From Ideonella sp. (lineage in GTDB: Bacteria; Pseudomonadota; Gammaproteobacteria; Burkholderiales; Burkholderiaceae_C), in NCBI GenBank assembly GCA_015075545.1, contig JABTUC010000006.1, forward strand, positions 1-64,000: a stretch of 64,000 nucleotides of DNA, written 5' to 3'. The translations under genes and the position numbers were made by a program. Below are positions 1-64,000 of this stretch, piece by piece. The number at the start of each line of letters is the position of its first letter. The stretch's first letter is position 1. The notes under the pieces are model-generated. The model did no database searches, was not told the DNA's origin, and saw only the letters and a program-made list of their open reading frames with translations.

Positions 1-831
1 CGCGGCGGGCGCTTCGACTACGCGCTGGATGAGTCGAAGGCGCCGACGCGCGACGAAGTCTGGGGCGCCTTCGCCAAGGCGGCGAGCCACGACCTCACCG
101 ACGGCGAGGAAGTGCGCGACCTCGACTGGTTCAAGGAGAAGGGCTATCTGCTGCGCCCCTTCCCGCAGATCGACTGGTACATCTGGCCGGCGCTGACGCG
201 TCAGAAGCTGCGTTTCGAGATGCCCTACCAGGAGCGCATGACGCGGCACGGTCGCGAACTCGCCAACCGGCTGCACGAGACCGGCATCATGTGGTGGGAC
301 AGGCAGCTCGCCGAGTACGAGTTCATGCCCACGTACGAGCGCTTCCCGGACATCTGGTCGGAGTACGCGCGCGAGTACGGGCGCGACCCGGAGGACTATC
401 CGTTCTGGGCGCTCACCGCGCGCTCGATGCAGTATAGCTGGGGCGCGAACGTCGGCCTGCCGATGATCCGCGAGGTGGCCGACAACATCGCCGGGCACCG
501 CGGCGTGATCCTGAACCGGACCATGGCGAAGAAGCTCGGCATCGCCGCGGGCGAGCGCGTGGTGATCGAGTCGGTCTCGGGAACCACGGAAGGCGAGGCG
601 GTGCTGCGCGAGGGCATCCGGCCCGACACCGTGCTGATGATCGGCCAGTTCGACCACTGGAAGCAGCCCTACGCGAAAGACCTGAAGTTGCCGAGCCTGA
701 ATTCGCTCACCGACCTGTCGGTGAAGCTGACCGACGGCACCGGCAGCGGCTCGGACCTGATGCGGGTGCGCATCCGCAAGGTGGGCGAGGCCGATGGCTG
801 GCGCACGCCGTCGAAGGACGTGGCGGCATGA
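1..831 (+). CDS. padB: Molybdopterin oxidoreductase catalytic subunit, C-terminal part (PadB-like)
   Basis: The frame is open from base 1, so 277 codons including the stop remain and the N-terminus with its active site lies upstream. The visible part is the tail of a DMSO-reductase-family subunit: its last 130 residues form the molybdopterin-dinucleotide-binding barrel, with NRTMAKKLGIAAGERVVIES as the usual signature. It overlaps the next gene by 4 bp (ATGA), and an Fe-S subunit and membrane anchor follow, so this is a three-subunit membrane oxidoreductase. A phenylacetate-CoA ligase sits immediately downstream. From that context I infer phenylacetyl-CoA:acceptor oxidoreductase (PadBCD, oxidation to phenylglyoxylate). 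The family is secure. The substrate is inference, and another DMSO-reductase-family oxidoreductase remains possible. Confidence 0.6.
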   Translation, partial: RGGRFDYALDESKAPTRDEVWGAFAKAASHDLTDGEEVRDLDWFKEKGYLLRPFPQIDWYIWPALTRQKLRFEMPYQERMTRHGRELANRLHETGIMWWDRQLAEYEFMPTYERFPDIWSEYAREYGRDPEDYPFWALTARSMQYSWGANVGLPMIREVADNIAGHRGVILNRTMAKKLGIAAGERVVIESVSGTTEGEAVLREGIRPDTVLMIGQFDHWKQPYAKDLKLPSLNSLTDLSVKLTDGTGSGSDLMRVRIRKVGEADGWRTPSKDVAA

Positions 832-1541
832 ACACGCCCGCCGCGGCCGGCAAGGCGAGCACCGGCGCCACGCCACGCTGGGGCATGGTGATCGACGTCA
901 ACCGCTGCGTCGGCTGCCAGACCTGCACCATCGCCTGCAAGCACGCCAACGACACCCCGCCGGAGGTGCAGTGGCGCAAGGTGATCGACGTCGAACAGGG
1001 CACGTTCCCGGACGTCGAACGTTTCTTTCTCGTCACCGGCTGCCAGCATTGCGCGGAGCCGCCCTGCGTGCCGGTCTGTCCCACCGGCGCGACGCGCCAG
1101 CGCGAGGACGGGCTCGTCACCATGGCCTACGACGAGTGCATCGGCTGCGGCTACTGCGCGGTGTCCTGCCCCTACCAGGCGCGCACCATCGTGCACGAGG
1201 GACGCGGCTACTTCGGCGCGCTGACGCGGCAGGAGAAGGCGACCGCGCACCCGGACCGGATCGGCGTGGCGCAGAAGTGCACCTTCTGCGTCGACCGCAT
1301 CGACGCCGGCACCGCCAAGGGTCTGACGCCGGGCGTCGACCCCGAGGCCACGCCGGCGTGCGTCAACTCGTGCATCGCGCAGGCGCTGGCGTTCGGCGAC
1401 GTCGACGATCCGAACAGCAACGTGTCGCAGTTGCTGGCCAACAACCAGCACTTCCGCATGCACGAGGAGCTCGGCACCGGGCCCAACTTCCACTACCTGT
1501 GGGACGCGCAGCGCGACGGTTCCGACGGAGAGAAGTCATGA
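828..1541 (+). CDS. padC: Four-cluster 4Fe-4S ferredoxin subunit (PadC/DmsB-like)
   Basis: This 237-residue electron-transfer subunit of the molybdoenzyme carries four cysteine groups: C27/C30/C33/C37, C72/C75/C80/C84, C104/C107/C110/C114 and C151/C154/C178/C182. That is the four-[4Fe-4S] pattern of DmsB/NrfC/PhsB-type subunits. It would pass electrons from the catalytic subunit to the membrane anchor. The ATG overlaps the stop of the upstream gene and the stop overlaps the downstream start (ATGA both times), so the three subunits are translationally coupled. No signal peptide is visible, as expected for a partner that travels with a Tat-exported catalytic subunit or stays cytoplasmic. Assignment to the phenylacetyl-CoA system rests on context. 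Confidence 0.65.
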   Translation: MNTPAAAGKASTGATPRWGMVIDVNRCVGCQTCTIACKHANDTPPEVQWRKVIDVEQGTFPDVERFFLVTGCQHCAEPPCVPVCPTGATRQREDGLVTMAYDECIGCGYCAVSCPYQARTIVHEGRGYFGALTRQEKATAHPDRIGVAQKCTFCVDRIDAGTAKGLTPGVDPEATPACVNSCIAQALAFGDVDDPNSNVSQLLANNQHFRMHEELGTGPNFHYLWDAQRDGSDGEKS

Positions 1542-2383
1542 GCTACGGCCCGAACCCGTGGCAGCAGTTGCACTGGGACGCGCGCGCGGCCGGCAACTTC
1601 ATGGGCGGCGGCGCCGGCACCGGGTTGCTGATCGCCACCGTGGCGTTCGGTGCGGCCGGTGGCCTGCGCCTGCTGGCGCTCGGGCTGGCGATCGCGCTGG
1701 TCGGCGCCGGCCTGCTGTGCGTGTGGGCCGAGATCGGGCGGCCGTGGCGCGCGCTCAACGTGTTCATCAATCCGCGCACGTCGTGGATGTCGCGCGAGGC
1801 CGCGGTCGCGCCGCTGCTGATGGGCAGCGCGGCGCTGGCATGGCTGGGCGTCGACGCGGCGGCGTGGGTCGCAGCGTTGCTGGCGCTGGTGTTCCTCTAC
1901 TGCCAGGCGCGCATCCTGCGCGCCTCGCGCGGCATTCCGGCGTGGCGCGAGCCGCTGACGGTGCCGTTGATCGTGCTGACGGGCCTGAGCGAAGGCACCG
2001 GGTTGTACGCGGCGCTGTCGGTGCTGTGGGGCCAGCCGGACGCGGCAGCGGCCTTCGCGCTCGCCGCGTTGCTGCCGCTGCGTACCGCGCTGGCCTTTGC
2101 CTGGCACCGCCGTGTCGCGCGTGCGCTGCGTCCTGCGGCGGCGCGCGCGCTCGCGCACTGCCGCCTCGCGTCGCGCGTCGCCGGGCCGCTGCCGCTGGCC
2201 CTGGCGCTGGCCGTGCTGCTGCTGCCGCTGCCCGCGGGCTGGGCCGCTGCGCTGCTGGCGCTGGCCGGCGTGCTCGCGCTGGCCGGCGGCGCCTGGTTCA
2301 AGTACGCGCTGATCACGCGCGTGGCGTTCAACCAGGGTTTCGCATTGCCGCACCTGCCGGTGCGCGGCGTCCCCCGCGGCTAG
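1538..2383 (+). CDS. padD: NrfD/DmsC-like membrane anchor subunit (PadD-like)
   Basis: The product has 281 residues, with about eight hydrophobic helices rich in Leu and Ala from residue 25 to the end. It matches the size and layout of the quinone-reactive anchor subunits of DMSO-reductase-family complexes. Its likely role is to hold the two upstream subunits on the membrane and hand electrons to the quinone pool. The ATG at 1538 overlaps the padC stop; longer frames that start upstream of it would run through padC and are not used. A 13-bp gap separates it from the phenylacetate-CoA ligase, so it belongs to the same operon. The specific pad name is inferred from this neighbourhood. Confidence 0.6.
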   Translation: MSYGPNPWQQLHWDARAAGNFMGGGAGTGLLIATVAFGAAGGLRLLALGLAIALVGAGLLCVWAEIGRPWRALNVFINPRTSWMSREAAVAPLLMGSAALAWLGVDAAAWVAALLALVFLYCQARILRASRGIPAWREPLTVPLIVLTGLSEGTGLYAALSVLWGQPDAAAAFALAALLPLRTALAFAWHRRVARALRPAAARALAHCRLASRVAGPLPLALALAVLLLPLPAGWAAALLALAGVLALAGGAWFKYALITRVAFNQGFALPHLPVRGVPRG

Positions 2384-2396
2384 GCGCAGGTTGACC

Positions 2397-3722
2397 ATGC
2401 TCGCCGCCACCGCTGCCCGCACGCAGGTCGGCCTGCACCCCGAGGTGGAGACCATGCCGCGCGAGCGACTGGCCGCGCTGCAACTGCAGCGGCTGCGGCA
2501 GACGCTCGGGCGTGCCTGGCGGCTGCCGTGGCAGCGCGACCGGCTGCGCGCGGCGGGCCTCGACGCGCCGGGCGACCTGCACTCGCTCGACGAGTTGGGC
2601 GCGCTGCCGTTCATGGTGAAGGCCGATCTGCGCGACCAGTACCCGTTCGGCCTCTTCGCGCAGCCGGTGTCGGAGCTGGCGCGGCTGCACGCCTCGTCGG
2701 GCACCACCGGCAAGCCCACCGTGGTGGGCTACAACGCCGCCGACCTCGACACCTGGGCCGAGCTGATGGCGCGCACGCTGCACTGCGCCGGCGCGCGCCG
2801 CGGCGACATCGTGCACAACGCCTACGGCTACGGCCTGTTCACCGGCGGCCTGGGCATGCACGCCGGCGCCGAGCGGCTCGGTGCGGTGGTGGTGCCGGCC
2901 TCGGGCGGCGGCACCGAGCGCCAGGTGGCGCTGATCATGGATTTCGGTGCGCGCGTGCTGTGCGCCACGCCGTCGTACGCGCTGGCGATCGCCGAGGTGG
3001 CCGAAGCGCAAGGCATCGATCTGCGCCAGAGCAAGCTGCGCGTGGGGCTGTTCGGCGCCGAGCCGTGGAGCGAGCCGATGCGCCGCGAGATCGAGGCACG
3101 GCTGCCGGTGAAGGCGATCGACAACTACGGCCTGTCGGAGATCATGGGCCCGGGCGTCGCGGTCGAATGCGAGCAGCAGGACGGCCTGCACGGCTGGGAG
3201 GACCACTTCCTGTTCGAGGTGGTCGACCCCGACACCCAGGCGCCGCTGCCCGAGGGCGAAGCCGGCGAGCTGGTGATCACCACGCTCACCAAGCAGGCGC
3301 TGCCGATGCTGCGCTACCGCACGCGCGACATCACGCGCCTCACGCGCGAGCCGTGCGACTGCGGGCGCACGCACGCGCGGCTGCTGCGCGTGAGCGGCCG
3401 CAACGACGACATGCTGATCGTGCGCGGCATCAACGTGTTCCCGTCGCAGATCGAAGCCGTGCTGCTCGGGCGCGAGAGGCTCGCGCCGCACTACCAGCTC
3501 GTGCTCGACCGACACGGCAGCCTCGACCACGTGACGCTCGAGGCCGAGGCCGCGCCCGGCGTCGGCGCGGGCCAGTGGGAAGGCGTGGCGCGCGACGTGG
3601 CGCATCGCATCAAGTCATTGATCGGCATCACGGTCGATGTGGTGGTTCGCGAGCCCGGTGCGCTGCCGCGCTCGCAGGGCAAGGCGGTGCGCGTGCGCGA
3701 CCTGCGGCCCAAGGGAGCCTGA
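2397..3722 (+). CDS. padJ: Phenylacetate-CoA ligase (PaaK/PadJ family)
   Basis: This 441-residue AMP-forming ligase has the short PaaK-type length, not the roughly 520 residues of benzoate-CoA ligases. The phosphate-binding loop SSGTTGKPT begins at residue 100. YGLSE and YRTRD core motifs follow, with a GRNDDMLIVRGINVFP hinge typical of phenylacetate-CoA ligases. It would activate phenylacetate with ATP and CoA, making the substrate of the oxidoreductase encoded just upstream. The start is the ATG at 2397; a TTG two codons earlier (2391) is a weaker alternative. Four bases separate it from hcrC. Its family is clear. That it serves the anaerobic pad route instead of aerobic paa is inferred from the neighbours, since no paa oxygenase genes are present. 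Confidence 0.82.
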   Translation: MLAATAARTQVGLHPEVETMPRERLAALQLQRLRQTLGRAWRLPWQRDRLRAAGLDAPGDLHSLDELGALPFMVKADLRDQYPFGLFAQPVSELARLHASSGTTGKPTVVGYNAADLDTWAELMARTLHCAGARRGDIVHNAYGYGLFTGGLGMHAGAERLGAVVVPASGGGTERQVALIMDFGARVLCATPSYALAIAEVAEAQGIDLRQSKLRVGLFGAEPWSEPMRREIEARLPVKAIDNYGLSEIMGPGVAVECEQQDGLHGWEDHFLFEVVDPDTQAPLPEGEAGELVITTLTKQALPMLRYRTRDITRLTREPCDCGRTHARLLRVSGRNDDMLIVRGINVFPSQIEAVLLGRERLAPHYQLVLDRHGSLDHVTLEAEAAPGVGAGQWEGVARDVAHRIKSLIGITVDVVVREPGALPRSQGKAVRVRDLRPKGA

Positions 3723-3726
3723 AACG

Positions 3727-4257
3727 ATGAGACTGCTGAATCTGTTGGTCAACGGCCGCAAGCACGCGGCCGCGGCGCGCGACTCGGCGACGCTGCTCGA
3801 GGTGCTGCGCGAAACGCTGCAGCTCACCGGCACCAAGCAGGGCTGCGACGGCGGCGAGTGCGGTGCCTGCACCGTGCTGGTCGACGGCGAGCCGCGGCTG
3901 GCGTGCATCACGCTGGCCGCGTCGGTCGAAGGGCACGCGGTCGAGTCGATCGAAGCGCTCGCCGCGCAGGGCCGGCTGGCCGCGCTGCAGCGCGCGTTCC
4001 ACGAGAAGCTCGGCGCGCAGTGCGGCTTCTGCACGCCCGGCATGGTGATGGCGGCCGAGGCGCTGCTGCGCCGCGAACCGCAGCCGAGCGAAGAGCAGAT
4101 CCGCGCCGCGCTGGCGGGCAACCTGTGCCGCTGCACCGGCTACGTCAAGATCATCGAGTCGGTGCAGGCGGCCGCGCAGTGGCGAGGCGAGGCTGCCCGA
4201 GCGTCGTGTGAAGCCGCCGCGCCTGCAGGCTCGGCCATCGGCAAGGAGCGCGCATGA
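3727..4257 (+). CDS. hcrC: 4-Hydroxybenzoyl-CoA reductase, 2x[2Fe-2S] gamma subunit
   Basis: This is the small iron-sulfur subunit of a xanthine-oxidase-family enzyme, 176 residues long. The plant-ferredoxin-type cluster is bound by C40/C45/C48/C60 and the second cluster by C99/C102/C134/C136 (the GNLCRCTGY motif). The last 20 residues are an Ala-rich tail. Electrons from ferredoxin would pass through these clusters to the molybdenum subunit. The gene order small, large, FAD subunit (C-A-B), and the special cysteine insert of the third subunit, identify the complex as 4-hydroxybenzoyl-CoA reductase and not a generic CO dehydrogenase-type hydroxylase. It overlaps hcrA by 4 bp. Confidence 0.85.
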
Positions 4258-6632
4258 AGCTCGAAGACGTCCATCTCACGCGCGAGCCGGCACCGGCCAC
4301 GCACTCGGTCGGCGTGCCGCGGCCGCTGGTCGACGGCGTCGACAAGGTCAGCGGGCGTGCGCGCTACACCGCCGACCTGCCGTTCCCCGGCGCGCTGGTC
4401 GGCCGCATCTTCCGCAGCCCGGTGGCGCACGGCATCGTGCGCCGCATCGACGCCACGCGTGCGCTCATGCTACCGGGCGTGCGCGCCATCGTCACCGGTG
4501 CCGACTTCAGCGCGCCGTACGGCGTGATCCCGATCGCGCAGAACGAGTGGCCGATGGCTCGCGAGCGCGTGCGCTACCGCGGCGAGCCGCTGTTCGCGGT
4601 GGCCGCCGACGATGCCGTCGCTGCCGAGGCGGCGCTCGCCGCGGTGGAGTTCGAGATCGAGCCGCTGCCGGCGTACTTCGACGCCGACGCCGCGCGCGCG
4701 AGCGACGCGGTGCTGCTGCACGACAAGAAGGCGGGCAACATCGAGCGCAGCGTCGAGCAGGACTTCGGCGACGTCGACGGCGGCTTCGCCGCGGCCGACC
4801 TGGTGATGGAGCGCACCTACGAATGCGCCGAGGTCGCGCACGGCCAGATCGAGCTGAACTGCTCGGTCGCCCAATGGGACGGCGAGCGCCAGCAGTTGAC
4901 GATCCACTCGGTGACGCAGGTGCCGTACTACCTGCACCTGATGCTGGCGCAGACGCTCGGGCTCGACAGCTCGCAGATCCGCGTCGTCAAGCCGTTCGTC
5001 GGCGGCGGCTTCGGCCACCGCGTCGAACCGCTGAACTTCGAGCTGGTGGCCGGCGCGCTGGCGCGCGCCGCCGGCGGCACCGTCAAGCTCGAGCAGTCGC
5101 GCGAGGACTCGTTCCTCACGCACCGCGGCCGGCCGCAGACGCGCACGCGGCTGAAGATCGGCCTCACCAAGACCGGGCGCATCACCGCGGTGGAGGCCGA
5201 AGTGGTGCAGCGCGGCGGCGCCTACGCCGGCTACGGCCTGGTGACGATCCTCTACGCCGGCTCGCTGCTGCACGCGCTGTACATGGTGGGGGCGTCGCGC
5301 TACCGCGGCTATCGGGTGTACGCCAACCTGCCGCCGTGCGGCGCGATGCGCGGCCACGGCGCGGTCAACGTGCGCTTCGCGTTCGAGTCGCTGCTCGACG
5401 AGATGGCTGGCGAGCTGAACCTCGACCCGTTCGCGCTGCGGCGCGCCAACCTGATCGTGCCGCCGTACCGCACGCTCAACGATCTGCAGGTCAACTCCTA
5501 CGGCATCCCGGCGTGCCTCGACGCGGTGGAGCGCGCCTCGCTCTGGCGCGAGCGCCGCGGCAAGCTGGCGGGCAAAGGGCCGCTCAAGCGCGGCCTGGGC
5601 ATGGCGTGCTCGCACTACGTGTCGGGCTCGGCCAAGCCGGTGCACTGGAGCGGCGAGCCGCACGCGGTGATCAACCTCAAGCTCGACTTCGACGGCGGCA
5701 TCACCATCCTCACCGGCGCCTCCGACATCGGCCAGGGCAGCTCCACCCTGCTGACGCAGATCGTCGCCGAGGTGCTGCTGCTGCCGATGGGGCGCATCCG
5801 AGTCGTCGCCACCGACAGCGCGCTGACGCCCAAGGACAACGGCTCGTACTCGTCGCGCGTTTCGTTCATGGTCGGCAACGCCGCGCTGCGTGCCGCGCAG
5901 GCGATGAAGGAGGTGCTCGTCAACGCGGCGGCCAAGCGGCTCGAGGTCAGCCCCGCCGACATCGACTGGCAGGGCGAGCGTTGCGGCGTCATCGGCACCG
6001 ACCGCCAGATGGATTTTGCGCAGTGCGTGCAGGCCGCGCTGGTCGACACCGGCACGCTCACCGTCAAGGGCGCGTGGTCGACGCCGCCCGAGACGCAAGG
6101 CGGCAAGTTCCGCGGCGCGGCGGTGGGCTCGAGCGCCGGCTTCTCGTACGCGGCGCAGGTGGTCGAAGTCGAGGTCGACGAAGACACCGGCGACGTGCGC
6201 GTCGTCAAGGTGTGGATCGCGCACGACTGCGGCCGCGCCATCAACCCGCTGGCGGTGCAGGGCCAGGTGCAAGGCGCGATCTGGATGGGCATGGGCCAGG
6301 CGCTGAGCGAGGAGACGCAGTACCACCAGGGCCTGCCGTTGCGGCCCAACTTCCTCGACTACCGCATTCCGACGATCGCCGACTCGCCGCCGATCGAGGT
6401 CACGTTGGTCGAGAGCATCGACCCGCTCGGGCCGTTCGGCGCCAAGGAGGCGAGCGAAGGCGGCCTGCACGGTGTGCCGCCGGCGGTGGCCGCAGCGGTG
6501 GCCGACGCGCTCGGCCTGCGACTGCACGCGACGCCGATCACACCCGACCGCCTGCTCGAGGCGATCCATCAGCGCCGGCGCGAAGACAAGCTCGCCGCCG
6601 CGCGCGCGGCCAAGCAAACGATCAAGGGGTGA
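4254..6632 (+). CDS. hcrA: 4-Hydroxybenzoyl-CoA reductase, molybdenum alpha subunit
   Basis: The product has 792 residues, the normal length for the molybdopterin-binding subunit of the xanthine oxidase family. GGGFGHR begins at residue 250, and the conserved glutamate of the GAKEASEGG motif near the C-terminus is E732. The enzyme reductively removes the phenolic hydroxyl of 4-hydroxybenzoyl-CoA to give benzoyl-CoA, using reduced ferredoxin. This feeds 4-hydroxyphenylacetate, p-cresol, 4-hydroxybenzoate and coumarate routes into benzoyl-CoA. It overlaps hcrC by 4 bp and is followed after 5 bp by hcrB. Long open frames on the opposite strand are GC-driven shadows. The family is certain, and the substrate call follows mainly from the HcrB cysteine insert. 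Confidence 0.86.
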   Translation: MKLEDVHLTREPAPATHSVGVPRPLVDGVDKVSGRARYTADLPFPGALVGRIFRSPVAHGIVRRIDATRALMLPGVRAIVTGADFSAPYGVIPIAQNEWPMARERVRYRGEPLFAVAADDAVAAEAALAAVEFEIEPLPAYFDADAARASDAVLLHDKKAGNIERSVEQDFGDVDGGFAAADLVMERTYECAEVAHGQIELNCSVAQWDGERQQLTIHSVTQVPYYLHLMLAQTLGLDSSQIRVVKPFVGGGFGHRVEPLNFELVAGALARAAGGTVKLEQSREDSFLTHRGRPQTRTRLKIGLTKTGRITAVEAEVVQRGGAYAGYGLVTILYAGSLLHALYMVGASRYRGYRVYANLPPCGAMRGHGAVNVRFAFESLLDEMAGELNLDPFALRRANLIVPPYRTLNDLQVNSYGIPACLDAVERASLWRERRGKLAGKGPLKRGLGMACSHYVSGSAKPVHWSGEPHAVINLKLDFDGGITILTGASDIGQGSSTLLTQIVAEVLLLPMGRIRVVATDSALTPKDNGSYSSRVSFMVGNAALRAAQAMKEVLVNAAAKRLEVSPADIDWQGERCGVIGTDRQMDFAQCVQAALVDTGTLTVKGAWSTPPETQGGKFRGAAVGSSAGFSYAAQVVEVEVDEDTGDVRVVKVWIAHDCGRAINPLAVQGQVQGAIWMGMGQALSEETQYHQGLPLRPNFLDYRIPTIADSPPIEVTLVESIDPLGPFGAKEASEGGLHGVPPAVAAAVADALGLRLHATPITPDRLLEAIHQRRREDKLAAARAAKQTIKG

Positions 6633-6637
6633 GCGCG

Positions 6638-7624
6638 ATGCGACCGATCCAAGATCTCGAGCTGCAGCGCCCGACCACGCTGGCCGAAGCGGCCACGCTG
6701 CTGGCCGCCGGCGGCGCGCGTGCGATCGCCGGCGGCACCGACCTGGTGCCCAACATGCGCCGCGGCCTGGTCGACGCCGAGCGCCTGGTCGACCTCGGCG
6801 CGCTGCCGGGCTTCGCCGCCATCGAGCAGCAACCTGGCGGCGGCTGGCGCATCGGCGCCGGCGTCACGCTGAGCGCGCTCGCGCGGCATGCCGGCCTGGC
6901 CGCCGCGCTGCCCGCGCTGGCGCAGGCGGCGTCGCAGGTGGCCGGCCCCGCGCACCGCAGCGCGGCCACGCTCGGCGGCAACCTGTGCCAGGACACGCGC
7001 TGCATCTTCTACAACCAGAGCGAGTGGTGGCGCGCCGCCAATGGCTACTGCCTCAAGCGCGGCGGCGATGTGTGCCACGTGGCGCCGCAGGGCAAGCGCT
7101 GCCACGCCGCCTACGAGGGCGACGTCGCGCCCGCGCTGATCGCGCTGGGCGCCGAGGTCGAGGTGGTCAGCGCCGGCGCCACGTCGCGCCGGCTGCTGGC
7201 GTCGATCTACCGCGACGACGGCGCCGCGCACCTGACGCTGAACTCGAGCGAACTCGTCGTCGCCGCGATCGTGCCGGCGCCGGCGCGCGGTTCGGCCAGC
7301 GGCTACCGCAAGGCCAGGGCGCGCGCGGCGATGGACTTTCCGCTGGCCGGCGTCGGCGTCGCGCTGCGCATGGAAGGCGGCATGCTGGCGGCGCTGAAGG
7401 TCGGCATCAGCGGCACCAATTCGCACCCGGTGGCGCTCGAGGGCACCGAGGCGCTGCTGGGCAAGCGGGTCGACGACGCGCTGCTTGCGGCGCTGGGCAA
7501 GCTGGTGAGCAAGCAGGTGTCGCCGATGCGCAGCGCGGTGACGCAATCGAACCACCGGCGCCTCGTCGCGGTGGTGACGGCGCAGCGGCTGGTGCGCGAA
7601 CTGGCGGAGGGCTCCACGAAATGA
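6638..7624 (+). CDS. hcrB: 4-Hydroxybenzoyl-CoA reductase, FAD and [4Fe-4S] beta subunit
   Basis: This is the flavin subunit, 328 residues. The N-terminal half carries the FAD-binding motifs (AGGTDLVP near residue 31 and TLGGNLCQD near 111). An insert absent from ordinary CO dehydrogenase/xanthine oxidase flavin subunits holds C122, C138, C146 and C155. As I recall, these four positions bind the additional [4Fe-4S] cluster in the structurally studied Thauera enzyme. That cluster lets electrons run in the reductive direction from low-potential ferredoxin. The insert is the strongest single argument that this complex is 4-hydroxybenzoyl-CoA reductase. The gene overlaps the following flavoprotein gene by 4 bp. 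Confidence 0.88.
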   Translation: MRPIQDLELQRPTTLAEAATLLAAGGARAIAGGTDLVPNMRRGLVDAERLVDLGALPGFAAIEQQPGGGWRIGAGVTLSALARHAGLAAALPALAQAASQVAGPAHRSAATLGGNLCQDTRCIFYNQSEWWRAANGYCLKRGGDVCHVAPQGKRCHAAYEGDVAPALIALGAEVEVVSAGATSRRLLASIYRDDGAAHLTLNSSELVVAAIVPAPARGSASGYRKARARAAMDFPLAGVGVALRMEGGMLAALKVGISGTNSHPVALEGTEALLGKRVDDALLAALGKLVSKQVSPMRSAVTQSNHRRLVAVVTAQRLVRELAEGSTK

Positions 7625-9975
7625 CGCAGATCATTCGCCGCGAGCAGTTCTCGCCGCAGACCTTTCTGTGGGAGATCGACGCGCCCGACGTCGCGCGCGC
7701 CGCCGAGGCCGGGCACTTCGTGATGCTGCGACTGGACGAGGCCGGCGAGCGCATCCCCTTGACCGTGGCCGACTACGACCGCGACGCCGGCACCGTCACC
7801 GTGGTGGTGCAGGCGCTCGGCCGCACGACGCGCGAGATGCGCGACAACTTCGCGCAGGGCGACAGCTTCGCCGATTTCGTCGGCCCGCTCGGGCTGCCGC
7901 AGCACGTCGACAAGGTCGGCCACGTGGTGCTGGTGGGCGGCGGGCTCGGCGTGGCGCCGGTGTTCCCGCAGCTGCGCGCGTTCAAGGAAGCCGGCAACCG
8001 TACCACCTGCATCGTCGGCTTTCGCAACGCCGACCTCGTGTTCTGGGACGACAAGCTGCGCCAGTACGCCGACGAGCTGATCGTCTGCACCGACGACGGC
8101 AGCGCCGGCCGCCCGGGGTTCGTGACCGGTGCGCTGCAGGAGCTGCTCGAACGCGAAAAGCCCGACCTCGTGATCGCGATCGGCCCGATGCCGATGATGC
8201 AGGCGTGCACCGAGACCACGCGGCCGTTCGGCGTGTCGACCAAGGTGTCGCTCAACACCATCATGGTCGACGGCACCGGCATGTGCGGCTCGTGCCGCGT
8301 CACGGTGGGCAACGAGGTCAAGTTCGCCTGCGTCGACGGCCCCGACTTCGACGCGCACCAGATCGATTTCAAGGAGCTGCTGGCGCGCCAGAAGCGCTTC
8401 AAGACGCAGGAGCAGCAGGCCAACGCCGACCTCGACCACGTGTGCAGCCTCGAAGAGCTGCTGGTCAAGCAGGGCAAGCGCACCTATAAGAAGTACTCGG
8501 CGCTCGAGCGCACGCAGGTGCCGATGCCCGAGCGCGAGGCCGCCGAGCGCGCCACCACCTTCGACGAGGTCAACCTCGGCTACGACTGGGCCGCCGCGCT
8601 GCGCGAGTCGGAGCGCTGCATCCAGTGCATCAAGCCCACCTGCATCGAGGGCTGCCCGGTGCGCATCGACATCCCGCGCTTCATCCGCCACCTGCTGCTG
8701 CGCGACGTCGACGGCGCGGTCGACGCGATCCACGAGTCGAGCCCGTTCCCTTCGGTGTGCGGCCGCGTCTGCCCGCAGGAGAGCCAGTGCGAGGCGCAGT
8801 GCGTGCTGGTCAAGGCCAAGATGCAGCCGGTGGCGATCGGCCGGCTCGAGCGCTTCGTCGGCGACCACGCGGCGCAGCGGCCGGTGCCGCAACTGCAGTT
8901 CGAGCGCAGCGCGGGCAAGGTCGCAATCGTCGGCTCCGGCCCCGGCGGCCTGGCGTGCGCGGCCGACCTGATCAAGCTCGGCGCCGAGGTCACCGTGTAC
9001 GAGGCGCTGCACGTGGTGGGCGGCGTGCTGCGCTACGGCATCCCGTCGTTCCGGCTGCCGCGCGACATCATCGAGCGCGAGGTCAAGCGCCTGCGCGACG
9101 CGGGCGTGCGCTTCGAAACCAACAAGGTGATCGGCAAGACCTTCACGATCGAGCAGTTGACGGCCAAGATGGGGTTCGACGCGGTGTTCATCGCCGCCGG
9201 CGCGGGCGCGCCGTCGTTCCTCGGCATTCCGGGCGAATCGGCCGGCCAGGTGTATTCGGCCAACGAGTTCCTGACGCGCGTCAACCTGATGGGTGGCGAC
9301 CGCTTCCCGTACCGCGACACGCCGATCGGCATCGGCCAGCGCGTGGTGGTGATCGGCGCGGGCAACACCGCGATGGACTGCCTGCGCACCGCGCGCCGGC
9401 TCGGCGCCGCCGAGGTGCGCTGCGTCTACCGCCGCTCGGAGGCCGAGGCGCCGGCGCGGGTGGAGGAACTGCGCCACGCCAAGGAGGAGGGCGTGGTGTT
9501 CTCGTTCCTGCACGGGCCGGTCGAGGTGCTGCTCGACGAGGCCGGCGACGTGCGCGGCCTGCGCGCGCAGAAGATGGCGCTCGGCGAGCCCGACGCGCGC
9601 GGCCGGCGCACGCCGATGCCGCTGCCCGAGTTCATCGACTTCGCTTGCGACACCGTGATCTACGCGCTCGGCACGCAGGCCAACCCGATCGTCGGCCGCG
9701 CCACGCGCGGCCTCGGGCTCGACCGCCGCGGCTACATCGCCGCCGACGCCGTGACGCAGGCGACCAACCTCACCGGCGTGTTCGCCGGCGGCGACATCGT
9801 CACCGGCGGCGCCACCGTGATCCTGGCGATGGCCGCCGGCCGGCGTGCGGCGCGCGCGATCGGTGCCTGGCTGCTCGGCGACCGCGCGGCCTGGCCGCCG
9901 GCGCCCGAGGCGGTGGCCGCATTCGAGCCGCCGGCGCCGCTGCCGGCGACCGAGCCCGTGATCCCCAACGCCTGA
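7621..9975 (+). CDS. NfnA-NfnB-like single-chain ferredoxin:NAD(P) oxidoreductase
   Basis: This 784-residue flavoprotein joins two modules that are usually separate genes. Residues 1-240 are a ferredoxin-reductase/PyrK-type FAD and NAD domain. Its [2Fe-2S] site reads D217-x4-C222-x2-C225-x11-C237, with aspartate where PyrK has the first cysteine, a feature I recall from NfnA. Residues 320-784 are GltD/NfnB-like. They have a first cysteine group (C333, C336, C341, C345), a second group shortly after it (CGRVCPQESQCEAQC), a GSGPGG dinucleotide fold at about 438 and GAGNTAMD at about 579. Nfn couples NADH, NADPH and ferredoxin by flavin-based bifurcation. Here it overlaps hcrB by 4 bp and could supply reduced ferredoxin to HcrABC, which is inference. 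A non-bifurcating sulfide-dehydrogenase/GltD-like role is the alternative. Confidence 0.75.
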   Translation: MTQIIRREQFSPQTFLWEIDAPDVARAAEAGHFVMLRLDEAGERIPLTVADYDRDAGTVTVVVQALGRTTREMRDNFAQGDSFADFVGPLGLPQHVDKVGHVVLVGGGLGVAPVFPQLRAFKEAGNRTTCIVGFRNADLVFWDDKLRQYADELIVCTDDGSAGRPGFVTGALQELLEREKPDLVIAIGPMPMMQACTETTRPFGVSTKVSLNTIMVDGTGMCGSCRVTVGNEVKFACVDGPDFDAHQIDFKELLARQKRFKTQEQQANADLDHVCSLEELLVKQGKRTYKKYSALERTQVPMPEREAAERATTFDEVNLGYDWAAALRESERCIQCIKPTCIEGCPVRIDIPRFIRHLLLRDVDGAVDAIHESSPFPSVCGRVCPQESQCEAQCVLVKAKMQPVAIGRLERFVGDHAAQRPVPQLQFERSAGKVAIVGSGPGGLACAADLIKLGAEVTVYEALHVVGGVLRYGIPSFRLPRDIIEREVKRLRDAGVRFETNKVIGKTFTIEQLTAKMGFDAVFIAAGAGAPSFLGIPGESAGQVYSANEFLTRVNLMGGDRFPYRDTPIGIGQRVVVIGAGNTAMDCLRTARRLGAAEVRCVYRRSEAEAPARVEELRHAKEEGVVFSFLHGPVEVLLDEAGDVRGLRAQKMALGEPDARGRRTPMPLPEFIDFACDTVIYALGTQANPIVGRATRGLGLDRRGYIAADAVTQATNLTGVFAGGDIVTGGATVILAMAAGRRAARAIGAWLLGDRAAWPPAPEAVAAFEPPAPLPATEPVIPNA

Positions 9976-9995
9976 AACGAGGAGCACCGAAAGCC

Positions 9996-12113
9996 ATGTT
10001 GTGCCCCAAGTGTCACCAGCCGCTGGCCGATGACGGCGACGGCCCCTACATCTGCTGCGCCGGTGGTGCCGTGCAGTGGCAGTGCAGCGGCTGCGGCAAG
10101 GTCAGCGAAGGCTTTGCGTTCCCGTACGGTCGCTGCCCGCAGTGCGGCGGCACGCTCGCGCTGCGCGACGCCGCGGCCGGCAACGTGAGCGCCGACGAGG
10201 CGTCGCTGGCCGCCATCCGCAGCGCCTTCGAGATCGAGCTCGGCGGGCGCGCCTTCTACCAGCGCGCCGCGGCCGATTGCGCCGACGAGACGCTGCGCGC
10301 GCTGTTCCGCCGCTTCGCGGTGATGGAAGGCGAGCACATGGAGACGCTGGCGCGGCGCTACCACGTCGACGTGCCCGACCCGCCCGCGCTGTTCCAGCTC
10401 GAGACGGTGGGCTACTTCGCCGGCGTCGACAGTCGCATCGACGAGCCGGCCGACCTGCTGCGCATCGCGATCGGTTTCGAGAAGCGCGCCGCCGAGTTCT
10501 TCGCCGAGCGCGCGCTCGCCGCCGACGAGGGCTCGGCCGAACAACGGCTGTACGACGAGCTGGCGGCCGAAGAACGCGAGCACTCGCAGATCCTCGCCGC
10601 CGAGCTGGCGCGCTGGCACCAGGATCGCCCCGGCCTCTATGGAGTCGATGCGCCCGCCACCGGCGTGCCGCTGAACGGCGCGCACCTGCTGCTGGCCGAG
10701 CACGACGCGGCCGCGATCGCGATCGAGTGCGACGGCAAGCGCATGACCTACGGCGAGCTGCGCGACCGCGTCGCCCGCGCCGGCGCGCTGTGGCGCCAGC
10801 GCGGGCTGCGCCCGGGCGATCGCGTGGCGGTCAAGCTGCCCGACGGCTTCGACTGGGTGATCGCCTGGCTCGGCGCCATCTGGGCCGGCGGCATCGCGGT
10901 CGGCGTCAACCCCAAGATCCCGGCGCCCGAGTGGCGCTTCATCCTCGACGAGGCCGGCTTCGACGTCATCATCGCCGACTCGTCCGACGACACGCCGGAG
11001 CCATGGCGCTCGCGCGTGGTCGGCGTCGAGGAGGGGCGGCACGCGGTCAGCGTCACGCCACCGATGCCGGCGGTGTCGGTGCCCGAGGAGACGCCGGCAT
11101 TCTGGGTGCACTCGTCGGGCACGTCGGGCAAGCCCAAGGCGGTGGTGCACGCGCACCGCTGCGTGCGCGAGATCGGTCGCGTCGCGGCCGAGCGCTTCGG
11201 CATCAAGCCGGGCGACCGGCTGTTCGCCAGCTCGCGGCTGTTCTTCGCCTACCCGCTGACCAACCTGCTGCTGGCGGGGCTGCGGCTGGGCGCGACGCTG
11301 ATCCTCGATGCGCAGTGGCCCAACGCCAAGAGCGTCGCTGCGACGGTGGCGCGCACGCGCCCCACCGTGTTGTTCAGCGTGCCGTCGCTGTATCGCGACA
11401 TGCTGCACAACGAGCTGGCGCCGGGGCTGGCGGCGGCGGGCGTGCGGCTGTGCGTGTCGGCCGGCGAGGCGCTGCCGCCGCAGTTGCGCGAGCGCTGGGT
11501 GGCCGCCGCCGGCCTGCCGATCGCCGACGGCTACGGCGCCTCCGAGACGCTGGTGCTGGTGATGCTGGCGCAGGACGCGCGCGGCTTCGCGCCGTCGCCG
11601 GGGGTCGAGGTGCGCGCGCTCGACGACGTGGCGCCGGGCGTGCCGACGCGGCTGCTGATCCGCACGCCGACGCTGGCGTTAGGCTATCTAGACCGCCCGC
11701 AGGCGCAGGCCGAGACCTTCCGCGACGGCGCGTTCTGCCCGGCCGACCTGTGGCAGCGCACCGCCGACGGCTTCTGGCAGTTCGCCGGCCGCGAGGACTC
11801 GCTGGTCAAGATCCGCGGCCGCTGGGTCAACCTGATCGACCTCGGCGAGCAGCTCGCCGCGCAGGCGCGCGAGGTGGTCGAGGGCGCCGCGGTGTGCGTG
11901 CCCGACGCCGACGGCGTCGACGCGGTGGCGTACTTCTACGTCAGTGCGAACGCCGCCGGCGTGCAGGCCGCGCTGCTGGCGCACACCGCCACACTGCCGC
12001 AGCACCAGCGCCCGCGCTGGCTGCATGCGATCGACGCGCTGCCGCGCGGCCCCACCGGCAAGCTGCTGCGGCGCAAGCTGCTCGAGCTGCATCAAGACAT
12101 GGGAGCGGTATGA
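9996..12113 (+). CDS. Rubrerythrin-like domain fused to an aryl-CoA ligase
   Basis: The product has 705 residues in three parts. Residues 1-55 hold CxxC pairs (C3/C6, C30/C33, C47/C50) plus C20-C21, like a rubredoxin or zinc ribbon. Residues 65-210 form a ferritin-like four-helix module with E81 (or E79), E111xxH114, E162 and E193xxH196 as di-iron ligands. From about residue 225 to the end runs a benzoate-CoA-ligase-type AMP-forming enzyme with SSGTSGKPK near 373, YGASET, and PRGPTGKLLRRKL at the end. No in-frame ATG, frameshift or stop separates the parts, so the fusion looks real. The ligase probably activates a hydroxybenzoate or related acid for the upstream reductase. The ferritin module may scavenge peroxide or oxygen, which is inference. 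It overlaps the next gene by 4 bp (ATGA). Confidence 0.82.
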   Translation: MLCPKCHQPLADDGDGPYICCAGGAVQWQCSGCGKVSEGFAFPYGRCPQCGGTLALRDAAAGNVSADEASLAAIRSAFEIELGGRAFYQRAAADCADETLRALFRRFAVMEGEHMETLARRYHVDVPDPPALFQLETVGYFAGVDSRIDEPADLLRIAIGFEKRAAEFFAERALAADEGSAEQRLYDELAAEEREHSQILAAELARWHQDRPGLYGVDAPATGVPLNGAHLLLAEHDAAAIAIECDGKRMTYGELRDRVARAGALWRQRGLRPGDRVAVKLPDGFDWVIAWLGAIWAGGIAVGVNPKIPAPEWRFILDEAGFDVIIADSSDDTPEPWRSRVVGVEEGRHAVSVTPPMPAVSVPEETPAFWVHSSGTSGKPKAVVHAHRCVREIGRVAAERFGIKPGDRLFASSRLFFAYPLTNLLLAGLRLGATLILDAQWPNAKSVAATVARTRPTVLFSVPSLYRDMLHNELAPGLAAAGVRLCVSAGEALPPQLRERWVAAAGLPIADGYGASETLVLVMLAQDARGFAPSPGVEVRALDDVAPGVPTRLLIRTPTLALGYLDRPQAQAETFRDGAFCPADLWQRTADGFWQFAGREDSLVKIRGRWVNLIDLGEQLAAQAREVVEGAAVCVPDADGVDAVAYFYVSANAAGVQAALLAHTATLPQHQRPRWLHAIDALPRGPTGKLLRRKLLELHQDMGAV

Positions 12114-12952
12114 GTGCCGCGCTGACCCAAGCTGCTGCCGGCGTCGCGACCGCGGCGCCGCTTGTCGCCACGCAGCGCAGCGGCGGCGTGCTGGTGGTGA
12201 CGCTGCAGCGCGCGCCGGTCAACGCGATCAACGACGCGTTGCTGGCGCAGCTGGAAGCCGTACTCGACGAGGTCGAGGCCGACGACGCGCTGGCGGTGCT
12301 GCACCTGCGCAGCGCCTGCAAGGTGTTCTGCGCCGGCGCCGATCTGAGCCTGATCCGCTCGTGCGTGGCCACCGCGCAGGGCCGCGAGGCGATGCTCGCC
12401 ACCGTGCGCCGCATGCAGCGCGTGTTCGCGCGCCTGGAGGCGCTCGACTGCGTGACGCTGGCCGAGCTCGGCGGCGCCGCGCTCGGCGGCGGCTTCGAGC
12501 TGGCGCTGGCGTGCGACCTGCGCATCGCGGCCGACGACGTTCGCGTGGGCCTGCCCGAGGTCGGCCTCGGCTTGCTGCCCGCGGCCGGCGGCACGCAACG
12601 GCTGACGCGGCTGGTGGGCCACGGCCTGGCGCGCCGCCTGATCCTCGGCGCCGAGACGCCCGACGGCGCCGCGGCGCGCGCGCTCGGCCTGGTGCAGTGG
12701 GCGGTGCCGCGCGAGCGGCTGGCCGACGAGGCCGCTGCGCTGGCGCGCCGCTACGGTGCGATGCCGCGGCTGGCGTTCGCCGAGAACAAGCGCTGCATCG
12801 CTTTGGCCGGCGTGCCCGGCGAGGTAGGCTACGCCGCCGAGATCGACGCCACGCGGCGGCTGTACCAGCATCCAGAAACCAAGCGCCGTGTCGCGGCCTT
12901 CCTCGACAAGCGAGTCGACGCCGGCGCCAACAACCCCAAGGAGAAACCATGA
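12110..12952 (+). CDS. Enoyl-CoA hydratase/isomerase family protein
   Basis: This is a 280-residue crotonase fold. Both catalytic glutamate motifs are intact: the GGGFELALACD segment and LPEVGLGLLPAAGGTQRL. An active hydratase is therefore expected. The first 25 residues are a variable Ala-rich extension. It is translationally coupled to the ligase upstream and to the short-chain dehydrogenase downstream (ATGA overlaps on both sides). Ligase, hydratase and dehydrogenase together would form part of a beta-oxidation-like sequence on an alicyclic or aryl-propanoid CoA ester. The sequence resembles the cyclohexene-carboxyl-CoA hydratase BadK type as well as general fatty-acid hydratases, so the substrate is unresolved. 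Confidence 0.8.
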   Translation: MSAALTQAAAGVATAAPLVATQRSGGVLVVTLQRAPVNAINDALLAQLEAVLDEVEADDALAVLHLRSACKVFCAGADLSLIRSCVATAQGREAMLATVRRMQRVFARLEALDCVTLAELGGAALGGGFELALACDLRIAADDVRVGLPEVGLGLLPAAGGTQRLTRLVGHGLARRLILGAETPDGAAARALGLVQWAVPRERLADEAAALARRYGAMPRLAFAENKRCIALAGVPGEVGYAAEIDATRRLYQHPETKRRVAAFLDKRVDAGANNPKEKP

Positions 12953-13698
12953 CATCGCTGAAAGACAAACTCGCCGTCGTCACCGGCGCGGCCTCCGGCA
13001 TCGGCGCCGCGGTGGCGGGCAAGCTCGCGCAGGCCGGTGCCACCGTGATCGTGGCCGACGTGCAGGCCGACAAGGGCGAGACGCGCGCCGCCACGCTGCG
13101 CGCGGCCGGCCACAAGGCGCAGTTCGTGCGCGTCGACATGACCGATGCCGCATCGGTGACGGCGTTCGCGCAGGACGTGCAGACGCGCTTCGGCACGCCC
13201 GACGTGTTGGTCAACGGCGCCGGCTGGGGCACCACGCACCCGTTCTGGGAGGGCACGCCCGAGCTGTGGGACAAGATCATCAGCCTCAACTTCGTCGGCC
13301 CGATGCGGCTGACCAAGGCCTTCGTGCAGGCGATGGTCCAGCGCGGTAGCGGCAAGATCGTCAACATCGCCAGCGACGCCGGCCGCGTCGGCAGCCTCGG
13401 CGAGACGGTGTACTCCGGCGCCAAGGGCGGCTTGATCGCGTTCACCAAGTCGCTGGCGCGCGAAACCGCGCGCTACGGCATCAGCGTCAACTGCGTCTGC
13501 CCCGGCCCGACCGACACGCCGCTGATGGCCGCGGTGCCCGAGAAGGTGACCGAGGCGCTGAAGAAGGCGATCCCGCTGCGCCGCCTGGGCAAACCCGAGG
13601 AGGTGGCCGATGCGGTGCTGTTCTTCAGCGGCGACACCGCGAGCTACGTGACCGGCCAGGTGCTCAGCGTCAGCGGCGGTCTGACGATGGCTGGGTGA
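12949..13698 (+). CDS. BadH-like short-chain dehydrogenase (hydroxyacyl-CoA type)
   Basis: This classical SDR has 249 residues, with the GAASGIG nucleotide motif and catalytic S142, Y155 and K159. The stretch IVNIASDAGRVGS and the C-terminal end GQVLSVSGGLTMAG closely resemble, from memory, 2-hydroxycyclohexanecarboxyl-CoA dehydrogenase (BadH) of Rhodopseudomonas palustris. The presumed reaction is NAD-dependent oxidation of a 3-hydroxyacyl-CoA to the 3-keto ester, the step after the hydratase encoded just upstream with an ATGA overlap. A role in alicyclic acid or aryl side-chain degradation is inferred. A repeat element begins 5 bp after its stop codon. Confidence 0.78.
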   Translation: MTSLKDKLAVVTGAASGIGAAVAGKLAQAGATVIVADVQADKGETRAATLRAAGHKAQFVRVDMTDAASVTAFAQDVQTRFGTPDVLVNGAGWGTTHPFWEGTPELWDKIISLNFVGPMRLTKAFVQAMVQRGSGKIVNIASDAGRVGSLGETVYSGAKGGLIAFTKSLARETARYGISVNCVCPGPTDTPLMAAVPEKVTEALKKAIPLRRLGKPEEVADAVLFFSGDTASYVTGQVLSVSGGLTMAG

Positions 13699-13703
13699 TA
13701 TGG

Positions 13704-13862
13704 ACCACCCCCGATGCGGCCTGGTGGCCGCCTCCCCCTCCAGGGGGCTGAGCCCGGACACGATGAGTCCAGTGGACTCATCGTGCCTGGCGAAGAGCCG
13801 AGCCCCAGGGCTCGGCGCGGCCTGCAAGGCACACCAGCGGACCGGCAGAGCCGGATCCGCGG
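13704..13862 (+). repeat. Two-part intergenic repeat, interrupted copy
   Basis: Block A (13704-13748) and block B (13831-13862) recur almost unchanged at 33842-33886 and 33888-33919. In the second copy they are only 1 bp apart; here an 82-bp segment with two hairpins lies between them. The rest of the 13699-13932 gap shows no gene. Both copies start a few bases after a stop codon (13698 and 33838) and precede a further gene of the same operon. I infer an intercistronic mRNA element or a mobile repeat. It is not an insertion sequence, since no transposase is present. Confidence 0.7.
13759..13785 (+). other. Perfect 12-bp stem hairpin inside the repeat
   Basis: CACGATGAGTCC (13759-13770) is exactly complementary to GGACTCATCGTG (13774-13785), with a 3-nt loop AGT. 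A second hairpin, CCGAGCCC with GGGCTCGG (13798-13805 and 13808-13815), follows 12 bp later. There is no T-tract, so an intrinsic terminator is unlikely. An RNA stabiliser, a processing site or an inserted module within the repeat are the options. Confidence 0.6.
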
Positions 13863-13932
13863 TGTCCACTCGGGGACGCGCCACTGGAGTGGCGCGGGTA
13901 CAAGGCGCGCTTCGGAACCGCGGAGGACAGCA

Positions 13933-14274
13933 ATGAACGAACCAACTGGCTGCGGCTGCGGTGGCGGTGGCGGTGGCTGCGCCGGTGGCGCAGACGCCGG
14001 CGCGACCAGCGGCGCGCGCGCGCGCCGCTGGGGCGATGCCGACGGCGAACACATCGACGTGCGCGGTCTGTCGGCGCCGATGCCGATGGTGGCGATCCTG
14101 CGGCTGCTCGAGGAGATCGGCGCCGCATCGCGCACGGTGATCGCGCACCTCGACCGCGACCCGCTGATGCTGTACCCCGAGCTGGCGCAACGCGGCTGGG
14201 GCGCGCAACTGCTGCCCCAGGCAGCCGACCAGGGCGTGCGCCTGTGCCTGCAGCGCGAGCGCGCGCCATCCTGA
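13933..14274 (+). CDS. DUF2249 domain protein with Cys/Gly-rich N-terminus
   Basis: This small protein has 113 residues. The first 16 are Gly-rich with C8, C10 and C17, a possible metal-binding tip. Residues 40-105 match the DUF2249 (TusA-like) fold, with the motif LDVRGLSAPMPM-like at its start and a DRDPLMLYPELAQRGW core. Members often sit near nitrosative or oxidative stress proteins and hemerythrin-like proteins in other genomes; their biochemical role is not established. Here it lies between the SDR and a ferritin-like gene (21-bp gap) and is presumably co-transcribed. The ATG at 13933 follows a GGAGGA-like ribosome site at about 13921. Confidence 0.7.
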   Translation: MNEPTGCGCGGGGGGCAGGADAGATSGARARRWGDADGEHIDVRGLSAPMPMVAILRLLEEIGAASRTVIAHLDRDPLMLYPELAQRGWGAQLLPQAADQGVRLCLQRERAPS

Positions 14275-14295
14275 ACCCTGCCGGAGCACGACGCC

Positions 14296-14781
14296 ATGGA
14301 CTACACGCTGCCGCTGTTCCTTGCCCATGCCATCGCGCTGGAGCGCGAGGCCGCCGAGCGCTACCTCGAACTGGCCGACATGATGGAGGCGCACCGCAAC
14401 GACGAGGTGGCGGCGCTGTTCCGCGACATGGTGCGCTACTCGCGCATGCACCACGACTCGATCGTCGAGCGCGCCAGCGGCACCAAGCTGCCCGCGCTGG
14501 GGCCGTGGGACTACGCCTGGCGCTATCCGCCCGAGGTCGGCGGCGAGGAGGCGTTCGACCCCAGCCTCAACGCCTACGACGCGCTGCGCTATGCGCGCGA
14601 GAACGAAAACCGCGCGATGCAGTACTACAGCGACGTCGGCCTGTCGTCGAGCGACCCCGCGGTCAAGCGCATGGCCGCCGAGTTCGCCGCCGAGGAGACC
14701 GAGCACGTGCAGGCACTCGACGACTGGCTGGCGCGCGTCGAGCGCCCGTCGGCGCCGTGGGCCAAAGACCCGGAACGATGA
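14296..14781 (+). CDS. Ferritin-like (rubrerythrin-family) protein, one ligand motif degenerate
   Basis: This is a stand-alone four-helix protein of 161 residues. Candidate di-iron ligands are E16 or E18 on helix A, E102 or E104 on helix C and E134xxH137 on helix D. Helix B reads YSRMHHDS (about 48-55), so the expected ExxH glutamate is missing and two histidines stand there. This suggests an altered or single-metal site. No rubredoxin domain is attached. It is the second ferritin-like protein of the operon after the ligase fusion, and it follows the DUF2249 gene. Possible roles are oxygen or peroxide protection of the reductases, or a dedicated oxidoreductase. It could also be a structural relic. 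Confidence 0.72.
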   Translation: MDYTLPLFLAHAIALEREAAERYLELADMMEAHRNDEVAALFRDMVRYSRMHHDSIVERASGTKLPALGPWDYAWRYPPEVGGEEAFDPSLNAYDALRYARENENRAMQYYSDVGLSSSDPAVKRMAAEFAAEETEHVQALDDWLARVERPSAPWAKDPER

Positions 14782-14811
14782 GCCCCGCTCGGCCGCCCGG
14801 AGGAGCTCAGC

Positions 14812-14826
14812 CCCCGCTCGGCGGGG
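14812..14826. terminator. Weak hairpin between convergent genes
   Basis: CCCCGC and GCGGGG (6-bp stem, 3-nt loop) lie between the stops of two convergent genes (14781 and 14871). There is no T-run, so termination here is a guess from position. Confidence 0.25.
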
Positions 14827-14870
14827 AGGCGCGCAGCGCCAGGGGTGCACACATCACCCCCTCGCCGGCG

Positions 14871-15290
14871 CTACTCACACAACCGCTTGATGTCCTCGGG
14901 CACCGGCACGCCGTAGATGCGGCGCCGGTCGGCGCTGTCGCGCTTGATGAAGATGCGCGTCTCCAGGCTCTCGCAGATGAGGTCGTCGCCGCGCGTGATC
15001 ACGTGCTTCTGCAGGAACACCTTGTTGCGCCACTCCTGGATGTGCGTGGTGATGACGATCTTCTCGCCGTAGGTGGCGCTCTTCACGAAGCGCGCGTGGT
15101 GTTCGAGCAGCGGCGTGCCGACGATGCCGGTCTCGTGCTCGAGCACGTGCCACGGCGGCACACCGTTGCTCATGAAGAACTGCTGCGAGGCGGCGTCCAT
15201 CCAGCGGTGATAGCGCGGGAAGTAGACGATGCCCGCCGGATCGCAATCGCCGAACCGGATCTCGATGTTCATCGTCGTGATCTTGCTCAT
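14871..15290 (-). CDS. Acyl-CoA thioesterase, 4-hydroxybenzoyl-CoA thioesterase type
   Basis: This is a hot-dog-fold thioesterase of 139 residues. The N-terminal motif [19 protein letters not shown] places the catalytic aspartate at D17, the same position as in the Pseudomonas 4-hydroxybenzoyl-CoA thioesterase. It would hydrolyse an aryl-CoA ester. Next to a 4-hydroxybenzoyl-CoA reductase, the obvious role is releasing trapped 4-hydroxybenzoyl-CoA or benzoyl-CoA to recycle CoA. It stands alone on the minus strand, convergent with the ferritin-like gene and divergent from the next hydratase (65-bp shared upstream region). Substrate is inferred from family and context. Confidence 0.78.
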
Positions 15291-15355
15291 CCCGTACCCT
15301 TCGCCCCGGAGCGAAGAATTCTACGGCCCAACCCTCAACCCACCGGAGCACAACC

Positions 15356-16174
15356 ATGAAACGCATCTCCCTGGCGCGCTACGAGCCGCGGCACTTCGGC
15401 TATTCGGTCGCCGGCAAGGTCGCCACCATCACGCTGAACCGCCCCGAGCGCAAGAACCCGCTGACCTTCGATTCGTACGGCGAGCTGCGCGACCTGTTCC
15501 GCGAGATGTGCTACGCCACCGACATTAAGACCGTGGTGTTCACCGGCGCCGGCGGCAACTTCTGCTCGGGCGGCGACGTGCACGAGATCATCGGCCCGCT
15601 GGTCAAGATGGACATGCCCGAGCTGCTCGAGTTCACGCGCATGACCGGCGACCTCGTCAAGGCGATGCGCGCCTGCCCGCAGCCGATCGTCGCCGCGATC
15701 GACGGCGTGTGCACCGGTGCCGGCGCGATGATCGCCTGCGGCTCCGACATCCGCCTGGGCACCGCGCGCTCCAAGCTCGCGTTCCTGTTCGTTCGCGTCG
15801 GGCTGGCCGGCGCCGACATGGGCGCGTGCACGCTGCTGCCGCGCCTGATCGGCCTGTCGCGCGCCGCCGAATGGCTGTACACCGGCCGTACCGTCGCCGG
15901 CGAGGAGGCCGAGCGCGTGGGCTTCTACAACCGCCTGGTCGATCCCGCCGCGCTCGCCGCCGAGGCGGCGGCGCTCGCCAAGGATCTCGCCGACGGCCCC
16001 ACCTTCGGCCACGCGATGACCAAGACGATGCTGTGGCAGGAGTGGAACGCGGGCCTGGGCGAGTGCATCGAGGCCGAGGCGCAGGCGCAGGCGATCTGCA
16101 TGCAGACCAAGGACTTCGAGCGCGCGTACCACGCCTTCGCGGCCAAGCAGAAACCGGTGTTCGAGGGCAACTGA
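15356..16174 (+). CDS. Enoyl-CoA hydratase-family protein with altered catalytic glutamate
   Basis: This is a crotonase-fold protein of 272 residues. The oxyanion-hole segment [10 protein letters not shown] is present. However, the segment that usually holds the first catalytic Glu reads [10 protein letters not shown], and the second reads [17 protein letters not shown] with Asp in place of Glu. That resembles crotonase subgroups that catalyse isomerisation, C-C cleavage or hydrolysis, so simple hydration is not assured. The acyl-CoA dehydrogenase gene follows after 39 bp, suggesting one degradation step pair. Its start is the ATG at 15356, preceded by CCGGAG at 15343-15348. Confidence 0.75.
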
Positions 16175-16213
16175 CGCGCCGATGAGTCGCCGCACCGCGC
16201 CGGAGCACCGACG

Positions 16214-17416
<1,203 letters not shown>

Positions 17417-17425
17417 AGCAAGGCC

Positions 17426-18808
17426 TTGGGCGACGCCGCGCCACCGCAGCCTGCGGCGCCAACGAAAACGGCGCGCCCGACCCGCGCGCCGTCGCGCGCT
17501 TCCGGCGGCGCGTACTTCCAGGGTGCCAGCGGGCGACTGCTGCCGTTGTCGATTCCGCTGCGCTTCTTCGGCGCGGCAGCGGTGTTCCACATGCTGGCGT
17601 GGCTTGGTCTGGGCCTGGGAGCAGCGCACGTGCCACGGTTTGCCGGCGGACTGGGCTGGCCGCTGGCGGCGTTGCACGCGTTGACGCTCGGCGTGCTGGC
17701 GATGACCGCGATCGGCGCGTCGCTGCAGCTGACGCCGGTGGCCACGCGCCAGGCGATTCGCTCGCTGCCCGCCGTGCGCCTGGCGTGGTGGCTCTACATG
17801 CCCGGTGTCGCGGCGCTGGTGGCCGCGTTCGCGTGGCGCAAGCCGGACGCGGCGGCGCTCGCCGCGCTGCCGGTGGCCGCCGGGCTGCTGATCTTCGGCG
17901 TGCTGCTGGCGCGCAACCTGATCGGCGTGCACGGCACGATGCGCGGCGTGCGCACGATGGGCTGGCTGGCGCTGCTGTCGCTGGCGGTGATGCTGGCCAG
18001 CGCGCTGGGCATGCTCGGCACCTGGGCCGGCGTGGTCGACTGGCCGCATTCGGGGCTGCTGATGCTGCACATCGTGTTCGCGGCGTTCGGCTTCATGGGC
18101 ATGCTGGCGCTCGGGCTGTCGAACATCCTGGTGCCGATGTTCGCGCTCGCCGACGTGCCGTCGGAGCGCACGCAGCTCGCGGTGGCCGCGGTCTGCGCGC
18201 TGGCGCTGGCGCTGGCGGCGGCGGTGGCGCTCGATGCGCTGCCGCATCGCGCGCTGGCGATCGCGGTGGCTTGCGCCGCGGTGGCCGCGGGGCTGCACCT
18301 GCGCTCGATGCGGCGCGTGCTGCGCGAAGGCATGCGGCGCGAACTCGGCGGCTCGTTCATCCTCGTGCGTACCGGCTGGGCGCTGCTGCTGCTCACGCTG
18401 GCGCTGGCCGCCTGGTGGGCTTTCGACGGGCGACCGTACACGGGCCTGGCGGTCGCGCTCGTGGTCTGCGCGCTGCTCGGCTGGCTGACGACCTTCCTGC
18501 TGGGCATCCTGCAGCGCATCGTGCCGTTCCTGGCCGCGATGCACCTGGTGGCGACGCGGCGGCGCGCGCCCACCGCGTCGGCGCTGACCCACGAGGGTGC
18601 GCTGCGGGTGCACCGCTGGTGCCACGACGCCGCGCTGGTCGCGCTGGCGCTGGGCATCGCCTTCGACAGCGTGATCGCGGTGCAGTTGGCCGCGCTCGTC
18701 GGGCTGGCCGGCGCGCTCGCGTTCGCCTGGTTCGTCGAGCGCGTGTGGGCCGCGCTGCGCGCTGCGCGCTCGATGGTGACACCGGCGAAGCGCGAGAGCG
18801 CTCAGTAG
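17426..18808 (+). CDS. Polytopic membrane protein, about 12 helices, unassigned (NnrS or heme-copper oxidase-like?)
   Basis: The product has 460 residues. After a 40-residue Pro/Ala-rich N-terminus, roughly twelve hydrophobic helices fill the rest. Histidines recur at helix starts (FHMLAWL, ALHALTLG, MLHIVFAAFGF, HRWCHDA), a layout that recalls NnrS or heme-copper oxidase subunit I-like proteins; I could not confirm either family. The start is a TTG at 17426, 9 bp after the dehydrogenase stop, because no ATG lies before the first helix. The 3' end overlaps the convergent acyltransferase by 7 bp. A role in quinone, heme or NO handling is conceivable but unproven. Confidence 0.55.
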   Translation: MGDAAPPQPAAPTKTARPTRAPSRASGGAYFQGASGRLLPLSIPLRFFGAAAVFHMLAWLGLGLGAAHVPRFAGGLGWPLAALHALTLGVLAMTAIGASLQLTPVATRQAIRSLPAVRLAWWLYMPGVAALVAAFAWRKPDAAALAALPVAAGLLIFGVLLARNLIGVHGTMRGVRTMGWLALLSLAVMLASALGMLGTWAGVVDWPHSGLLMLHIVFAAFGFMGMLALGLSNILVPMFALADVPSERTQLAVAAVCALALALAAAVALDALPHRALAIAVACAAVAAGLHLRSMRRVLREGMRRELGGSFILVRTGWALLLLTLALAAWWAFDGRPYTGLAVALVVCALLGWLTTFLLGILQRIVPFLAAMHLVATRRRAPTASALTHEGALRVHRWCHDAALVALALGIAFDSVIAVQLAALVGLAGALAFAWFVERVWAALRAARSMVTPAKRESAQ

Positions 18809-19695
18809 GGTTTGTCCACCGGCGCGGCCAGCAACTGCGCGATGCGCCGATCCTTCTGCGCCCACAGCGCGTCGATCCAGCTGCGGATGCCGTTGCGGTA
18901 GGCCTTGTCGCGGATCAGGTCGCCGCCGAGCAGCGCGGCGTCGAGCGGCAACTGGCGCACTTCGACGATCACTTCGCCGATGCGGCCGGACAGCAGGCCC
19001 CAGAAACTCGGTGTGCCCGCGGGGTAGACGATCGTCACGTCGAGCAGGCATTCGAACTGCTCGCCCATCGTCGCCAGCGCGATGCCAATGCCGCCGATCT
19101 TCGGCTCGAGCAGGTGCTGGTACGGGCTGCGCTGCGCGCTGCGCTTGGCGTCGGTGAAGCGCGTGCCCTCGGCGAAGTTGATCACCGCGGTGGGGATGCG
19201 AGCGAAGCGCTCGCACGCGCGCCGCGTGGTGGCGAGGTCGTCGCGCCGCCCGGCGCCGCGCCGCATGAACGGGAAGTCGAGCGCCCACCACGCCAGCCCG
19301 ATCACCGGCACCCAGATCAGCTCGCGCTTGAGAAAGAACTTCAGGAACGGGATGCGGCGGTGGAACACGCGCTGCAGCACGAAGATGTCGACCCAGCTGC
19401 GGTGGTTGCTCGACACCAGGTACCAGCCGTGCGCCCGCAGGTCGTCGACGCCGCTGGTGCGCCACGGCGCGTGACAGACGGCAGCGATCCAGGCGTTGTT
19501 GAATCCCACCCAGCCGGTGGCCAAGCGGTTGAGCAGCCGGTCGCACGCCACGCGCAGCCGCCCCTCGGGCAGCACCAGCTTGGCCAGCGCCGCCGGCACC
19601 ATGGCGGCGAAGACGACCAGCGTGTTGAGGCCCAGCGCCACGGCGGCGAGGCTGCCGCGCACGACATGGGGCACGAGGTGGCTGAGCTTGGGCAT
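18802..19695 (-). CDS. 1-Acyl-sn-glycerol-3-phosphate acyltransferase family protein
   Basis: The product has 297 residues. The acyltransferase motif NHRSWVD gives H98 and D103, and FAEGTRFT is the substrate-binding block. A hydrophobic N-terminal helix (about 12-40) anchors it in the inner membrane. The family makes phosphatidic acid from lysophosphatidic acid. This longer variant resembles the YihG-type acyltransferases. The ATG at 19695 starts the conserved MPKLSHLVPHVVRG-like N-terminus; a longer frame upstream reads as low-complexity and is rejected. It follows feruloyl-CoA synthase by 103 bp and may be transcribed separately. Confidence 0.82.
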   Translation of the reverse strand: MPKLSHLVPHVVRGSLAAVALGLNTLVVFAAMVPAALAKLVLPEGRLRVACDRLLNRLATGWVGFNNAWIAAVCHAPWRTSGVDDLRAHGWYLVSSNHRSWVDIFVLQRVFHRRIPFLKFFLKRELIWVPVIGLAWWALDFPFMRRGAGRRDDLATTRRACERFARIPTAVINFAEGTRFTDAKRSAQRSPYQHLLEPKIGGIGIALATMGEQFECLLDVTIVYPAGTPSFWGLLSGRIGEVIVEVRQLPLDAALLGGDLIRDKAYRNGIRSWIDALWAQKDRRIAQLLAAPVDKPY

Positions 19696-19798
19696 GGCGA
19701 ACGGGCGGCGCCGGGGTGAGGCACGGCGGCCGCAGAGTTTGCCACCGCGGCGCGGCGGCGCAGACCGCGCGCTCGCGAACGACCGCGGCCGCTCGCCG

Positions 19799-21622
19799 CT
19801 ACAGCCGCACCACGCGCGCGTCGGCCACCGGCGCGTACAGCGCCAGCACCTCGCCGGCGCGCCGCTCGAGCACGGCGCGCTGGTTGATGTAGCCCTTGTC
19901 GGTGATCTCGCCGGCGTCGGCGTTCGGCGGTTCGGCCAGCAGCAGCGCGCGCGTCGGCGTCTGCGACGAGCCGCCGCCTTCGGCACGCAGCGCCAGCAGC
20001 GCGTCGCGCAGCCGGCGCGTGCGCTCGGCCTCGGGCATCGCGGCGGCGGCGGGCGAAGCGAACACCAGCAGGCCGATTTCCTCGCGGTCGTGGCCGGTCA
20101 CCACCACGTCGGCGGCCAGCGGCGTGAGGGCGCTGATCGCGCGCATGCGCAGCGTGCCCACCGACACCCAGGTGCCGCTCATCAGCTTGAAATCCTCGGC
20201 GACGCGGCCGTCGAAGGCCACGCCGAGTTCGGGCCTGGCGTCGTCGACCAGCCGGCCGGCATCGCCGATGCGATAGAAGCCGTCGTCGTCGAATGCCTCG
20301 GCGGTGAGCGCCGGCGCGTTGCGGTAGCCGGGGAACACGGTGGGCCCGCGCACGCGCATCTCGAGCTTGCCCGCCTGCGAGGGGCCGCCGACCGGCACGA
20401 ACTTCAGCTCGATGCCCGGCAGCGGCGCGCCGATGCAGCCGGCGCGCTCGATCGTCCAGTGCACGCTGGTCACCGCCGGCGAGGTTTCGGTGGCGCCCCA
20501 CGACGAGGTGAACCACAGCGGCCGCGTGCGCACGCGCCGCGCCACGCCCTCGAGCCGCTCCCACGCGCTCTGCGGCAGCGCGGCGCCGGCGTAGAACACG
20601 CCTTCGAGCCGCTCGAAGAAGTCGCGTGCGAAACCGTCGTCGCTCTCCAGGTAGGTGAGCAGCATGTCGAAGCCGCGCGGTACATTGAAGTAGAAGTTGG
20701 GCTTCACGGTGCGCAGGTTGGCCACCGTCTTGTCGATCAGGCCGGGCGCCGGCCGGCCTTCGTCGACGTGCAGCGCGCCGCCGTGCGCCAGCACCATGTT
20801 GAAGTTGTGGTTGCCGCCGAAGGTGTGGCTCCACGGCAGCCAGTCGAGCAGCACCAGCCGGTGCGCGTCGAGCCAGGGCCATGCCTGCGTCATCTGCTGC
20901 TGGTTGGCGGTGAGCATGCGGTGGGTGTTGATCACCACCTTGGGCGTGCCGGTGGAGCCGCTGGTCAGCAGGTACTTGGCGTGCGCGTCGGGGCGGATCG
21001 CGGCGAATGCCGAGTCGACCGCCGCGGTCTCGCGCGGCTGCAGCAACTGCGCGAACGGCAGCGCACCGGGCAGCGCCGCGGCGTCGCCGCCGAGCACCAC
21101 CGGCGCGCGGCCGCCCCAGGCGCGCAGCGCGGGGCTGTAGACCGCCGGGTCGGCGGCGTACACCAGCGCCGGCGCGAGCGTGTCGAGGATGCCCTTGACC
21201 TTGGTGTAGTCCTTGGTCAGCCGGCAGTACGCACTCGACACCGAGCACACGGCGCGCCCCAGGTGCATGGTGGCCAGCGCGAGCAGCGCATGGTCGACCG
21301 CGTTGTCCGACAGCACGACCACCGGTTGATCAGCCGGTAGTCCGAGGTCGAGCATCGCCTGCGCGATGCGGCCCACCTGCGCGCGCGTGTCGGCGTAGCT
21401 CAGGCGGCGCCATGAGCCGCTGCCTTGCGCGTCGCGCTCGGCGAGAAACAGCGCCTCGGGCGTGGTGCGCGCCCAGTGCTCGAGCCAATCGCCGATGCAG
21501 CGCGCGTGCGGCTGCAGCGGCTCGGGATGGCGCAGCACGAAGGCACCGCCGCCGAGGTCGTGGCGCTCGGTGCGCGGGCGAGCCAGCGCGCCGGGGTCGT
21601 CGAAGGGTTGAACGCTTGGCAT
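19799..21622 (-). CDS. fcs: Feruloyl-CoA synthase
   Basis: This 607-residue AMP-forming ligase has TSGSTGTPK as the phosphate loop and the feruloyl-CoA-synthase-type blocks WLPWSHTFGGNHNFN and SSWGATETSPAVT. The C-terminus ends ITDKGYINQRAVLERR, typical of this family. It activates ferulate, p-coumarate or caffeate to the CoA esters. It is the last aromatic gene of the minus-strand operon, 36 bp after livF. No feruloyl-CoA hydratase/lyase (ech) or vanillin dehydrogenase is adjacent, though the two crotonases at 12110 and 15356 could take part. The exact phenylpropanoid substrate is inferred. Confidence 0.8.
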   Translation of the reverse strand: MPSVQPFDDPGALARPRTERHDLGGGAFVLRHPEPLQPHARCIGDWLEHWARTTPEALFLAERDAQGSGSWRRLSYADTRAQVGRIAQAMLDLGLPADQPVVVLSDNAVDHALLALATMHLGRAVCSVSSAYCRLTKDYTKVKGILDTLAPALVYAADPAVYSPALRAWGGRAPVVLGGDAAALPGALPFAQLLQPRETAAVDSAFAAIRPDAHAKYLLTSGSTGTPKVVINTHRMLTANQQQMTQAWPWLDAHRLVLLDWLPWSHTFGGNHNFNMVLAHGGALHVDEGRPAPGLIDKTVANLRTVKPNFYFNVPRGFDMLLTYLESDDGFARDFFERLEGVFYAGAALPQSAWERLEGVARRVRTRPLWFTSSWGATETSPAVTSVHWTIERAGCIGAPLPGIELKFVPVGGPSQAGKLEMRVRGPTVFPGYRNAPALTAEAFDDDGFYRIGDAGRLVDDARPELGVAFDGRVAEDFKLMSGTWVSVGTLRMRAISALTPLAADVVVTGHDREEIGLLVFASPAAAAMPEAERTRRLRDALLALRAEGGGSSQTPTRALLLAEPPNADAGEITDKGYINQRAVLERRAGEVLALYAPVADARVVRL

Positions 21623-21658
21623 GGTGCGGCTCTCGGGTTCGGTGTCTTTCGCTACTCG

Positions 21659-22413
<755 letters not shown>

Positions 22414-22417
<4 letters not shown>

Positions 22418-23163
22418 GCCGCCTCTCCCAGATACGCCGCCTGCACCTCGGGGTTGGCGCGCACGGCCTGCGGCGCGCCGCTGGCGAGCACGGCGCCGTT
22501 GACCATCACGGTGATCACGTCGGCGATGCGGAACACGGCGTCCATGTCGTGCTCGACCAGCGCGATCGCGTGCCCCGTCTTCAGCTCGGCCAGCAGCGCG
22601 AGCATGCGCTCGGTCTCCTCGGCGCCCATGCCGGCCAGCGGTTCGTCGAGCAGCAGCACTTCGGGCGCGGTGGCCAGGCACATTGCGATCTCGAGCTGCC
22701 GCCGCTGCCCGTGCGACAGCGCACCGGCGGGTTGTTCGAGCACGTCGTCGAGGCCGGCACGCGCCGCCGCCGCGCGCGCCGCGGGCACGCTCGCCGGGCA
22801 GCGCGCGGCATCGGACCACCAGGCAAAGGGCCGCGGATGCCTTGCCTGCGCGGCGAGGCGGCAGTTCTCGAGCACGCTGAAGTTGGGGAACACCGTGGTG
22901 CGCTGGTAGCTGCGGCCGATGCCGGCACGCGCACGCAGCGGCTGCGACCAGCGCGTGACGTCGCGTCCGCGCAGTTCCACCGAGCCGCTGCTGGCGGGCA
23001 GTTCGCCGGACAGCACGTTGATCAGCGTGCTCTTGCCCGCACCGTTGGTGCCGATCACCGCGTGCACGGTGCCGCGCTCGAGCGCCAGCGACACGCGATC
23101 GACGGCCAGCAGCCCGCCGAAGCGGCGGCTGAGGTCGCGCGCGCGCAGCAGCACCTCCTTCAT
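22414..23163 (-). CDS. livG: Branched-chain-type ABC transporter ATPase LivG
   Basis: This 249-residue ATPase carries GTNGAGKST (Walker A), ALSHGQRRQLEI as a signature variant of the usual LSGGQ, LLLDEPLAGM (Walker B) and an intact H-loop VEHDMD. It works with LivF on the cytoplasmic face of the LivHM permease. It is spaced 16 bp after livM and overlaps livF by 4 bp, so the five transporter genes form one unit within the benzoate operon. Confidence 0.86.
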
Positions 23164-23179
23164 TGAGGCTCCTCGGCGC

Positions 23180-24196
23180 TCATCGATGCGGGCCTCCGAC
23201 CGCGTCGATGCGCGGCGTGCGGCGCAGGCGGTGCGCCAGCAGCGCGCCGGCGCCGATCAGCCCGCGCGGCAGCAGCGCGACGCTGACGATGATCGCCAGC
23301 CCCAGGCCGAGCAGCCAGTGCTTGGCGAACGGGCCGAACAGCGCCTCCGACTTGAACAGCTCCTGCAGCAGCGCGAACGCGAAGGCGCCGATCACCGCGC
23401 CGCGCAGGTGCCCGATGCCGCCGAGGATGATCATGATCAGCACGGCGCCGGAGAGGTGCCAGCTCAGCAGCTCGGGGTTGACGAAGCCGTCCTTCACCGC
23501 GAACAGGAAGCCGCCGAGGCCGGCGATCGCCCCCGACACCACGAACGCGGCGAGCTTGTACCAGTAGGTGGAGAAACCGGTGGCGCGCATGCGCTGCTCG
23601 TTGATGCGGATGCCCGCCAGCGCGCGGCCGAAGTGCGAGCGCATCAGCAGCGCCAGGAACGCGAACACCGCCACCAGGCTGGCGAGCACGAAGTAGTACA
23701 TCGCCAGCGGCGCGTCGAGGTCGAACAGCGGCTTGCCGCCGATCTCGACCAGCGGCTTGAAGTAGAGGTAGATGCCGTCGGTGCCGCCGCCCAGCGGCGT
23801 GTCGTGCACCACGTAGAACGCCATCTGCGCGAAGGCGAGCGTCACCATGATGAAGTAGACGCCGCGCGTGCGCAGCGACAGCGCACCCATGAAGAGCGCG
23901 TAGGCCGCGGCCACCCCGACGCAGGCGGGCAGCAGCCAGAAGATCGAGGGCGCCGCGCTCTGCGGCGTCAGCTTCGCCGCGGCATAGGCCCCCAGCCCGA
24001 AGAATGCCGCCTGGCCGAAGCAGACCAGGCCGGCGCTGCCCACCAGCAGTTCGAGGCTCAGGGCGATGATCGCGTAGATCATCGTCTTGGTGACCAGGTC
24101 GACGCCGAAGCTGCCGCCGACCAGCGGCCAGGCGACGAGCAGCGCCAGGCCGATGGCCGCCGAGGCCATGCGCAGGTCGAATACCGGGGCGAGCAT
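23180..24196 (-). CDS. livM: Branched-chain-type ABC transporter permease LivM
   Basis: The permease has 338 residues, about ten hydrophobic helices and the LivM signatures GQAAFFGLGAYAAA and GALSLRTRGVYFIMVTLA. The ATG at 24196 overlaps the livH stop; a much longer upstream frame runs through livH and is not used. Together with LivH it forms the channel of the importer. Genes on both sides are for aromatic acid activation, so the cargo is probably an aromatic acid. Confidence 0.85.
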   Translation of the reverse strand: MLAPVFDLRMASAAIGLALLVAWPLVGGSFGVDLVTKTMIYAIIALSLELLVGSAGLVCFGQAAFFGLGAYAAAKLTPQSAAPSIFWLLPACVGVAAAYALFMGALSLRTRGVYFIMVTLAFAQMAFYVVHDTPLGGGTDGIYLYFKPLVEIGGKPLFDLDAPLAMYYFVLASLVAVFAFLALLMRSHFGRALAGIRINEQRMRATGFSTYWYKLAAFVVSGAIAGLGGFLFAVKDGFVNPELLSWHLSGAVLIMIILGGIGHLRGAVIGAFAFALLQELFKSEALFGPFAKHWLLGLGLAIIVSVALLPRGLIGAGALLAHRLRRTPRIDAVGGPHR

Positions 24197-25065
24197 CAGT
24201 TGGTCTTGAAGAGGCCGTGCGGCCGCCACAGCAGGATCAGCGCCATCAGCACGTACACCAGCACGCCGGCGGCCTGCGGGAACACCACCTTGCCGAAGGT
24301 GTCGACGAAGCCGATCAACAAAGCCGCCAGCAGCGCGCCGCGCACCGAGCCGATGCCGCCGATCACCACCACCACGAAACAGATGATCAGCACCTGGTTG
24401 CCCATGCCCGGATAGACGCTCGTCACCGGCGCGGCCACCATCCCGGCCAGCACCGCCACCGCGACGCCGGCGGCGAACACCACGCGGTACAGGAACTTGA
24501 TGTCGATGCCCAGCGACTGCACCATCTCGCGGTTGCTGGCGCCGGCGCGGATCTTCATGCCCAGCCGCGTGCGCGCGAGCACGATCCACATCGCCAAGGC
24601 CACCAGCAGGCACACCACCGAGATGAACAGGCGGTAGACGGGGTAGGTCATCAGTTCGCCCAGCGGGATCGACCCCGCCAGCCACGCCGGCGCCGGCACG
24701 CCGTGCACGTCGTCGCCGACGACGATGCTGCGCAACTCCTCGAACACCAGGATCAGGCCGTAGGTCATCAGCACCTGCTGCAGGTGCTCGCGCTCGTAGA
24801 GAAAGCTGAAGAACGCCCATTCGAGCAGGTAGCCCAGCAGCACCGCAAGCACCACGCCCGCGCCCAGGGTGACGAAGAAGCCGCCGCCGACGAGCGGCGC
24901 CAGCGCATAGGCCATGTAGGCGCCGATCATGTAGAAGCTGCCGTGCGCCAGGTTGATGACGCCCATGATCCCGAAGATCAGCGTCAGCCCCGAGGCGACG
25001 AGAAACAGCAGCAGCCCGTACTGCAGGCTGTTGAGGCACTGGACGAGGAAGGTCGCGAAGTCCAA
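24196..25065 (-). CDS. livH: Branched-chain-type ABC transporter permease LivH
   Basis: The permease has 289 residues with LivH motifs QYGLLLFLVASGLTLIFGIMG near the N-terminus, followed by NLAHGSFYMIGAY. It has about eight helices. It lies 206 bp downstream of livK, and that gap holds two stable hairpins that may lower expression of the membrane and ATPase genes relative to the binding protein. The stop overlaps the livM start. Confidence 0.86.
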   Translation of the reverse strand: MDFATFLVQCLNSLQYGLLLFLVASGLTLIFGIMGVINLAHGSFYMIGAYMAYALAPLVGGGFFVTLGAGVVLAVLLGYLLEWAFFSFLYEREHLQQVLMTYGLILVFEELRSIVVGDDVHGVPAPAWLAGSIPLGELMTYPVYRLFISVVCLLVALAMWIVLARTRLGMKIRAGASNREMVQSLGIDIKFLYRVVFAAGVAVAVLAGMVAAPVTSVYPGMGNQVLIICFVVVVIGGIGSVRGALLAALLIGFVDTFGKVVFPQAAGVLVYVLMALILLWRPHGLFKTN

Positions 25066-25202
25066 TCGACTGCGTCCCTAGGCCAATGGCCGCGCAGCGG
25101 CGTGAGGCAGCGGCCGCGAGGAGCGGCCGAACCGCGTGCCGGTTGCCCGCCCGCGGATCGGTCCCCTTCGGCGGGCGAGCCCGTGCCGGTCCAGCGCCTG
25201 CG

Positions 25203-25249
25203 CGCTTGCCAGTGGCAGGCGAGCGCCGCGGGGCATGCACGCCCCGCGG
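25203..25249 (-). other. Paired hairpins between livK and livH
   Basis: The outer stem CGCTTGCC with GGCAGGCG (25203-25210 and 25214-25221) contains one mismatch or wobble. The second, CCGCGGGGC with GCCCCGCGG (25226-25234 and 25241-25249), is a perfect 9-bp stem with a 6-nt loop. No T-tract follows in the direction of transcription. Such structures between a binding-protein gene and its permease genes commonly act as partial terminators or as 3' stabilisers, which explains excess binding protein. The rest of the 206-bp gap (25066-25271) shows nothing else. Confidence 0.5.
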
Positions 25250-25271
25250 CCGGCGCCGGACGGCCGTAGGC

Positions 25272-26447
25272 TCACATGCGACAACCGCGCCCCGGGTCGG
25301 CCAAGGCCTTGCTCGCGATGCCGACCACCTTGTTCTCCTTGCCGACCACCTGGCGCAGATAGAAGTCCTGCACCGGGTTGTGGTTCTTGCCGAGCGTGAA
25401 GGTGCCGCGCGGGCTCTCGATCTTGGCCTTCTCGAGCGCGGCGGCGAAGCCGGCCTTGTTGCCGATGTCGCCCTTGGTCGCCTTCAGGCCGATGCCCAGC
25501 ATCTGCGCGGCGTCGTAGCCCTGCACCGCATAGACGTCGGGCTGCAGCTTGTAGGCCTTGACGTAGGCGAGGCGAAACGCGTTGTCGCGCGGGGTGTTCA
25601 GCGCGTCGGCGTAGTGCAGCGTCGTCAGCAGGCCTTCGGCGGCGGCGCCCTGGGCCTCAAGCGTGCCGTCGGTGAGGAAGCCCGCGCCGTACAGCGGGAT
25701 CGTCTTGTTCAGCCCGGCAGCGGCGTAGTCCTTGACGAACTTCACCGCGCCGCCGCCGGCGAAGAAGGTGTACACGGCGTCGGGCTTGAGCGATGCGATC
25801 TCGGTCAGCAGCGCCTGGAACTCGACGTTCGGGAACGGCACCGTCAGCTCCTTGACGATCTGGCCACCGCCCTTGGTGAACGACTCCTTGAAGCCGCCGA
25901 CGCTCTCGTCGCCGGCGGCGTACTTCCAGGTGATGGTCACCACCTTCTTGTGGCCCTTCTTGGCGACCACTTCACCCATCGCGTAGCCGGGCTGCCAGTT
26001 GGAGAACGAACTGCGGAAGATGTTCTTGGCGCACATCGGTCCGGTGACGGCGTCGGCACCGGCGTTGGGGTCGATCATCATCGTGCCGCTGTCCTTGGCG
26101 GCCTTGGCCATCGCCATCGCGACGCCCGAGTGCACGGTGCCGACGATCACGTCGACGTTGTCGCGCTTGATCAGCTTGTTGACGTTGTCGGTGGCCTTCG
26201 CGGGGTCCGATTCGTCGTCGACCTTGACGAACTCCAACTCGCGCCCGCCGAGCTTGCCGCCCTGCTCCTCGAGGTAGAGGCGAAAGCCGTTCTCGATCGC
26301 CACCCCGAGCGCCGCGTAGGTGCCGGTGTACGGCAGCATCAGGCCGACCTTGAGCTTGGGCGCCTGCGCCTGCACGCTCGCGCTCATCAGCGCGACGGTG
26401 GCGGCGGCGGCCAGTGCCGTCCATGGCAGTCGTTTCTGGAATTTCAT
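25272..26447 (-). CDS. livK: ABC transporter substrate-binding protein (LivK family)
   Basis: This periplasmic binding protein has 391 residues, with a signal peptide over residues 1-28 (MKFQKRLPW start, VQAQA end) and a Peripla_BP_6 fold beginning VGLMLPYTGTYAALG. It captures the substrate for LivHMGF. It sits directly after the hydrolase gene (24-bp gap) in the benzoate operon, so benzoate or a related aromatic acid is the likely ligand, by context only. The C-terminus extends past the fold into an Arg/Cys-containing tail. Confidence 0.82.
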   Translation of the reverse strand: MKFQKRLPWTALAAAATVALMSASVQAQAPKLKVGLMLPYTGTYAALGVAIENGFRLYLEEQGGKLGGRELEFVKVDDESDPAKATDNVNKLIKRDNVDVIVGTVHSGVAMAMAKAAKDSGTMMIDPNAGADAVTGPMCAKNIFRSSFSNWQPGYAMGEVVAKKGHKKVVTITWKYAAGDESVGGFKESFTKGGGQIVKELTVPFPNVEFQALLTEIASLKPDAVYTFFAGGGAVKFVKDYAAAGLNKTIPLYGAGFLTDGTLEAQGAAAEGLLTTLHYADALNTPRDNAFRLAYVKAYKLQPDVYAVQGYDAAQMLGIGLKATKGDIGNKAGFAAALEKAKIESPRGTFTLGKNHNPVQDFYLRQVVGKENKVVGIASKALADPGRGCRM

Positions 26448-26471
26448 CTCGCTGTCTCCGGTGGATGGCCT

Positions 26472-27326
26472 TCAGGCCGTGGGTTGGTGTTGGGGTTGCG
26501 GCAGCCCGCGTGCGGCATGCACCGCCGCGAAACGTGCCGTCTCGTCGATCACGCGACCGGGTTGGTCGCGCTGCGGCGAGTGGCCGCAGGCGGCCAGCTC
26601 GATCACCTGCGTCTGGGGTACGCGGCGCGCCAGCGCTCGCACCTGCTCGAGGGTGCCGTACTCGTCGTCGACGCCTTGCATCGCCAGCAGCGGGCAGGCG
26701 ATCGGCGCGAGCTCGGCCTCGATGTTCCAGTGCAAGAACGGCGAGCGCAGCCAGATGTCGTTCCAGCCCCAGAAGGCCGAATCGGGGTCGTCGTGGTAGC
26801 GCGCGAGCCGCGGCTTCAGATCGCCATTCAGGTAGTTGGCGCGTGCACGCCGGATGCTCGCCACCGACACCTCCTCGACGAACAGATGCGGCGCCAGCAC
26901 GATTAGGCCGCCCACCTGGCGTGGGTAGCGTGCCGCGTGCAGCAGCGCGATCGAGGCGCCGTCGCTGTGGCCGAACAGCCAAGGGGAATGCGGTGACCGA
27001 TCGACGTGCAGCGCGTCGAGCAATGCGGGCAGCACTTCGTGGGCCTGTCGGTGCATGAAGTCGGGTGCCCAGTGCTCGCCGGCGGCGCGCGGCGTCGAGC
27101 GGCCGTAGCCGGGACGCGAATAGACCAGACCCGGCCAGCCGAGCGCGTCGCACAACTGCTGCGGGAAGTCGCGCCACATTGCCAGCGACCCCAGGCCTTC
27201 GTGCAGGAACACCAGCAGCGGCGCTCCGGCGCTCGCGCTGGCGCGCTGCGGCACGATGCGCTGGTGCTCGATGCGCACGCGGGCGCCGCGCCATGCGATC
27301 TCGACGAACTGGGCGGGCGGCTGCAT
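26472..27326 (-). CDS. Alpha/beta hydrolase of the box cluster
   Basis: The product is a 284-residue alpha/beta hydrolase. The nucleophile elbow GHSDG gives S121, HEGLGS near residue 42 is the oxyanion-hole loop, and D of GVDDEYGT and H of CGHSPQRDQPG complete the triad. Hydrolases of this kind recur in box gene clusters. Suggested functions are cleavage of a dead-end CoA ester or a lactone in the pathway, but the role is not settled. The ATG at 27326 is 35 bp after the bclA stop. Confidence 0.72.
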   Translation of the reverse strand: MQPPAQFVEIAWRGARVRIEHQRIVPQRASASAGAPLLVFLHEGLGSLAMWRDFPQQLCDALGWPGLVYSRPGYGRSTPRAAGEHWAPDFMHRQAHEVLPALLDALHVDRSPHSPWLFGHSDGASIALLHAARYPRQVGGLIVLAPHLFVEEVSVASIRRARANYLNGDLKPRLARYHDDPDSAFWGWNDIWLRSPFLHWNIEAELAPIACPLLAMQGVDDEYGTLEQVRALARRVPQTQVIELAACGHSPQRDQPGRVIDETARFAAVHAARGLPQPQHQPTA

Positions 27327-27361
27327 CGTGGTCGGGGCGTTTTCGATCGCGCGACGGGTCT

Positions 27362-28936
<1,575 letters not shown>

Positions 28937-28953
28937 GGTCTTTGCCTTACTGC

Positions 28954-29418
28954 TCAACGCGTGAACTGGATCTGCCCCTCGGGCAGCAGGTACATCACGA
29001 GTGCGCGCCCGCCGCTGACGGTGGGCACGTGGTCGCTGCCCGCCGGGTAGACGCACCAGCCGGCGCCGTGGCCGTCGAAGCGGGCGTCGCCGGTCAGCGG
29101 CATCACGAGGTCGATCTCGCCCAGCGGATGCACGTGGTGACCGCCGGCGATCGAGTCCATGTCGACCACGTCGACCGAGAAGCGGGCGGTGTCGTCGGCG
29201 GGCTTGACGACGCGGCCGTAGCGGATGCCCGCGTGCTCGCGATGGCACATCCAGCCCGCGGCGACGCCGTCGACGCAGGCCAGACGCAAGCGTCGATAGC
29301 TGGCGCTTTGCGGCCCGTGCTCGCGATTGAGCCAGCGCTGCAACTCGCCATCGAGCGCGCGGCCGGCGAGGCCCTGCGTGAACTCGACGATCAACTGACG
29401 AAACTGCTCGATCGACAT
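28954..29418 (-). CDS. DUF4863 family protein of the box cluster
   Basis: The product has 154 residues and looks cupin-like: the stretch GGHHVHPLGEIDLVMP contains a histidine pair and a glutamate suited to metal binding, and GRALVMYLLPEGQIQF closes the fold. DUF4863 genes are regularly found between boxR and bclA. Some members are linked to 4-hydroxylaminobenzoate lyase, as far as I recall; the role in benzoate metabolism is unknown. It is the first gene of the long minus-strand operon and starts 128 bp from boxR. Confidence 0.7.
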   Translation of the reverse strand: MSIEQFRQLIVEFTQGLAGRALDGELQRWLNREHGPQSASYRRLRLACVDGVAAGWMCHREHAGIRYGRVVKPADDTARFSVDVVDMDSIAGGHHVHPLGEIDLVMPLTGDARFDGHGAGWCVYPAGSDHVPTVSGGRALVMYLLPEGQIQFTR

Positions 29419-29460
29419 GTCGTACCGGTGATCCTGTGGCTTCTGGGTCGTCGGGCTGCC

Positions 29461-29492
29461 TTGCGACGGAACGGCTTATGAATTATTGTGCG
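29461..29492 (+). promoter_or_regulatory. boxR promoter with overlapping BoxR-type operator
   Basis: TTGCGA (29461-29466), a 17-bp spacer and TATTGT (29484-29489) form a sigma-70-type promoter. The segment TGAATTATTGTGCG (29479-29492) overlaps the -10 and differs at only two positions from TGCATTATTGTGCA at the boxC promoter. The offset between -10 and operator is identical in both. This implies that BoxR controls its own gene. It is read from sequence; binding is inferred. Confidence 0.6.
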
Positions 29493-29504
29493 CGCCGGTG
29501 CCGG

Positions 29505-29534
29505 GTGATAGGCCGGGATTGCACCGACTGTCAA
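29505..29534 (-). promoter_or_regulatory. Candidate promoter for the DUF4863-bclA-liv-fcs operon
   Basis: On the minus strand a perfect TTGACA (29534-29529) is followed after 18 bp by TATCAC (29510-29505), or after 17 bp by CTATCA. The -10 is weak. A single TGCA (29520-29523) lies in the spacer and the degenerate BoxR-type operator lies about 13 bp downstream. It points at the DUF4863 start 87 bp away. Confidence 0.4.
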
Positions 29535-29546
29535 GCACTTTACTGC

Positions 29547-30548
29547 ATGAGTCGCTTCATCGCGCCGCGTCCGAACCGACCGAAGGCCAAGGTTGCCACC
29601 GCTGGCGCCCGGAAGAAATCGGCTCCGACCCGGGCACCGGGCGTCGCCGCCAAAGGGCTGGCCCCGGCGGGCCTGCGCGCCGACGGCCACGACCGCCTGC
29701 TGGTGGCGCTCGGCGAGCGCGTGCGCAGCCTGCGCGCGCGCCGCGGGTTGACGCGCAAGGCGGTGGCACTGGCCGCCGGCGTGTCCGAACGTCACCTCGC
29801 GAACCTGGAGTACGGCACCGGCAACGCGTCGATCCTGATCCTGCAGCAGGTGGCGCGCGCGCTGCAGTGCCCGCTGGCCGAGTTGGTGGGCGACGTGAGC
29901 ACGTCGTCGCCCGAGTGGTTGCTGATCCGCGAGCTGCTCGAGACGCGCAGCGAGGCCGATCTGCGGCGCGCGCGCATCGCGCTGGGCGAACTGTTCGGCA
30001 CCCGCGCCGATGCCGGGCGCGGCCGGCGCATCGCGCTGATCGGGCTGCGCGGGGCGGGCAAGTCGACGCTCGGCCAGATGCTGGCCGACGACCTGGAATT
30101 CCCGTTCGTCGAGCTGTCGCGCGAGATCGAGAAGTTCGCCGGCTGCACCATCGCCGAGATCCACGACCTGTACGGCACCAACGCCTATCGGCGCTACGAG
30201 CGGCGTGCGCTGGAGGAGGCGATCCAGATCTACCCCGAGGTGGTGATCGCCACGCCGGGCGGCATCGTGTCGGATGCCGCCACGTTCAACCAGTTGCTCG
30301 CGCACTGCACCACCGTGTGGCTGAAGGCCAACCCCGAAGACCACATGCTGCGCGTGGCCGCGCAGGGCGACGTGCGGCCGATCGCCGCCAGCGGCGAGGC
30401 GATGGACGACCTGAAGCGCATCCTGGCCGGCCGCCTGTCGTTCTACGCCAAGGCCGACCTGAGCTTCGACACCAGCGGCCAGCCGCTCGAGCAGGCGTTT
30501 CAGGGCCTGCGCGCGCGGGTGCGCGCGGCGATCGGCCTTCCAGCCTGA
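29547..30548 (+). CDS. boxR: BoxR, XRE-type regulator with shikimate-kinase-like domain
   Basis: The product has 333 residues. Residues 50-105 hold a helix-turn-helix of the XRE type (LTRKAVALAAGVSERHLANL). A shikimate-kinase-like domain follows from about 160, with Walker A GLRGAGKST beginning at residue 166. This two-domain form is the BoxR regulator, a benzoyl-CoA-responsive repressor of box genes in Azoarcus. The ATG at 29547 gives an N-terminal basic tail; frames starting upstream would extend across the promoter. It sits between the two box operons, and its own promoter has the same operator as boxC. Confidence 0.9.
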   Translation: MSRFIAPRPNRPKAKVATAGARKKSAPTRAPGVAAKGLAPAGLRADGHDRLLVALGERVRSLRARRGLTRKAVALAAGVSERHLANLEYGTGNASILILQQVARALQCPLAELVGDVSTSSPEWLLIRELLETRSEADLRRARIALGELFGTRADAGRGRRIALIGLRGAGKSTLGQMLADDLEFPFVELSREIEKFAGCTIAEIHDLYGTNAYRRYERRALEEAIQIYPEVVIATPGGIVSDAATFNQLLAHCTTVWLKANPEDHMLRVAAQGDVRPIAASGEAMDDLKRILAGRLSFYAKADLSFDTSGQPLEQAFQGLRARVRAAIGLPA

Positions 30549-30557
30549 GCCCCGAGC

Positions 30558-30572
30558 GCGGCCTTCGGCCGC
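30558..30572 (+). terminator. Short GC hairpin after boxR
   Basis: GCGGCC, loop TTC, GGCCGC follows the boxR stop by 9 bp. There is no U-tract. It may weakly separate boxR from boxCBA, which have their own promoter 45 bp further on. Confidence 0.3.
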
Positions 30573-30616
30573 CCGGTTTGCCGCCGCGGGGGCACCGGCG
30601 CACAGTAGCGATCGCC

Positions 30617-30648
30617 TTGACAGTCGCGCGCACATGCATTATTGTGCA
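30617..30648 (+). promoter_or_regulatory. boxC promoter with BoxR-type operator
   Basis: A perfect -35 TTGACA (30617-30622), a 17-bp spacer and TATTGT (30640-30645) form a strong promoter. TGCATTATTGTGCA (30635-30648) is a TGCA-N6-TGCA element laid over the -10, the layout I recall for BoxR operators in Azoarcus. Repressor binding here would block polymerase. Pattern seen; binding inferred. Confidence 0.72.
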
Positions 30649-30676
30649 CGTAATGGGGTGGAAACGCCTCTGATAG

Positions 30677-30690
30677 TGCATTGCAATGCA
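30677..30690 (+). promoter_or_regulatory. Second BoxR-type operator, perfect palindrome
   Basis: TGCATTGCAATGCA is a perfect 14-bp palindrome with outer TGCA boxes 6 bp apart. It lies about 25-40 bp after the expected transcription start of boxC and 36 bp before its ATG, so it could strengthen repression by cooperative binding. Confidence 0.62.
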
Positions 30691-30726
30691 TATCGCGCGT
30701 CGCGCGCCCTACCGCAGGAGACCGGC

Positions 30727-32385
30727 ATGCCCGCCCCGCCCGTCGTCGACTACCGCACCGAACCCTCGCACTACCGCCACTGGAAGCTGAGCTTCGATGG
30801 CCCCGTCGCCACGCTGGCGCTGGATGTGGCCGAGGACGGCGGCATCGCGCCGGGCTACAAGCTCAAGCTCAACAGCTACGACCTCGGCGTCGACATCGAG
30901 CTGCACGACGCGCTGCAGCGCATCCGCTTCGAGCACCCCGAGGTGCGCTCGGTGATCGTCACCAGCCTGAAGGACCGCGTGTTCTGCTCGGGCGCCAACA
31001 TCTTCATGCTGGGCACGTCGAGCCACGCCTGGAAGGTGAACTTCTGCAAGTTCACCAACGAGACGCGCAACGGCATCGAGGATTCGTCGCAGCACTCGGG
31101 GCTGAAGTTCGTCGCCGCGCTCAACGGCTCGTGCGCCGGCGGCGGCTACGAGCTGGCGCTGGCGTGCGACGACATCGTGCTGGTCGACGACCGCTCGTCG
31201 TCGGTGTCGCTGCCCGAGGTGCCGCTGCTCGGCGTGCTGCCCGGCACCGGCGGCCTGACGCGGGTGACCGACAAGCGCCACGTCCGCCACGACCTGGCCG
31301 ACGTGTTCTGCACCACCACCGAAGGCGTGCGCGGCCAGCGCGCGCTGCAGTGGCGGCTGGTCGACGCGGTGGTCAAGCCCGCGCAGTTCGGCGCCGCGGT
31401 GCAGGAGCGTGCGCGCAAGCTGGCGCAGGCGAGCGACCGGCCCGCCGGCGACAAGGGCGTGGTGCTGCCGCGCATCGAGCGCACGCTGGAGGCCGACGCG
31501 ATCGCCTACGAACACCTGCAGGTGCAGATCGACCGTGCCAAGCGCACGGCGACGCTGACCGTGAAGGCGCCGGCCGTGCCACAGCCGAACGACATCGCCG
31601 GCATCGAGGCCGCCGGCGCGTCGTGGTGGCCGCTGGCGATGGCGCGCCAGCTCGACGACGCGATCCTGCACCTGCGCACCAACGAGCTCGACATCGGCCT
31701 GTGGCTGTTGAAGACCGCGGGCGACGCTGGCGGCGTGCTGGCGTGCGACCGGGCGCTGGCACAGCATGCGAACCACTGGTTCGTGCGCGAGACCCAAGGC
31801 ATGCTTCGCCGCACGCTGGCGCGGCTCGACGTGTCGGCGCGCACGCTGTTCGCGCTGATCGAGCCGGGCTCGTGCTTCGCCGGCACCTTGGCCGAGCTGG
31901 CGTTCGCGGCCGACCGCGCCTACATGCTCGCGCTGCCCGACGACGCCACGCGCGCGCCGAAGCTGACCTTGTCGCTGCAGAACTTCGGCGCCTACCCGAT
32001 GGCCAACGGCCAGACGCGCCTGGTGCGCCGCTTCTACGGCGAGGCGCAGCCGCTGGCTGCGGCCCGGGAGGCGATCGGCCGCACGCTCGACGCGCAGGCC
32101 GCGCTCGCGCTCGGGCTGGTGACCGCGGCGCCCGACGACATCGACTGGACCGACGAGACGCGCATCGCGATCGAGGAGCGCGTGGCGATGTCGCCCGACG
32201 CGCTGACCGGGCTGGAGGCCAACCTGCGCTTCGCCGGCCACGAGAACATGGCCAGCCGCATCTTCGGCCGCCTCACCGCCTGGCAGAACTGGATCTTCAT
32301 CCGGCCCAACGCGGTGGGCGACAAGGGCGCGCTCAAGGTCTACGGCAAGGGCGAGAAGGCCCAGTTCGATTGGAACAGGGTGTGA
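30727..32385 (+). CDS. boxC: BoxC, 2,3-epoxy-2,3-dihydrobenzoyl-CoA ring-opening lyase
   Basis: The product has 552 residues, twice the crotonase length as known for BoxC. The first half has the crotonase core (RVFCSGANIFML, SCAGGGYELALACD, PLLGVLPGTGGLT) and the second half is a divergent crotonase-like region. It cleaves 2,3-epoxybenzoyl-CoA to 3,4-dehydroadipyl-CoA semialdehyde and formate. The ATG at 30727 has GCAGGAGA just upstream; an earlier in-frame ATG at 30634 lies inside the operator and is unlikely. It is the first gene of boxCBA, 19 bp before boxB. Confidence 0.92.
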   Translation: MPAPPVVDYRTEPSHYRHWKLSFDGPVATLALDVAEDGGIAPGYKLKLNSYDLGVDIELHDALQRIRFEHPEVRSVIVTSLKDRVFCSGANIFMLGTSSHAWKVNFCKFTNETRNGIEDSSQHSGLKFVAALNGSCAGGGYELALACDDIVLVDDRSSSVSLPEVPLLGVLPGTGGLTRVTDKRHVRHDLADVFCTTTEGVRGQRALQWRLVDAVVKPAQFGAAVQERARKLAQASDRPAGDKGVVLPRIERTLEADAIAYEHLQVQIDRAKRTATLTVKAPAVPQPNDIAGIEAAGASWWPLAMARQLDDAILHLRTNELDIGLWLLKTAGDAGGVLACDRALAQHANHWFVRETQGMLRRTLARLDVSARTLFALIEPGSCFAGTLAELAFAADRAYMLALPDDATRAPKLTLSLQNFGAYPMANGQTRLVRRFYGEAQPLAAAREAIGRTLDAQAALALGLVTAAPDDIDWTDETRIAIEERVAMSPDALTGLEANLRFAGHENMASRIFGRLTAWQNWIFIRPNAVGDKGALKVYGKGEKAQFDWNRV

Positions 32386-32404
32386 CCCACCCACTGAACA
32401 GGAC

Positions 32405-33838
<1,434 letters not shown>

Positions 33839-33841
33839 TGA

Positions 33842-33919
33842 CCCACCCCCGAAGCGGCCTGGCGGCCGCCTCCCCCTCCAGGGGGCAACACCAGCGGCCC
33901 GGCAGAGCCGGGTCCGCGG
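33842..33919 (+). repeat. Two-part intergenic repeat, compact copy
   Basis: Blocks A (33842-33886) and B (33888-33919) match 13704-13748 and 13831-13862 with only a few substitutions, but without the 82-bp hairpin segment between them. Block A contains CCCCCTCCAGGGGG, which can fold on itself. It lies in the 144-bp boxB-boxA gap. The remainder of the gap contains nothing recognisable beyond the boxA ribosome site region. Confidence 0.7.
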
Positions 33920-33982
33920 CGGCCGCTTGGTTGCGCTGGTTCATGCGTCGCGAGTCGCGCGCAGCGCGGTGGAGCAACTGAG

Positions 33983-35248
33983 ATGGACATGGTCGTTGCC
34001 GACGACGTGCTGAACCAGCACCTGATCGACCCCGAGATCTGCATTCGCTGCAACACCTGCGAAGAAGCGTGCCCGGTGGGCGCGATCACGCACGACTCGC
34101 GCAACTACGTGGTCGACCCGGCCAAGTGCCAGCGCTGCCTGGCCTGCATCCCGCCGTGCCCGACGGGGGCGATCGACAACTGGCGCAAGGTGCTGCGCGT
34201 GCGGGCCTACTCGCTGGCCGAGCAGTTCGGCTGGGACGTGCTGCCGGCGGAGGTGCCGCTCGAATCACAGCACGCCGACGAGTCGGTCGTCGTGGCGCCG
34301 CCGCCGGCCGCGCAGCCCGCGGTGCAGCCAGAGCCGGGTGAGACGGTGTTCGACAGCGCGGCGTACAGCGCCACGCTGCCGCCGTGGTCGGCGGCGCACG
34401 CCTACACCAACCTCTACGGGCCGAAGAACCCGACGCGCGCCACCGTCGCCGGCAACTTCCGCGTCACCGAGGTCGGCCGTGACTACGACACGCACCATAT
34501 CGTGCTCGACTTCGGCACCATGCCGTTCCCGGTGCTCGAGGGTCAGAGCATCGGCATCGTGCCGCCCGGCACCGACGAGCAGGGTCGGCCGCACTACGCG
34601 CGCCAGTACTCGATCGCCAGCCCGCGCAACGGCGAGCGCCCCGGCTACAACAACCTGTCGCTGACCGTGAAGCGCGTGCTCGAGGACTATCAAGGCCGCC
34701 CGGTGCGCGGCGTGGCGAGCAACTACCTGTGCGACCTCAAGGTCGGCGACGCCGTGCAGGTGATCGGCCCGTTCGGCTCGAGCTTCCTGATGCCCAACCA
34801 TCCGCGCTCGCACATCGTGATGATCTGCACCGGCACCGGCTCGGCGCCGATGCGCGCGATGACCGAATGGCGCCGCCGGCTGCGCGCGTCGGGTAAGTTC
34901 GCAGGGGGCAAGCTGATGCTGTTCTTCGGCGCGCGCACGAAGGAGGAGTTGCCTTACTTCGGCCCGCTGCAGAACCTGCCGAAGGACTTCATCGACATCC
35001 ACCTCGCGTTCTCGCGAACCAGCGGGGCGCCCAAGCGCTACGTGCAGGACCTGATGCGCGAACGCGCGGCCGACTTGGGCGAGCTGCTCGGCGACGCCAA
35101 TACGCACGTATACGTGTGCGGCCTCAAGGCGATGGAAGAAGGGGTCGTGCTGGCGCTGCGCGAAGTGGCGCAGCAGGCCGGCTTGCACTGGGACACGCTG
35201 CGCGGCGCGCTGCGCAGCGAAGGCCGGCTGCACCTCGAGACCTACTAG
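33983..35248 (+). CDS. boxA: BoxA, benzoyl-CoA oxygenase reductase component
   Basis: The product has 421 residues. Two [4Fe-4S] sites, C20/C23/C26/C30 and C49/C52/C55/C59, form an N-terminal ferredoxin. A variable Pro/Ala linker (about 95-120) leads to a ferredoxin-NADP reductase module with [10 protein letters not shown] (FAD binding) and [12 protein letters not shown] (NADP binding). It transfers electrons from NADPH to BoxB. It is the last box gene here; boxD or boxZ, which would oxidise the semialdehyde product, is not in the window. Confidence 0.93.
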
Positions 35249-35284
35249 GGTCTGTTGGCCGCATGAATCGTGACCGCGTGGCGT

Positions 35285-35312
35285 CGCCCGCCGGCGCGTG
35301 ACGCGGCGGGCG
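35285..35312 (+). terminator. Hairpin after boxA
   Basis: CGCCCGCC (35285-35292) pairs with GGCGGGCG (35305-35312) across a 12-nt loop in the 91-bp gap before the kinase gene. No T-run follows, so it is only a possible Rho-independent or 3'-protecting structure. Confidence 0.3.
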
Positions 35313-35339
35313 TCGGCTGCCGCGCTATCCTGCCCGGCC

Positions 35340-36983
35340 ATGACCACGCCCGCCCAGCCTGCCGACGACGGTGCCACCGTGCCGCGCGGGGTGCGCAGCG
35401 GCAATGCGCTGCCCGACGGTTCGCGGCTGGCCGAGTTCGAGGTGCGTGGCGTCATCGGCGAAGGCGGTTTCGGCATCGTCTACCTGGCGTGGGACGCCTC
35501 GCTGCAGCGGCAGGTGGCCATCAAGGAGTACATGCCGGCGACGCTGGCGGCGCGAACCCACGGTTCGAAGGTGTTGCCGCGCACCGACAAGTCGACCGAG
35601 ACGTTCGCGCTCGGCCTGCGCAGCTTCGTCAACGAGGCGCAGCTGCTGGCGAGCTTTGACCATCCGTCGCTGCTGAAGGTCTACCGCTTCTGGGAGGCCA
35701 ACGGCACCGCCTACATGGTGATGCCGTACTACCAGGGCATCACGCTGAAGAAGGCGCTCAACGCGCTCGATGCGCCGCCCGAGGAGGGCTGGCTGCGTCG
35801 GCAGCTCGGGCAGTTGCTCGAGGCACTCGACGTCATGCACCGCGGCCACTGCTACCACCGCGATATCGCGCCCGACAACATCCTGCTGCTCGACGACGGC
35901 ACGCCGCTGCTGCTGGACTTCGGTGCCGCGCGGCGCGTGATCGGCGACGCCACGCATGCGCTGACCGCGTTCCTCAAGCCGGGCTATGCGCCGGTGGAGC
36001 AGTACGCCGAGATGCCGACCATGAAGCAGGGGCCGTGGACCGATCTCTACGCGCTCGGCTCGGTGGTGCATTACGCGATCACCGGTCGTACGCCGCCGGA
36101 ATCGGTGGCGCGGCTGGTCAACGACACGATGGTGCCGCTGTCGGTCGTCGCCAGGGGCCGCTACAGCGATCGATTCCTGCGCGCGATCGACCACGCGCTC
36201 GCGGTGCGGCCCGAAGACCGGCCGCAAAGCGCGAGCGAACTGCGCGATGCACTCGGCATCGAGGAGCGGCGCGCGCGCACGGGCAGGGCCGATCGCATTC
36301 CCACCGCGCCGCAGGCGCTCGACGAGACGGTGATCGTGCGCGACGCACCGCAGGTGTCGCTGCGGCAAGCGGCGCCCGCCGTGCCGCCTTCGATGCGCGC
36401 ATCGGCAGCCCCTGCGGTTTCGTCGCCGCGGCCGGCGCCAGCGCGCTCGAGTCTGGCCGCGCCACCGCCTGCGCCGCCTGTGTCGCCCGCGCCATCTTCG
36501 ACGCCGGCATCCCCTGCGCCTGCCGCGGCCATGCACGGCCGTCGCACCGCGCGCGCCTGGCTGCTGCTGGCGGGGCTCGCGCTGGCCGGTGCACTCGCGC
36601 TGGCCTGGTGGAGCCTGCCCTCGCCGGATACGCCGCCGGTGGTCGAGGCGGCGCCGCGCGCCGAGCCCCCGGCCGGGCCGCCGGCGGCGCGCGCGCGCGA
36701 TACGGCCCCTGTGGATGCGCCGCCCGCCGCGACGACGACGATTCCCGCGCCGACGATCGAACCGAGCTTGCCCGCCGCACCGGCCGCTGTCGCCGCGAGT
36801 GCGGTGGAGCCCGCGGCGATCGACGACGCGCCGGCGGCGCGAAAACCCCCTGCACACGTGGCGAGAACCCCTAGAAAGAACTCGCCAAACCCGCGCTGCA
36901 CGGAGATCATTACCCGGGCGTCGCTGGGCGAGCAGTTGAGCGCGCAGGACGAAGCGATGTTGAAGGGAGAGTGCCGCAAATGA
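35340..36983 (+). CDS. Membrane-anchored Hanks-type serine/threonine protein kinase
   Basis: The product has 547 residues. The kinase domain spans about 33-310, with the glycine loop GEGGFGIV (40-47), K62, catalytic D175 in HRDIAPDN and D193 in DFGAAR. A Pro/Ala-rich linker, one transmembrane helix (about 404-427) and a Pro/Ala-rich periplasmic tail follow, ending in a short segment with one Cys. It overlaps the next gene, an OmpA-like lipoprotein, by 4 bp. This suggests a kinase that senses or signals envelope state. Such pairs also occur near type VI secretion, but no T6SS genes are visible. The ATG at 35340 is preferred to an upstream frame. Confidence 0.85.
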   Translation: MTTPAQPADDGATVPRGVRSGNALPDGSRLAEFEVRGVIGEGGFGIVYLAWDASLQRQVAIKEYMPATLAARTHGSKVLPRTDKSTETFALGLRSFVNEAQLLASFDHPSLLKVYRFWEANGTAYMVMPYYQGITLKKALNALDAPPEEGWLRRQLGQLLEALDVMHRGHCYHRDIAPDNILLLDDGTPLLLDFGAARRVIGDATHALTAFLKPGYAPVEQYAEMPTMKQGPWTDLYALGSVVHYAITGRTPPESVARLVNDTMVPLSVVARGRYSDRFLRAIDHALAVRPEDRPQSASELRDALGIEERRARTGRADRIPTAPQALDETVIVRDAPQVSLRQAAPAVPPSMRASAAPAVSSPRPAPARSSLAAPPPAPPVSPAPSSTPASPAPAAAMHGRRTARAWLLLAGLALAGALALAWWSLPSPDTPPVVEAAPRAEPPAGPPAARARDTAPVDAPPAATTTIPAPTIEPSLPAAPAAVAASAVEPAAIDDAPAARKPPAHVARTPRKNSPNPRCTEIITRASLGEQLSAQDEAMLKGECRK

Positions 36984-38218
36984 AGGCCGAGCAGCAGTCG
37001 ATCGCAAGGGTGATGTTGCAGTGGCTGGCGGTGGCCGCCGGCTTGCTGATGCTCGGTGGCGCGGGTTGCCAGAGCACGGGCCCCACCGTCATCAGCAACG
37101 AGCTGCCGTTCGACCAGGCGGTGGCGCAGGCCACCGACGGCCTGGTCGCACAGACGCAGAAGCTGCCGGCGTTTCTCGCCACGGTGGAGGCCAAGGTGGC
37201 GTCCAAGGTCAATCGCAAGGCGGTGCTGATCGATCCGATGATCGACGCCGCGTCGGGCCAGCAGACGGGAGTGACGCGCCTGATCGAGCAGCGCGTGACG
37301 GCGCGGCTGGCGCAGCATCCGCAGATGGAGCTGCTGCCGTTCCAGGGCCCGAACCTGGGGCGCGCGCAGTACCTGCTGATCGGCACCACGGTGCGCAGCG
37401 CGGGCACCGGGGCACGCCGGCCGTTCCAGATCAACCTCGCGCTGGTCGACCTGGCCGCGCGCACCGTGCTCGCGCAGGCGAGCGCGGTGGCGCGCGACGA
37501 CGGCCTCGACACCAGCCCGACCGCCTACTACCAGGACAGCCCGGTGCTGCTGAAGGACGCGGTCGTCGAAGGTTACATCCGCACCGCGCAGACGCCGCCA
37601 GGGCAGGCCGCCGATGGCGTCTACATCGAGCGCCTCGCCGCCTCGGCCCTGGTCAACGATGGCAACAACGCCTACAACGGCAGCCGCTACCAGGACGCGC
37701 TCGGGCTGTACCGCAACGCATTGTCGACACCTGCCGGCGAACAGTTGCGTGCCCTCAACGGCGTATACCTCGCGAGCTGGAAGCTCGGTCGCACCGCCGA
37801 GGCCGAGCAGGCGTTCGGCCGCATCGTGGCGTTCGGGCTGCAGCAGCACAACCTCGGCGTGAAGTTCCTGTTCAACCCGGGCAGCACCGAATTCTGGTCG
37901 GACCCGAAGGTCAGCGGGCCGTACCCGATCTGGCTGCGCCAGATCGCGCGCCAGGCCGCGGCGGCCAAGGTGTGCATGAATGTGGTCGGCCACACCAGCC
38001 ACACCGGCAGCGAGCAGGTCAACGACCGCCTGTCGCAGGCGCGGGCGATGGCGATCAAGCAGAAGCTCGAGGCCGATGCGTCCGAACTGGGGCCGCGCAC
38101 CCGGGCCAGCGGCGTCGGCTGGCGCGAGAACATCATCGGCACCGGCACCGACGACGTCACCGACGCGCTCGATCGGCGCGTCGAGTTCAAGATCGTCCCC
38201 TGCGGCGCATCGGCGTAG
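36980..38218 (+). CDS. OmpA-like lipoprotein coupled to the kinase
   Basis: The product has 412 residues. A lipoprotein signal ends at C30 (LGGAGC). The middle has a TPR-like stretch (about 215-275, NNAYNGSRYQDALGLYRNAL). The C-terminal 110 residues form an OmpA-type peptidoglycan-binding domain with the VVGHTSHTGS and NDRLSQARA motifs. It is probably anchored in the outer membrane and contacts peptidoglycan. Its ATG overlaps the kinase stop (ATGA), so the two are produced together. It could be the kinase partner or substrate, which is inference. Confidence 0.8.
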   Translation: MKAEQQSIARVMLQWLAVAAGLLMLGGAGCQSTGPTVISNELPFDQAVAQATDGLVAQTQKLPAFLATVEAKVASKVNRKAVLIDPMIDAASGQQTGVTRLIEQRVTARLAQHPQMELLPFQGPNLGRAQYLLIGTTVRSAGTGARRPFQINLALVDLAARTVLAQASAVARDDGLDTSPTAYYQDSPVLLKDAVVEGYIRTAQTPPGQAADGVYIERLAASALVNDGNNAYNGSRYQDALGLYRNALSTPAGEQLRALNGVYLASWKLGRTAEAEQAFGRIVAFGLQQHNLGVKFLFNPGSTEFWSDPKVSGPYPIWLRQIARQAAAAKVCMNVVGHTSHTGSEQVNDRLSQARAMAIKQKLEADASELGPRTRASGVGWRENIIGTGTDDVTDALDRRVEFKIVPCGASA

Positions 38219-38245
38219 GCGCGTCGCGCGCGCCCGGTGCGCGCT

Positions 38246-39571
38246 TCAGTGCAGCTTGACGCGCGGCTCGAGGCGCCGGGTCAGCAGGCGCGAGGCCGTG
38301 CCCAGGGTGGTGCGCCACCAGCCGTGCACCGCCAGCTCATGCAGCTTGTACAGCGACAGGTACATCAGGCGCGCGAACACGCCTTCGACCCACAGTCTGC
38401 GGCCGACCAGCGCGCCCATCAGGAAGCCGACCGTCGAGTGCTCGCCGAGCGACACCAGCGAACCGAAGTCGCGGTAGCGCCACGGCATCAGCGGGCGGTC
38501 GCGCAGCCGCCGCGGCAGTTGCGCGGCCAGATGCGACGCCTGCTGGTGGGCGGCCTGGGCACGCGGCGGGACGTTGCCGTGGTGACCCAACCAGGGCGCG
38601 GCCGCGCAATCGCCGCAGGCGAACACCGCGTCGTCGCGCGTGGTCTGCAAGGTCTGGCGCACGACCAGCTGATTGATGCCGTTGCTCTCCAGACCGTCGA
38701 GGTCGCGCAGCCACTGCGGCGCCTTGACGCCCGCGGCCCACACCACGAGCTGTGCCGGCACGAACTCGCCGCCGGCCAGCTCGACGCCGTCGGCGCGCAC
38801 CGCGCTCACCCTGGTGTCGCAGCGCAGGCGGATGCCCAGGTGGCGCAGCAGATCGGCCGCGGCGTTGGCGATGCGCTCGGGTAGTGCCGGCAGGATGCGT
38901 GGCCCGGCCTCGATCAGGTGAATGTCGATGTCGCGCTCGGGGTCGATCTGGTCGAGTCCGTAGCTGACCAGCAGACGCAGCGCCTGTCGCAGCTCGGCGG
39001 CCAGCTCGACGCCGGTGGCGCCGGCACCGACGATCGCCACGGTCACCTCGCGCGCTCCGGCCGTGGTGCCCTGTACGTGCGCGCGGATGCAGGCGTTGAC
39101 CAGACGATCGTGAAAGCGCTCGGCGTCGTGCGGGGTCTCGAGGGCGATCGCATGCTCGGCCACGCCGGGCGTGCCGAAGTCGCTGGTTTGGCTGCCCACT
39201 GCGATCACCAGCGTGTCGTAGCCGCGCGTGTAGGGTGGCGTGATCGGCGCGCCGTCGGCGTCGAGCACCGGCGCCACCTGCACCTCGCGGCGGCGGCGAT
39301 CGAGGCCGACCATGCGCCCGAGCCGATAGCGGAAGCCGTGCCGGTGCGACTGCGCGAGGTAATCGACGGCATGGTGGTGGATATCGATGCTGCCGGCGGC
39401 GATCTCGTGCAGGTGCGGTTTCCACAGATGCGTGCGCGCCTGCTCGATCAGCGTGATGTGCGCGCGGCCGCGCTTGCCGAGCCGGTTGCCGAGCCGGGTC
39501 ACGAGTTCGAGGCCGCCGGCTCCGCCACCGACGACGACGATGCGGTGCAGTTCGTTGGTGGTTCGGGTCAT
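38246..39571 (-). CDS. ndh: Type II NADH:quinone oxidoreductase
   Basis: This FAD protein has 441 residues with two dinucleotide-binding motifs, VVVGGGAGGLEL near residue 12 and VAIVGAGATGVELAAEL near 175. FACGDCAAAPW is the C-terminal FAD contact, and a hydrophobic C-terminal stretch fits membrane association. It oxidises NADH and reduces quinone without pumping protons. The ATG at 39571 begins MTRTTNELHRIV; a longer frame is low-complexity. It is convergent with the lipoprotein gene (27-bp gap) and stands alone. The 221-bp region to the next gene (39572-39792) shows no gene and no clear promoter. Confidence 0.87.
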   Translation of the reverse strand: MTRTTNELHRIVVVGGGAGGLELVTRLGNRLGKRGRAHITLIEQARTHLWKPHLHEIAAGSIDIHHHAVDYLAQSHRHGFRYRLGRMVGLDRRRREVQVAPVLDADGAPITPPYTRGYDTLVIAVGSQTSDFGTPGVAEHAIALETPHDAERFHDRLVNACIRAHVQGTTAGAREVTVAIVGAGATGVELAAELRQALRLLVSYGLDQIDPERDIDIHLIEAGPRILPALPERIANAAADLLRHLGIRLRCDTRVSAVRADGVELAGGEFVPAQLVVWAAGVKAPQWLRDLDGLESNGINQLVVRQTLQTTRDDAVFACGDCAAAPWLGHHGNVPPRAQAAHQQASHLAAQLPRRLRDRPLMPWRYRDFGSLVSLGEHSTVGFLMGALVGRRLWVEGVFARLMYLSLYKLHELAVHGWWRTTLGTASRLLTRRLEPRVKLH

Positions 39572-39792
39572 CGACGAAGGCGTGGGCGTGGCCGCCGGGG
39601 TGGGCCGCCATTGTCGACCGGCGCGCCGGCTGCGCGCCGATCGTGACATCGGTCCAGGCCGGACGCCGCCCGCGGCATCGAATCGCGGCGTTGGTCAAGG
39701 ACTTCACGCCCTCGCGGGCTCGTCGTGCGCTGGCCCGCGGTGCGCTGCTTACGATGCGTGCTGCATCCGCGTGAGGCGCAAGGAGAACAGGC

Positions 39793-40920
39793 ATGAAGCT
39801 GACAAGACGCCGCTTCGGTGAGGGCATGCTGGCGGCCGTGGCTGCGCCGGCGTTGGCGCAAGGCGCCGAAGGCGACATCGTGGTGGGTCAGGTCGGTCCT
39901 TTCACGGTGCTGCCGGTGCCCGATGCGCCGCAACTCAACCAGGGCATGAAGGCCTGCCTGGCGCAGGTCAACGAGCGCGGCGGCATCAACGGGCGGCGCG
40001 TCTCGTTCTTCGAGATCGACGACACCTACAGCGCCGAAGGCTTCGTCAAGGCCTTCGGGCAGGCGTTGCAGCGCAGACCCGCGGCCCTGCTGTCGCCGAT
40101 CGGGTCGTCGGCGCTGAGCCACGCACTGAACGACAAGCTGTTCGATCAGGCCGACGTGATCGTGATCAACGCCATCCCCGGCGCCGAGGCGCTTCGCAAC
40201 CCGGGGCACCCGAAGCTGTTCCACATCCGTGCCGGCGACCGCCAGCAGATCGAGAAGATCGTCGCCCACGCGGCGACGCTGGGCATTCCCAGCCTGGCGG
40301 TGGTGCACCAGGACATCGTCATCGGCACCTCGGGCCTCAAGATGGCCCAGGCCGCGGCGCAGTCCCATCGCATCGAGGTGACGGGGTTCCAGGCCACCAC
40401 CGACAAGGCTAGCCTGGCTGCCGCGGCCAAGAAGGCCAGCGACAGCGGCGCCAAGGCGGTGCTGGTGATCGGTTCGCCGCGCTTCATGGCCGACGGCGTC
40501 GCCGAATTGCGGCACGCGGGCGCCGGCTCGTTCGTGTTCGCGCTGTCGTACGTGCCGGCCGGCCTGCTGGCCAAGATCGCCGGCAGCGGCGCGCGCGGCG
40601 TGGCGCTGGCACAGACCTTTCCCAACCCGATGGGGGTGTCGCTGCCGCTGCAGCGCGAGTTCCAGTCGGGCATGAAGGCCGCTTTCCCCGAGGTCAAGCA
40701 GTACACCTCGTTCCACCTCGAGGGCTACATCAGCGCGCGGGTGTTCGCCGAGGCGGCGCGCCGGGCCAAGGAGGTCACGCCCGACGGCGTGGCACGGTCG
40801 CTGCGCGCGATGGGCGAGTACGACATGGGGGGCTTTCGCGTCAACTTCGCGCGCAACAACGTCGGCAGCAGCTTCGTCGACATCGGCGTCGTCACGGCCG
40901 AAGGCCGGCTGATGTACTGA
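39793..40920 (+). CDS. Orphan ABC substrate-binding protein with Tat-type leader
   Basis: The product has 375 residues of the LivK-type fold (DIVVGQVGPFTVLPVPD at the mature start). The leader has three arginines in TRRRFGEGM (R5-R7), a twin-arginine-like signal followed by AAVAAPALAQG. Export in folded form would be unusual for this family. No permease or ATPase gene is adjacent. Such orphan periplasmic proteins are frequent in Burkholderiales; the ligand is unknown. GGAGAA lies 7 bp before the ATG, and a strong terminator follows the stop. Confidence 0.8.
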   Translation: MKLTRRRFGEGMLAAVAAPALAQGAEGDIVVGQVGPFTVLPVPDAPQLNQGMKACLAQVNERGGINGRRVSFFEIDDTYSAEGFVKAFGQALQRRPAALLSPIGSSALSHALNDKLFDQADVIVINAIPGAEALRNPGHPKLFHIRAGDRQQIEKIVAHAATLGIPSLAVVHQDIVIGTSGLKMAQAAAQSHRIEVTGFQATTDKASLAAAAKKASDSGAKAVLVIGSPRFMADGVAELRHAGAGSFVFALSYVPAGLLAKIAGSGARGVALAQTFPNPMGVSLPLQREFQSGMKAAFPEVKQYTSFHLEGYISARVFAEAARRAKEVTPDGVARSLRAMGEYDMGGFRVNFARNNVGSSFVDIGVVTAEGRLMY

Positions 40921-40939
40921 GGCCGCTGCGGCTTCGCGA

Positions 40940-40963
40940 CGCGGCGCCACGGCGCCGCGTTTT
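40940..40963 (+). terminator. Rho-independent terminator
   Basis: CGCGGCGCC and GGCGCCGCG form a 9-bp perfect stem directly followed by TTTT, 20 bp after the stop of the binding protein gene. This is the clearest intrinsic terminator in the window. Confidence 0.75.
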
Positions 40964-40972
40964 CGTCTGGGG

Positions 40973-42010
40973 CTACGTCACGCGGCCGAACCACCACAGG
41001 CTCAAGCCCGCCGCCAGCAGCGCGAGCAGCGCGCCCAGCGCGGTGAACAGCGCGGTGATCTCGGTTTCGCGCTTCTCGACCACGAGCTTGCTCGACAGGC
41101 CCTGGTAGACCTTTTTCAGATCCTCGGCGGTGCCGGCGTAGAAGTATTCGCCGCGCGTCAGCAGCGCCACCTGCTTGAGCGTTTCCTCGTCGAGGCGCAC
41201 GCGCATGCTCCAGCCGTCGAAGCCGATGATCTCGCCTTGCGTCGTGCCCATGCCGACGGTGTAGATGCGCACGCCGCGGTCGGCCGCCAGCTTGGCCATC
41301 TCGAGCGTGTCGGGGCCGGTGGTGCGCTGGCCGTCGGTCAGCAGGATGATCGCTGCCGACGCATACGAGCCGGGCTCGACCGGCTTGAACGCGGGCTTCT
41401 CCTGTTGCTTGTCGCCGAAGCCCGGCGGCATCGGCCGCGCGCCGGTGATCTGCGAGAGGTCGTAGCCGGCGTCGGGGAACAACGTGGCCAGCGACAGCAC
41501 GATGCCCGAGCCGATGGCGGTGGCGCGCTGCAGCTGGAAACGGTCGATCGCCGCGACCACGTCCTCGCGGCTCAGCGTCGGCGCCTGCACGACCGCCGCG
41601 GTGCCGGCAAACGCGACCACGCCGATGCGCACGCTGTTGGGCAGGTCGTTGACGAAGTTCTTCGCCGCCTCCTGCGAGGCCGCCAGTCGGGTGGGCTTGA
41701 TGTCGGAGGCGCGCATGCTGCCCGACACGTCCATCGCCAGGATGATCGTCTCCTGCTGCGACGGCAGCTTGATGACCGCGGTCGGTCGCGACACCGCGAC
41801 CATCAGCGTCAGCAGCGCCAGCCCCAGCAGCAGTGGCGGCACGTGTCGGCGCCAGCCCGGGCCCTTGCCGAGCGCCTGCCGCACCAGCGCGATGCTGGCG
41901 AAGCGCACCGTGCTCTTCTTGCGCCGGTGCAGCAGCCAGAGGTACAGCAGCACCAGCAGCGGTGCCAGCACGGCGGCGGCCCACAGGGCTTCGGGCCACA
42001 GGAACTTCAT
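40973..42010 (-). CDS. VWA-domain membrane protein (BatA-like)
   Basis: The product has 345 residues. A BatA N-terminal helix (about 8-28) and a second helix (58-76) precede a von Willebrand A domain with the metal site D94-x-S96-x-S98. A third helix lies at the C-terminus (about 320-340). It is the last gene of a protease-MoxR-DUF58-VWA set and overlaps DUF58 by 4 bp. MoxR-DUF58-VWA sets are thought to act as metal-dependent chaperones or in envelope stress; the client here is unknown. Confidence 0.82.
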   Translation of the reverse strand: MKFLWPEALWAAAVLAPLLVLLYLWLLHRRKKSTVRFASIALVRQALGKGPGWRRHVPPLLLGLALLTLMVAVSRPTAVIKLPSQQETIILAMDVSGSMRASDIKPTRLAASQEAAKNFVNDLPNSVRIGVVAFAGTAAVVQAPTLSREDVVAAIDRFQLQRATAIGSGIVLSLATLFPDAGYDLSQITGARPMPPGFGDKQQEKPAFKPVEPGSYASAAIILLTDGQRTTGPDTLEMAKLAADRGVRIYTVGMGTTQGEIIGFDGWSMRVRLDEETLKQVALLTRGEYFYAGTAEDLKKVYQGLSSKLVVEKRETEITALFTALGALLALLAAGLSLWWFGRVT

Positions 42011-43003
42011 GGTGTCGATTCTCGCGCGATGGGCGTCGCCGCGCCACGCAGATGTGCCGGCATGTGGGCACCGCTGCGCTGACGGGCGCGCTGGCGGCGC
42101 AGCGCCACGAAGCGCAGCAGCGATTCGAGCAGGTCGTCGTGGGTGGCCAGCTCGAGCGTGTCGACCTGCGCCTGGCCGAGCGCCGCGCGCAACTCGGCCT
42201 CGTGACGTGCGGTCAGCGCCTCGAAGCGCTGGCGGAACGCCGGGTCGTTGGTGTCGACGAAGAGCTGCTCGCCGCTCTCGGCATCCTCCAGCGTGACCAG
42301 GCCCACGTCGGGCAGTTTCAGCTCCAGCGGGTCGTACAGCCGCACCGCCAGCACCTCGTGGCGTCGCGCCAGCCGCCCGAGCGGCTGCTGCCAGCCCGGC
42401 GTGCTGATGAAATCGGACACCACGAACACCATCGAGCGGCGGCGGATCAGCGTCTCGGCCGACTGCAGCAGATCAGCCAGCACGGTCTGGCGCGGCGGCG
42501 GTGCACCGCGCCGGCGCTTGCGCGGTGCCGGCGGCGGCGCCGGCCGCGCGCGCATGCGCGCGATCAGTTCGAGCACATGGTTGCGGCTGGCGCGCGCCGG
42601 CAGCATGCCGTCGACGCGGTGGCTGTAGAGCAGCGCGCCGACGCGGTTGCCGTGCCGCGTCAGCAGCCGCGCCAGCACCGTCACGAAGCCCTCCGACACC
42701 GACAGCTTGGTGCGCAGGTCGGAGCCGAAGTCGATCGACCCCGAGAGGTCGAGCAGGAACCACGCGGTCAGCTCGCGGTCTTCGGTGAACTGGCGCACGT
42801 GCGGCTCGAGCAGCCGTGCCGTGACGTTCCAGTCGATGTGACGCACGTCGTCGCCGTGCTGGTAGGCGCGCAGGTCGGCCAGATCGAGCCCGGCGCCGCG
42901 CCACAGCGTGCGGTAGTCGCCCTGCAGCAAGCCGTCGAGGCGGCGGATCACCGTCCACTCCAGCTGGCGCAGCAGCTGGTCAGGGGTGGCGGCGATGCCC
43001 GGT

Positions 43004-43011
<8 letters not shown>
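42007..43011 (-). CDS. DUF58 domain protein
   Basis: The product has 334 residues. The DUF58 signature GDDVRHIDWNVTARL is near residue 75, and a degenerate VWA-like region follows (WFLLDLSGSIDFG, VFVVSDFIS). Unlike many DUF58 proteins, no transmembrane helix is evident, so it is probably cytoplasmic. It overlaps both MoxR (8 bp) and the VWA gene (4 bp), so the three are made as a unit. Confidence 0.82.
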
Positions 43012-44011
<1,000 letters not shown>

Positions 44012-44046
44012 AGGAATTCGACTGTGAAGATTGCGGGAGCGGAAGA

Positions 44047-44991
44047 TCAGAACGGCGGCAGGCCCGCCGCGGCGGCGGCGTTCTCGATCGGCACCGCGAA
44101 GCCGATGCCGATGAAGGTGCGCGCCTCGGTGGGGTTCATGATCGCGGTGACGATGCCCACCACGTGGCCGTCCATCGTCACCAGCGGCCCGCCGGAGTTG
44201 CCCGGGTTGGCCGCGGCGTCGAACTGGATCAGGTTGGTCAGCACGCGTTTGCCCTGCGGCGAGCGGAACTCGCGCTTGAGTCCGGAGATGACGCCCTGCG
44301 ACGTCGACGGCCCGATGCCGAACGGGAAGCCGACCGCGATCACCTCGTCGCCGGGGCGCAGGCCGCCGGTGGAGCGCATCGTCGCGGCCTCGAGTTCGTC
44401 GGGGCGGTTGGCGGCCTGCAGCACCGCGAGGTCGTTCTCGGGCTGCACGTTGATCAGCGTGGCCTCCGACTCGAGCCCCGTGTGAAAGGTGACCTTGATG
44501 CGTTCGGCGCCGCTGACGACGTGCAGGTTGGTCAGGATGATGCCCTTGTCGACGATGACCACGCCGGTGCCGACGCTGGTGTGCTCTTCGCCTTCCTTGG
44601 GGTCGGCGCGGTCGGCCGGATGCTCGCCCACCACGCGCACCACCGAGCCGATCACGGCCTCGTAGGCGTTGGCGGCAGCTGAGGCGAGCGGCTCCTTGGC
44701 GATCGATGCGCGCATCGCGGTGTCGATCTGCTCGAAGGTGGGAATCTGACGCTCGTGACGCACCCACGATGGCCAGCCGGCCAGCGCCGCCAGCAGCAGC
44801 GCGAAGCCGGCCCAGGCCCAGCGCTCGTGCCGGCCGAGCGCGCCGCGCAAGCGCGACGCCGCGCGCGCAAGCACGCCGGGTGGGTCTTCTGCTTCGCCGT
44901 CGGGGGCCGCCTCGGGCGAGGCGGCTGGAGCGCCGGCCGCCGGCGCCTGTGTTCGAACGGGTGTTCGGCTGTACAGGGGCACGCGCTTCAT
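44047..44991 (-). CDS. S1C-family (HtrA/DegP-like) membrane-anchored serine protease without PDZ domain
   Basis: The product has 314 residues. A Pro/Ala-rich N-terminus precedes one transmembrane helix (about 58-76). A trypsin-like protease domain follows with H157 (TNLHVV), D187 (ENDLAV) and S266 (GNSGGP). It ends at residue 314 straight after the protease domain, so the usual PDZ domains are absent. It may act in envelope quality control with the MoxR set downstream. The 258-bp region up to tatD (44992-45249) shows no gene. Confidence 0.83.
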   Translation of the reverse strand: MKRVPLYSRTPVRTQAPAAGAPAASPEAAPDGEAEDPPGVLARAASRLRGALGRHERWAWAGFALLLAALAGWPSWVRHERQIPTFEQIDTAMRASIAKEPLASAAANAYEAVIGSVVRVVGEHPADRADPKEGEEHTSVGTGVVIVDKGIILTNLHVVSGAERIKVTFHTGLESEATLINVQPENDLAVLQAANRPDELEAATMRSTGGLRPGDEVIAVGFPFGIGPSTSQGVISGLKREFRSPQGKRVLTNLIQFDAAANPGNSGGPLVTMDGHVVGIVTAIMNPTEARTFIGIGFAVPIENAAAAAGLPPF

Positions 44992-45249
44992 CGTGGGCAA
45001 CTCCCGCAGCTCACATCGCTGCGAGCCGCCAAGGTACCACGGAGCGGGTGCGTGTGCATGCCGCCGCAGCGCCGGCGTGTGAACGTCGCAGCTCCGGCGT
45101 CGACGAATCGCGGCGTCGGTTCGCTCGGTGACGGGGTGGCTCGCCCGGCGGCGCCGCTGCCGCAGCGGTCGACACACGCCGCCGGGCCCGCGCCGCTGCG
45201 ATGATTGGCAGCCGATCCGCGGGACGACGACCCCCGATCGGCCGACGCC

Positions 45250-46074
45250 ATGACGTGGATCGACACCCACTGCCACCTCGACGCCCCCGAGTTCGACGCC
45301 GACCGCGATGCGGTGTGGCGGCGTGCGCTCGCGGCCGGGGTGCGCCTGGGTGTGCTGCCGGCGGTGAAGGCCGCGCACTTCGACGCGGTGCGCGCGCTCG
45401 CGCACCGGCTTGGCTGGGCCTATGCGCTGGGCATCCATCCGCTGTGTGTCGACGAGGCGGGCGACGGCGACCTCGAGCGGCTGCGCGACGCCTTGCAGCA
45501 GCACCGCGACGATCCGCGGCTGGTGGCGGTGGGCGAGGTCGGCCTCGACTGGTTCGTGCCCGGGCACGACCGCGCGCGGCAGGAGCGCTTCTATGTCGCC
45601 CAACTGAAGCTGGCACGCGACGCCGGCCTGCCGGCGATCCTGCACGTGCGGCGCTCGGCCGACGGCCTGCTGGCCGGCCTGCGGCGCGTCGAGATCGCCG
45701 GCGGCATCGCGCATGCGTTCAACGGCAGCGCACAGCAGGCGGCGGGGTTCGTCGAGCGCGGCTTCCGCCTCGGCTTCGGCGGCGCGATGACGTTCGAGCG
45801 CGCGCGCCGGATCCGCGCGCTGGCGTCGTCGCTGCCCGAGCGCGCGCCGGTGCTGGAGACCGACGCGCCCGACATCCCGCCGCAATGGCTCTACCGCAAC
45901 GCCGAGCAGCGTGCGCGCGGCGAGGTCGCGCGCAACGAGCCGGCCGAACTGCCGCGCATCGCGCAGATGCTCGCCTCATTGCGCGGCTGGAGCCTCGAGC
46001 AGACGGCGGCGATGACGACGGCCAACGCACACGCCGCGCTGCCACGGCTGCGCGCGCTGCCGGAGGCCGCTTGA
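45250..46074 (+). CDS. TatD-family metal-dependent deoxyribonuclease
   Basis: The product has 274 residues. DTHCHLD (H7, H9) at the N-terminus, GEVGLDWF (metal-binding Glu), LHVRRS and ETDAPD complete the TatD metal site. It is predicted to act as a 3'-5' exonuclease or general amidohydrolase-fold nuclease. The ATG at 45250 immediately precedes the metal motif. It is probably in one operon with the next three genes, which all overlap their neighbours or are separated by a few bases. Confidence 0.85.
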   Translation: MTWIDTHCHLDAPEFDADRDAVWRRALAAGVRLGVLPAVKAAHFDAVRALAHRLGWAYALGIHPLCVDEAGDGDLERLRDALQQHRDDPRLVAVGEVGLDWFVPGHDRARQERFYVAQLKLARDAGLPAILHVRRSADGLLAGLRRVEIAGGIAHAFNGSAQQAAGFVERGFRLGFGGAMTFERARRIRALASSLPERAPVLETDAPDIPPQWLYRNAEQRARGEVARNEPAELPRIAQMLASLRGWSLEQTAAMTTANAHAALPRLRALPEAA

Positions 46075-46082
46075 GCGCCGCC

Positions 46083-46592
46083 GTGAGCGCGCGATCGCCG
46101 CGGTTGCGCGGGCTGGCCCCGGTGGCCGGCGCACGAACGCGGCTGCTCGTGCTCGGCAGCTTCCCCAGCGAAGCGTCGCTGGCCGCGCAACAGTACTACG
46201 CGCATCCGCGCAACCAGTTCTGGGTCATCCTGTCGCTGCTGTGGGGCAGTGATCTGGTTGCGCTGCCGTACCCGCGACGCCTGGCCGAGGTGCGGCGGCG
46301 CGGCCTCGGCATCTGGGACGTGTATGCCAGTTGCCGCCGCGAGGGCAGCCTCGACAGTGCGATCGAAGCGGCGCGGCCCAACGACCTCGCCGCACTGGTG
46401 GCGCGGCTGCCGCAGTTGAGCGCGATCGCGCACAATGGCGGCGAGTCGGCGCGCGCGATGCGGTTGACGCGCACGCTGGCGAGCGAGGTGGTGCGGCTGC
46501 CCTCGAGCAGCCCGGCCAACGCGAGCTGGTCGCTGGCGCGCAAGGTCGACGCCTGGCGCACCGTGTTCTCGCGCCACGGGCTGGCGGCATGA
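46083..46592 (+). CDS. DNA glycosylase of the uracil/deoxyinosine superfamily
   Basis: The product has 169 residues from a GTG start at 46083; a TTG at 46071 overlapping the tatD stop would add four residues. LVLGSFPSEAS and YYAHPRNQFW are the active-site blocks of the deoxyinosine/Mug-like branch, and IAHNGGESA and LPSSSPAN form the minor-groove loops. It should remove deaminated bases from DNA. Its stop overlaps the ATG of the next gene. Confidence 0.75.
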   Translation: MSARSPRLRGLAPVAGARTRLLVLGSFPSEASLAAQQYYAHPRNQFWVILSLLWGSDLVALPYPRRLAEVRRRGLGIWDVYASCRREGSLDSAIEAARPNDLAALVARLPQLSAIAHNGGESARAMRLTRTLASEVVRLPSSSPANASWSLARKVDAWRTVFSRHGLAA

Positions 46593-47349
46593 TGGCCACT
46601 TCGCGCAAGGCACGGCTACCCGAGGCCACGATCTCGGAGCAGGCGGGCGTACGCTACCTGCACCTCGACACGCCGTGGGTGCAGGGCGCGATGGAGATTC
46701 GCCGGCCGAGCGTGGTGGTGCTCGAGTACGTGCAGCGCATGCTGGCATGGCTGCTGTGGCGGCCGCACGACCAGCTGGCGCGCGGCCACGCGGTGCAGCT
46801 CGGCCTCGGCGCAGCGGCGATCACCCGCTTCACGCAGCGCACGCTGCGCATGCGCACCACCGCTGTCGAGCTGAACCCGGCGGTGATCGCGGCGTGCCGG
46901 CGCTGGTTCCGGCTGGGCGAGGACGACGAGCGGCTCGAGGTGGTGTGCGCCGACGCCGGCGCCTGGCTGCGCAGCGCGGCCGCGCCGCGCGCGACGGTGA
47001 GCGCGCTGTGTGTCGACCTGTACGACCACGAGGCCGCGGCGCCCGTGCTCGACGACGAGCACTTCTATGCCGACTGCCGTTCGCTGCTGGCCGACGACGG
47101 CATCATGAGCGTCAACCTGTTCGGCCGTCGGTCGAGCTTCGAACGCTCGATGGCGCGCATCGCGGCGGCCTTCGGCGCCGACTGCCTGTGGTACCTGACG
47201 CCGACGCGCGAAGGCAACACGATTGCGGTAGCAACACACGCCGCGGCCACGCCCGATCGCGCCCTGTGGCAGGCGCGGGCGGATAACATCGAGGCCCGCT
47301 ACGGCCTGCCGGCACGAAAGTGGTTGCGCCTGCTGCACGCGTGGCCCCC

Positions 47350-47353
<4 letters not shown>
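46589..47353 (+). CDS. Spermidine synthase-like methyltransferase-fold protein
   Basis: The product has 254 residues. A Rossmann fold with LGLGAAAITRFTQR and TTAVELNPAVI (SAM/dcSAM-binding acidic residue) is typical of the SpeE-like family, but the polyamine-binding gatekeeper residues are not obvious. The family also includes methyltransferases, so the reaction is open. Two consecutive ATG codons (46589 and 46592) can serve as start. The stop overlaps the GTG of the ATPase gene. Confidence 0.72.
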
Positions 47354-49176
<1,823 letters not shown>

Positions 49177-49238
49177 GGCGCGGCTTCAGCTTCGGCTGCG
49201 CGTGCGGCAAGGGCGAGCGCCGCGGAGCGCGTGCGCAT

Positions 49239-49252
49239 GCGATGCGCATCGC
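49239..49252. other. 14-bp palindrome upstream of tctB
   Basis: GCGATGCGCATCGC is a perfect palindrome 90 bp before the tctB start, in the 165-bp gap after the ATPase gene. It could be an operator, but in a GC-rich genome it may also be chance. A TATA-like CATAGAAT follows near 49301-49310. Confidence 0.25.
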
Positions 49253-49341
49253 GTTGCTGCGACTCGGGGTGATACCCGAACCGGCGCCCGCACCTGCCTG
49301 CATAGAATGCCCGAGCCCGGTTCAGAGGCGAGGAGACAACG

Positions 49342-49812
49342 GTGAAGATCAAGAGCCAGAAGGATTTCTGGTCCGGGCTGCTGTTCGTGATCACCGGTCT
49401 CGCGTTCACCTGGGGCGCGCAGTTCTACAGTTTCGGCACCTCGGCGCGCCCGGGGCCGGGCTACTTTCCGTTCGGCCTGGGGCTGATCCTCGCGCTGCTC
49501 GGCGCGCTCACGCTGTTCGAGGCGCTGACCATCGAAACCGACGACGGCGAGCCGGTCGGTGCGATCGCCTGGAAGCCGCTGCTGACGATCCTGTTCGCGG
49601 TGTGGCTGTTCGGCCTGCTGCTGCCGCGGCTGGGCATGGCGCTGACGATCGCCGTGCTGGTGGTCGTCTCCAGCCTGGCCGGCGACGAGTTCCGCTGGCG
49701 CGACGTGCTCGTCAACTGCGTGGTGCTGGCGATCGGCTCGTGGGCGATCTTCATCGTCGGGCTCAAGCTGGTGATCCCGCTGTGGCCGACGTTCGTGCCG
49801 TTCGGTGGGTGA
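49342..49812 (+). CDS. tctB: Tripartite tricarboxylate transporter small subunit TctB
   Basis: The product has 156 residues with four hydrophobic helices and the TctB hallmark [17 protein letters not shown] near the N-terminus. The start is a GTG at 49342 with GAGGAGA just upstream; no ATG is suitably placed. It forms the membrane unit with TctA. The solute-binding subunit TctC is not adjacent, so an orphan TctC elsewhere must serve it. Confidence 0.85.
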
Positions 49813-49822
49813 GGGCAGCGAC

Positions 49823-51334
49823 ATGGACCTGATCCACAACCTTGGCATCGGCTTCCAGACCGCGCTGACGCTGCAGAACGTGCTGTACGCGTTCATGGGC
49901 GCGGTGCTCGGCACGCTGATCGGCGTGCTGCCGGGCCTCGGGCCGGTGGCGACGATCGCGATGCTGCTGCCGTCGATCTACTCGCTCGACGCGACGCCGG
50001 CGCTGATCATGCTGGCGGGCATCTACTACGGCGCGCAGTACGGTGGCTCGACCACCGCGATCCTGATCAACGTGCCCGGCGAGTCGGCCTCGGTGGTGAC
50101 GGCGATCGACGGCTACCAGATGGCGCGCCAGGGCCGCGCGGGGCCGGCGCTCGCCGCCGCGGGGCTGGGCTCGTTCTTCGCCGGCTCGTGCGCCACGCTG
50201 GTGCTGGCCGCGTTCGCGCCGCCGCTGACCGAGCTGGCGTTCAAGTTCGGCCCGGCCGAGTACTTCTCGCTGATGGTGCTGGGCCTGATCGGCGCGGTGG
50301 TGCTGGCCTCGGGCTCGCTGATCAAGGCGATCGCGATGATCATCCTCGGGCTGCTGCTCGGCCAGATCAACACCGACGTCATCTCCGGCGTGCCGCGCTA
50401 CAGCTTCGACATTCCGGAGCTCACCGACGGCATCGGTTTCGTGGCCATCGCGATGGGCGTGTTCGGCTTCGGCGAGATCATCGCCAACCTCGGCCGCCCT
50501 GCCGAGCACCGCGAGGTGTTCACCAAGGACGTGAAGGGCCTGTGGCCGACCAAGGCCGACTTCAGGGCCGCGTTCCCGTCGGTGCTGCGCGGCACCGCGC
50601 TCGGCTCGATCCTCGGCACGCTGCCCGGCGGCGGCGCGCTGCTGTCGAGCTTCGCCACCTACACGATGGAGAAGAAGCTCGCCGGCGCGAGCGGCACCTT
50701 CGGCAAGGGCGACATCCGCGGCGTGGCGGGGCCCGAGAGCGCCAACAACGCCGGCGCGCAGACCTCGTTCATCCCGATGCTGACGCTGGGCATCCCGCCC
50801 AACCCGGTGATGGCGCTGATGGTCGGCGCGATGACGATCAAGGGCATCCAGCCCGGCCCGCAGGTGATGACCAGCAACCCCACGCTGTTCTGGGGCCTGA
50901 TCGCCAGCATGTGGATCGGCAACCTGATGCTGATCGTGCTCAACCTGCCGCTGATCGGCATCTGGATCAAGTTGCTCACGGTGCCCTACCGCTTCCTGTT
51001 CCCGGCCATCCTCACGTTCTGCTGCATCGGCTTGTACACCATCAACAACTCCAACTTCGACGTCTACATCGCGGTCATCTTCGGGTTCGTCGGCTACTTC
51101 TTCTACAAGCTCGGCTGCGAGCCTGCGCCGTTGCTGCTGGGCTTCATCCTCGGGCCGATGATGGAAGAGAACCTGCGCCGCGCGCTGCTGCTCAGCCGCG
51201 GCGACTGGAGCACCTTCGTCACGCGCCCGCTGTCGGCCGGCCTGCTGATCGCCTCGGCGCTGATGATCGTGGTGGTGGCGCTGCCGTCGATCAAGGCCAA
51301 GCGCCAGGAAGCCTTCGCTGCCGAGGAGGATTGA
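49823..51334 (+). CDS. tctA: Tripartite tricarboxylate transporter large permease TctA
   Basis: The product has 503 residues with about twelve helices and the TctA signatures [17 protein letters not shown] near residue 35, [12 protein letters not shown], and [17 protein letters not shown]. It mediates sodium- or proton-coupled uptake of citrate or other carboxylates, or aromatic acids in some relatives. ATG 49823 is preferred to a GTG at 49805 inside tctB. It converges with ftrD; the 62 bp between them hold no strong terminator. Confidence 0.88.
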
Positions 51335-51396
51335 ACGCGGCAGTGCCTGCTGGGCCGGTGAGCGGGCGAAGGTGATGGGTCGGAGTGCGTTCGCAC

Positions 51397-52818
51397 CTAC
51401 CAAATCACGAACAGCAGCAGCCAGGCCGCGCAGAACGGCAGCAGCCCGGCGCCGACCGCGGATACGGCGGCCAGCCGGCGCGCAGGTTGAGCGCTGCGCA
51501 GTCCGGCGAGCCGCCACTGCAAGCGAAGGCTCCACGCAATCGCCAACGCCAGCAGCGTAAAGCGCACCGGATTGGCCCACGCAGTCGATACGCCCTCATG
51601 CTGCAGCAACGTCAGCGTCATCGCCGACAGGCCGAGGAACACGCCGATTCCTGCCGCCGGGATCAGGCCTTGCGCCAGCTTGTGGACGCCGGCAAGCCGG
51701 CTGTGCCGCGCCTTCGCCTCGACTTCGCCCGCGCGCGGCGCGATCGCCGCCGGCAGGACGAGATCGGCCAGCCACAGACCCACGAAGATGGCGCCGCCGA
51801 CGATCAACGCCGCGGCGCCGATGAACAGCACAACGATGGCGCCGTCGAGCCAGCTGAAGCTGTCGTTGACCTGCGGATAGTGGGTCAGGATGAACCAAGG
51901 CGCGTTCTGCGCCAACGGCCAGTAGATGTCGCGATCGACGAGCCAGGTCGCAGCAGCCTGCTTGAGCGTCACGTACCAGGGGCTCGCGCTCCACAGAAAG
52001 GCGCCGACCGCCAGCCCCATCAATCCGAACACGATCAAGGCGGTCTGCCAGCCACTGCCCTGCGCGATGTCGACGATCTCGTTCTCCGGCGAGCGCGGGC
52101 TCAACGTGATCGCGCCGCGGTAGTCGCTGCAGCGGCCGCACATGTGGCATTCGGCGGCTCCTCGCATCGTGCGCAGCGGCAACAACGGTGCGCAGTTGAT
52201 CGACTCCGTGCGCCGCACCGGCGCCCGCCACGCCTGCGCGTCGACGGCGTAGTGCCAGGGAGCGAGCTTGGCCAGCAGGTTGAAGACGCCGTTCACCGGG
52301 CAAAGGTACTTGCACCAGACTCGCTTGTTGCGCCCGTAGAGCCAGCCGACGACGATCGCTGCGATCGTGGAGCCGCCGAGCACCGCCGCCGCTGCCCACG
52401 GGTATTGGTAGACGCTCACCAGTTGGCCGTAGACGGTGGTGAGGCTGAAGGCGACGAACGGCCAGCCGCCCCATCGCATCCAGCGCGGGATCGCGCCACC
52501 ACGCCCGTGCCGGCTGGCCCATTCGGTCAACGCACCTTCGGGGCAGAACAAGCCGCACCAGGCGCGCCCGAACAACGGGATCGACACCAGCACGAAGGGC
52601 CACCAGATTCCCCAGAACGCGAACTGTGCAGCGATCGTCAGGTTATCGAAGACCGATGCAGAGTTGTCAGGCAGCGGCAGCGCCGCCGGAATCGCCAGCA
52701 GCGCCAGATAGACCGCGACGATCAGCCACTGGATCCGTCGGATCGCACGCTGGTGGTCGCGCAGGAAATCCCCGGCCGCAGCAACCCGGGAGCGCAATGA
52801 ACTCGAAGCGGCGGCCAT
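51397..52818 (-). CDS. ftrD: FtrD-like polyferredoxin membrane protein
   Basis: The product has 473 residues with about ten transmembrane helices. Cysteine motifs [20 protein letters not shown] and CHMCGRC are of the NapH/NosR type and would bind [4Fe-4S] clusters. In the FtrABCD system this protein is thought to supply or accept electrons for iron uptake. The ATG at 52818 is preferred; a start at 52911 would overlap ftrC by 71 bp. It is the last gene of the operon. Confidence 0.8.
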
Positions 52819-52840
52819 GGAACAGCGCGATACCGAGCCC

Positions 52841-53719
52841 TCAGCGCTGAGACGAGAGTCGGTCGTTGGCGGCCGCGCCGGCATCGCGCGGCGCGTCCGT
52901 CGCCCCCGCATGCGTCGTGCGGCGCAGCAGCCAGACGACGATGCACCAGTAGCCGAGCCAGATCAGCAGTTGCGACAACGCCGGCGTCGCGCGATAGCCG
53001 GCAAAGTCGGCCAGCGCCTTGCCGAGGCCGCCGCCGGTGTCGAGCAGCCAGGCGGTGTTCCACACCGGGTCGATCAGTGCCGGCAGCACGTCGAGCGAAA
53101 TCAGCCGATCGGTGGCCGACACCAGCAGCGCGCCGGCGAGCAGCAGCAGCAGAATCTCGGTCAGCTTGAAGAAGCGCCGCCAGGTGATGACGCGGCCTCC
53201 GAGCTGCAGCAGCCAGAAGGTCAGCAGCGCGACAGCGAAGCCGCCGGCGCCGGCCAGCACCATGGCGCCGAGATCGCCTTTCTGTTGCGACGAGAGGATC
53301 GTGCCGTACAGGAACACGACCGTCTCGCTGCCTTCGCGCGCGACCGCGATCGCCACCAGCGCGGACAGCCCCCACCACTGCTGGCTGCCGACCTGCGCCG
53401 ACGCGCCCGTTTCCAGCTCGCGCTTCAGACCACGGCCGTGACGGCGCATCCAGAGCACCATCTGCACGACCAGCGCGCAGGCGGCCAGCGCCATCGACAC
53501 CTGGAACCACTCCTGAGCGGTATCGGTCAGCCATTGCGAGATCCCGAGCAGCACGGCGGCCAGTGCGCCCGCCAGCAGCAGCCCGCCGGCGACACCGGCC
53601 CACAGCCACGGCAGGCCGCGTCGACCGGCGGCCGATCGGCTCAGCCACGAATACAGAATGCCGACCACGAGCAGGGCTTCGACGCTCTCGCGCCAGACGA
53701 TGAAGGCAACCTGCTCCAT
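52841..53719 (-). CDS. ftrC: FTR1-family iron permease
   Basis: The product has 292 residues and seven helices. The iron-binding REXXE motifs are both present: R10-E11-S-V-E14 in helix 1 and R128-E129-G-S-E132. It transports iron across the inner membrane, with the cupredoxin and P19-like proteins acting on the periplasmic side. Nine bases separate it from ftrB and 22 bases from ftrD. Confidence 0.9.
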   Translation of the reverse strand: MEQVAFIVWRESVEALLVVGILYSWLSRSAAGRRGLPWLWAGVAGGLLLAGALAAVLLGISQWLTDTAQEWFQVSMALAACALVVQMVLWMRRHGRGLKRELETGASAQVGSQQWWGLSALVAIAVAREGSETVVFLYGTILSSQQKGDLGAMVLAGAGGFAVALLTFWLLQLGGRVITWRRFFKLTEILLLLLAGALLVSATDRLISLDVLPALIDPVWNTAWLLDTGGGLGKALADFAGYRATPALSQLLIWLGYWCIVVWLLRRTTHAGATDAPRDAGAAANDRLSSQR

Positions 53720-53728
53720 GCCGATGCG

Positions 53729-54070
53729 TCAGCGCTTGGGCACGACGACCAGCGTGCCCTTGACCTGCGGATGGAAGTCGTCGAAGAACGGATACTCGCC
53801 CGGCGTCGACAACGACAACACGACGAACGAGGTGACGCCCGGCCCGAGAACCTTCTCCGCGCGCAGCGGCAGGCTCTCGAACTCGACGGCTTGCTTGCTC
53901 TGATTGACGAGAACGATCTTGAAGCGGCCCGCGGCAACCTCGAGGCGCGCCGGCTCGAACGTGCCGTCGGGCTTGAAGGTCAGCGTGTAGGTCGGCAAGT
54001 CGGCACGTGCCGCCGACACCGGCGCGAACCACGCCGCCAGCAGCCATACGGCGGCCCACCCGAGCTTCAT
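53729..54070 (-). CDS. ftrB: Periplasmic cupredoxin-like protein FtrB
   Basis: The product has 113 residues with a signal peptide over 1-22 (ending SAARA) and a cupredoxin fold. The copper ligands of classical blue proteins (C-x-H-x-M) are not evident, and STPGEYPFFDDFHPQVKG holds a single His, so it may oxidise or relay ferrous iron by another site, as in FtrB. It starts 1 bp after ftrA ends, so the two are strictly co-translated. Confidence 0.82.
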   Translation of the reverse strand: MKLGWAAVWLLAAWFAPVSAARADLPTYTLTFKPDGTFEPARLEVAAGRFKIVLVNQSKQAVEFESLPLRAEKVLGPGVTSFVVLSLSTPGEYPFFDDFHPQVKGTLVVVPKR

Positions 54071-54071
54071 C

Positions 54072-54608
54072 TCAATAGCCGCCCTTCTTGCCGGTGCCTG
54101 CGTAGACGAACTCGTACTTGACCTCGAAGGTCGCGAACCACGGCGCCACGCCGGTTTCCTTGTCGACGTGGCGGCCGAAGTGATTGCCCTGCGCCGACTC
54201 GGGCGAGCCGATGATGAACGTCAGATCGTATTTGCCGGGGCCGTCGAGCTTGACATTGTCGCCGTAGTGCGGCCCGTCATTGGCCACCATGGGCATCAGG
54301 TCGCCCTTGTGCACCTTGTCGCTGCCGCGCTTCTGCAGCACGTATCGAATGTTCAAGTACGGCGCCCAGGCCCCTTCGGGCAGGCCGTTCTTGTTGTCGG
54401 CAGTGGCATGGATGTCGGCCTCCAGATGGATGTCGGACTCCTTGGCCGCACGCATCATGCCCTTGGGTTCCATTTCGATCGGCTGCAGATAGACCGCCGC
54501 CACCTCCAGGCCGTTGATGGTCTTCGGCTTGCCGATCGGGTATTCGGCGGCCAGGCCCGCCGCCACGAAACCGACGGCGGCGACGCCGACGAGCCATTGA
54601 TTCAGCAT
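54072..54608 (-). CDS. ftrA: P19-family periplasmic iron-binding protein FtrA
   Basis: The product has 178 residues. After an N-terminal signal segment of about 22 residues the P19/Tp34 fold follows, with metal-binding candidates in GLEVAAVYLQP, GMMRAAKESDIHLEADIHA and NDGPHYGDN. It captures iron (with copper) in the periplasm for FtrC. The ATG at 54608 has a GAGGAGAT ribosome site; an upstream ATG at 54638 lacks one. It lies 48 bp after the porin gene. Confidence 0.86.
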   Translation of the reverse strand: MLNQWLVGVAAVGFVAAGLAAEYPIGKPKTINGLEVAAVYLQPIEMEPKGMMRAAKESDIHLEADIHATADNKNGLPEGAWAPYLNIRYVLQKRGSDKVHKGDLMPMVANDGPHYGDNVKLDGPGKYDLTFIIGSPESAQGNHFGRHVDKETGVAPWFATFEVKYEFVYAGTGKKGGY

Positions 54609-54656
54609 GTTCGATCTCCTCGTGGTGAAGTCTTCCAAGACATCGGGCCCGTCGCT

Positions 54657-56171
54657 TCAAAAGCCGGCCACGGCACGCAGGCCGAGCGCCCGTATGGCCT
54701 GCGCGTTGCGATCGCCACCCGGTCGGCCGATCCACTGCAGGTTCGGCGAGATCTGCACGTTGTCGTTGACCCGCCAGGCGTAGTAGAGCTCGACGTTCTT
54801 CTCCGCGCCGGTCGGTCTGTAGCCGAAATCGGGAACGCCGTCGCCGTCGGCATCCAACGTCGCGGCCGTCGCCCGGAAGCCCGAACTGGTGTTGAGCCAG
54901 CCCAAGGCGAGGCCGACGCGGTCGTCGTCGCGACCCCAGCGGTGGCCGGCAAGCTGCGCGCCGAGCGTCAACGCGTTGTCGAAGCGGACATCGCCGCTGA
55001 AAGCGTGCCCCACGCGCGTGAACACGATCAGGTCGTCGGCCACCTTCTGATCGATCGACAAGCCGATTCCCGTCGTGCGGCCCAGCGAACTGGCGAACTC
55101 GTTGTTGTAGGGCGCGACCGAACCATTGGTCCAGGCGTACAGCCGGTAGTTGCCCGGGCGCTCGAGCAGCGCTTCGCCGCTGTAGCCCAGCTGGCCGATC
55201 ACGAACGGCTTGTGGAAGCTCGAGCCGAAGCCTGCCCCCGCGCCGGAGGCGAACACGCCGATCGATGCCTTCCAGTGGTTCTTCTGCGCCGCGTCGCTCA
55301 GGTAGCTCGCGATCACGCCGGGCTGGAAGCCGTAGCGGTCGGCGCCGATCGCGCCGCCCGAATCGAGCAGCGGATTGTGCACGAAGACGTTGTTGAGAAA
55401 GGCATCGGTTTCGCTGTCGGCGATCTCGTTCTGGTCGAAGAACCCGAACGAATCGATCTTGCCGATCGTCGCTTGCAGACTGGGCTGCGCACCCGATGCG
55501 CCTGTGGCCAGCGGATGGCTGAGCTGGTACCAGGCCTGGGCGACGATGGGCGCCGCGTCGTCGCCGTTCTGCAGCGAGAACGCCGTGCTGTTGGGCGTTG
55601 CGCTCAGCGTCGGGTGCACGAACGCCAACCCTTCGCCCTGGCCGGCGCGAAGGTGGAAGAAGAGCTTGCTGTCGCCGACATCGGCCACCTTGGCGAGCGG
55701 CACTTCGACTTCGACGTCGGCGCGGTAGTTGAGCTGGTTCCGGCTGTCCTGCGTCTGGCCTCGCAGCGCGCGTTGCGACACCATGGCGAGCGAGGCGCCG
55801 ACGCTGACGCCATCGAGTGCCTGCTCGAGCTTGCTCGGTTGGCGCCCGCCCTCGGCCTGCGCCTGTGCGTTGCCGGCTGGTGCGGCGGGCTCGGCCGGCG
55901 CGCCCTGCGCCGCCCGCTGCGTGGCCGCTTCGGCTGCCGGCTTCGCGCCCGAAAGCCGGTCGACTTCACCTTGCAGACGCTTGTTCGCCGCTTCGAGTTG
56001 CTCCATCCGTTTCAGGAGTTGCTCGACCACGCCGTTGAGCTTCTGCACTTCGGTCTGCGCGTACGCGGGCAGGCAGTTCGCCAGGCCCGTCACGAGCGCC
56101 GCACGAAGCAGGGGTCGCGCGATGAGTTTGTGTGCTTCCAAGAGGGCGCTTTCAAGTGATGGCGGCAGCAT
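54657..56171 (-). CDS. Outer-membrane porin with N-terminal coiled coil, iron-regulated
   Basis: The product has 504 residues. A signal peptide ends at AYAQ (about residue 39). A coiled coil follows (about 42-72, VVEQLLKRMEQLEAANKRLQ), then a Pro/Ala linker. A beta-barrel region of about 380 residues is rich in alternating aromatic strands and ends in F, like OprB-type carbohydrate porins. A TTG at 56141 would give a tidier signal peptide than the ATG at 56171. It is the first gene after the Fur box, so it may be the outer-membrane entry route for the Ftr system, or a co-regulated porin. Confidence 0.72.
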   Translation of the reverse strand: MLPPSLESALLEAHKLIARPLLRAALVTGLANCLPAYAQTEVQKLNGVVEQLLKRMEQLEAANKRLQGEVDRLSGAKPAAEAATQRAAQGAPAEPAAPAGNAQAQAEGGRQPSKLEQALDGVSVGASLAMVSQRALRGQTQDSRNQLNYRADVEVEVPLAKVADVGDSKLFFHLRAGQGEGLAFVHPTLSATPNSTAFSLQNGDDAAPIVAQAWYQLSHPLATGASGAQPSLQATIGKIDSFGFFDQNEIADSETDAFLNNVFVHNPLLDSGGAIGADRYGFQPGVIASYLSDAAQKNHWKASIGVFASGAGAGFGSSFHKPFVIGQLGYSGEALLERPGNYRLYAWTNGSVAPYNNEFASSLGRTTGIGLSIDQKVADDLIVFTRVGHAFSGDVRFDNALTLGAQLAGHRWGRDDDRVGLALGWLNTSSGFRATAATLDADGDGVPDFGYRPTGAEKNVELYYAWRVNDNVQISPNLQWIGRPGGDRNAQAIRALGLRAVAGF

Positions 56172-56209
56172 CGCCGACTCATCCGTCACGTGGGGCGACG
56201 AGAGATGCA

Positions 56210-56242
56210 GCAAATGCTAATCATTCGCACTCGTATCGTCAA
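56210..56242 (-). promoter_or_regulatory. Fur box over the porin-ftrABCD promoter
   Basis: On the minus strand, TTGACG (56242-56237), a 17-bp spacer and TAGCAT (56219-56214) form a sigma-70-type promoter. The + strand reads GCAAATGCTAATCATTCGC at 56210-56228, matching the 19-bp Fur consensus at 14 of 19 positions and covering the -10. Iron-dependent repression of the porin-ftr operon is therefore expected. Confidence 0.7.
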
Positions 56243-56391
56243 TGGCCTTTCTTGCCCGTCGACTCGAACGCGGGCGAGCGCTCTTCGATCCGGCGACCAG
56301 CGCGCATGAGGCCCGCGCGCCGGCGTCACGCGCGAGGGCACGAGGCCGTCGCGGATTTGCGGCAACAGCCGTGCACTATGCTTGGCCCAGC

Positions 56392-57993
56392 ATGACGGCA
56401 ACGGTAGAGGAGACCGACCTCGGTGCAATGGCGCCGCTGCGCAATGCCACCTTCCGCATGCTGTGGTTCGCGTGGCTGGGCGCCAACATCTCGCTGTGGA
56501 TGAACGACGTCTCGGCGGCATGGCTGATGACCACGCTGACCACCGACCCGGCGCTGGTGGCGCTGGTGCAGACGGCGTCGACGCTGCCGATGTTCCTGCT
56601 CGGGCTGCCCAGCGGCGCGCTGGCCGACATCGTCGACCGCCGGCGCTACTTCGCCGGCACCCAGCTCTGGGCGGCGACGATCGCGCTGGTGCTGTCGGCG
56701 CTTGCGCTGGCCGGCGCGCTGTCGGCGCCGCTGCTGCTGCTGCTGACGTTCCTCAACGGCATCACGATGGCAATGCGCTGGCCGGTGTTCGCCGCCATCG
56801 TGCCTGCGCTGGTGCCGCGCAACCAGCTCTCGGCGGCACTCGGCCTCAACGGCGTGGCGATGAACGTGTCGCGCATCGTCGGGCCGGCGGTGGCCGGCGC
56901 CATCCTCGCGAGCGCGGGCAGTGCGCTGGTGTTCGCGCTCAATGCGGTGATCTCGGTGGCGGCGTTCTTCACCATCCTGCGCTGGAAGTCCGAGCGCCGT
57001 GAGAGCGCGCTGCCCGGCGAGCGCTTCGTCGGCGCGATGCGCGTGGGCCTGCAGTACCTGCGTCAGGCGCCGCGGCTGCAGATCACGCTGCTGCGCATCG
57101 GGCTGTTCATGTTGCAGGTGTCGGGCTTGATGTCGCTGCTGCCGCTGCTGGCCAAGCAGTTGCCCGAAGGCGGCGCCGGCGCCTTCAGTGCGCTGCTGGC
57201 GGCCACCGGGCTGGGCGCGGTGGCGATGGTGGTCTACATGGAGCGCCTGCGCGACCGCATCGGGCGCGACCGCCTGGTGGGCGCGGGCGCGCTGCTGCAC
57301 GCCGCGGCGTCGGCCGGCGCCGCGGCGGCGCCCAACCTGTGGTGGATGCTGCCGTGCATGTTCGTCGCCGGCGGCGCGGTGATCGTGACCGCCAACTCGA
57401 TCACCGTGGCCGCGCAACTGATGCTGCCCGACTGGGTGCGCGCGCGCGGCATGGCGCTGTACCAGATGGCGCTGATGGGCGGTGGCGCCGCGGGCGCCGC
57501 GGTCTGGGGCCACGTGGCCGTGGGCCTGGAGGTGCGCGGCACGGTGCTCGCCTCGGCGGTGTTCGGCGTGGTGACGGTGCTGCTGACGCAGCGGCTGTCG
57601 CTCGAGCGCGGCAACCCCGACGAGCACCTGCCGGTGCCGGTGTCGCCGCCGCCGGAGCCGGCGATCGCGATCGACGGCAACGACGGTCCGGTGATGGTGA
57701 CCATTGAGTACCAGATCGATCCGGCACGCGCGGTCGAGTTCGCCGAGGTGATGCAGCTCACGCGGCGCGCGCGCCTGCGCCAGGGCGCGTTGTCGTGGGG
57801 GCTGTTCCGCGATGCGGCGGTGCCCGGGCGCTACGTCGAGTACTTCGTCGACGAGACCTGGTGGGAGCACCAGCGCCGGCTCGAGCGCTTCACCGCCGGC
57901 GACGCCGGGCTGCGCGAGCGACGGCTGTCGTTCCACGTCGGCGGGCAGCCGCCGGCGGTGCGCCGCTTCGTCGGCGAGATGCTGATCCACTGA
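56392..57993 (+). CDS. MFS exporter (EntS-like MFS_3 family) with C-terminal dimeric alpha/beta domain
   Basis: The product has 533 residues. Twelve helices span about 20-410, with the MFS signature GALADIVDRRR between helices 2 and 3. The last about 110 residues (VTIEYQIDPARAVEFAEVMQ onward) are soluble and look like an antibiotic-biosynthesis-monooxygenase-type dimeric fold. That two-part layout is known in MFS_3 proteins. The family includes the enterobactin exporter EntS. It is divergent from the iron-regulated porin operon (about 220 bp between starts), so a siderophore or stress role is possible but unproven. Confidence 0.8.
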   Translation: MTATVEETDLGAMAPLRNATFRMLWFAWLGANISLWMNDVSAAWLMTTLTTDPALVALVQTASTLPMFLLGLPSGALADIVDRRRYFAGTQLWAATIALVLSALALAGALSAPLLLLLTFLNGITMAMRWPVFAAIVPALVPRNQLSAALGLNGVAMNVSRIVGPAVAGAILASAGSALVFALNAVISVAAFFTILRWKSERRESALPGERFVGAMRVGLQYLRQAPRLQITLLRIGLFMLQVSGLMSLLPLLAKQLPEGGAGAFSALLAATGLGAVAMVVYMERLRDRIGRDRLVGAGALLHAAASAGAAAAPNLWWMLPCMFVAGGAVIVTANSITVAAQLMLPDWVRARGMALYQMALMGGGAAGAAVWGHVAVGLEVRGTVLASAVFGVVTVLLTQRLSLERGNPDEHLPVPVSPPPEPAIAIDGNDGPVMVTIEYQIDPARAVEFAEVMQLTRRARLRQGALSWGLFRDAAVPGRYVEYFVDETWWEHQRRLERFTAGDAGLRERRLSFHVGGQPPAVRRFVGEMLIH

Positions 57994-58093
57994 TGCCGCA
58001 CCGCGGCACCCGTGACCGCGGCGGCGGTCAGCTTTGTGCGCGCAGTGGGCGCGCGACGACTACGATTGCTGCTTGACCGACACGAGTTCAACC

Positions 58094-59710
58094 ATGGCCC
58101 TCGACTACAAGCGCACCTACGCCAGCGTGCGGCGCCCGGTCTTCGCGCGCAACATCGTTGCCACCTCGCATCCGCTGGCGGCTCAGGCCGGCTTGCGCAT
58201 CATCGCCGCCGGCGGCAACGCGGCCGATGCCACCGTCGCCGCCGCGGCGGCGATGACGCTGGTCGAGCCTTGCAGCAACGGCCTCGGCTCCGATGCCTTC
58301 TGCATCCTGTGGGACGGCCGGCGCCTGCACGGCCTGAACGCCTCCGGCACGGCGCCGGCGTTGTGGACGCCGCAGTACTTCCGCGATCATCACGGCGGCG
58401 GCATCGCGCCGCCGGCACGCGGCTGGGGTGCCGTCACCGTGCCCGGCGCAGTGTCGTCGTGGGTGGCGCTGAACAAGCGCTTCGGCAAGCTGCCGCTGGC
58501 CCAGGTGCTCGAGCCGGCGATCGAGATCGCCGAGCGCGGGTATGCCGTGCCGGTGATCGTGCAGCAGAAGTGGCAGCTCGCCTCCGAGGTCAAGGAGCTG
58601 GTGTCGCAGCCGGGCTTTGCCGAGCTGTTCCTGCCGCGCGGCCGCGTGCCCGAGGTGGGCGAGCTGATGCGCATGCCCGGCGCCGCCAAGGCGCTGCGCG
58701 CCATCGCCGCCAGCGGCGGCGAGGCGTTCTACCGCGGCGAGATCGCGCAGGCCATCGAGCGCCAGGCGCTGGCCCAGGGCGGCGCGATGCGCGCGTCGGA
58801 CCTCGCGGGCTACGAGCCGCAGTGGGTCGAGCCGATCGGCATCGACTACCACGGCTATCGACTGCACGAGATCCCGCCCAACGGCCAGGGTATCGCGGCG
58901 CTGATCGCGCTGGGCATCGCCGAGCAGCTCGACCTCGGCGCGCTGCCGATCGACGGCGTGGCCGCGCAGCACCTGCTGATCGAGGCGATGAAGCTCGGCT
59001 TTGCCGACACCTACCGCTACGTGGCCGACCCCTCGGCGATGAGCGTGACGCCGGCGCAGATGCTCGACCGCGAGTATCTGTTGCAGCGCGCCAAGCTGAT
59101 CGACCGCAAGCGCGCGCAGGCGTTCGACGCCGGTACGCCGCCCAGGGGCGGCACGATCTACCTCACCGCGGCCGACGAGCACGGCATGATGGTCAGCTTC
59201 ATCCAGAGCAACTACATGGGCTTCGGCTCGGGCGTCTGCGTGCCCGAATGGGGCCTCAGCCTGCAGAACCGCGGCCACGGCTTCTCGCTCGATGCCAGGA
59301 GCCCGAACGTGGTGGCGCCGGGCAAGCGGCCGTTCCACACCATCATCCCCGCCTTCCTCACCAAGGATGGCCAGCCTCAGATGAGCTTCGGCGTGATGGG
59401 CGGCAACATGCAGCCGCAGGGCCACCTGCAGACGCTGGTACGCATGATCGACCACCGGCAGAACCCGCAGACCGCGTGCGACGCGCCGCGCTGGCGCTTC
59501 GACGGCGGCCTGAGCGTCGAGGTCGAGCCCGAGATGGACCGCGACATCGTGCAGGGTCTGATTGCGCTGGGCCACCGCATCGAGCCGCGCTTCGACAGCT
59601 ACATGGACTTGGGCGCCGGCCAGTTCATCTGGCGCCTGGGCGATCCTGCGGCCGAGGGTTACGTGGCGGCGAGCGACTCGCGGCGCGACGGCGTGGCCGC
59701 GGGGTTCTGA
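58094..59710 (+). CDS. Gamma-glutamyltransferase family protein
   Basis: The product has 538 residues of the Ntn-hydrolase GGT fold. The autoprocessing threonine would be T354 in GGTIYLTAADEHG; classical GGTs have TTH at this point, so the His is replaced by Tyr here. No signal peptide is visible, unlike the periplasmic GGT of E. coli. The likely reaction is hydrolysis or transfer of a gamma-glutamyl or related amide. Relatives include cephalosporin acylase-like proteins. The 152-bp gap after it (59711-59862) contains no gene. Confidence 0.8.
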   Translation: MALDYKRTYASVRRPVFARNIVATSHPLAAQAGLRIIAAGGNAADATVAAAAAMTLVEPCSNGLGSDAFCILWDGRRLHGLNASGTAPALWTPQYFRDHHGGGIAPPARGWGAVTVPGAVSSWVALNKRFGKLPLAQVLEPAIEIAERGYAVPVIVQQKWQLASEVKELVSQPGFAELFLPRGRVPEVGELMRMPGAAKALRAIAASGGEAFYRGEIAQAIERQALAQGGAMRASDLAGYEPQWVEPIGIDYHGYRLHEIPPNGQGIAALIALGIAEQLDLGALPIDGVAAQHLLIEAMKLGFADTYRYVADPSAMSVTPAQMLDREYLLQRAKLIDRKRAQAFDAGTPPRGGTIYLTAADEHGMMVSFIQSNYMGFGSGVCVPEWGLSLQNRGHGFSLDARSPNVVAPGKRPFHTIIPAFLTKDGQPQMSFGVMGGNMQPQGHLQTLVRMIDHRQNPQTACDAPRWRFDGGLSVEVEPEMDRDIVQGLIALGHRIEPRFDSYMDLGAGQFIWRLGDPAAEGYVAASDSRRDGVAAGF

Positions 59711-59862
59711 ACGGCGATCCGGGCCCGCCCCGCCCGCGGCGCCCACGGCGAGGGCGCCACCGCACCGCATCGCCGTGCCGATTGGCCACCATGACGGGGC
59801 GGTCGGGGTCAGCGTTTATCATCGCCCGCTTCGCGCCGCACGGCGCCTGAGCGCCCCCTTTC

Positions 59863-61110
59863 ATGAGATTGCCTTCGTCGGCTGTCGGGTTTGGTGTTGT
59901 CGCCGAGCGGGCGACGCTGTGCGTTGCGGCGGTGCTGCTGGCTTCGTGCGGCGCCAAGGAGGGTGGCGCACCGGCCGGCCCGCCCGCGATGCCGCCGCCC
60001 CAGGTGGGCGTGGTCACCGTGCAACCGCACGCGGTGGTGCTGAGCACAGAGCTGCCCGGGCGCGTGGAGGCGTTGCGCGTGGCGCAGGTGCGCGCGCGCG
60101 TCAACGGCGTCGTGCTCAGGCGCCTGTTCGTCGAAGGCAGCGAGGTCAAGGCCGGCCAGCCGCTGTTCCAGATCGACCCTGCGCCGTACCAGGCGGCGCT
60201 CGACCAGGCCAGCGCCACGCTGGCCAAGGCGCGCGCCAACCGCACCGTGGCCACCGAACTGGCCAACCGCTACAAGCCGCTGGCCGAGGCCAAGGCGGTC
60301 AGCCAGCAGGACTACGCCAACGCCGAGGCTGCGCGCTTGCAGGCCGAGGCCGACGTGGCCGCGGGCCTGGCCGCGGTGCAGACCGCCAAGCTCAACCTCG
60401 ACTATGCGCACGTCAGCGCGCCGATCGCCGGGCACATCGGCCGCGCGGTGGTGACCGAAGGTGCGCTGGTGAGCGCCGCCGAGGCGACGTTGCTGGCGAC
60501 GATCCAGCAGGTGGGCACCGTGTACGTCAACTTCACGCAGCCGAGCGCCGAGGTGCTGCGCCTGCGCCGCATGATGGAAACCAACCAGCTGCGCAAGGTG
60601 GCCGGCGGGCAGGGCGCCGAGGTGCGCGTGGTGCTCGACGACGGCAGCGAGCTGGCGCGGCCGGGCAAGCTGCTGTTCACCGACCTCACGGTCGATCCCA
60701 CCTCGGGCCAGGTGACGCTGCGCGCCGAAGTGCCCAACCCCGAGCGCCTGCTGCTGCCGGGGCAATACGTGCGCGTGCGCATCTCGCAGGCCGAGCTGCC
60801 GTCGGCGGTGCTGCTGCCGCAGCAGGCGGTGACGCGCACCGCGCAGGGTGACAGCGTGCTGGTGGTCGGTGCCGACAACAAGCCGCAGACGCGCGCGGTG
60901 CAACTCGGCCAGGCGCAGGGCAACGACTGGATCGTGCGTTCGGGCCTGGCCGCGGGCGAGCGCGTGATCGTCGACGGCTTCCAGAAGATGATGGTGCCCG
61001 GTGCGCCGGTCGCGCCGGTGCCGTGGTCGGCGCCGGTGGCGTCGGCGCGCGCCGCGTCGAGCGTCGCCCCGGTTCGCGCCGCATCGGCCGCCGGCAAGGC
61101 GTCGAAGTAG
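59863..61110 (+). CDS. RND efflux periplasmic adaptor lipoprotein (AcrA/MexA family)
   Basis: The product has 415 residues. A lipobox ends at C29 (LLASC) after a hydrophobic leader. A membrane-fusion fold follows: VNGVVLRRLFVEGSEVKAGQPLFQIDP is the lipoyl half-motif, then a helical hairpin and beta-barrel domains, ending in a Pro/Ala-rich tail. It links the inner-membrane RND pump to an outer-membrane channel. The pump gene starts 16 bp downstream. No TetR/AcrR-type regulator is visible upstream. Confidence 0.88.
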   Translation: MRLPSSAVGFGVVAERATLCVAAVLLASCGAKEGGAPAGPPAMPPPQVGVVTVQPHAVVLSTELPGRVEALRVAQVRARVNGVVLRRLFVEGSEVKAGQPLFQIDPAPYQAALDQASATLAKARANRTVATELANRYKPLAEAKAVSQQDYANAEAARLQAEADVAAGLAAVQTAKLNLDYAHVSAPIAGHIGRAVVTEGALVSAAEATLLATIQQVGTVYVNFTQPSAEVLRLRRMMETNQLRKVAGGQGAEVRVVLDDGSELARPGKLLFTDLTVDPTSGQVTLRAEVPNPERLLLPGQYVRVRISQAELPSAVLLPQQAVTRTAQGDSVLVVGADNKPQTRAVQLGQAQGNDWIVRSGLAAGERVIVDGFQKMMVPGAPVAPVPWSAPVASARAASSVAPVRAASAAGKASK

Positions 61111-61126
61111 GCGCCGAGGCAGCCGC

Positions 61127-64000
61127 ATGGCGCGCTTCTTCATCGACCGCCCGATCTTCGCCTGGGTGATCGCGCTGGCCCTGCTGGTGGCCGGCGCGGT
61201 GTCGGCGCGGTTGCTGCCGATCTCGCAGTACCCGACGGTGGCGCCGCCGTCGATCAACGTCAGCGCGTTCTACCCCGGTGCGTCGGCGCAGACGCTCGAC
61301 GAGACCGTGCTCAACGTGATCGAGCAGGAGATGAACGGCTCGCCGGGGCTGATCTACATGGAGTCGGTTTCGCAGGCCAACGGCTCGGGCTCGATCACGC
61401 TCACCTTCGAGACCGGCACCGACCCGGCGCTGGCGCAGGTCGACGTGCAGAACCGGCTCAGTCGCGCCACGCCGCGACTGCCCGCAGCGGTGAACCAGCA
61501 AGGCGTGCGCGTCGACAAGGGGCGCAGCAACTTCCTGCTGTTCACCATCCTGTCGAGCAGCGACGGTTCGCTCGACCCGGTGGCGCTGGGCGACTACGCG
61601 TCGCGCAACGTGCTGCCCGAGATCCAGCGCGTGCCCGGCGTCGGGCAGGCGACGCTGTTCGGCACCGAGCGCGCGATGCGCATCTGGCTCGACCCGGCCA
61701 AGCTGGTGGGCTACCGCCTGTCGGTGAGCGACGTCAACGCCGCGATCCGCGGCCAGAACGCGCAGGTGTCCTCCGGCACGATGGGCGACCTGCCGATCGT
61801 GCCGGGTCAGCAGATCAGCGCGACGGTGATCGTCAACGGCCAGCTCGACAGCACCGAGGAGTTCGGCAACGTCGTGCTGCGCGCCAACACCGACGGCTCG
61901 ACGGTGCGCCTGCGCGACGTCGCGCGCATCGAGCTCGGAGGCCAGAGTTACGCCACCGTGGCGCGCCTGAACGGCAAGCCTTCCACCGGCATCGGCGTGC
62001 AGCTTTCGCCCACCGGCAACGCGCTGGCCACGGCCGATGCGATCCACAAGCGGATGGACGAGCTGTCGCGCTTCTTCCCGAAGGGCGTGAAGTACGAGAT
62101 CCCGTACGACAGCTCGCGCTTCGTTCGCATCTCGATCCAGCAGGTGGTCGAGACGCTGTTCGAGGCGATGGCGCTGGTGTTCCTGGTGATGTTCGTGTTC
62201 CTGCAGAGCCTGCGCTACACGCTGATCCCGGCCATCGTCGTGCCGGTGGCGCTGATGGGCGCGGTGACGCTGATGATGGCGTTCGGCTACTCGATCAACG
62301 TGCTGACGATGTTCGCGATGGTGCTCGCGGTGGGCATCCTGGTCGACGACACGATCGTGGTGATCGAGAACGTCGAACGCATCATGAGCGAGGAGGGCCT
62401 GCCGCCGCGCGAGGCCACGCGCAAGGCGATGAGCCAGATCACCGCGGCCATCGTCGGCATCACCGTGACGCTGGCGTCGGTGTTCATTCCGATGGCGTTC
62501 TTCACCGGCTCGGTGGGCAACATCTACCGCCAGTTCTCGCTGGTGATGGTCAGCTCGATGCTGTTCTCGGCCTTCCTCGCGCTGTCGCTGACGCCGGCGT
62601 TGTGCGCCACGCTGCTCAAGCCCGTGGCCGCCGGAGAGCACCTGGAGAAGCGCGGCCCCTGGGGCTGGTTCAACCGCGGCCTCAAGCGCACCACCCAGCG
62701 CTACGAGGGCGGCGTGGCGTGGATCCTGCACCACGTGGGTCGCACGATGGTGGTGTTCGTGCTGGTGGTGGCGCTGGTGGTGTGGATGTTCCTGCGCCTG
62801 CCGGCGTCGTTCCTGCCCAACGAGGACCAGGGCTACCTGATCGTCAACGTGCAGCTTCCCCCGGGCGCCACGCAGGAGCGCACGCGCGCGGTGATGGAGA
62901 AGGTCGAAGGCTTCATGCTCGCGCAGCCCGAGGTGCAGAGCATGGTCGCGGTGATGGGCTTCAGCTTCTCGGGCCAGGGGCAGAACGCGGGCCTCGCCTT
63001 CGTGACGCTGAAGGACTGGAGCGAGCGCAAGGGCCCCGAGCATTCGTCGCAGGCGCTCGCCGGGCGCGCGTTCGGGGCGCTGATGGGCGTGCGCGACGCC
63101 TTCATCTTCGCGCTCGCGCCGCCGTCGATCCCCGAGCTCGGCACCGCCACCGGCTTCAACTTCCGCCTGCAGGACCGCGGCGGCAACGGCCACGCGGCGC
63201 TGGTGGCGGCGCGCAACCAGCTGCTGGGCATGGCCAGCCAGAGCAAGATCATCACCGGCGTGCGCCCCGACGGGCTCGAAGACGCGCCGCAGTTGCAGCT
63301 CGAGATCGACCGCGACCGCGCCGCCGCGCTCGGCGTGCCGTTCGACGCCATCAACGCGGCGCTGTCGACCGCGCTCGGCTCGGCTTACGTCAACGACTTT
63401 CCCAACCGTGGCCGGCTGCAGCGCGTGGTGGTGCAGGCCGACGCGCCGGCGCGCATGCAGCCGGGCGACCTGCTGGCCATCAACGTGCTGAATGCGCAGG
63501 GCAAGGCAGTGCCGCTGTCGGCGTTCGCCAGCACGCGCTGGGTGGTCGGGCCGATGCAGTCGATTCGCTACAACGGCTATCCGTCGATGCGCCTGGCCGG
63601 CGACGCTGCGCCCGGCTACAGCACCGGCGAGGCGATGGCCGAGATGGAGCGGCTGGCCGGGCAACTGCCACCGGGTTTCGCGTACGAATGGACCGGGCTG
63701 TCGCGCGAGGAGAAGCTCGCCGGTGCCCAGACCACGGCGCTGATCGTGTTCTCGCTGCTGGCGGTGTTCCTGGCGCTGTCGGCGCTGTACGAGAGCTGGA
63801 GCATCCCGGTGTCGGTGATGCTGGTGGTGCCGCTGGGCGTGCTGGGGGCGGTGCTCGGCGTGACGCTGCGCGGCATGCCCAACGACGTCTTCTTCAAGGT
63901 CGGCCTGATCGCGGTGATCGGCCTGTCGGCCAAGAACGCGATCCTGATCATCGAGTTCGCCAAGGATCTGCACGCGCAGGGCAAGAGCCTGGTCGAGGCC
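61127..64000 (+). CDS. RND multidrug efflux pump, HAE-1 family, truncated by window end
   Basis: The frame is open to the window edge with 958 codons; the family is usually about 1,040-1,060 residues, so roughly a tenth is missing. MARFFIDRPIFAWVIA is the canonical start. VGILVDDTIVVIENVERI in the proton-relay helix 4 has the two Asp residues, and the two large periplasmic loops, an NFRLQDRGG-type porter block and the second membrane half are visible. It would export hydrophobic compounds, possibly aromatic toxicants, together with the adaptor upstream. Confidence 0.9.
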   Translation, partial: MARFFIDRPIFAWVIALALLVAGAVSARLLPISQYPTVAPPSINVSAFYPGASAQTLDETVLNVIEQEMNGSPGLIYMESVSQANGSGSITLTFETGTDPALAQVDVQNRLSRATPRLPAAVNQQGVRVDKGRSNFLLFTILSSSDGSLDPVALGDYASRNVLPEIQRVPGVGQATLFGTERAMRIWLDPAKLVGYRLSVSDVNAAIRGQNAQVSSGTMGDLPIVPGQQISATVIVNGQLDSTEEFGNVVLRANTDGSTVRLRDVARIELGGQSYATVARLNGKPSTGIGVQLSPTGNALATADAIHKRMDELSRFFPKGVKYEIPYDSSRFVRISIQQVVETLFEAMALVFLVMFVFLQSLRYTLIPAIVVPVALMGAVTLMMAFGYSINVLTMFAMVLAVGILVDDTIVVIENVERIMSEEGLPPREATRKAMSQITAAIVGITVTLASVFIPMAFFTGSVGNIYRQFSLVMVSSMLFSAFLALSLTPALCATLLKPVAAGEHLEKRGPWGWFNRGLKRTTQRYEGGVAWILHHVGRTMVVFVLVVALVVWMFLRLPASFLPNEDQGYLIVNVQLPPGATQERTRAVMEKVEGFMLAQPEVQSMVAVMGFSFSGQGQNAGLAFVTLKDWSERKGPEHSSQALAGRAFGALMGVRDAFIFALAPPSIPELGTATGFNFRLQDRGGNGHAALVAARNQLLGMASQSKIITGVRPDGLEDAPQLQLEIDRDRAAALGVPFDAINAALSTALGSAYVNDFPNRGRLQRVVVQADAPARMQPGDLLAINVLNAQGKAVPLSAFASTRWVVGPMQSIRYNGYPSMRLAGDAAPGYSTGEAMAEMERLAGQLPPGFAYEWTGLSREEKLAGAQTTALIVFSLLAVFLALSALYESWSIPVSVMLVVPLGVLGAVLGVTLRGMPNDVFFKVGLIAVIGLSAKNAILIIEFAKDLHAQGKSLVEA

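Follow-up and report, generated by a model that had tools for sequence, protein, structure and literature searches.

Why should a ferritin-like module of the rubrerythrin superfamily form the N-terminus of an aryl-CoA ligase, and why within an operon for 4-hydroxybenzoyl-CoA reduction? The question is raised by one gene of the 64,000-nucleotide stretch of Ideonella sp. DNA analyzed here (the window). For bioremediation it is a practical question how O2-sensitive aromatic reductions proceed in facultative anaerobes exposed to oxygen, and the fusion, which a named strain also has, ties a putative di-iron module of the scavenger type covalently to substrate activation in a single expressible protein.

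Gene layout and distribution of the fusion

Open reading frame analysis of the window gave the gene as a single frame of 705 codons, with AGGAG at positions 9980-9984 ahead of its ATG (Table 1). From the N- to the C-terminus it encodes CxxC ribbons, a ferritin-like four-helix bundle and an aryl-CoA ligase. This composition had been proposed in the earlier note (CxxC ribbon, ferritin-like module, AMP-forming ligase) and is upheld by Pfam, the predicted model and the alignments. Residues 75-203 match the Pfam Rubrerythrin model (PF02915) with 25.9 bits (gathering cut-off 22.8, E 1.4e-5) and residues 238-565 match AMP-binding (PF00501) with 202.5 bits. The linker between them has a pLDDT below 50 at residues 216-222 of the predicted model, and its columns are gap-rich in an alignment of 39 fusions, which consists of the window protein and 38 full-length fusions with 60-91% identity to it. 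Excluded from this alignment were three loci cut by contig ends (L061, L064, and L066) and two in which the match begins at residues 27 and 72 (L063 and L067, respectively). The dN/dS ratio was below 1 for the ribbons, bundle, linker, and ligase in all five pairs, ranging from 0.105 to 0.52 for the bundle.

Table 1. Features of the window discussed in the text, with the evidence for each assignment
Feature	Positions	Strand	Evidence or remark
Molybdopterin oxidoreductase end, Fe-S protein, membrane anchor	1-2383		Cut by contig start
PaaK-type CoA ligase	2391..3722	+	TIGR02155 554 bits, below cut-off 646
hcrC, 2Fe-2S subunit of 4-hydroxybenzoyl-CoA reductase	3727..4257	+	TIGR03193 247.8 bits, cut-off 257.8
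hcrA, molybdenum subunit	4254..6632	+	TIGR03194 1152 bits, above cut-off 994.55
hcrB, FAD subunit	6629..7624	+	TIGR03195 397.4 bits, cut-off 404.55
Fused NfnA-NfnB-like flavoprotein (FNR + GltD-like), 784 aa	7621..9975	+	PRK12775 and 5jca matches
Rubrerythrin-like module + aryl-CoA ligase fusion, 705 aa	9996..12113	+	Open frame, Pfam, profile matches, 39-row alignment, predicted model
N-terminal Cys ribbons (C3xxC6, C20C21; C30xxC33-13-C47xxC50)	9996..10175	+	Alignment of fusions
Ferritin-like four-helix bundle with six-ligand di-iron site (predicted)	10191..10622	+	Pfam, predicted model, alignment, fold matches
Flexible linker, residues ~216-227	10641..10676	+	Low pLDDT, gap-rich alignment columns
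Aryl-CoA ligase module	10677..12110	+	Pfam, NCBIfam, alignment
Enoyl-CoA hydratase family (ECH1), overlaps the stop of the fusion	12110..12952	+	Profile match
BadH-like short-chain dehydrogenase	12946..13698	+	TIGR03206 281 bits, below cut-off 431
Second, separate ferritin-like protein (COG1633/2oh3 type)	14296..14781	+	Pfam
Box benzoate-CoA ligase	27362-29248	-	TIGR02262 758.5 bits, above cut-off
BoxC	30634-32385		Above NCBI cut-off
BoxB, di-iron benzoyl-CoA epoxidase	about 32405-33838		Above NCBI cut-off
BoxA	33983-35248		Above NCBI cut-off

Besides the window, 43 non-redundant loci contain the fused frame (37 fused loci among 40 from a contig search of genomes, and six further non-redundant ones), each stop-free from the bundle into the ligase, and a frameshift or assembly artifact is thereby ruled out. 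Neither of the two outcomes that could have undone the reading as one frame, a missed frameshift between residues 210 and 230 or homologs that are always split, was encountered. The fusion is genuine and conserved across some Burkholderiales that have genes for degrading aromatic acids at low oxygen. Among the record titles of the 37 fused loci, 32 give Burkholderiales or a taxon (family or genus) that we take to belong there, and the other five read Pseudomonadota (two), Proteobacteria, Gammaproteobacteria, and Anaerolineales. Almost the same module is present at the Anaerolineales locus (L049) and at an Aquabacterium locus (L051), and the former is probably contamination. One of the 37 is a named strain, Ramlibacter monticola KACC 19175 (L060), and the other 36 titles are those of MAGs or uncultured-type bins. 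The fusion is also present in two single-contig genomes (G022 and G299).

In the search of relatives, 6 of 60 genomes contained the full-length fusion, the source genome counted. Within the family, the module was matched in 16 of 299 genomes at E ≤ 1e-3, 14 of them at ≤ 2.6e-60 and the remaining two weakly. At the order level, there were two matches in 300 genomes (E ≤ 1e-20), and at E ≤ 1e-30 two in 369 genomes of the class and two in 398 of the phylum, the source genome being one of the two each time. An 18-kb locus (L062) contains two copies of the fusion, the second cut by the locus end, and at the start of another contig (L056:6-310) a partial extra match to the module precedes the fused one, possibly a tandem duplication.

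Predicted di-iron site, ribbons, and ligase

In the predicted model, the four helices of the bundle (residues 66-94, 98-122, 151-175, and 181-209) present the E, ExxH, E, ExxH ligands of a PF02915-type bundle, in agreement with the alignment. The six canonical positions are E81, E111, H114, E162, E193, and H196, each of which aligns with a Glu or His in 2fzf. Two more acids are E79, which aligns with K in 2fzf and with D in 2oh3, and E192, which aligns with M in 2fzf. The residues previously named as ligands (E79/E81, E111xxH114, E162, E193xxH196) are thus confirmed, with E79 as an acid additional to the six. All of these acids and histidines are invariant in 39 of 39 aligned full-length fusions, as are C20, C30, C33, C47, and C50, with C3, C6, and C21 nearly so. 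The same acids, histidines, and cysteines are invariant in a set of 34 modules, five of them stand-alone.

Classical rubrerythrins have a seventh ligand, provided by ExxE on helix C. The fusion reads E162-K-R-A165 there, with A165 invariant in the 39 rows, and the classical rubrerythrin of the host genome itself has E-T-H-E at the corresponding site (by eye). The fusion also lacks the C-terminal rubredoxin domain of the classical type, its ribbons being N-terminal. Given that the seventh ligand is missing, "rubrerythrin" is used here as a superfamily label only and peroxidase activity cannot be assumed for the site. The second ribbon (C30xxC33-13-C47xxC50) is rubredoxin-like, short-spaced and in the "reverse" (N-terminal) position, which is the arrangement of reverse-type rubrerythrins; it is invariant in the 39 rows, and in a profile comparison it matches the rubredoxin domain of rubrerythrin 1ryt weakly (E 0.08). 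The fused frames of L063 and L067, in which ribbons are partly or wholly unrecognized and no complete ribbon part is found, may reflect ribbon loss, divergence, or sequence error. L068 is without the first CxxC.

A structural zinc-binding role is conceivable for the ribbons, and the best fold matches of the bundle are ferritin-type and COG1633 proteins, with matches spread over ferritins. Both the cysteine-rich ribbons and this spread would suit a module that stores iron, or a zinc-ribbon scaffold for the binding of the ligase to Nfn or Hcr, with no turnover at the site. We regard this as quite improbable, since the ligand conservation exceeds the needs of a scaffold and nothing would seem to suggest a ferritin-type cage for a fusion of 705 residues.

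In the C-terminal half, the AMP-binding domain comes with the motif SSGTSGKPK, mostly invariant in the 39 fusions, and with the invariant K689, which we take to be the P-loop and the catalytic lysine of an AMP-forming (ANL) ligase. The best NCBIfam model is NF053567 (HbdA, 3-hydroxybenzoate-CoA ligase) with 311.5 bits versus a cut-off of 1000, and the benzoate-CoA ligase model TIGR02262 gives 249.6 versus 375.25. Considering the hcr neighbors and the nearest named ligase family, the product is most likely an aryl-CoA thioester derived from a hydroxybenzoate. Moreover, the Box cluster of the genome has its own benzoate-CoA ligase, so that the fused one is likely to serve another acid, e.g., hydroxybenzoate.

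This Box cluster (27362-35248) lies in the same window, about 20 kb from the reductive aryl-CoA genes. The source genome also has four matches to the BcrAD/BadFG family, in two clusters; this family is matched in 10 of 14 control genomes as well, and a benzoyl-CoA reductase can therefore only be presumed here. Taken together, the Box cluster and these matches lead us to expect benzoyl-CoA handling with oxygen and probably also without it. As the aerobic Box route is also encoded, the habitat of the host probably spans the boundary between oxic and anoxic conditions.

Operon neighborhood and other hosts of the module

The gene order of the window starts with the molybdopterin oxidoreductase end, the Fe-S protein, and the membrane anchor, presumably similar to PadBCD of phenylacetyl-CoA oxidation, followed by the PaaK-type ligase, hcrCAB, the Nfn-like gene, and the fusion. 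After it come enoyl-CoA hydratase, the BadH-like dehydrogenase, DUF2249, the second ferritin-like protein, a thioesterase-like gene (by eye), another enoyl-CoA hydratase, acyl-CoA dehydrogenase, and an NnrS-like gene (by eye). Conservation of the upstream part was counted where 4 kb or more of DNA precedes the fusion (28 non-redundant loci), using hits of more than 40% identity to the proteins of the window. The hcr genes were found upstream of the fusion at 16 of these loci and an Nfn-like gene at 14, with both at 7 and neither at 5, so 23 of 28 have either or both. When at least 7 kb upstream is required, hcr is present at 14 of 25 fused loci. Downstream, the hydratase and the dehydrogenase are each found at 23 of the 32 loci with at least 2.5 kb.

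The proximity to hcr put forward in the earlier note holds for the window, where HcrA is above its cut-off and HcrB and HcrC are just below theirs, but not as a strict tie, given the 16 of 28 informative loci. An obligate pairing with the Nfn-like gene is ruled out as well, both by its absence upstream at 14 of 28 loci and by the lack of a full match in four of the nine complete-fusion genomes searched. A match was found in 10 of the 14 genomes searched in all, and none at E up to 1e-100 in G004, G299, G002, and G129 (the assemblies of G002 and G129 comprise 460 and 420 contigs). Another complete-fusion genome, G022, has only the GltD-like part of the protein. Around the fusion of L052 there are neither hcr nor Nfn-like hits, and a neighbor reads as homogentisate dioxygenase (by eye). 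The second ferritin-like protein recurs in the fusion operon at many loci, and a distant relative of it in the source genome (L115) adjoins 2-oxoacid:ferredoxin oxidoreductase-like genes (by eye) and BcrAD-family genes.

The flavoprotein encoded upstream of the fusion is homologous to Nfn (NfnAB) over most of both NfnI subunits, aligning through residues 2-264 with 5jca_S and through residues 297-751 with 5jca_L. It matches positions 1-780 of the 1006 of PRK12775, and residues 3-214 of the fusion match positions 799-1005, with scores of 1416 and 282 bits for the two genes versus the score above 1895 expected from the single chain. The single chain itself was found elsewhere: G862 has flavoprotein and module in one frame of 996 codons, above the cut-off, and in G439 both share a frame of 1021 codons. 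The score of the L121 chain, which exceeds the cut-off, is 1980 bits. In addition, seven modules stand alone. Six of them (L088, L096, L099, L102, L103, and L123) adjoin an Nfn-like gene, and the seventh (L100) adjoins a pyruvate:ferredoxin oxidoreductase verified by Pfam. At L103, the Nfn-like gene and the module are followed by a gene whose product, by eye, has almost the N-terminal sequence of the L100 oxidoreductase, and the L099 module is beside genes resembling indolepyruvate:ferredoxin oxidoreductase (by eye). The stand-alone ribbon-rubrerythrin modules at L103:1451-4443 and L100:5812-10150 may be oxygen guards for the neighboring pyruvate:ferredoxin oxidoreductase. Since one domain thus occurs with different hosts (Nfn flavoprotein, none, ligase) in related operons, its partners can be compared experimentally.

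These settings bear on the possibility, raised in the earlier note, that the di-iron site acts on the CoA ester made by the ligase, as BoxB or PaaA do on theirs. The ligase would hand over its product in cis, and di-iron oxygenases show the pattern E, ExxH, E, ExxH as well. We nevertheless consider such a role very improbable, because the same invariant site is found in stand-alone modules outside hcr clusters (identical residues at L099, L100, L102, and L103, without an hcr hit and beside pyruvate:ferredoxin oxidoreductase or an Nfn-like gene), and because the genome has its own BoxABC, with BoxB 20 kb away. The best fold matches, to ferritin-type and COG1633 proteins, argue against it too.

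These sequence comparisons suggest a module that originally accompanied low-potential ferredoxin chemistry and later turned into the N-terminal part of a ligase. It may have evolved as an electron-accepting partner, in some lineages a C-terminal domain, of an Nfn-like NAD(P)H flavoprotein, and in Burkholderiales would have been captured by the adjacent ligase gene, at the N-terminal end of its product. A tree of 50 modules, built without L061, L063, L064, L066, and L067, requires a minimum of two label changes and recovers one origin of the fusion in 38% of bootstraps. In the AU test, a single clade of fusions was not rejected (p 0.38), and the data are compatible with a single fusion event. 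L098 is presumably a fusion cut by the contig end.

The capture might simply have joined two operon neighbors, co-producing or co-localizing independent proteins with no functional coupling. This would agree with the flexible linker at the junction and with G032, in which the operon is otherwise like that of the window. There (L096), the gene order runs through the Nfn-like gene to the module alone, its stop, a DUF2249-like start (by eye), and the contig end, and the nearest ligase (43-45%) is on another contig. However, 43 loci preserve the fused frame, with 60-91% identity to the window among the 38 aligned ones, and it is retained at the 5 of 28 loci with neither Nfn-like gene nor hcr upstream, and we find the absence of coupling rather unlikely.

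Proposed role and comparison with known systems

Our preferred reading, to which we assign a probability of about one half, is that the fusion would act as a reverse-type, six-ligand di-iron guard against peroxide or O2, tied to hydroxybenzoate activation beside 4-hydroxybenzoyl-CoA reductase. Reverse-type rubrerythrins have NADH-linked peroxidase/oxidase activity. Electrons from NAD(P)H would pass through the upstream Nfn-like protein, or from another reductant where this is absent, to the Cys4 ribbon and from there to the di-iron site, at which H2O2 and/or O2 would be reduced to water. The C-terminal half would meanwhile make the aryl-CoA thioester for the neighboring reductase, and we infer that the tether may hold the scavenger within the complex or microenvironment of the O2-sensitive enzymes. 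Removal of peroxide or oxygen near an O2-sensitive reductase, as first suggested in the earlier note, seems the likeliest role, and is supported by the other settings of the module, which elsewhere adjoins or is fused to an Nfn-like flavoprotein or adjoins pyruvate:ferredoxin oxidoreductase.

The covalent link to the committing step could also mean that the di-iron site or ribbon senses O2, peroxide, or the reductant pool, and toggles the ligase so that the reductive branch is entered only when it can be run. A redox gate of this kind would suit the occurrence of aerobic Box genes and hcr within one window, as well as the 14 of 28 informative fused loci without an upstream Nfn-like gene. Against it, stand-alone modules, which have no ligase, keep the identical invariant site, and both conservation and model confidence are low in the linker; overall, we think it unlikely. 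The more elaborate case, in which the module both scavenges the oxidant and reports the redox state to the ligase, switching the entry of hydroxybenzoate, appears a little more doubtful still. If true, this gated ligase would be a new oxygen control of anaerobic aromatic catabolism, exerted at one fused enzyme, and a guard domain would have moved from an electron-bifurcating flavoprotein onto the enzyme that commits hydroxybenzoate to the Hcr/benzoyl-CoA reductase branch.

As to precedents of the guard that we favor, no description of a rubrerythrin-CoA ligase fusion was found in the titles and abstracts of open-license PMC articles, among the matches listed, and nothing on PRK12775 was found in the open-license PMC literature. 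The closest known architecture is the "trifunctional" FNR-GltD-ferritin protein (PRK12775/NF009413), of which the module is the C-terminal part and the upstream gene the N-terminal part, with the difference that the gene border is shifted and that in the window the module is encoded with the ligase instead of the flavoprotein. With the benzoate-CoA ligase family and HbdA, the likeness is that TIGR02262 and NF053567 match the ligase module over its length, whereas the ligase of the window is below both cut-offs and carries an N-terminal di-iron module (predicted).

Reverse-type rubrerythrins have an N-terminal rubredoxin-like domain, and "short-spaced" refers to a range of 10-14 (PMC5114695). 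The CxxC-13-CxxC ribbon before the ferritin-like bundle resembles them and its spacing is inside that range, while C3xxC6 with C20C21, the absent seventh ligand, and the C-terminal ligase set the fusion apart. Rubrerythrin is covalently joined to another enzyme also in the [FeFe]-hydrogenase-rubrerythrin chimera HydR, for which H2 oxidation coupled to H2O2 reduction is described (PMC11926857); the partner there oxidizes H2 and can supply electrons, whereas the CoA ligase that is the partner in the window carries out no redox reaction. In Rub-Bfu, rubrerythrin genes are immediately downstream of the bifurcating enzyme, and rubrerythrin is thus likewise tied to an electron-bifurcating flavoenzyme, but the bifurcating family is Bfu, not Nfn, and no ligase is part of the system described (PMC9304861). 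Compared with these systems, the architecture of the fusion is built from known parts and is a variant of rubrerythrin-type fusion proteins.
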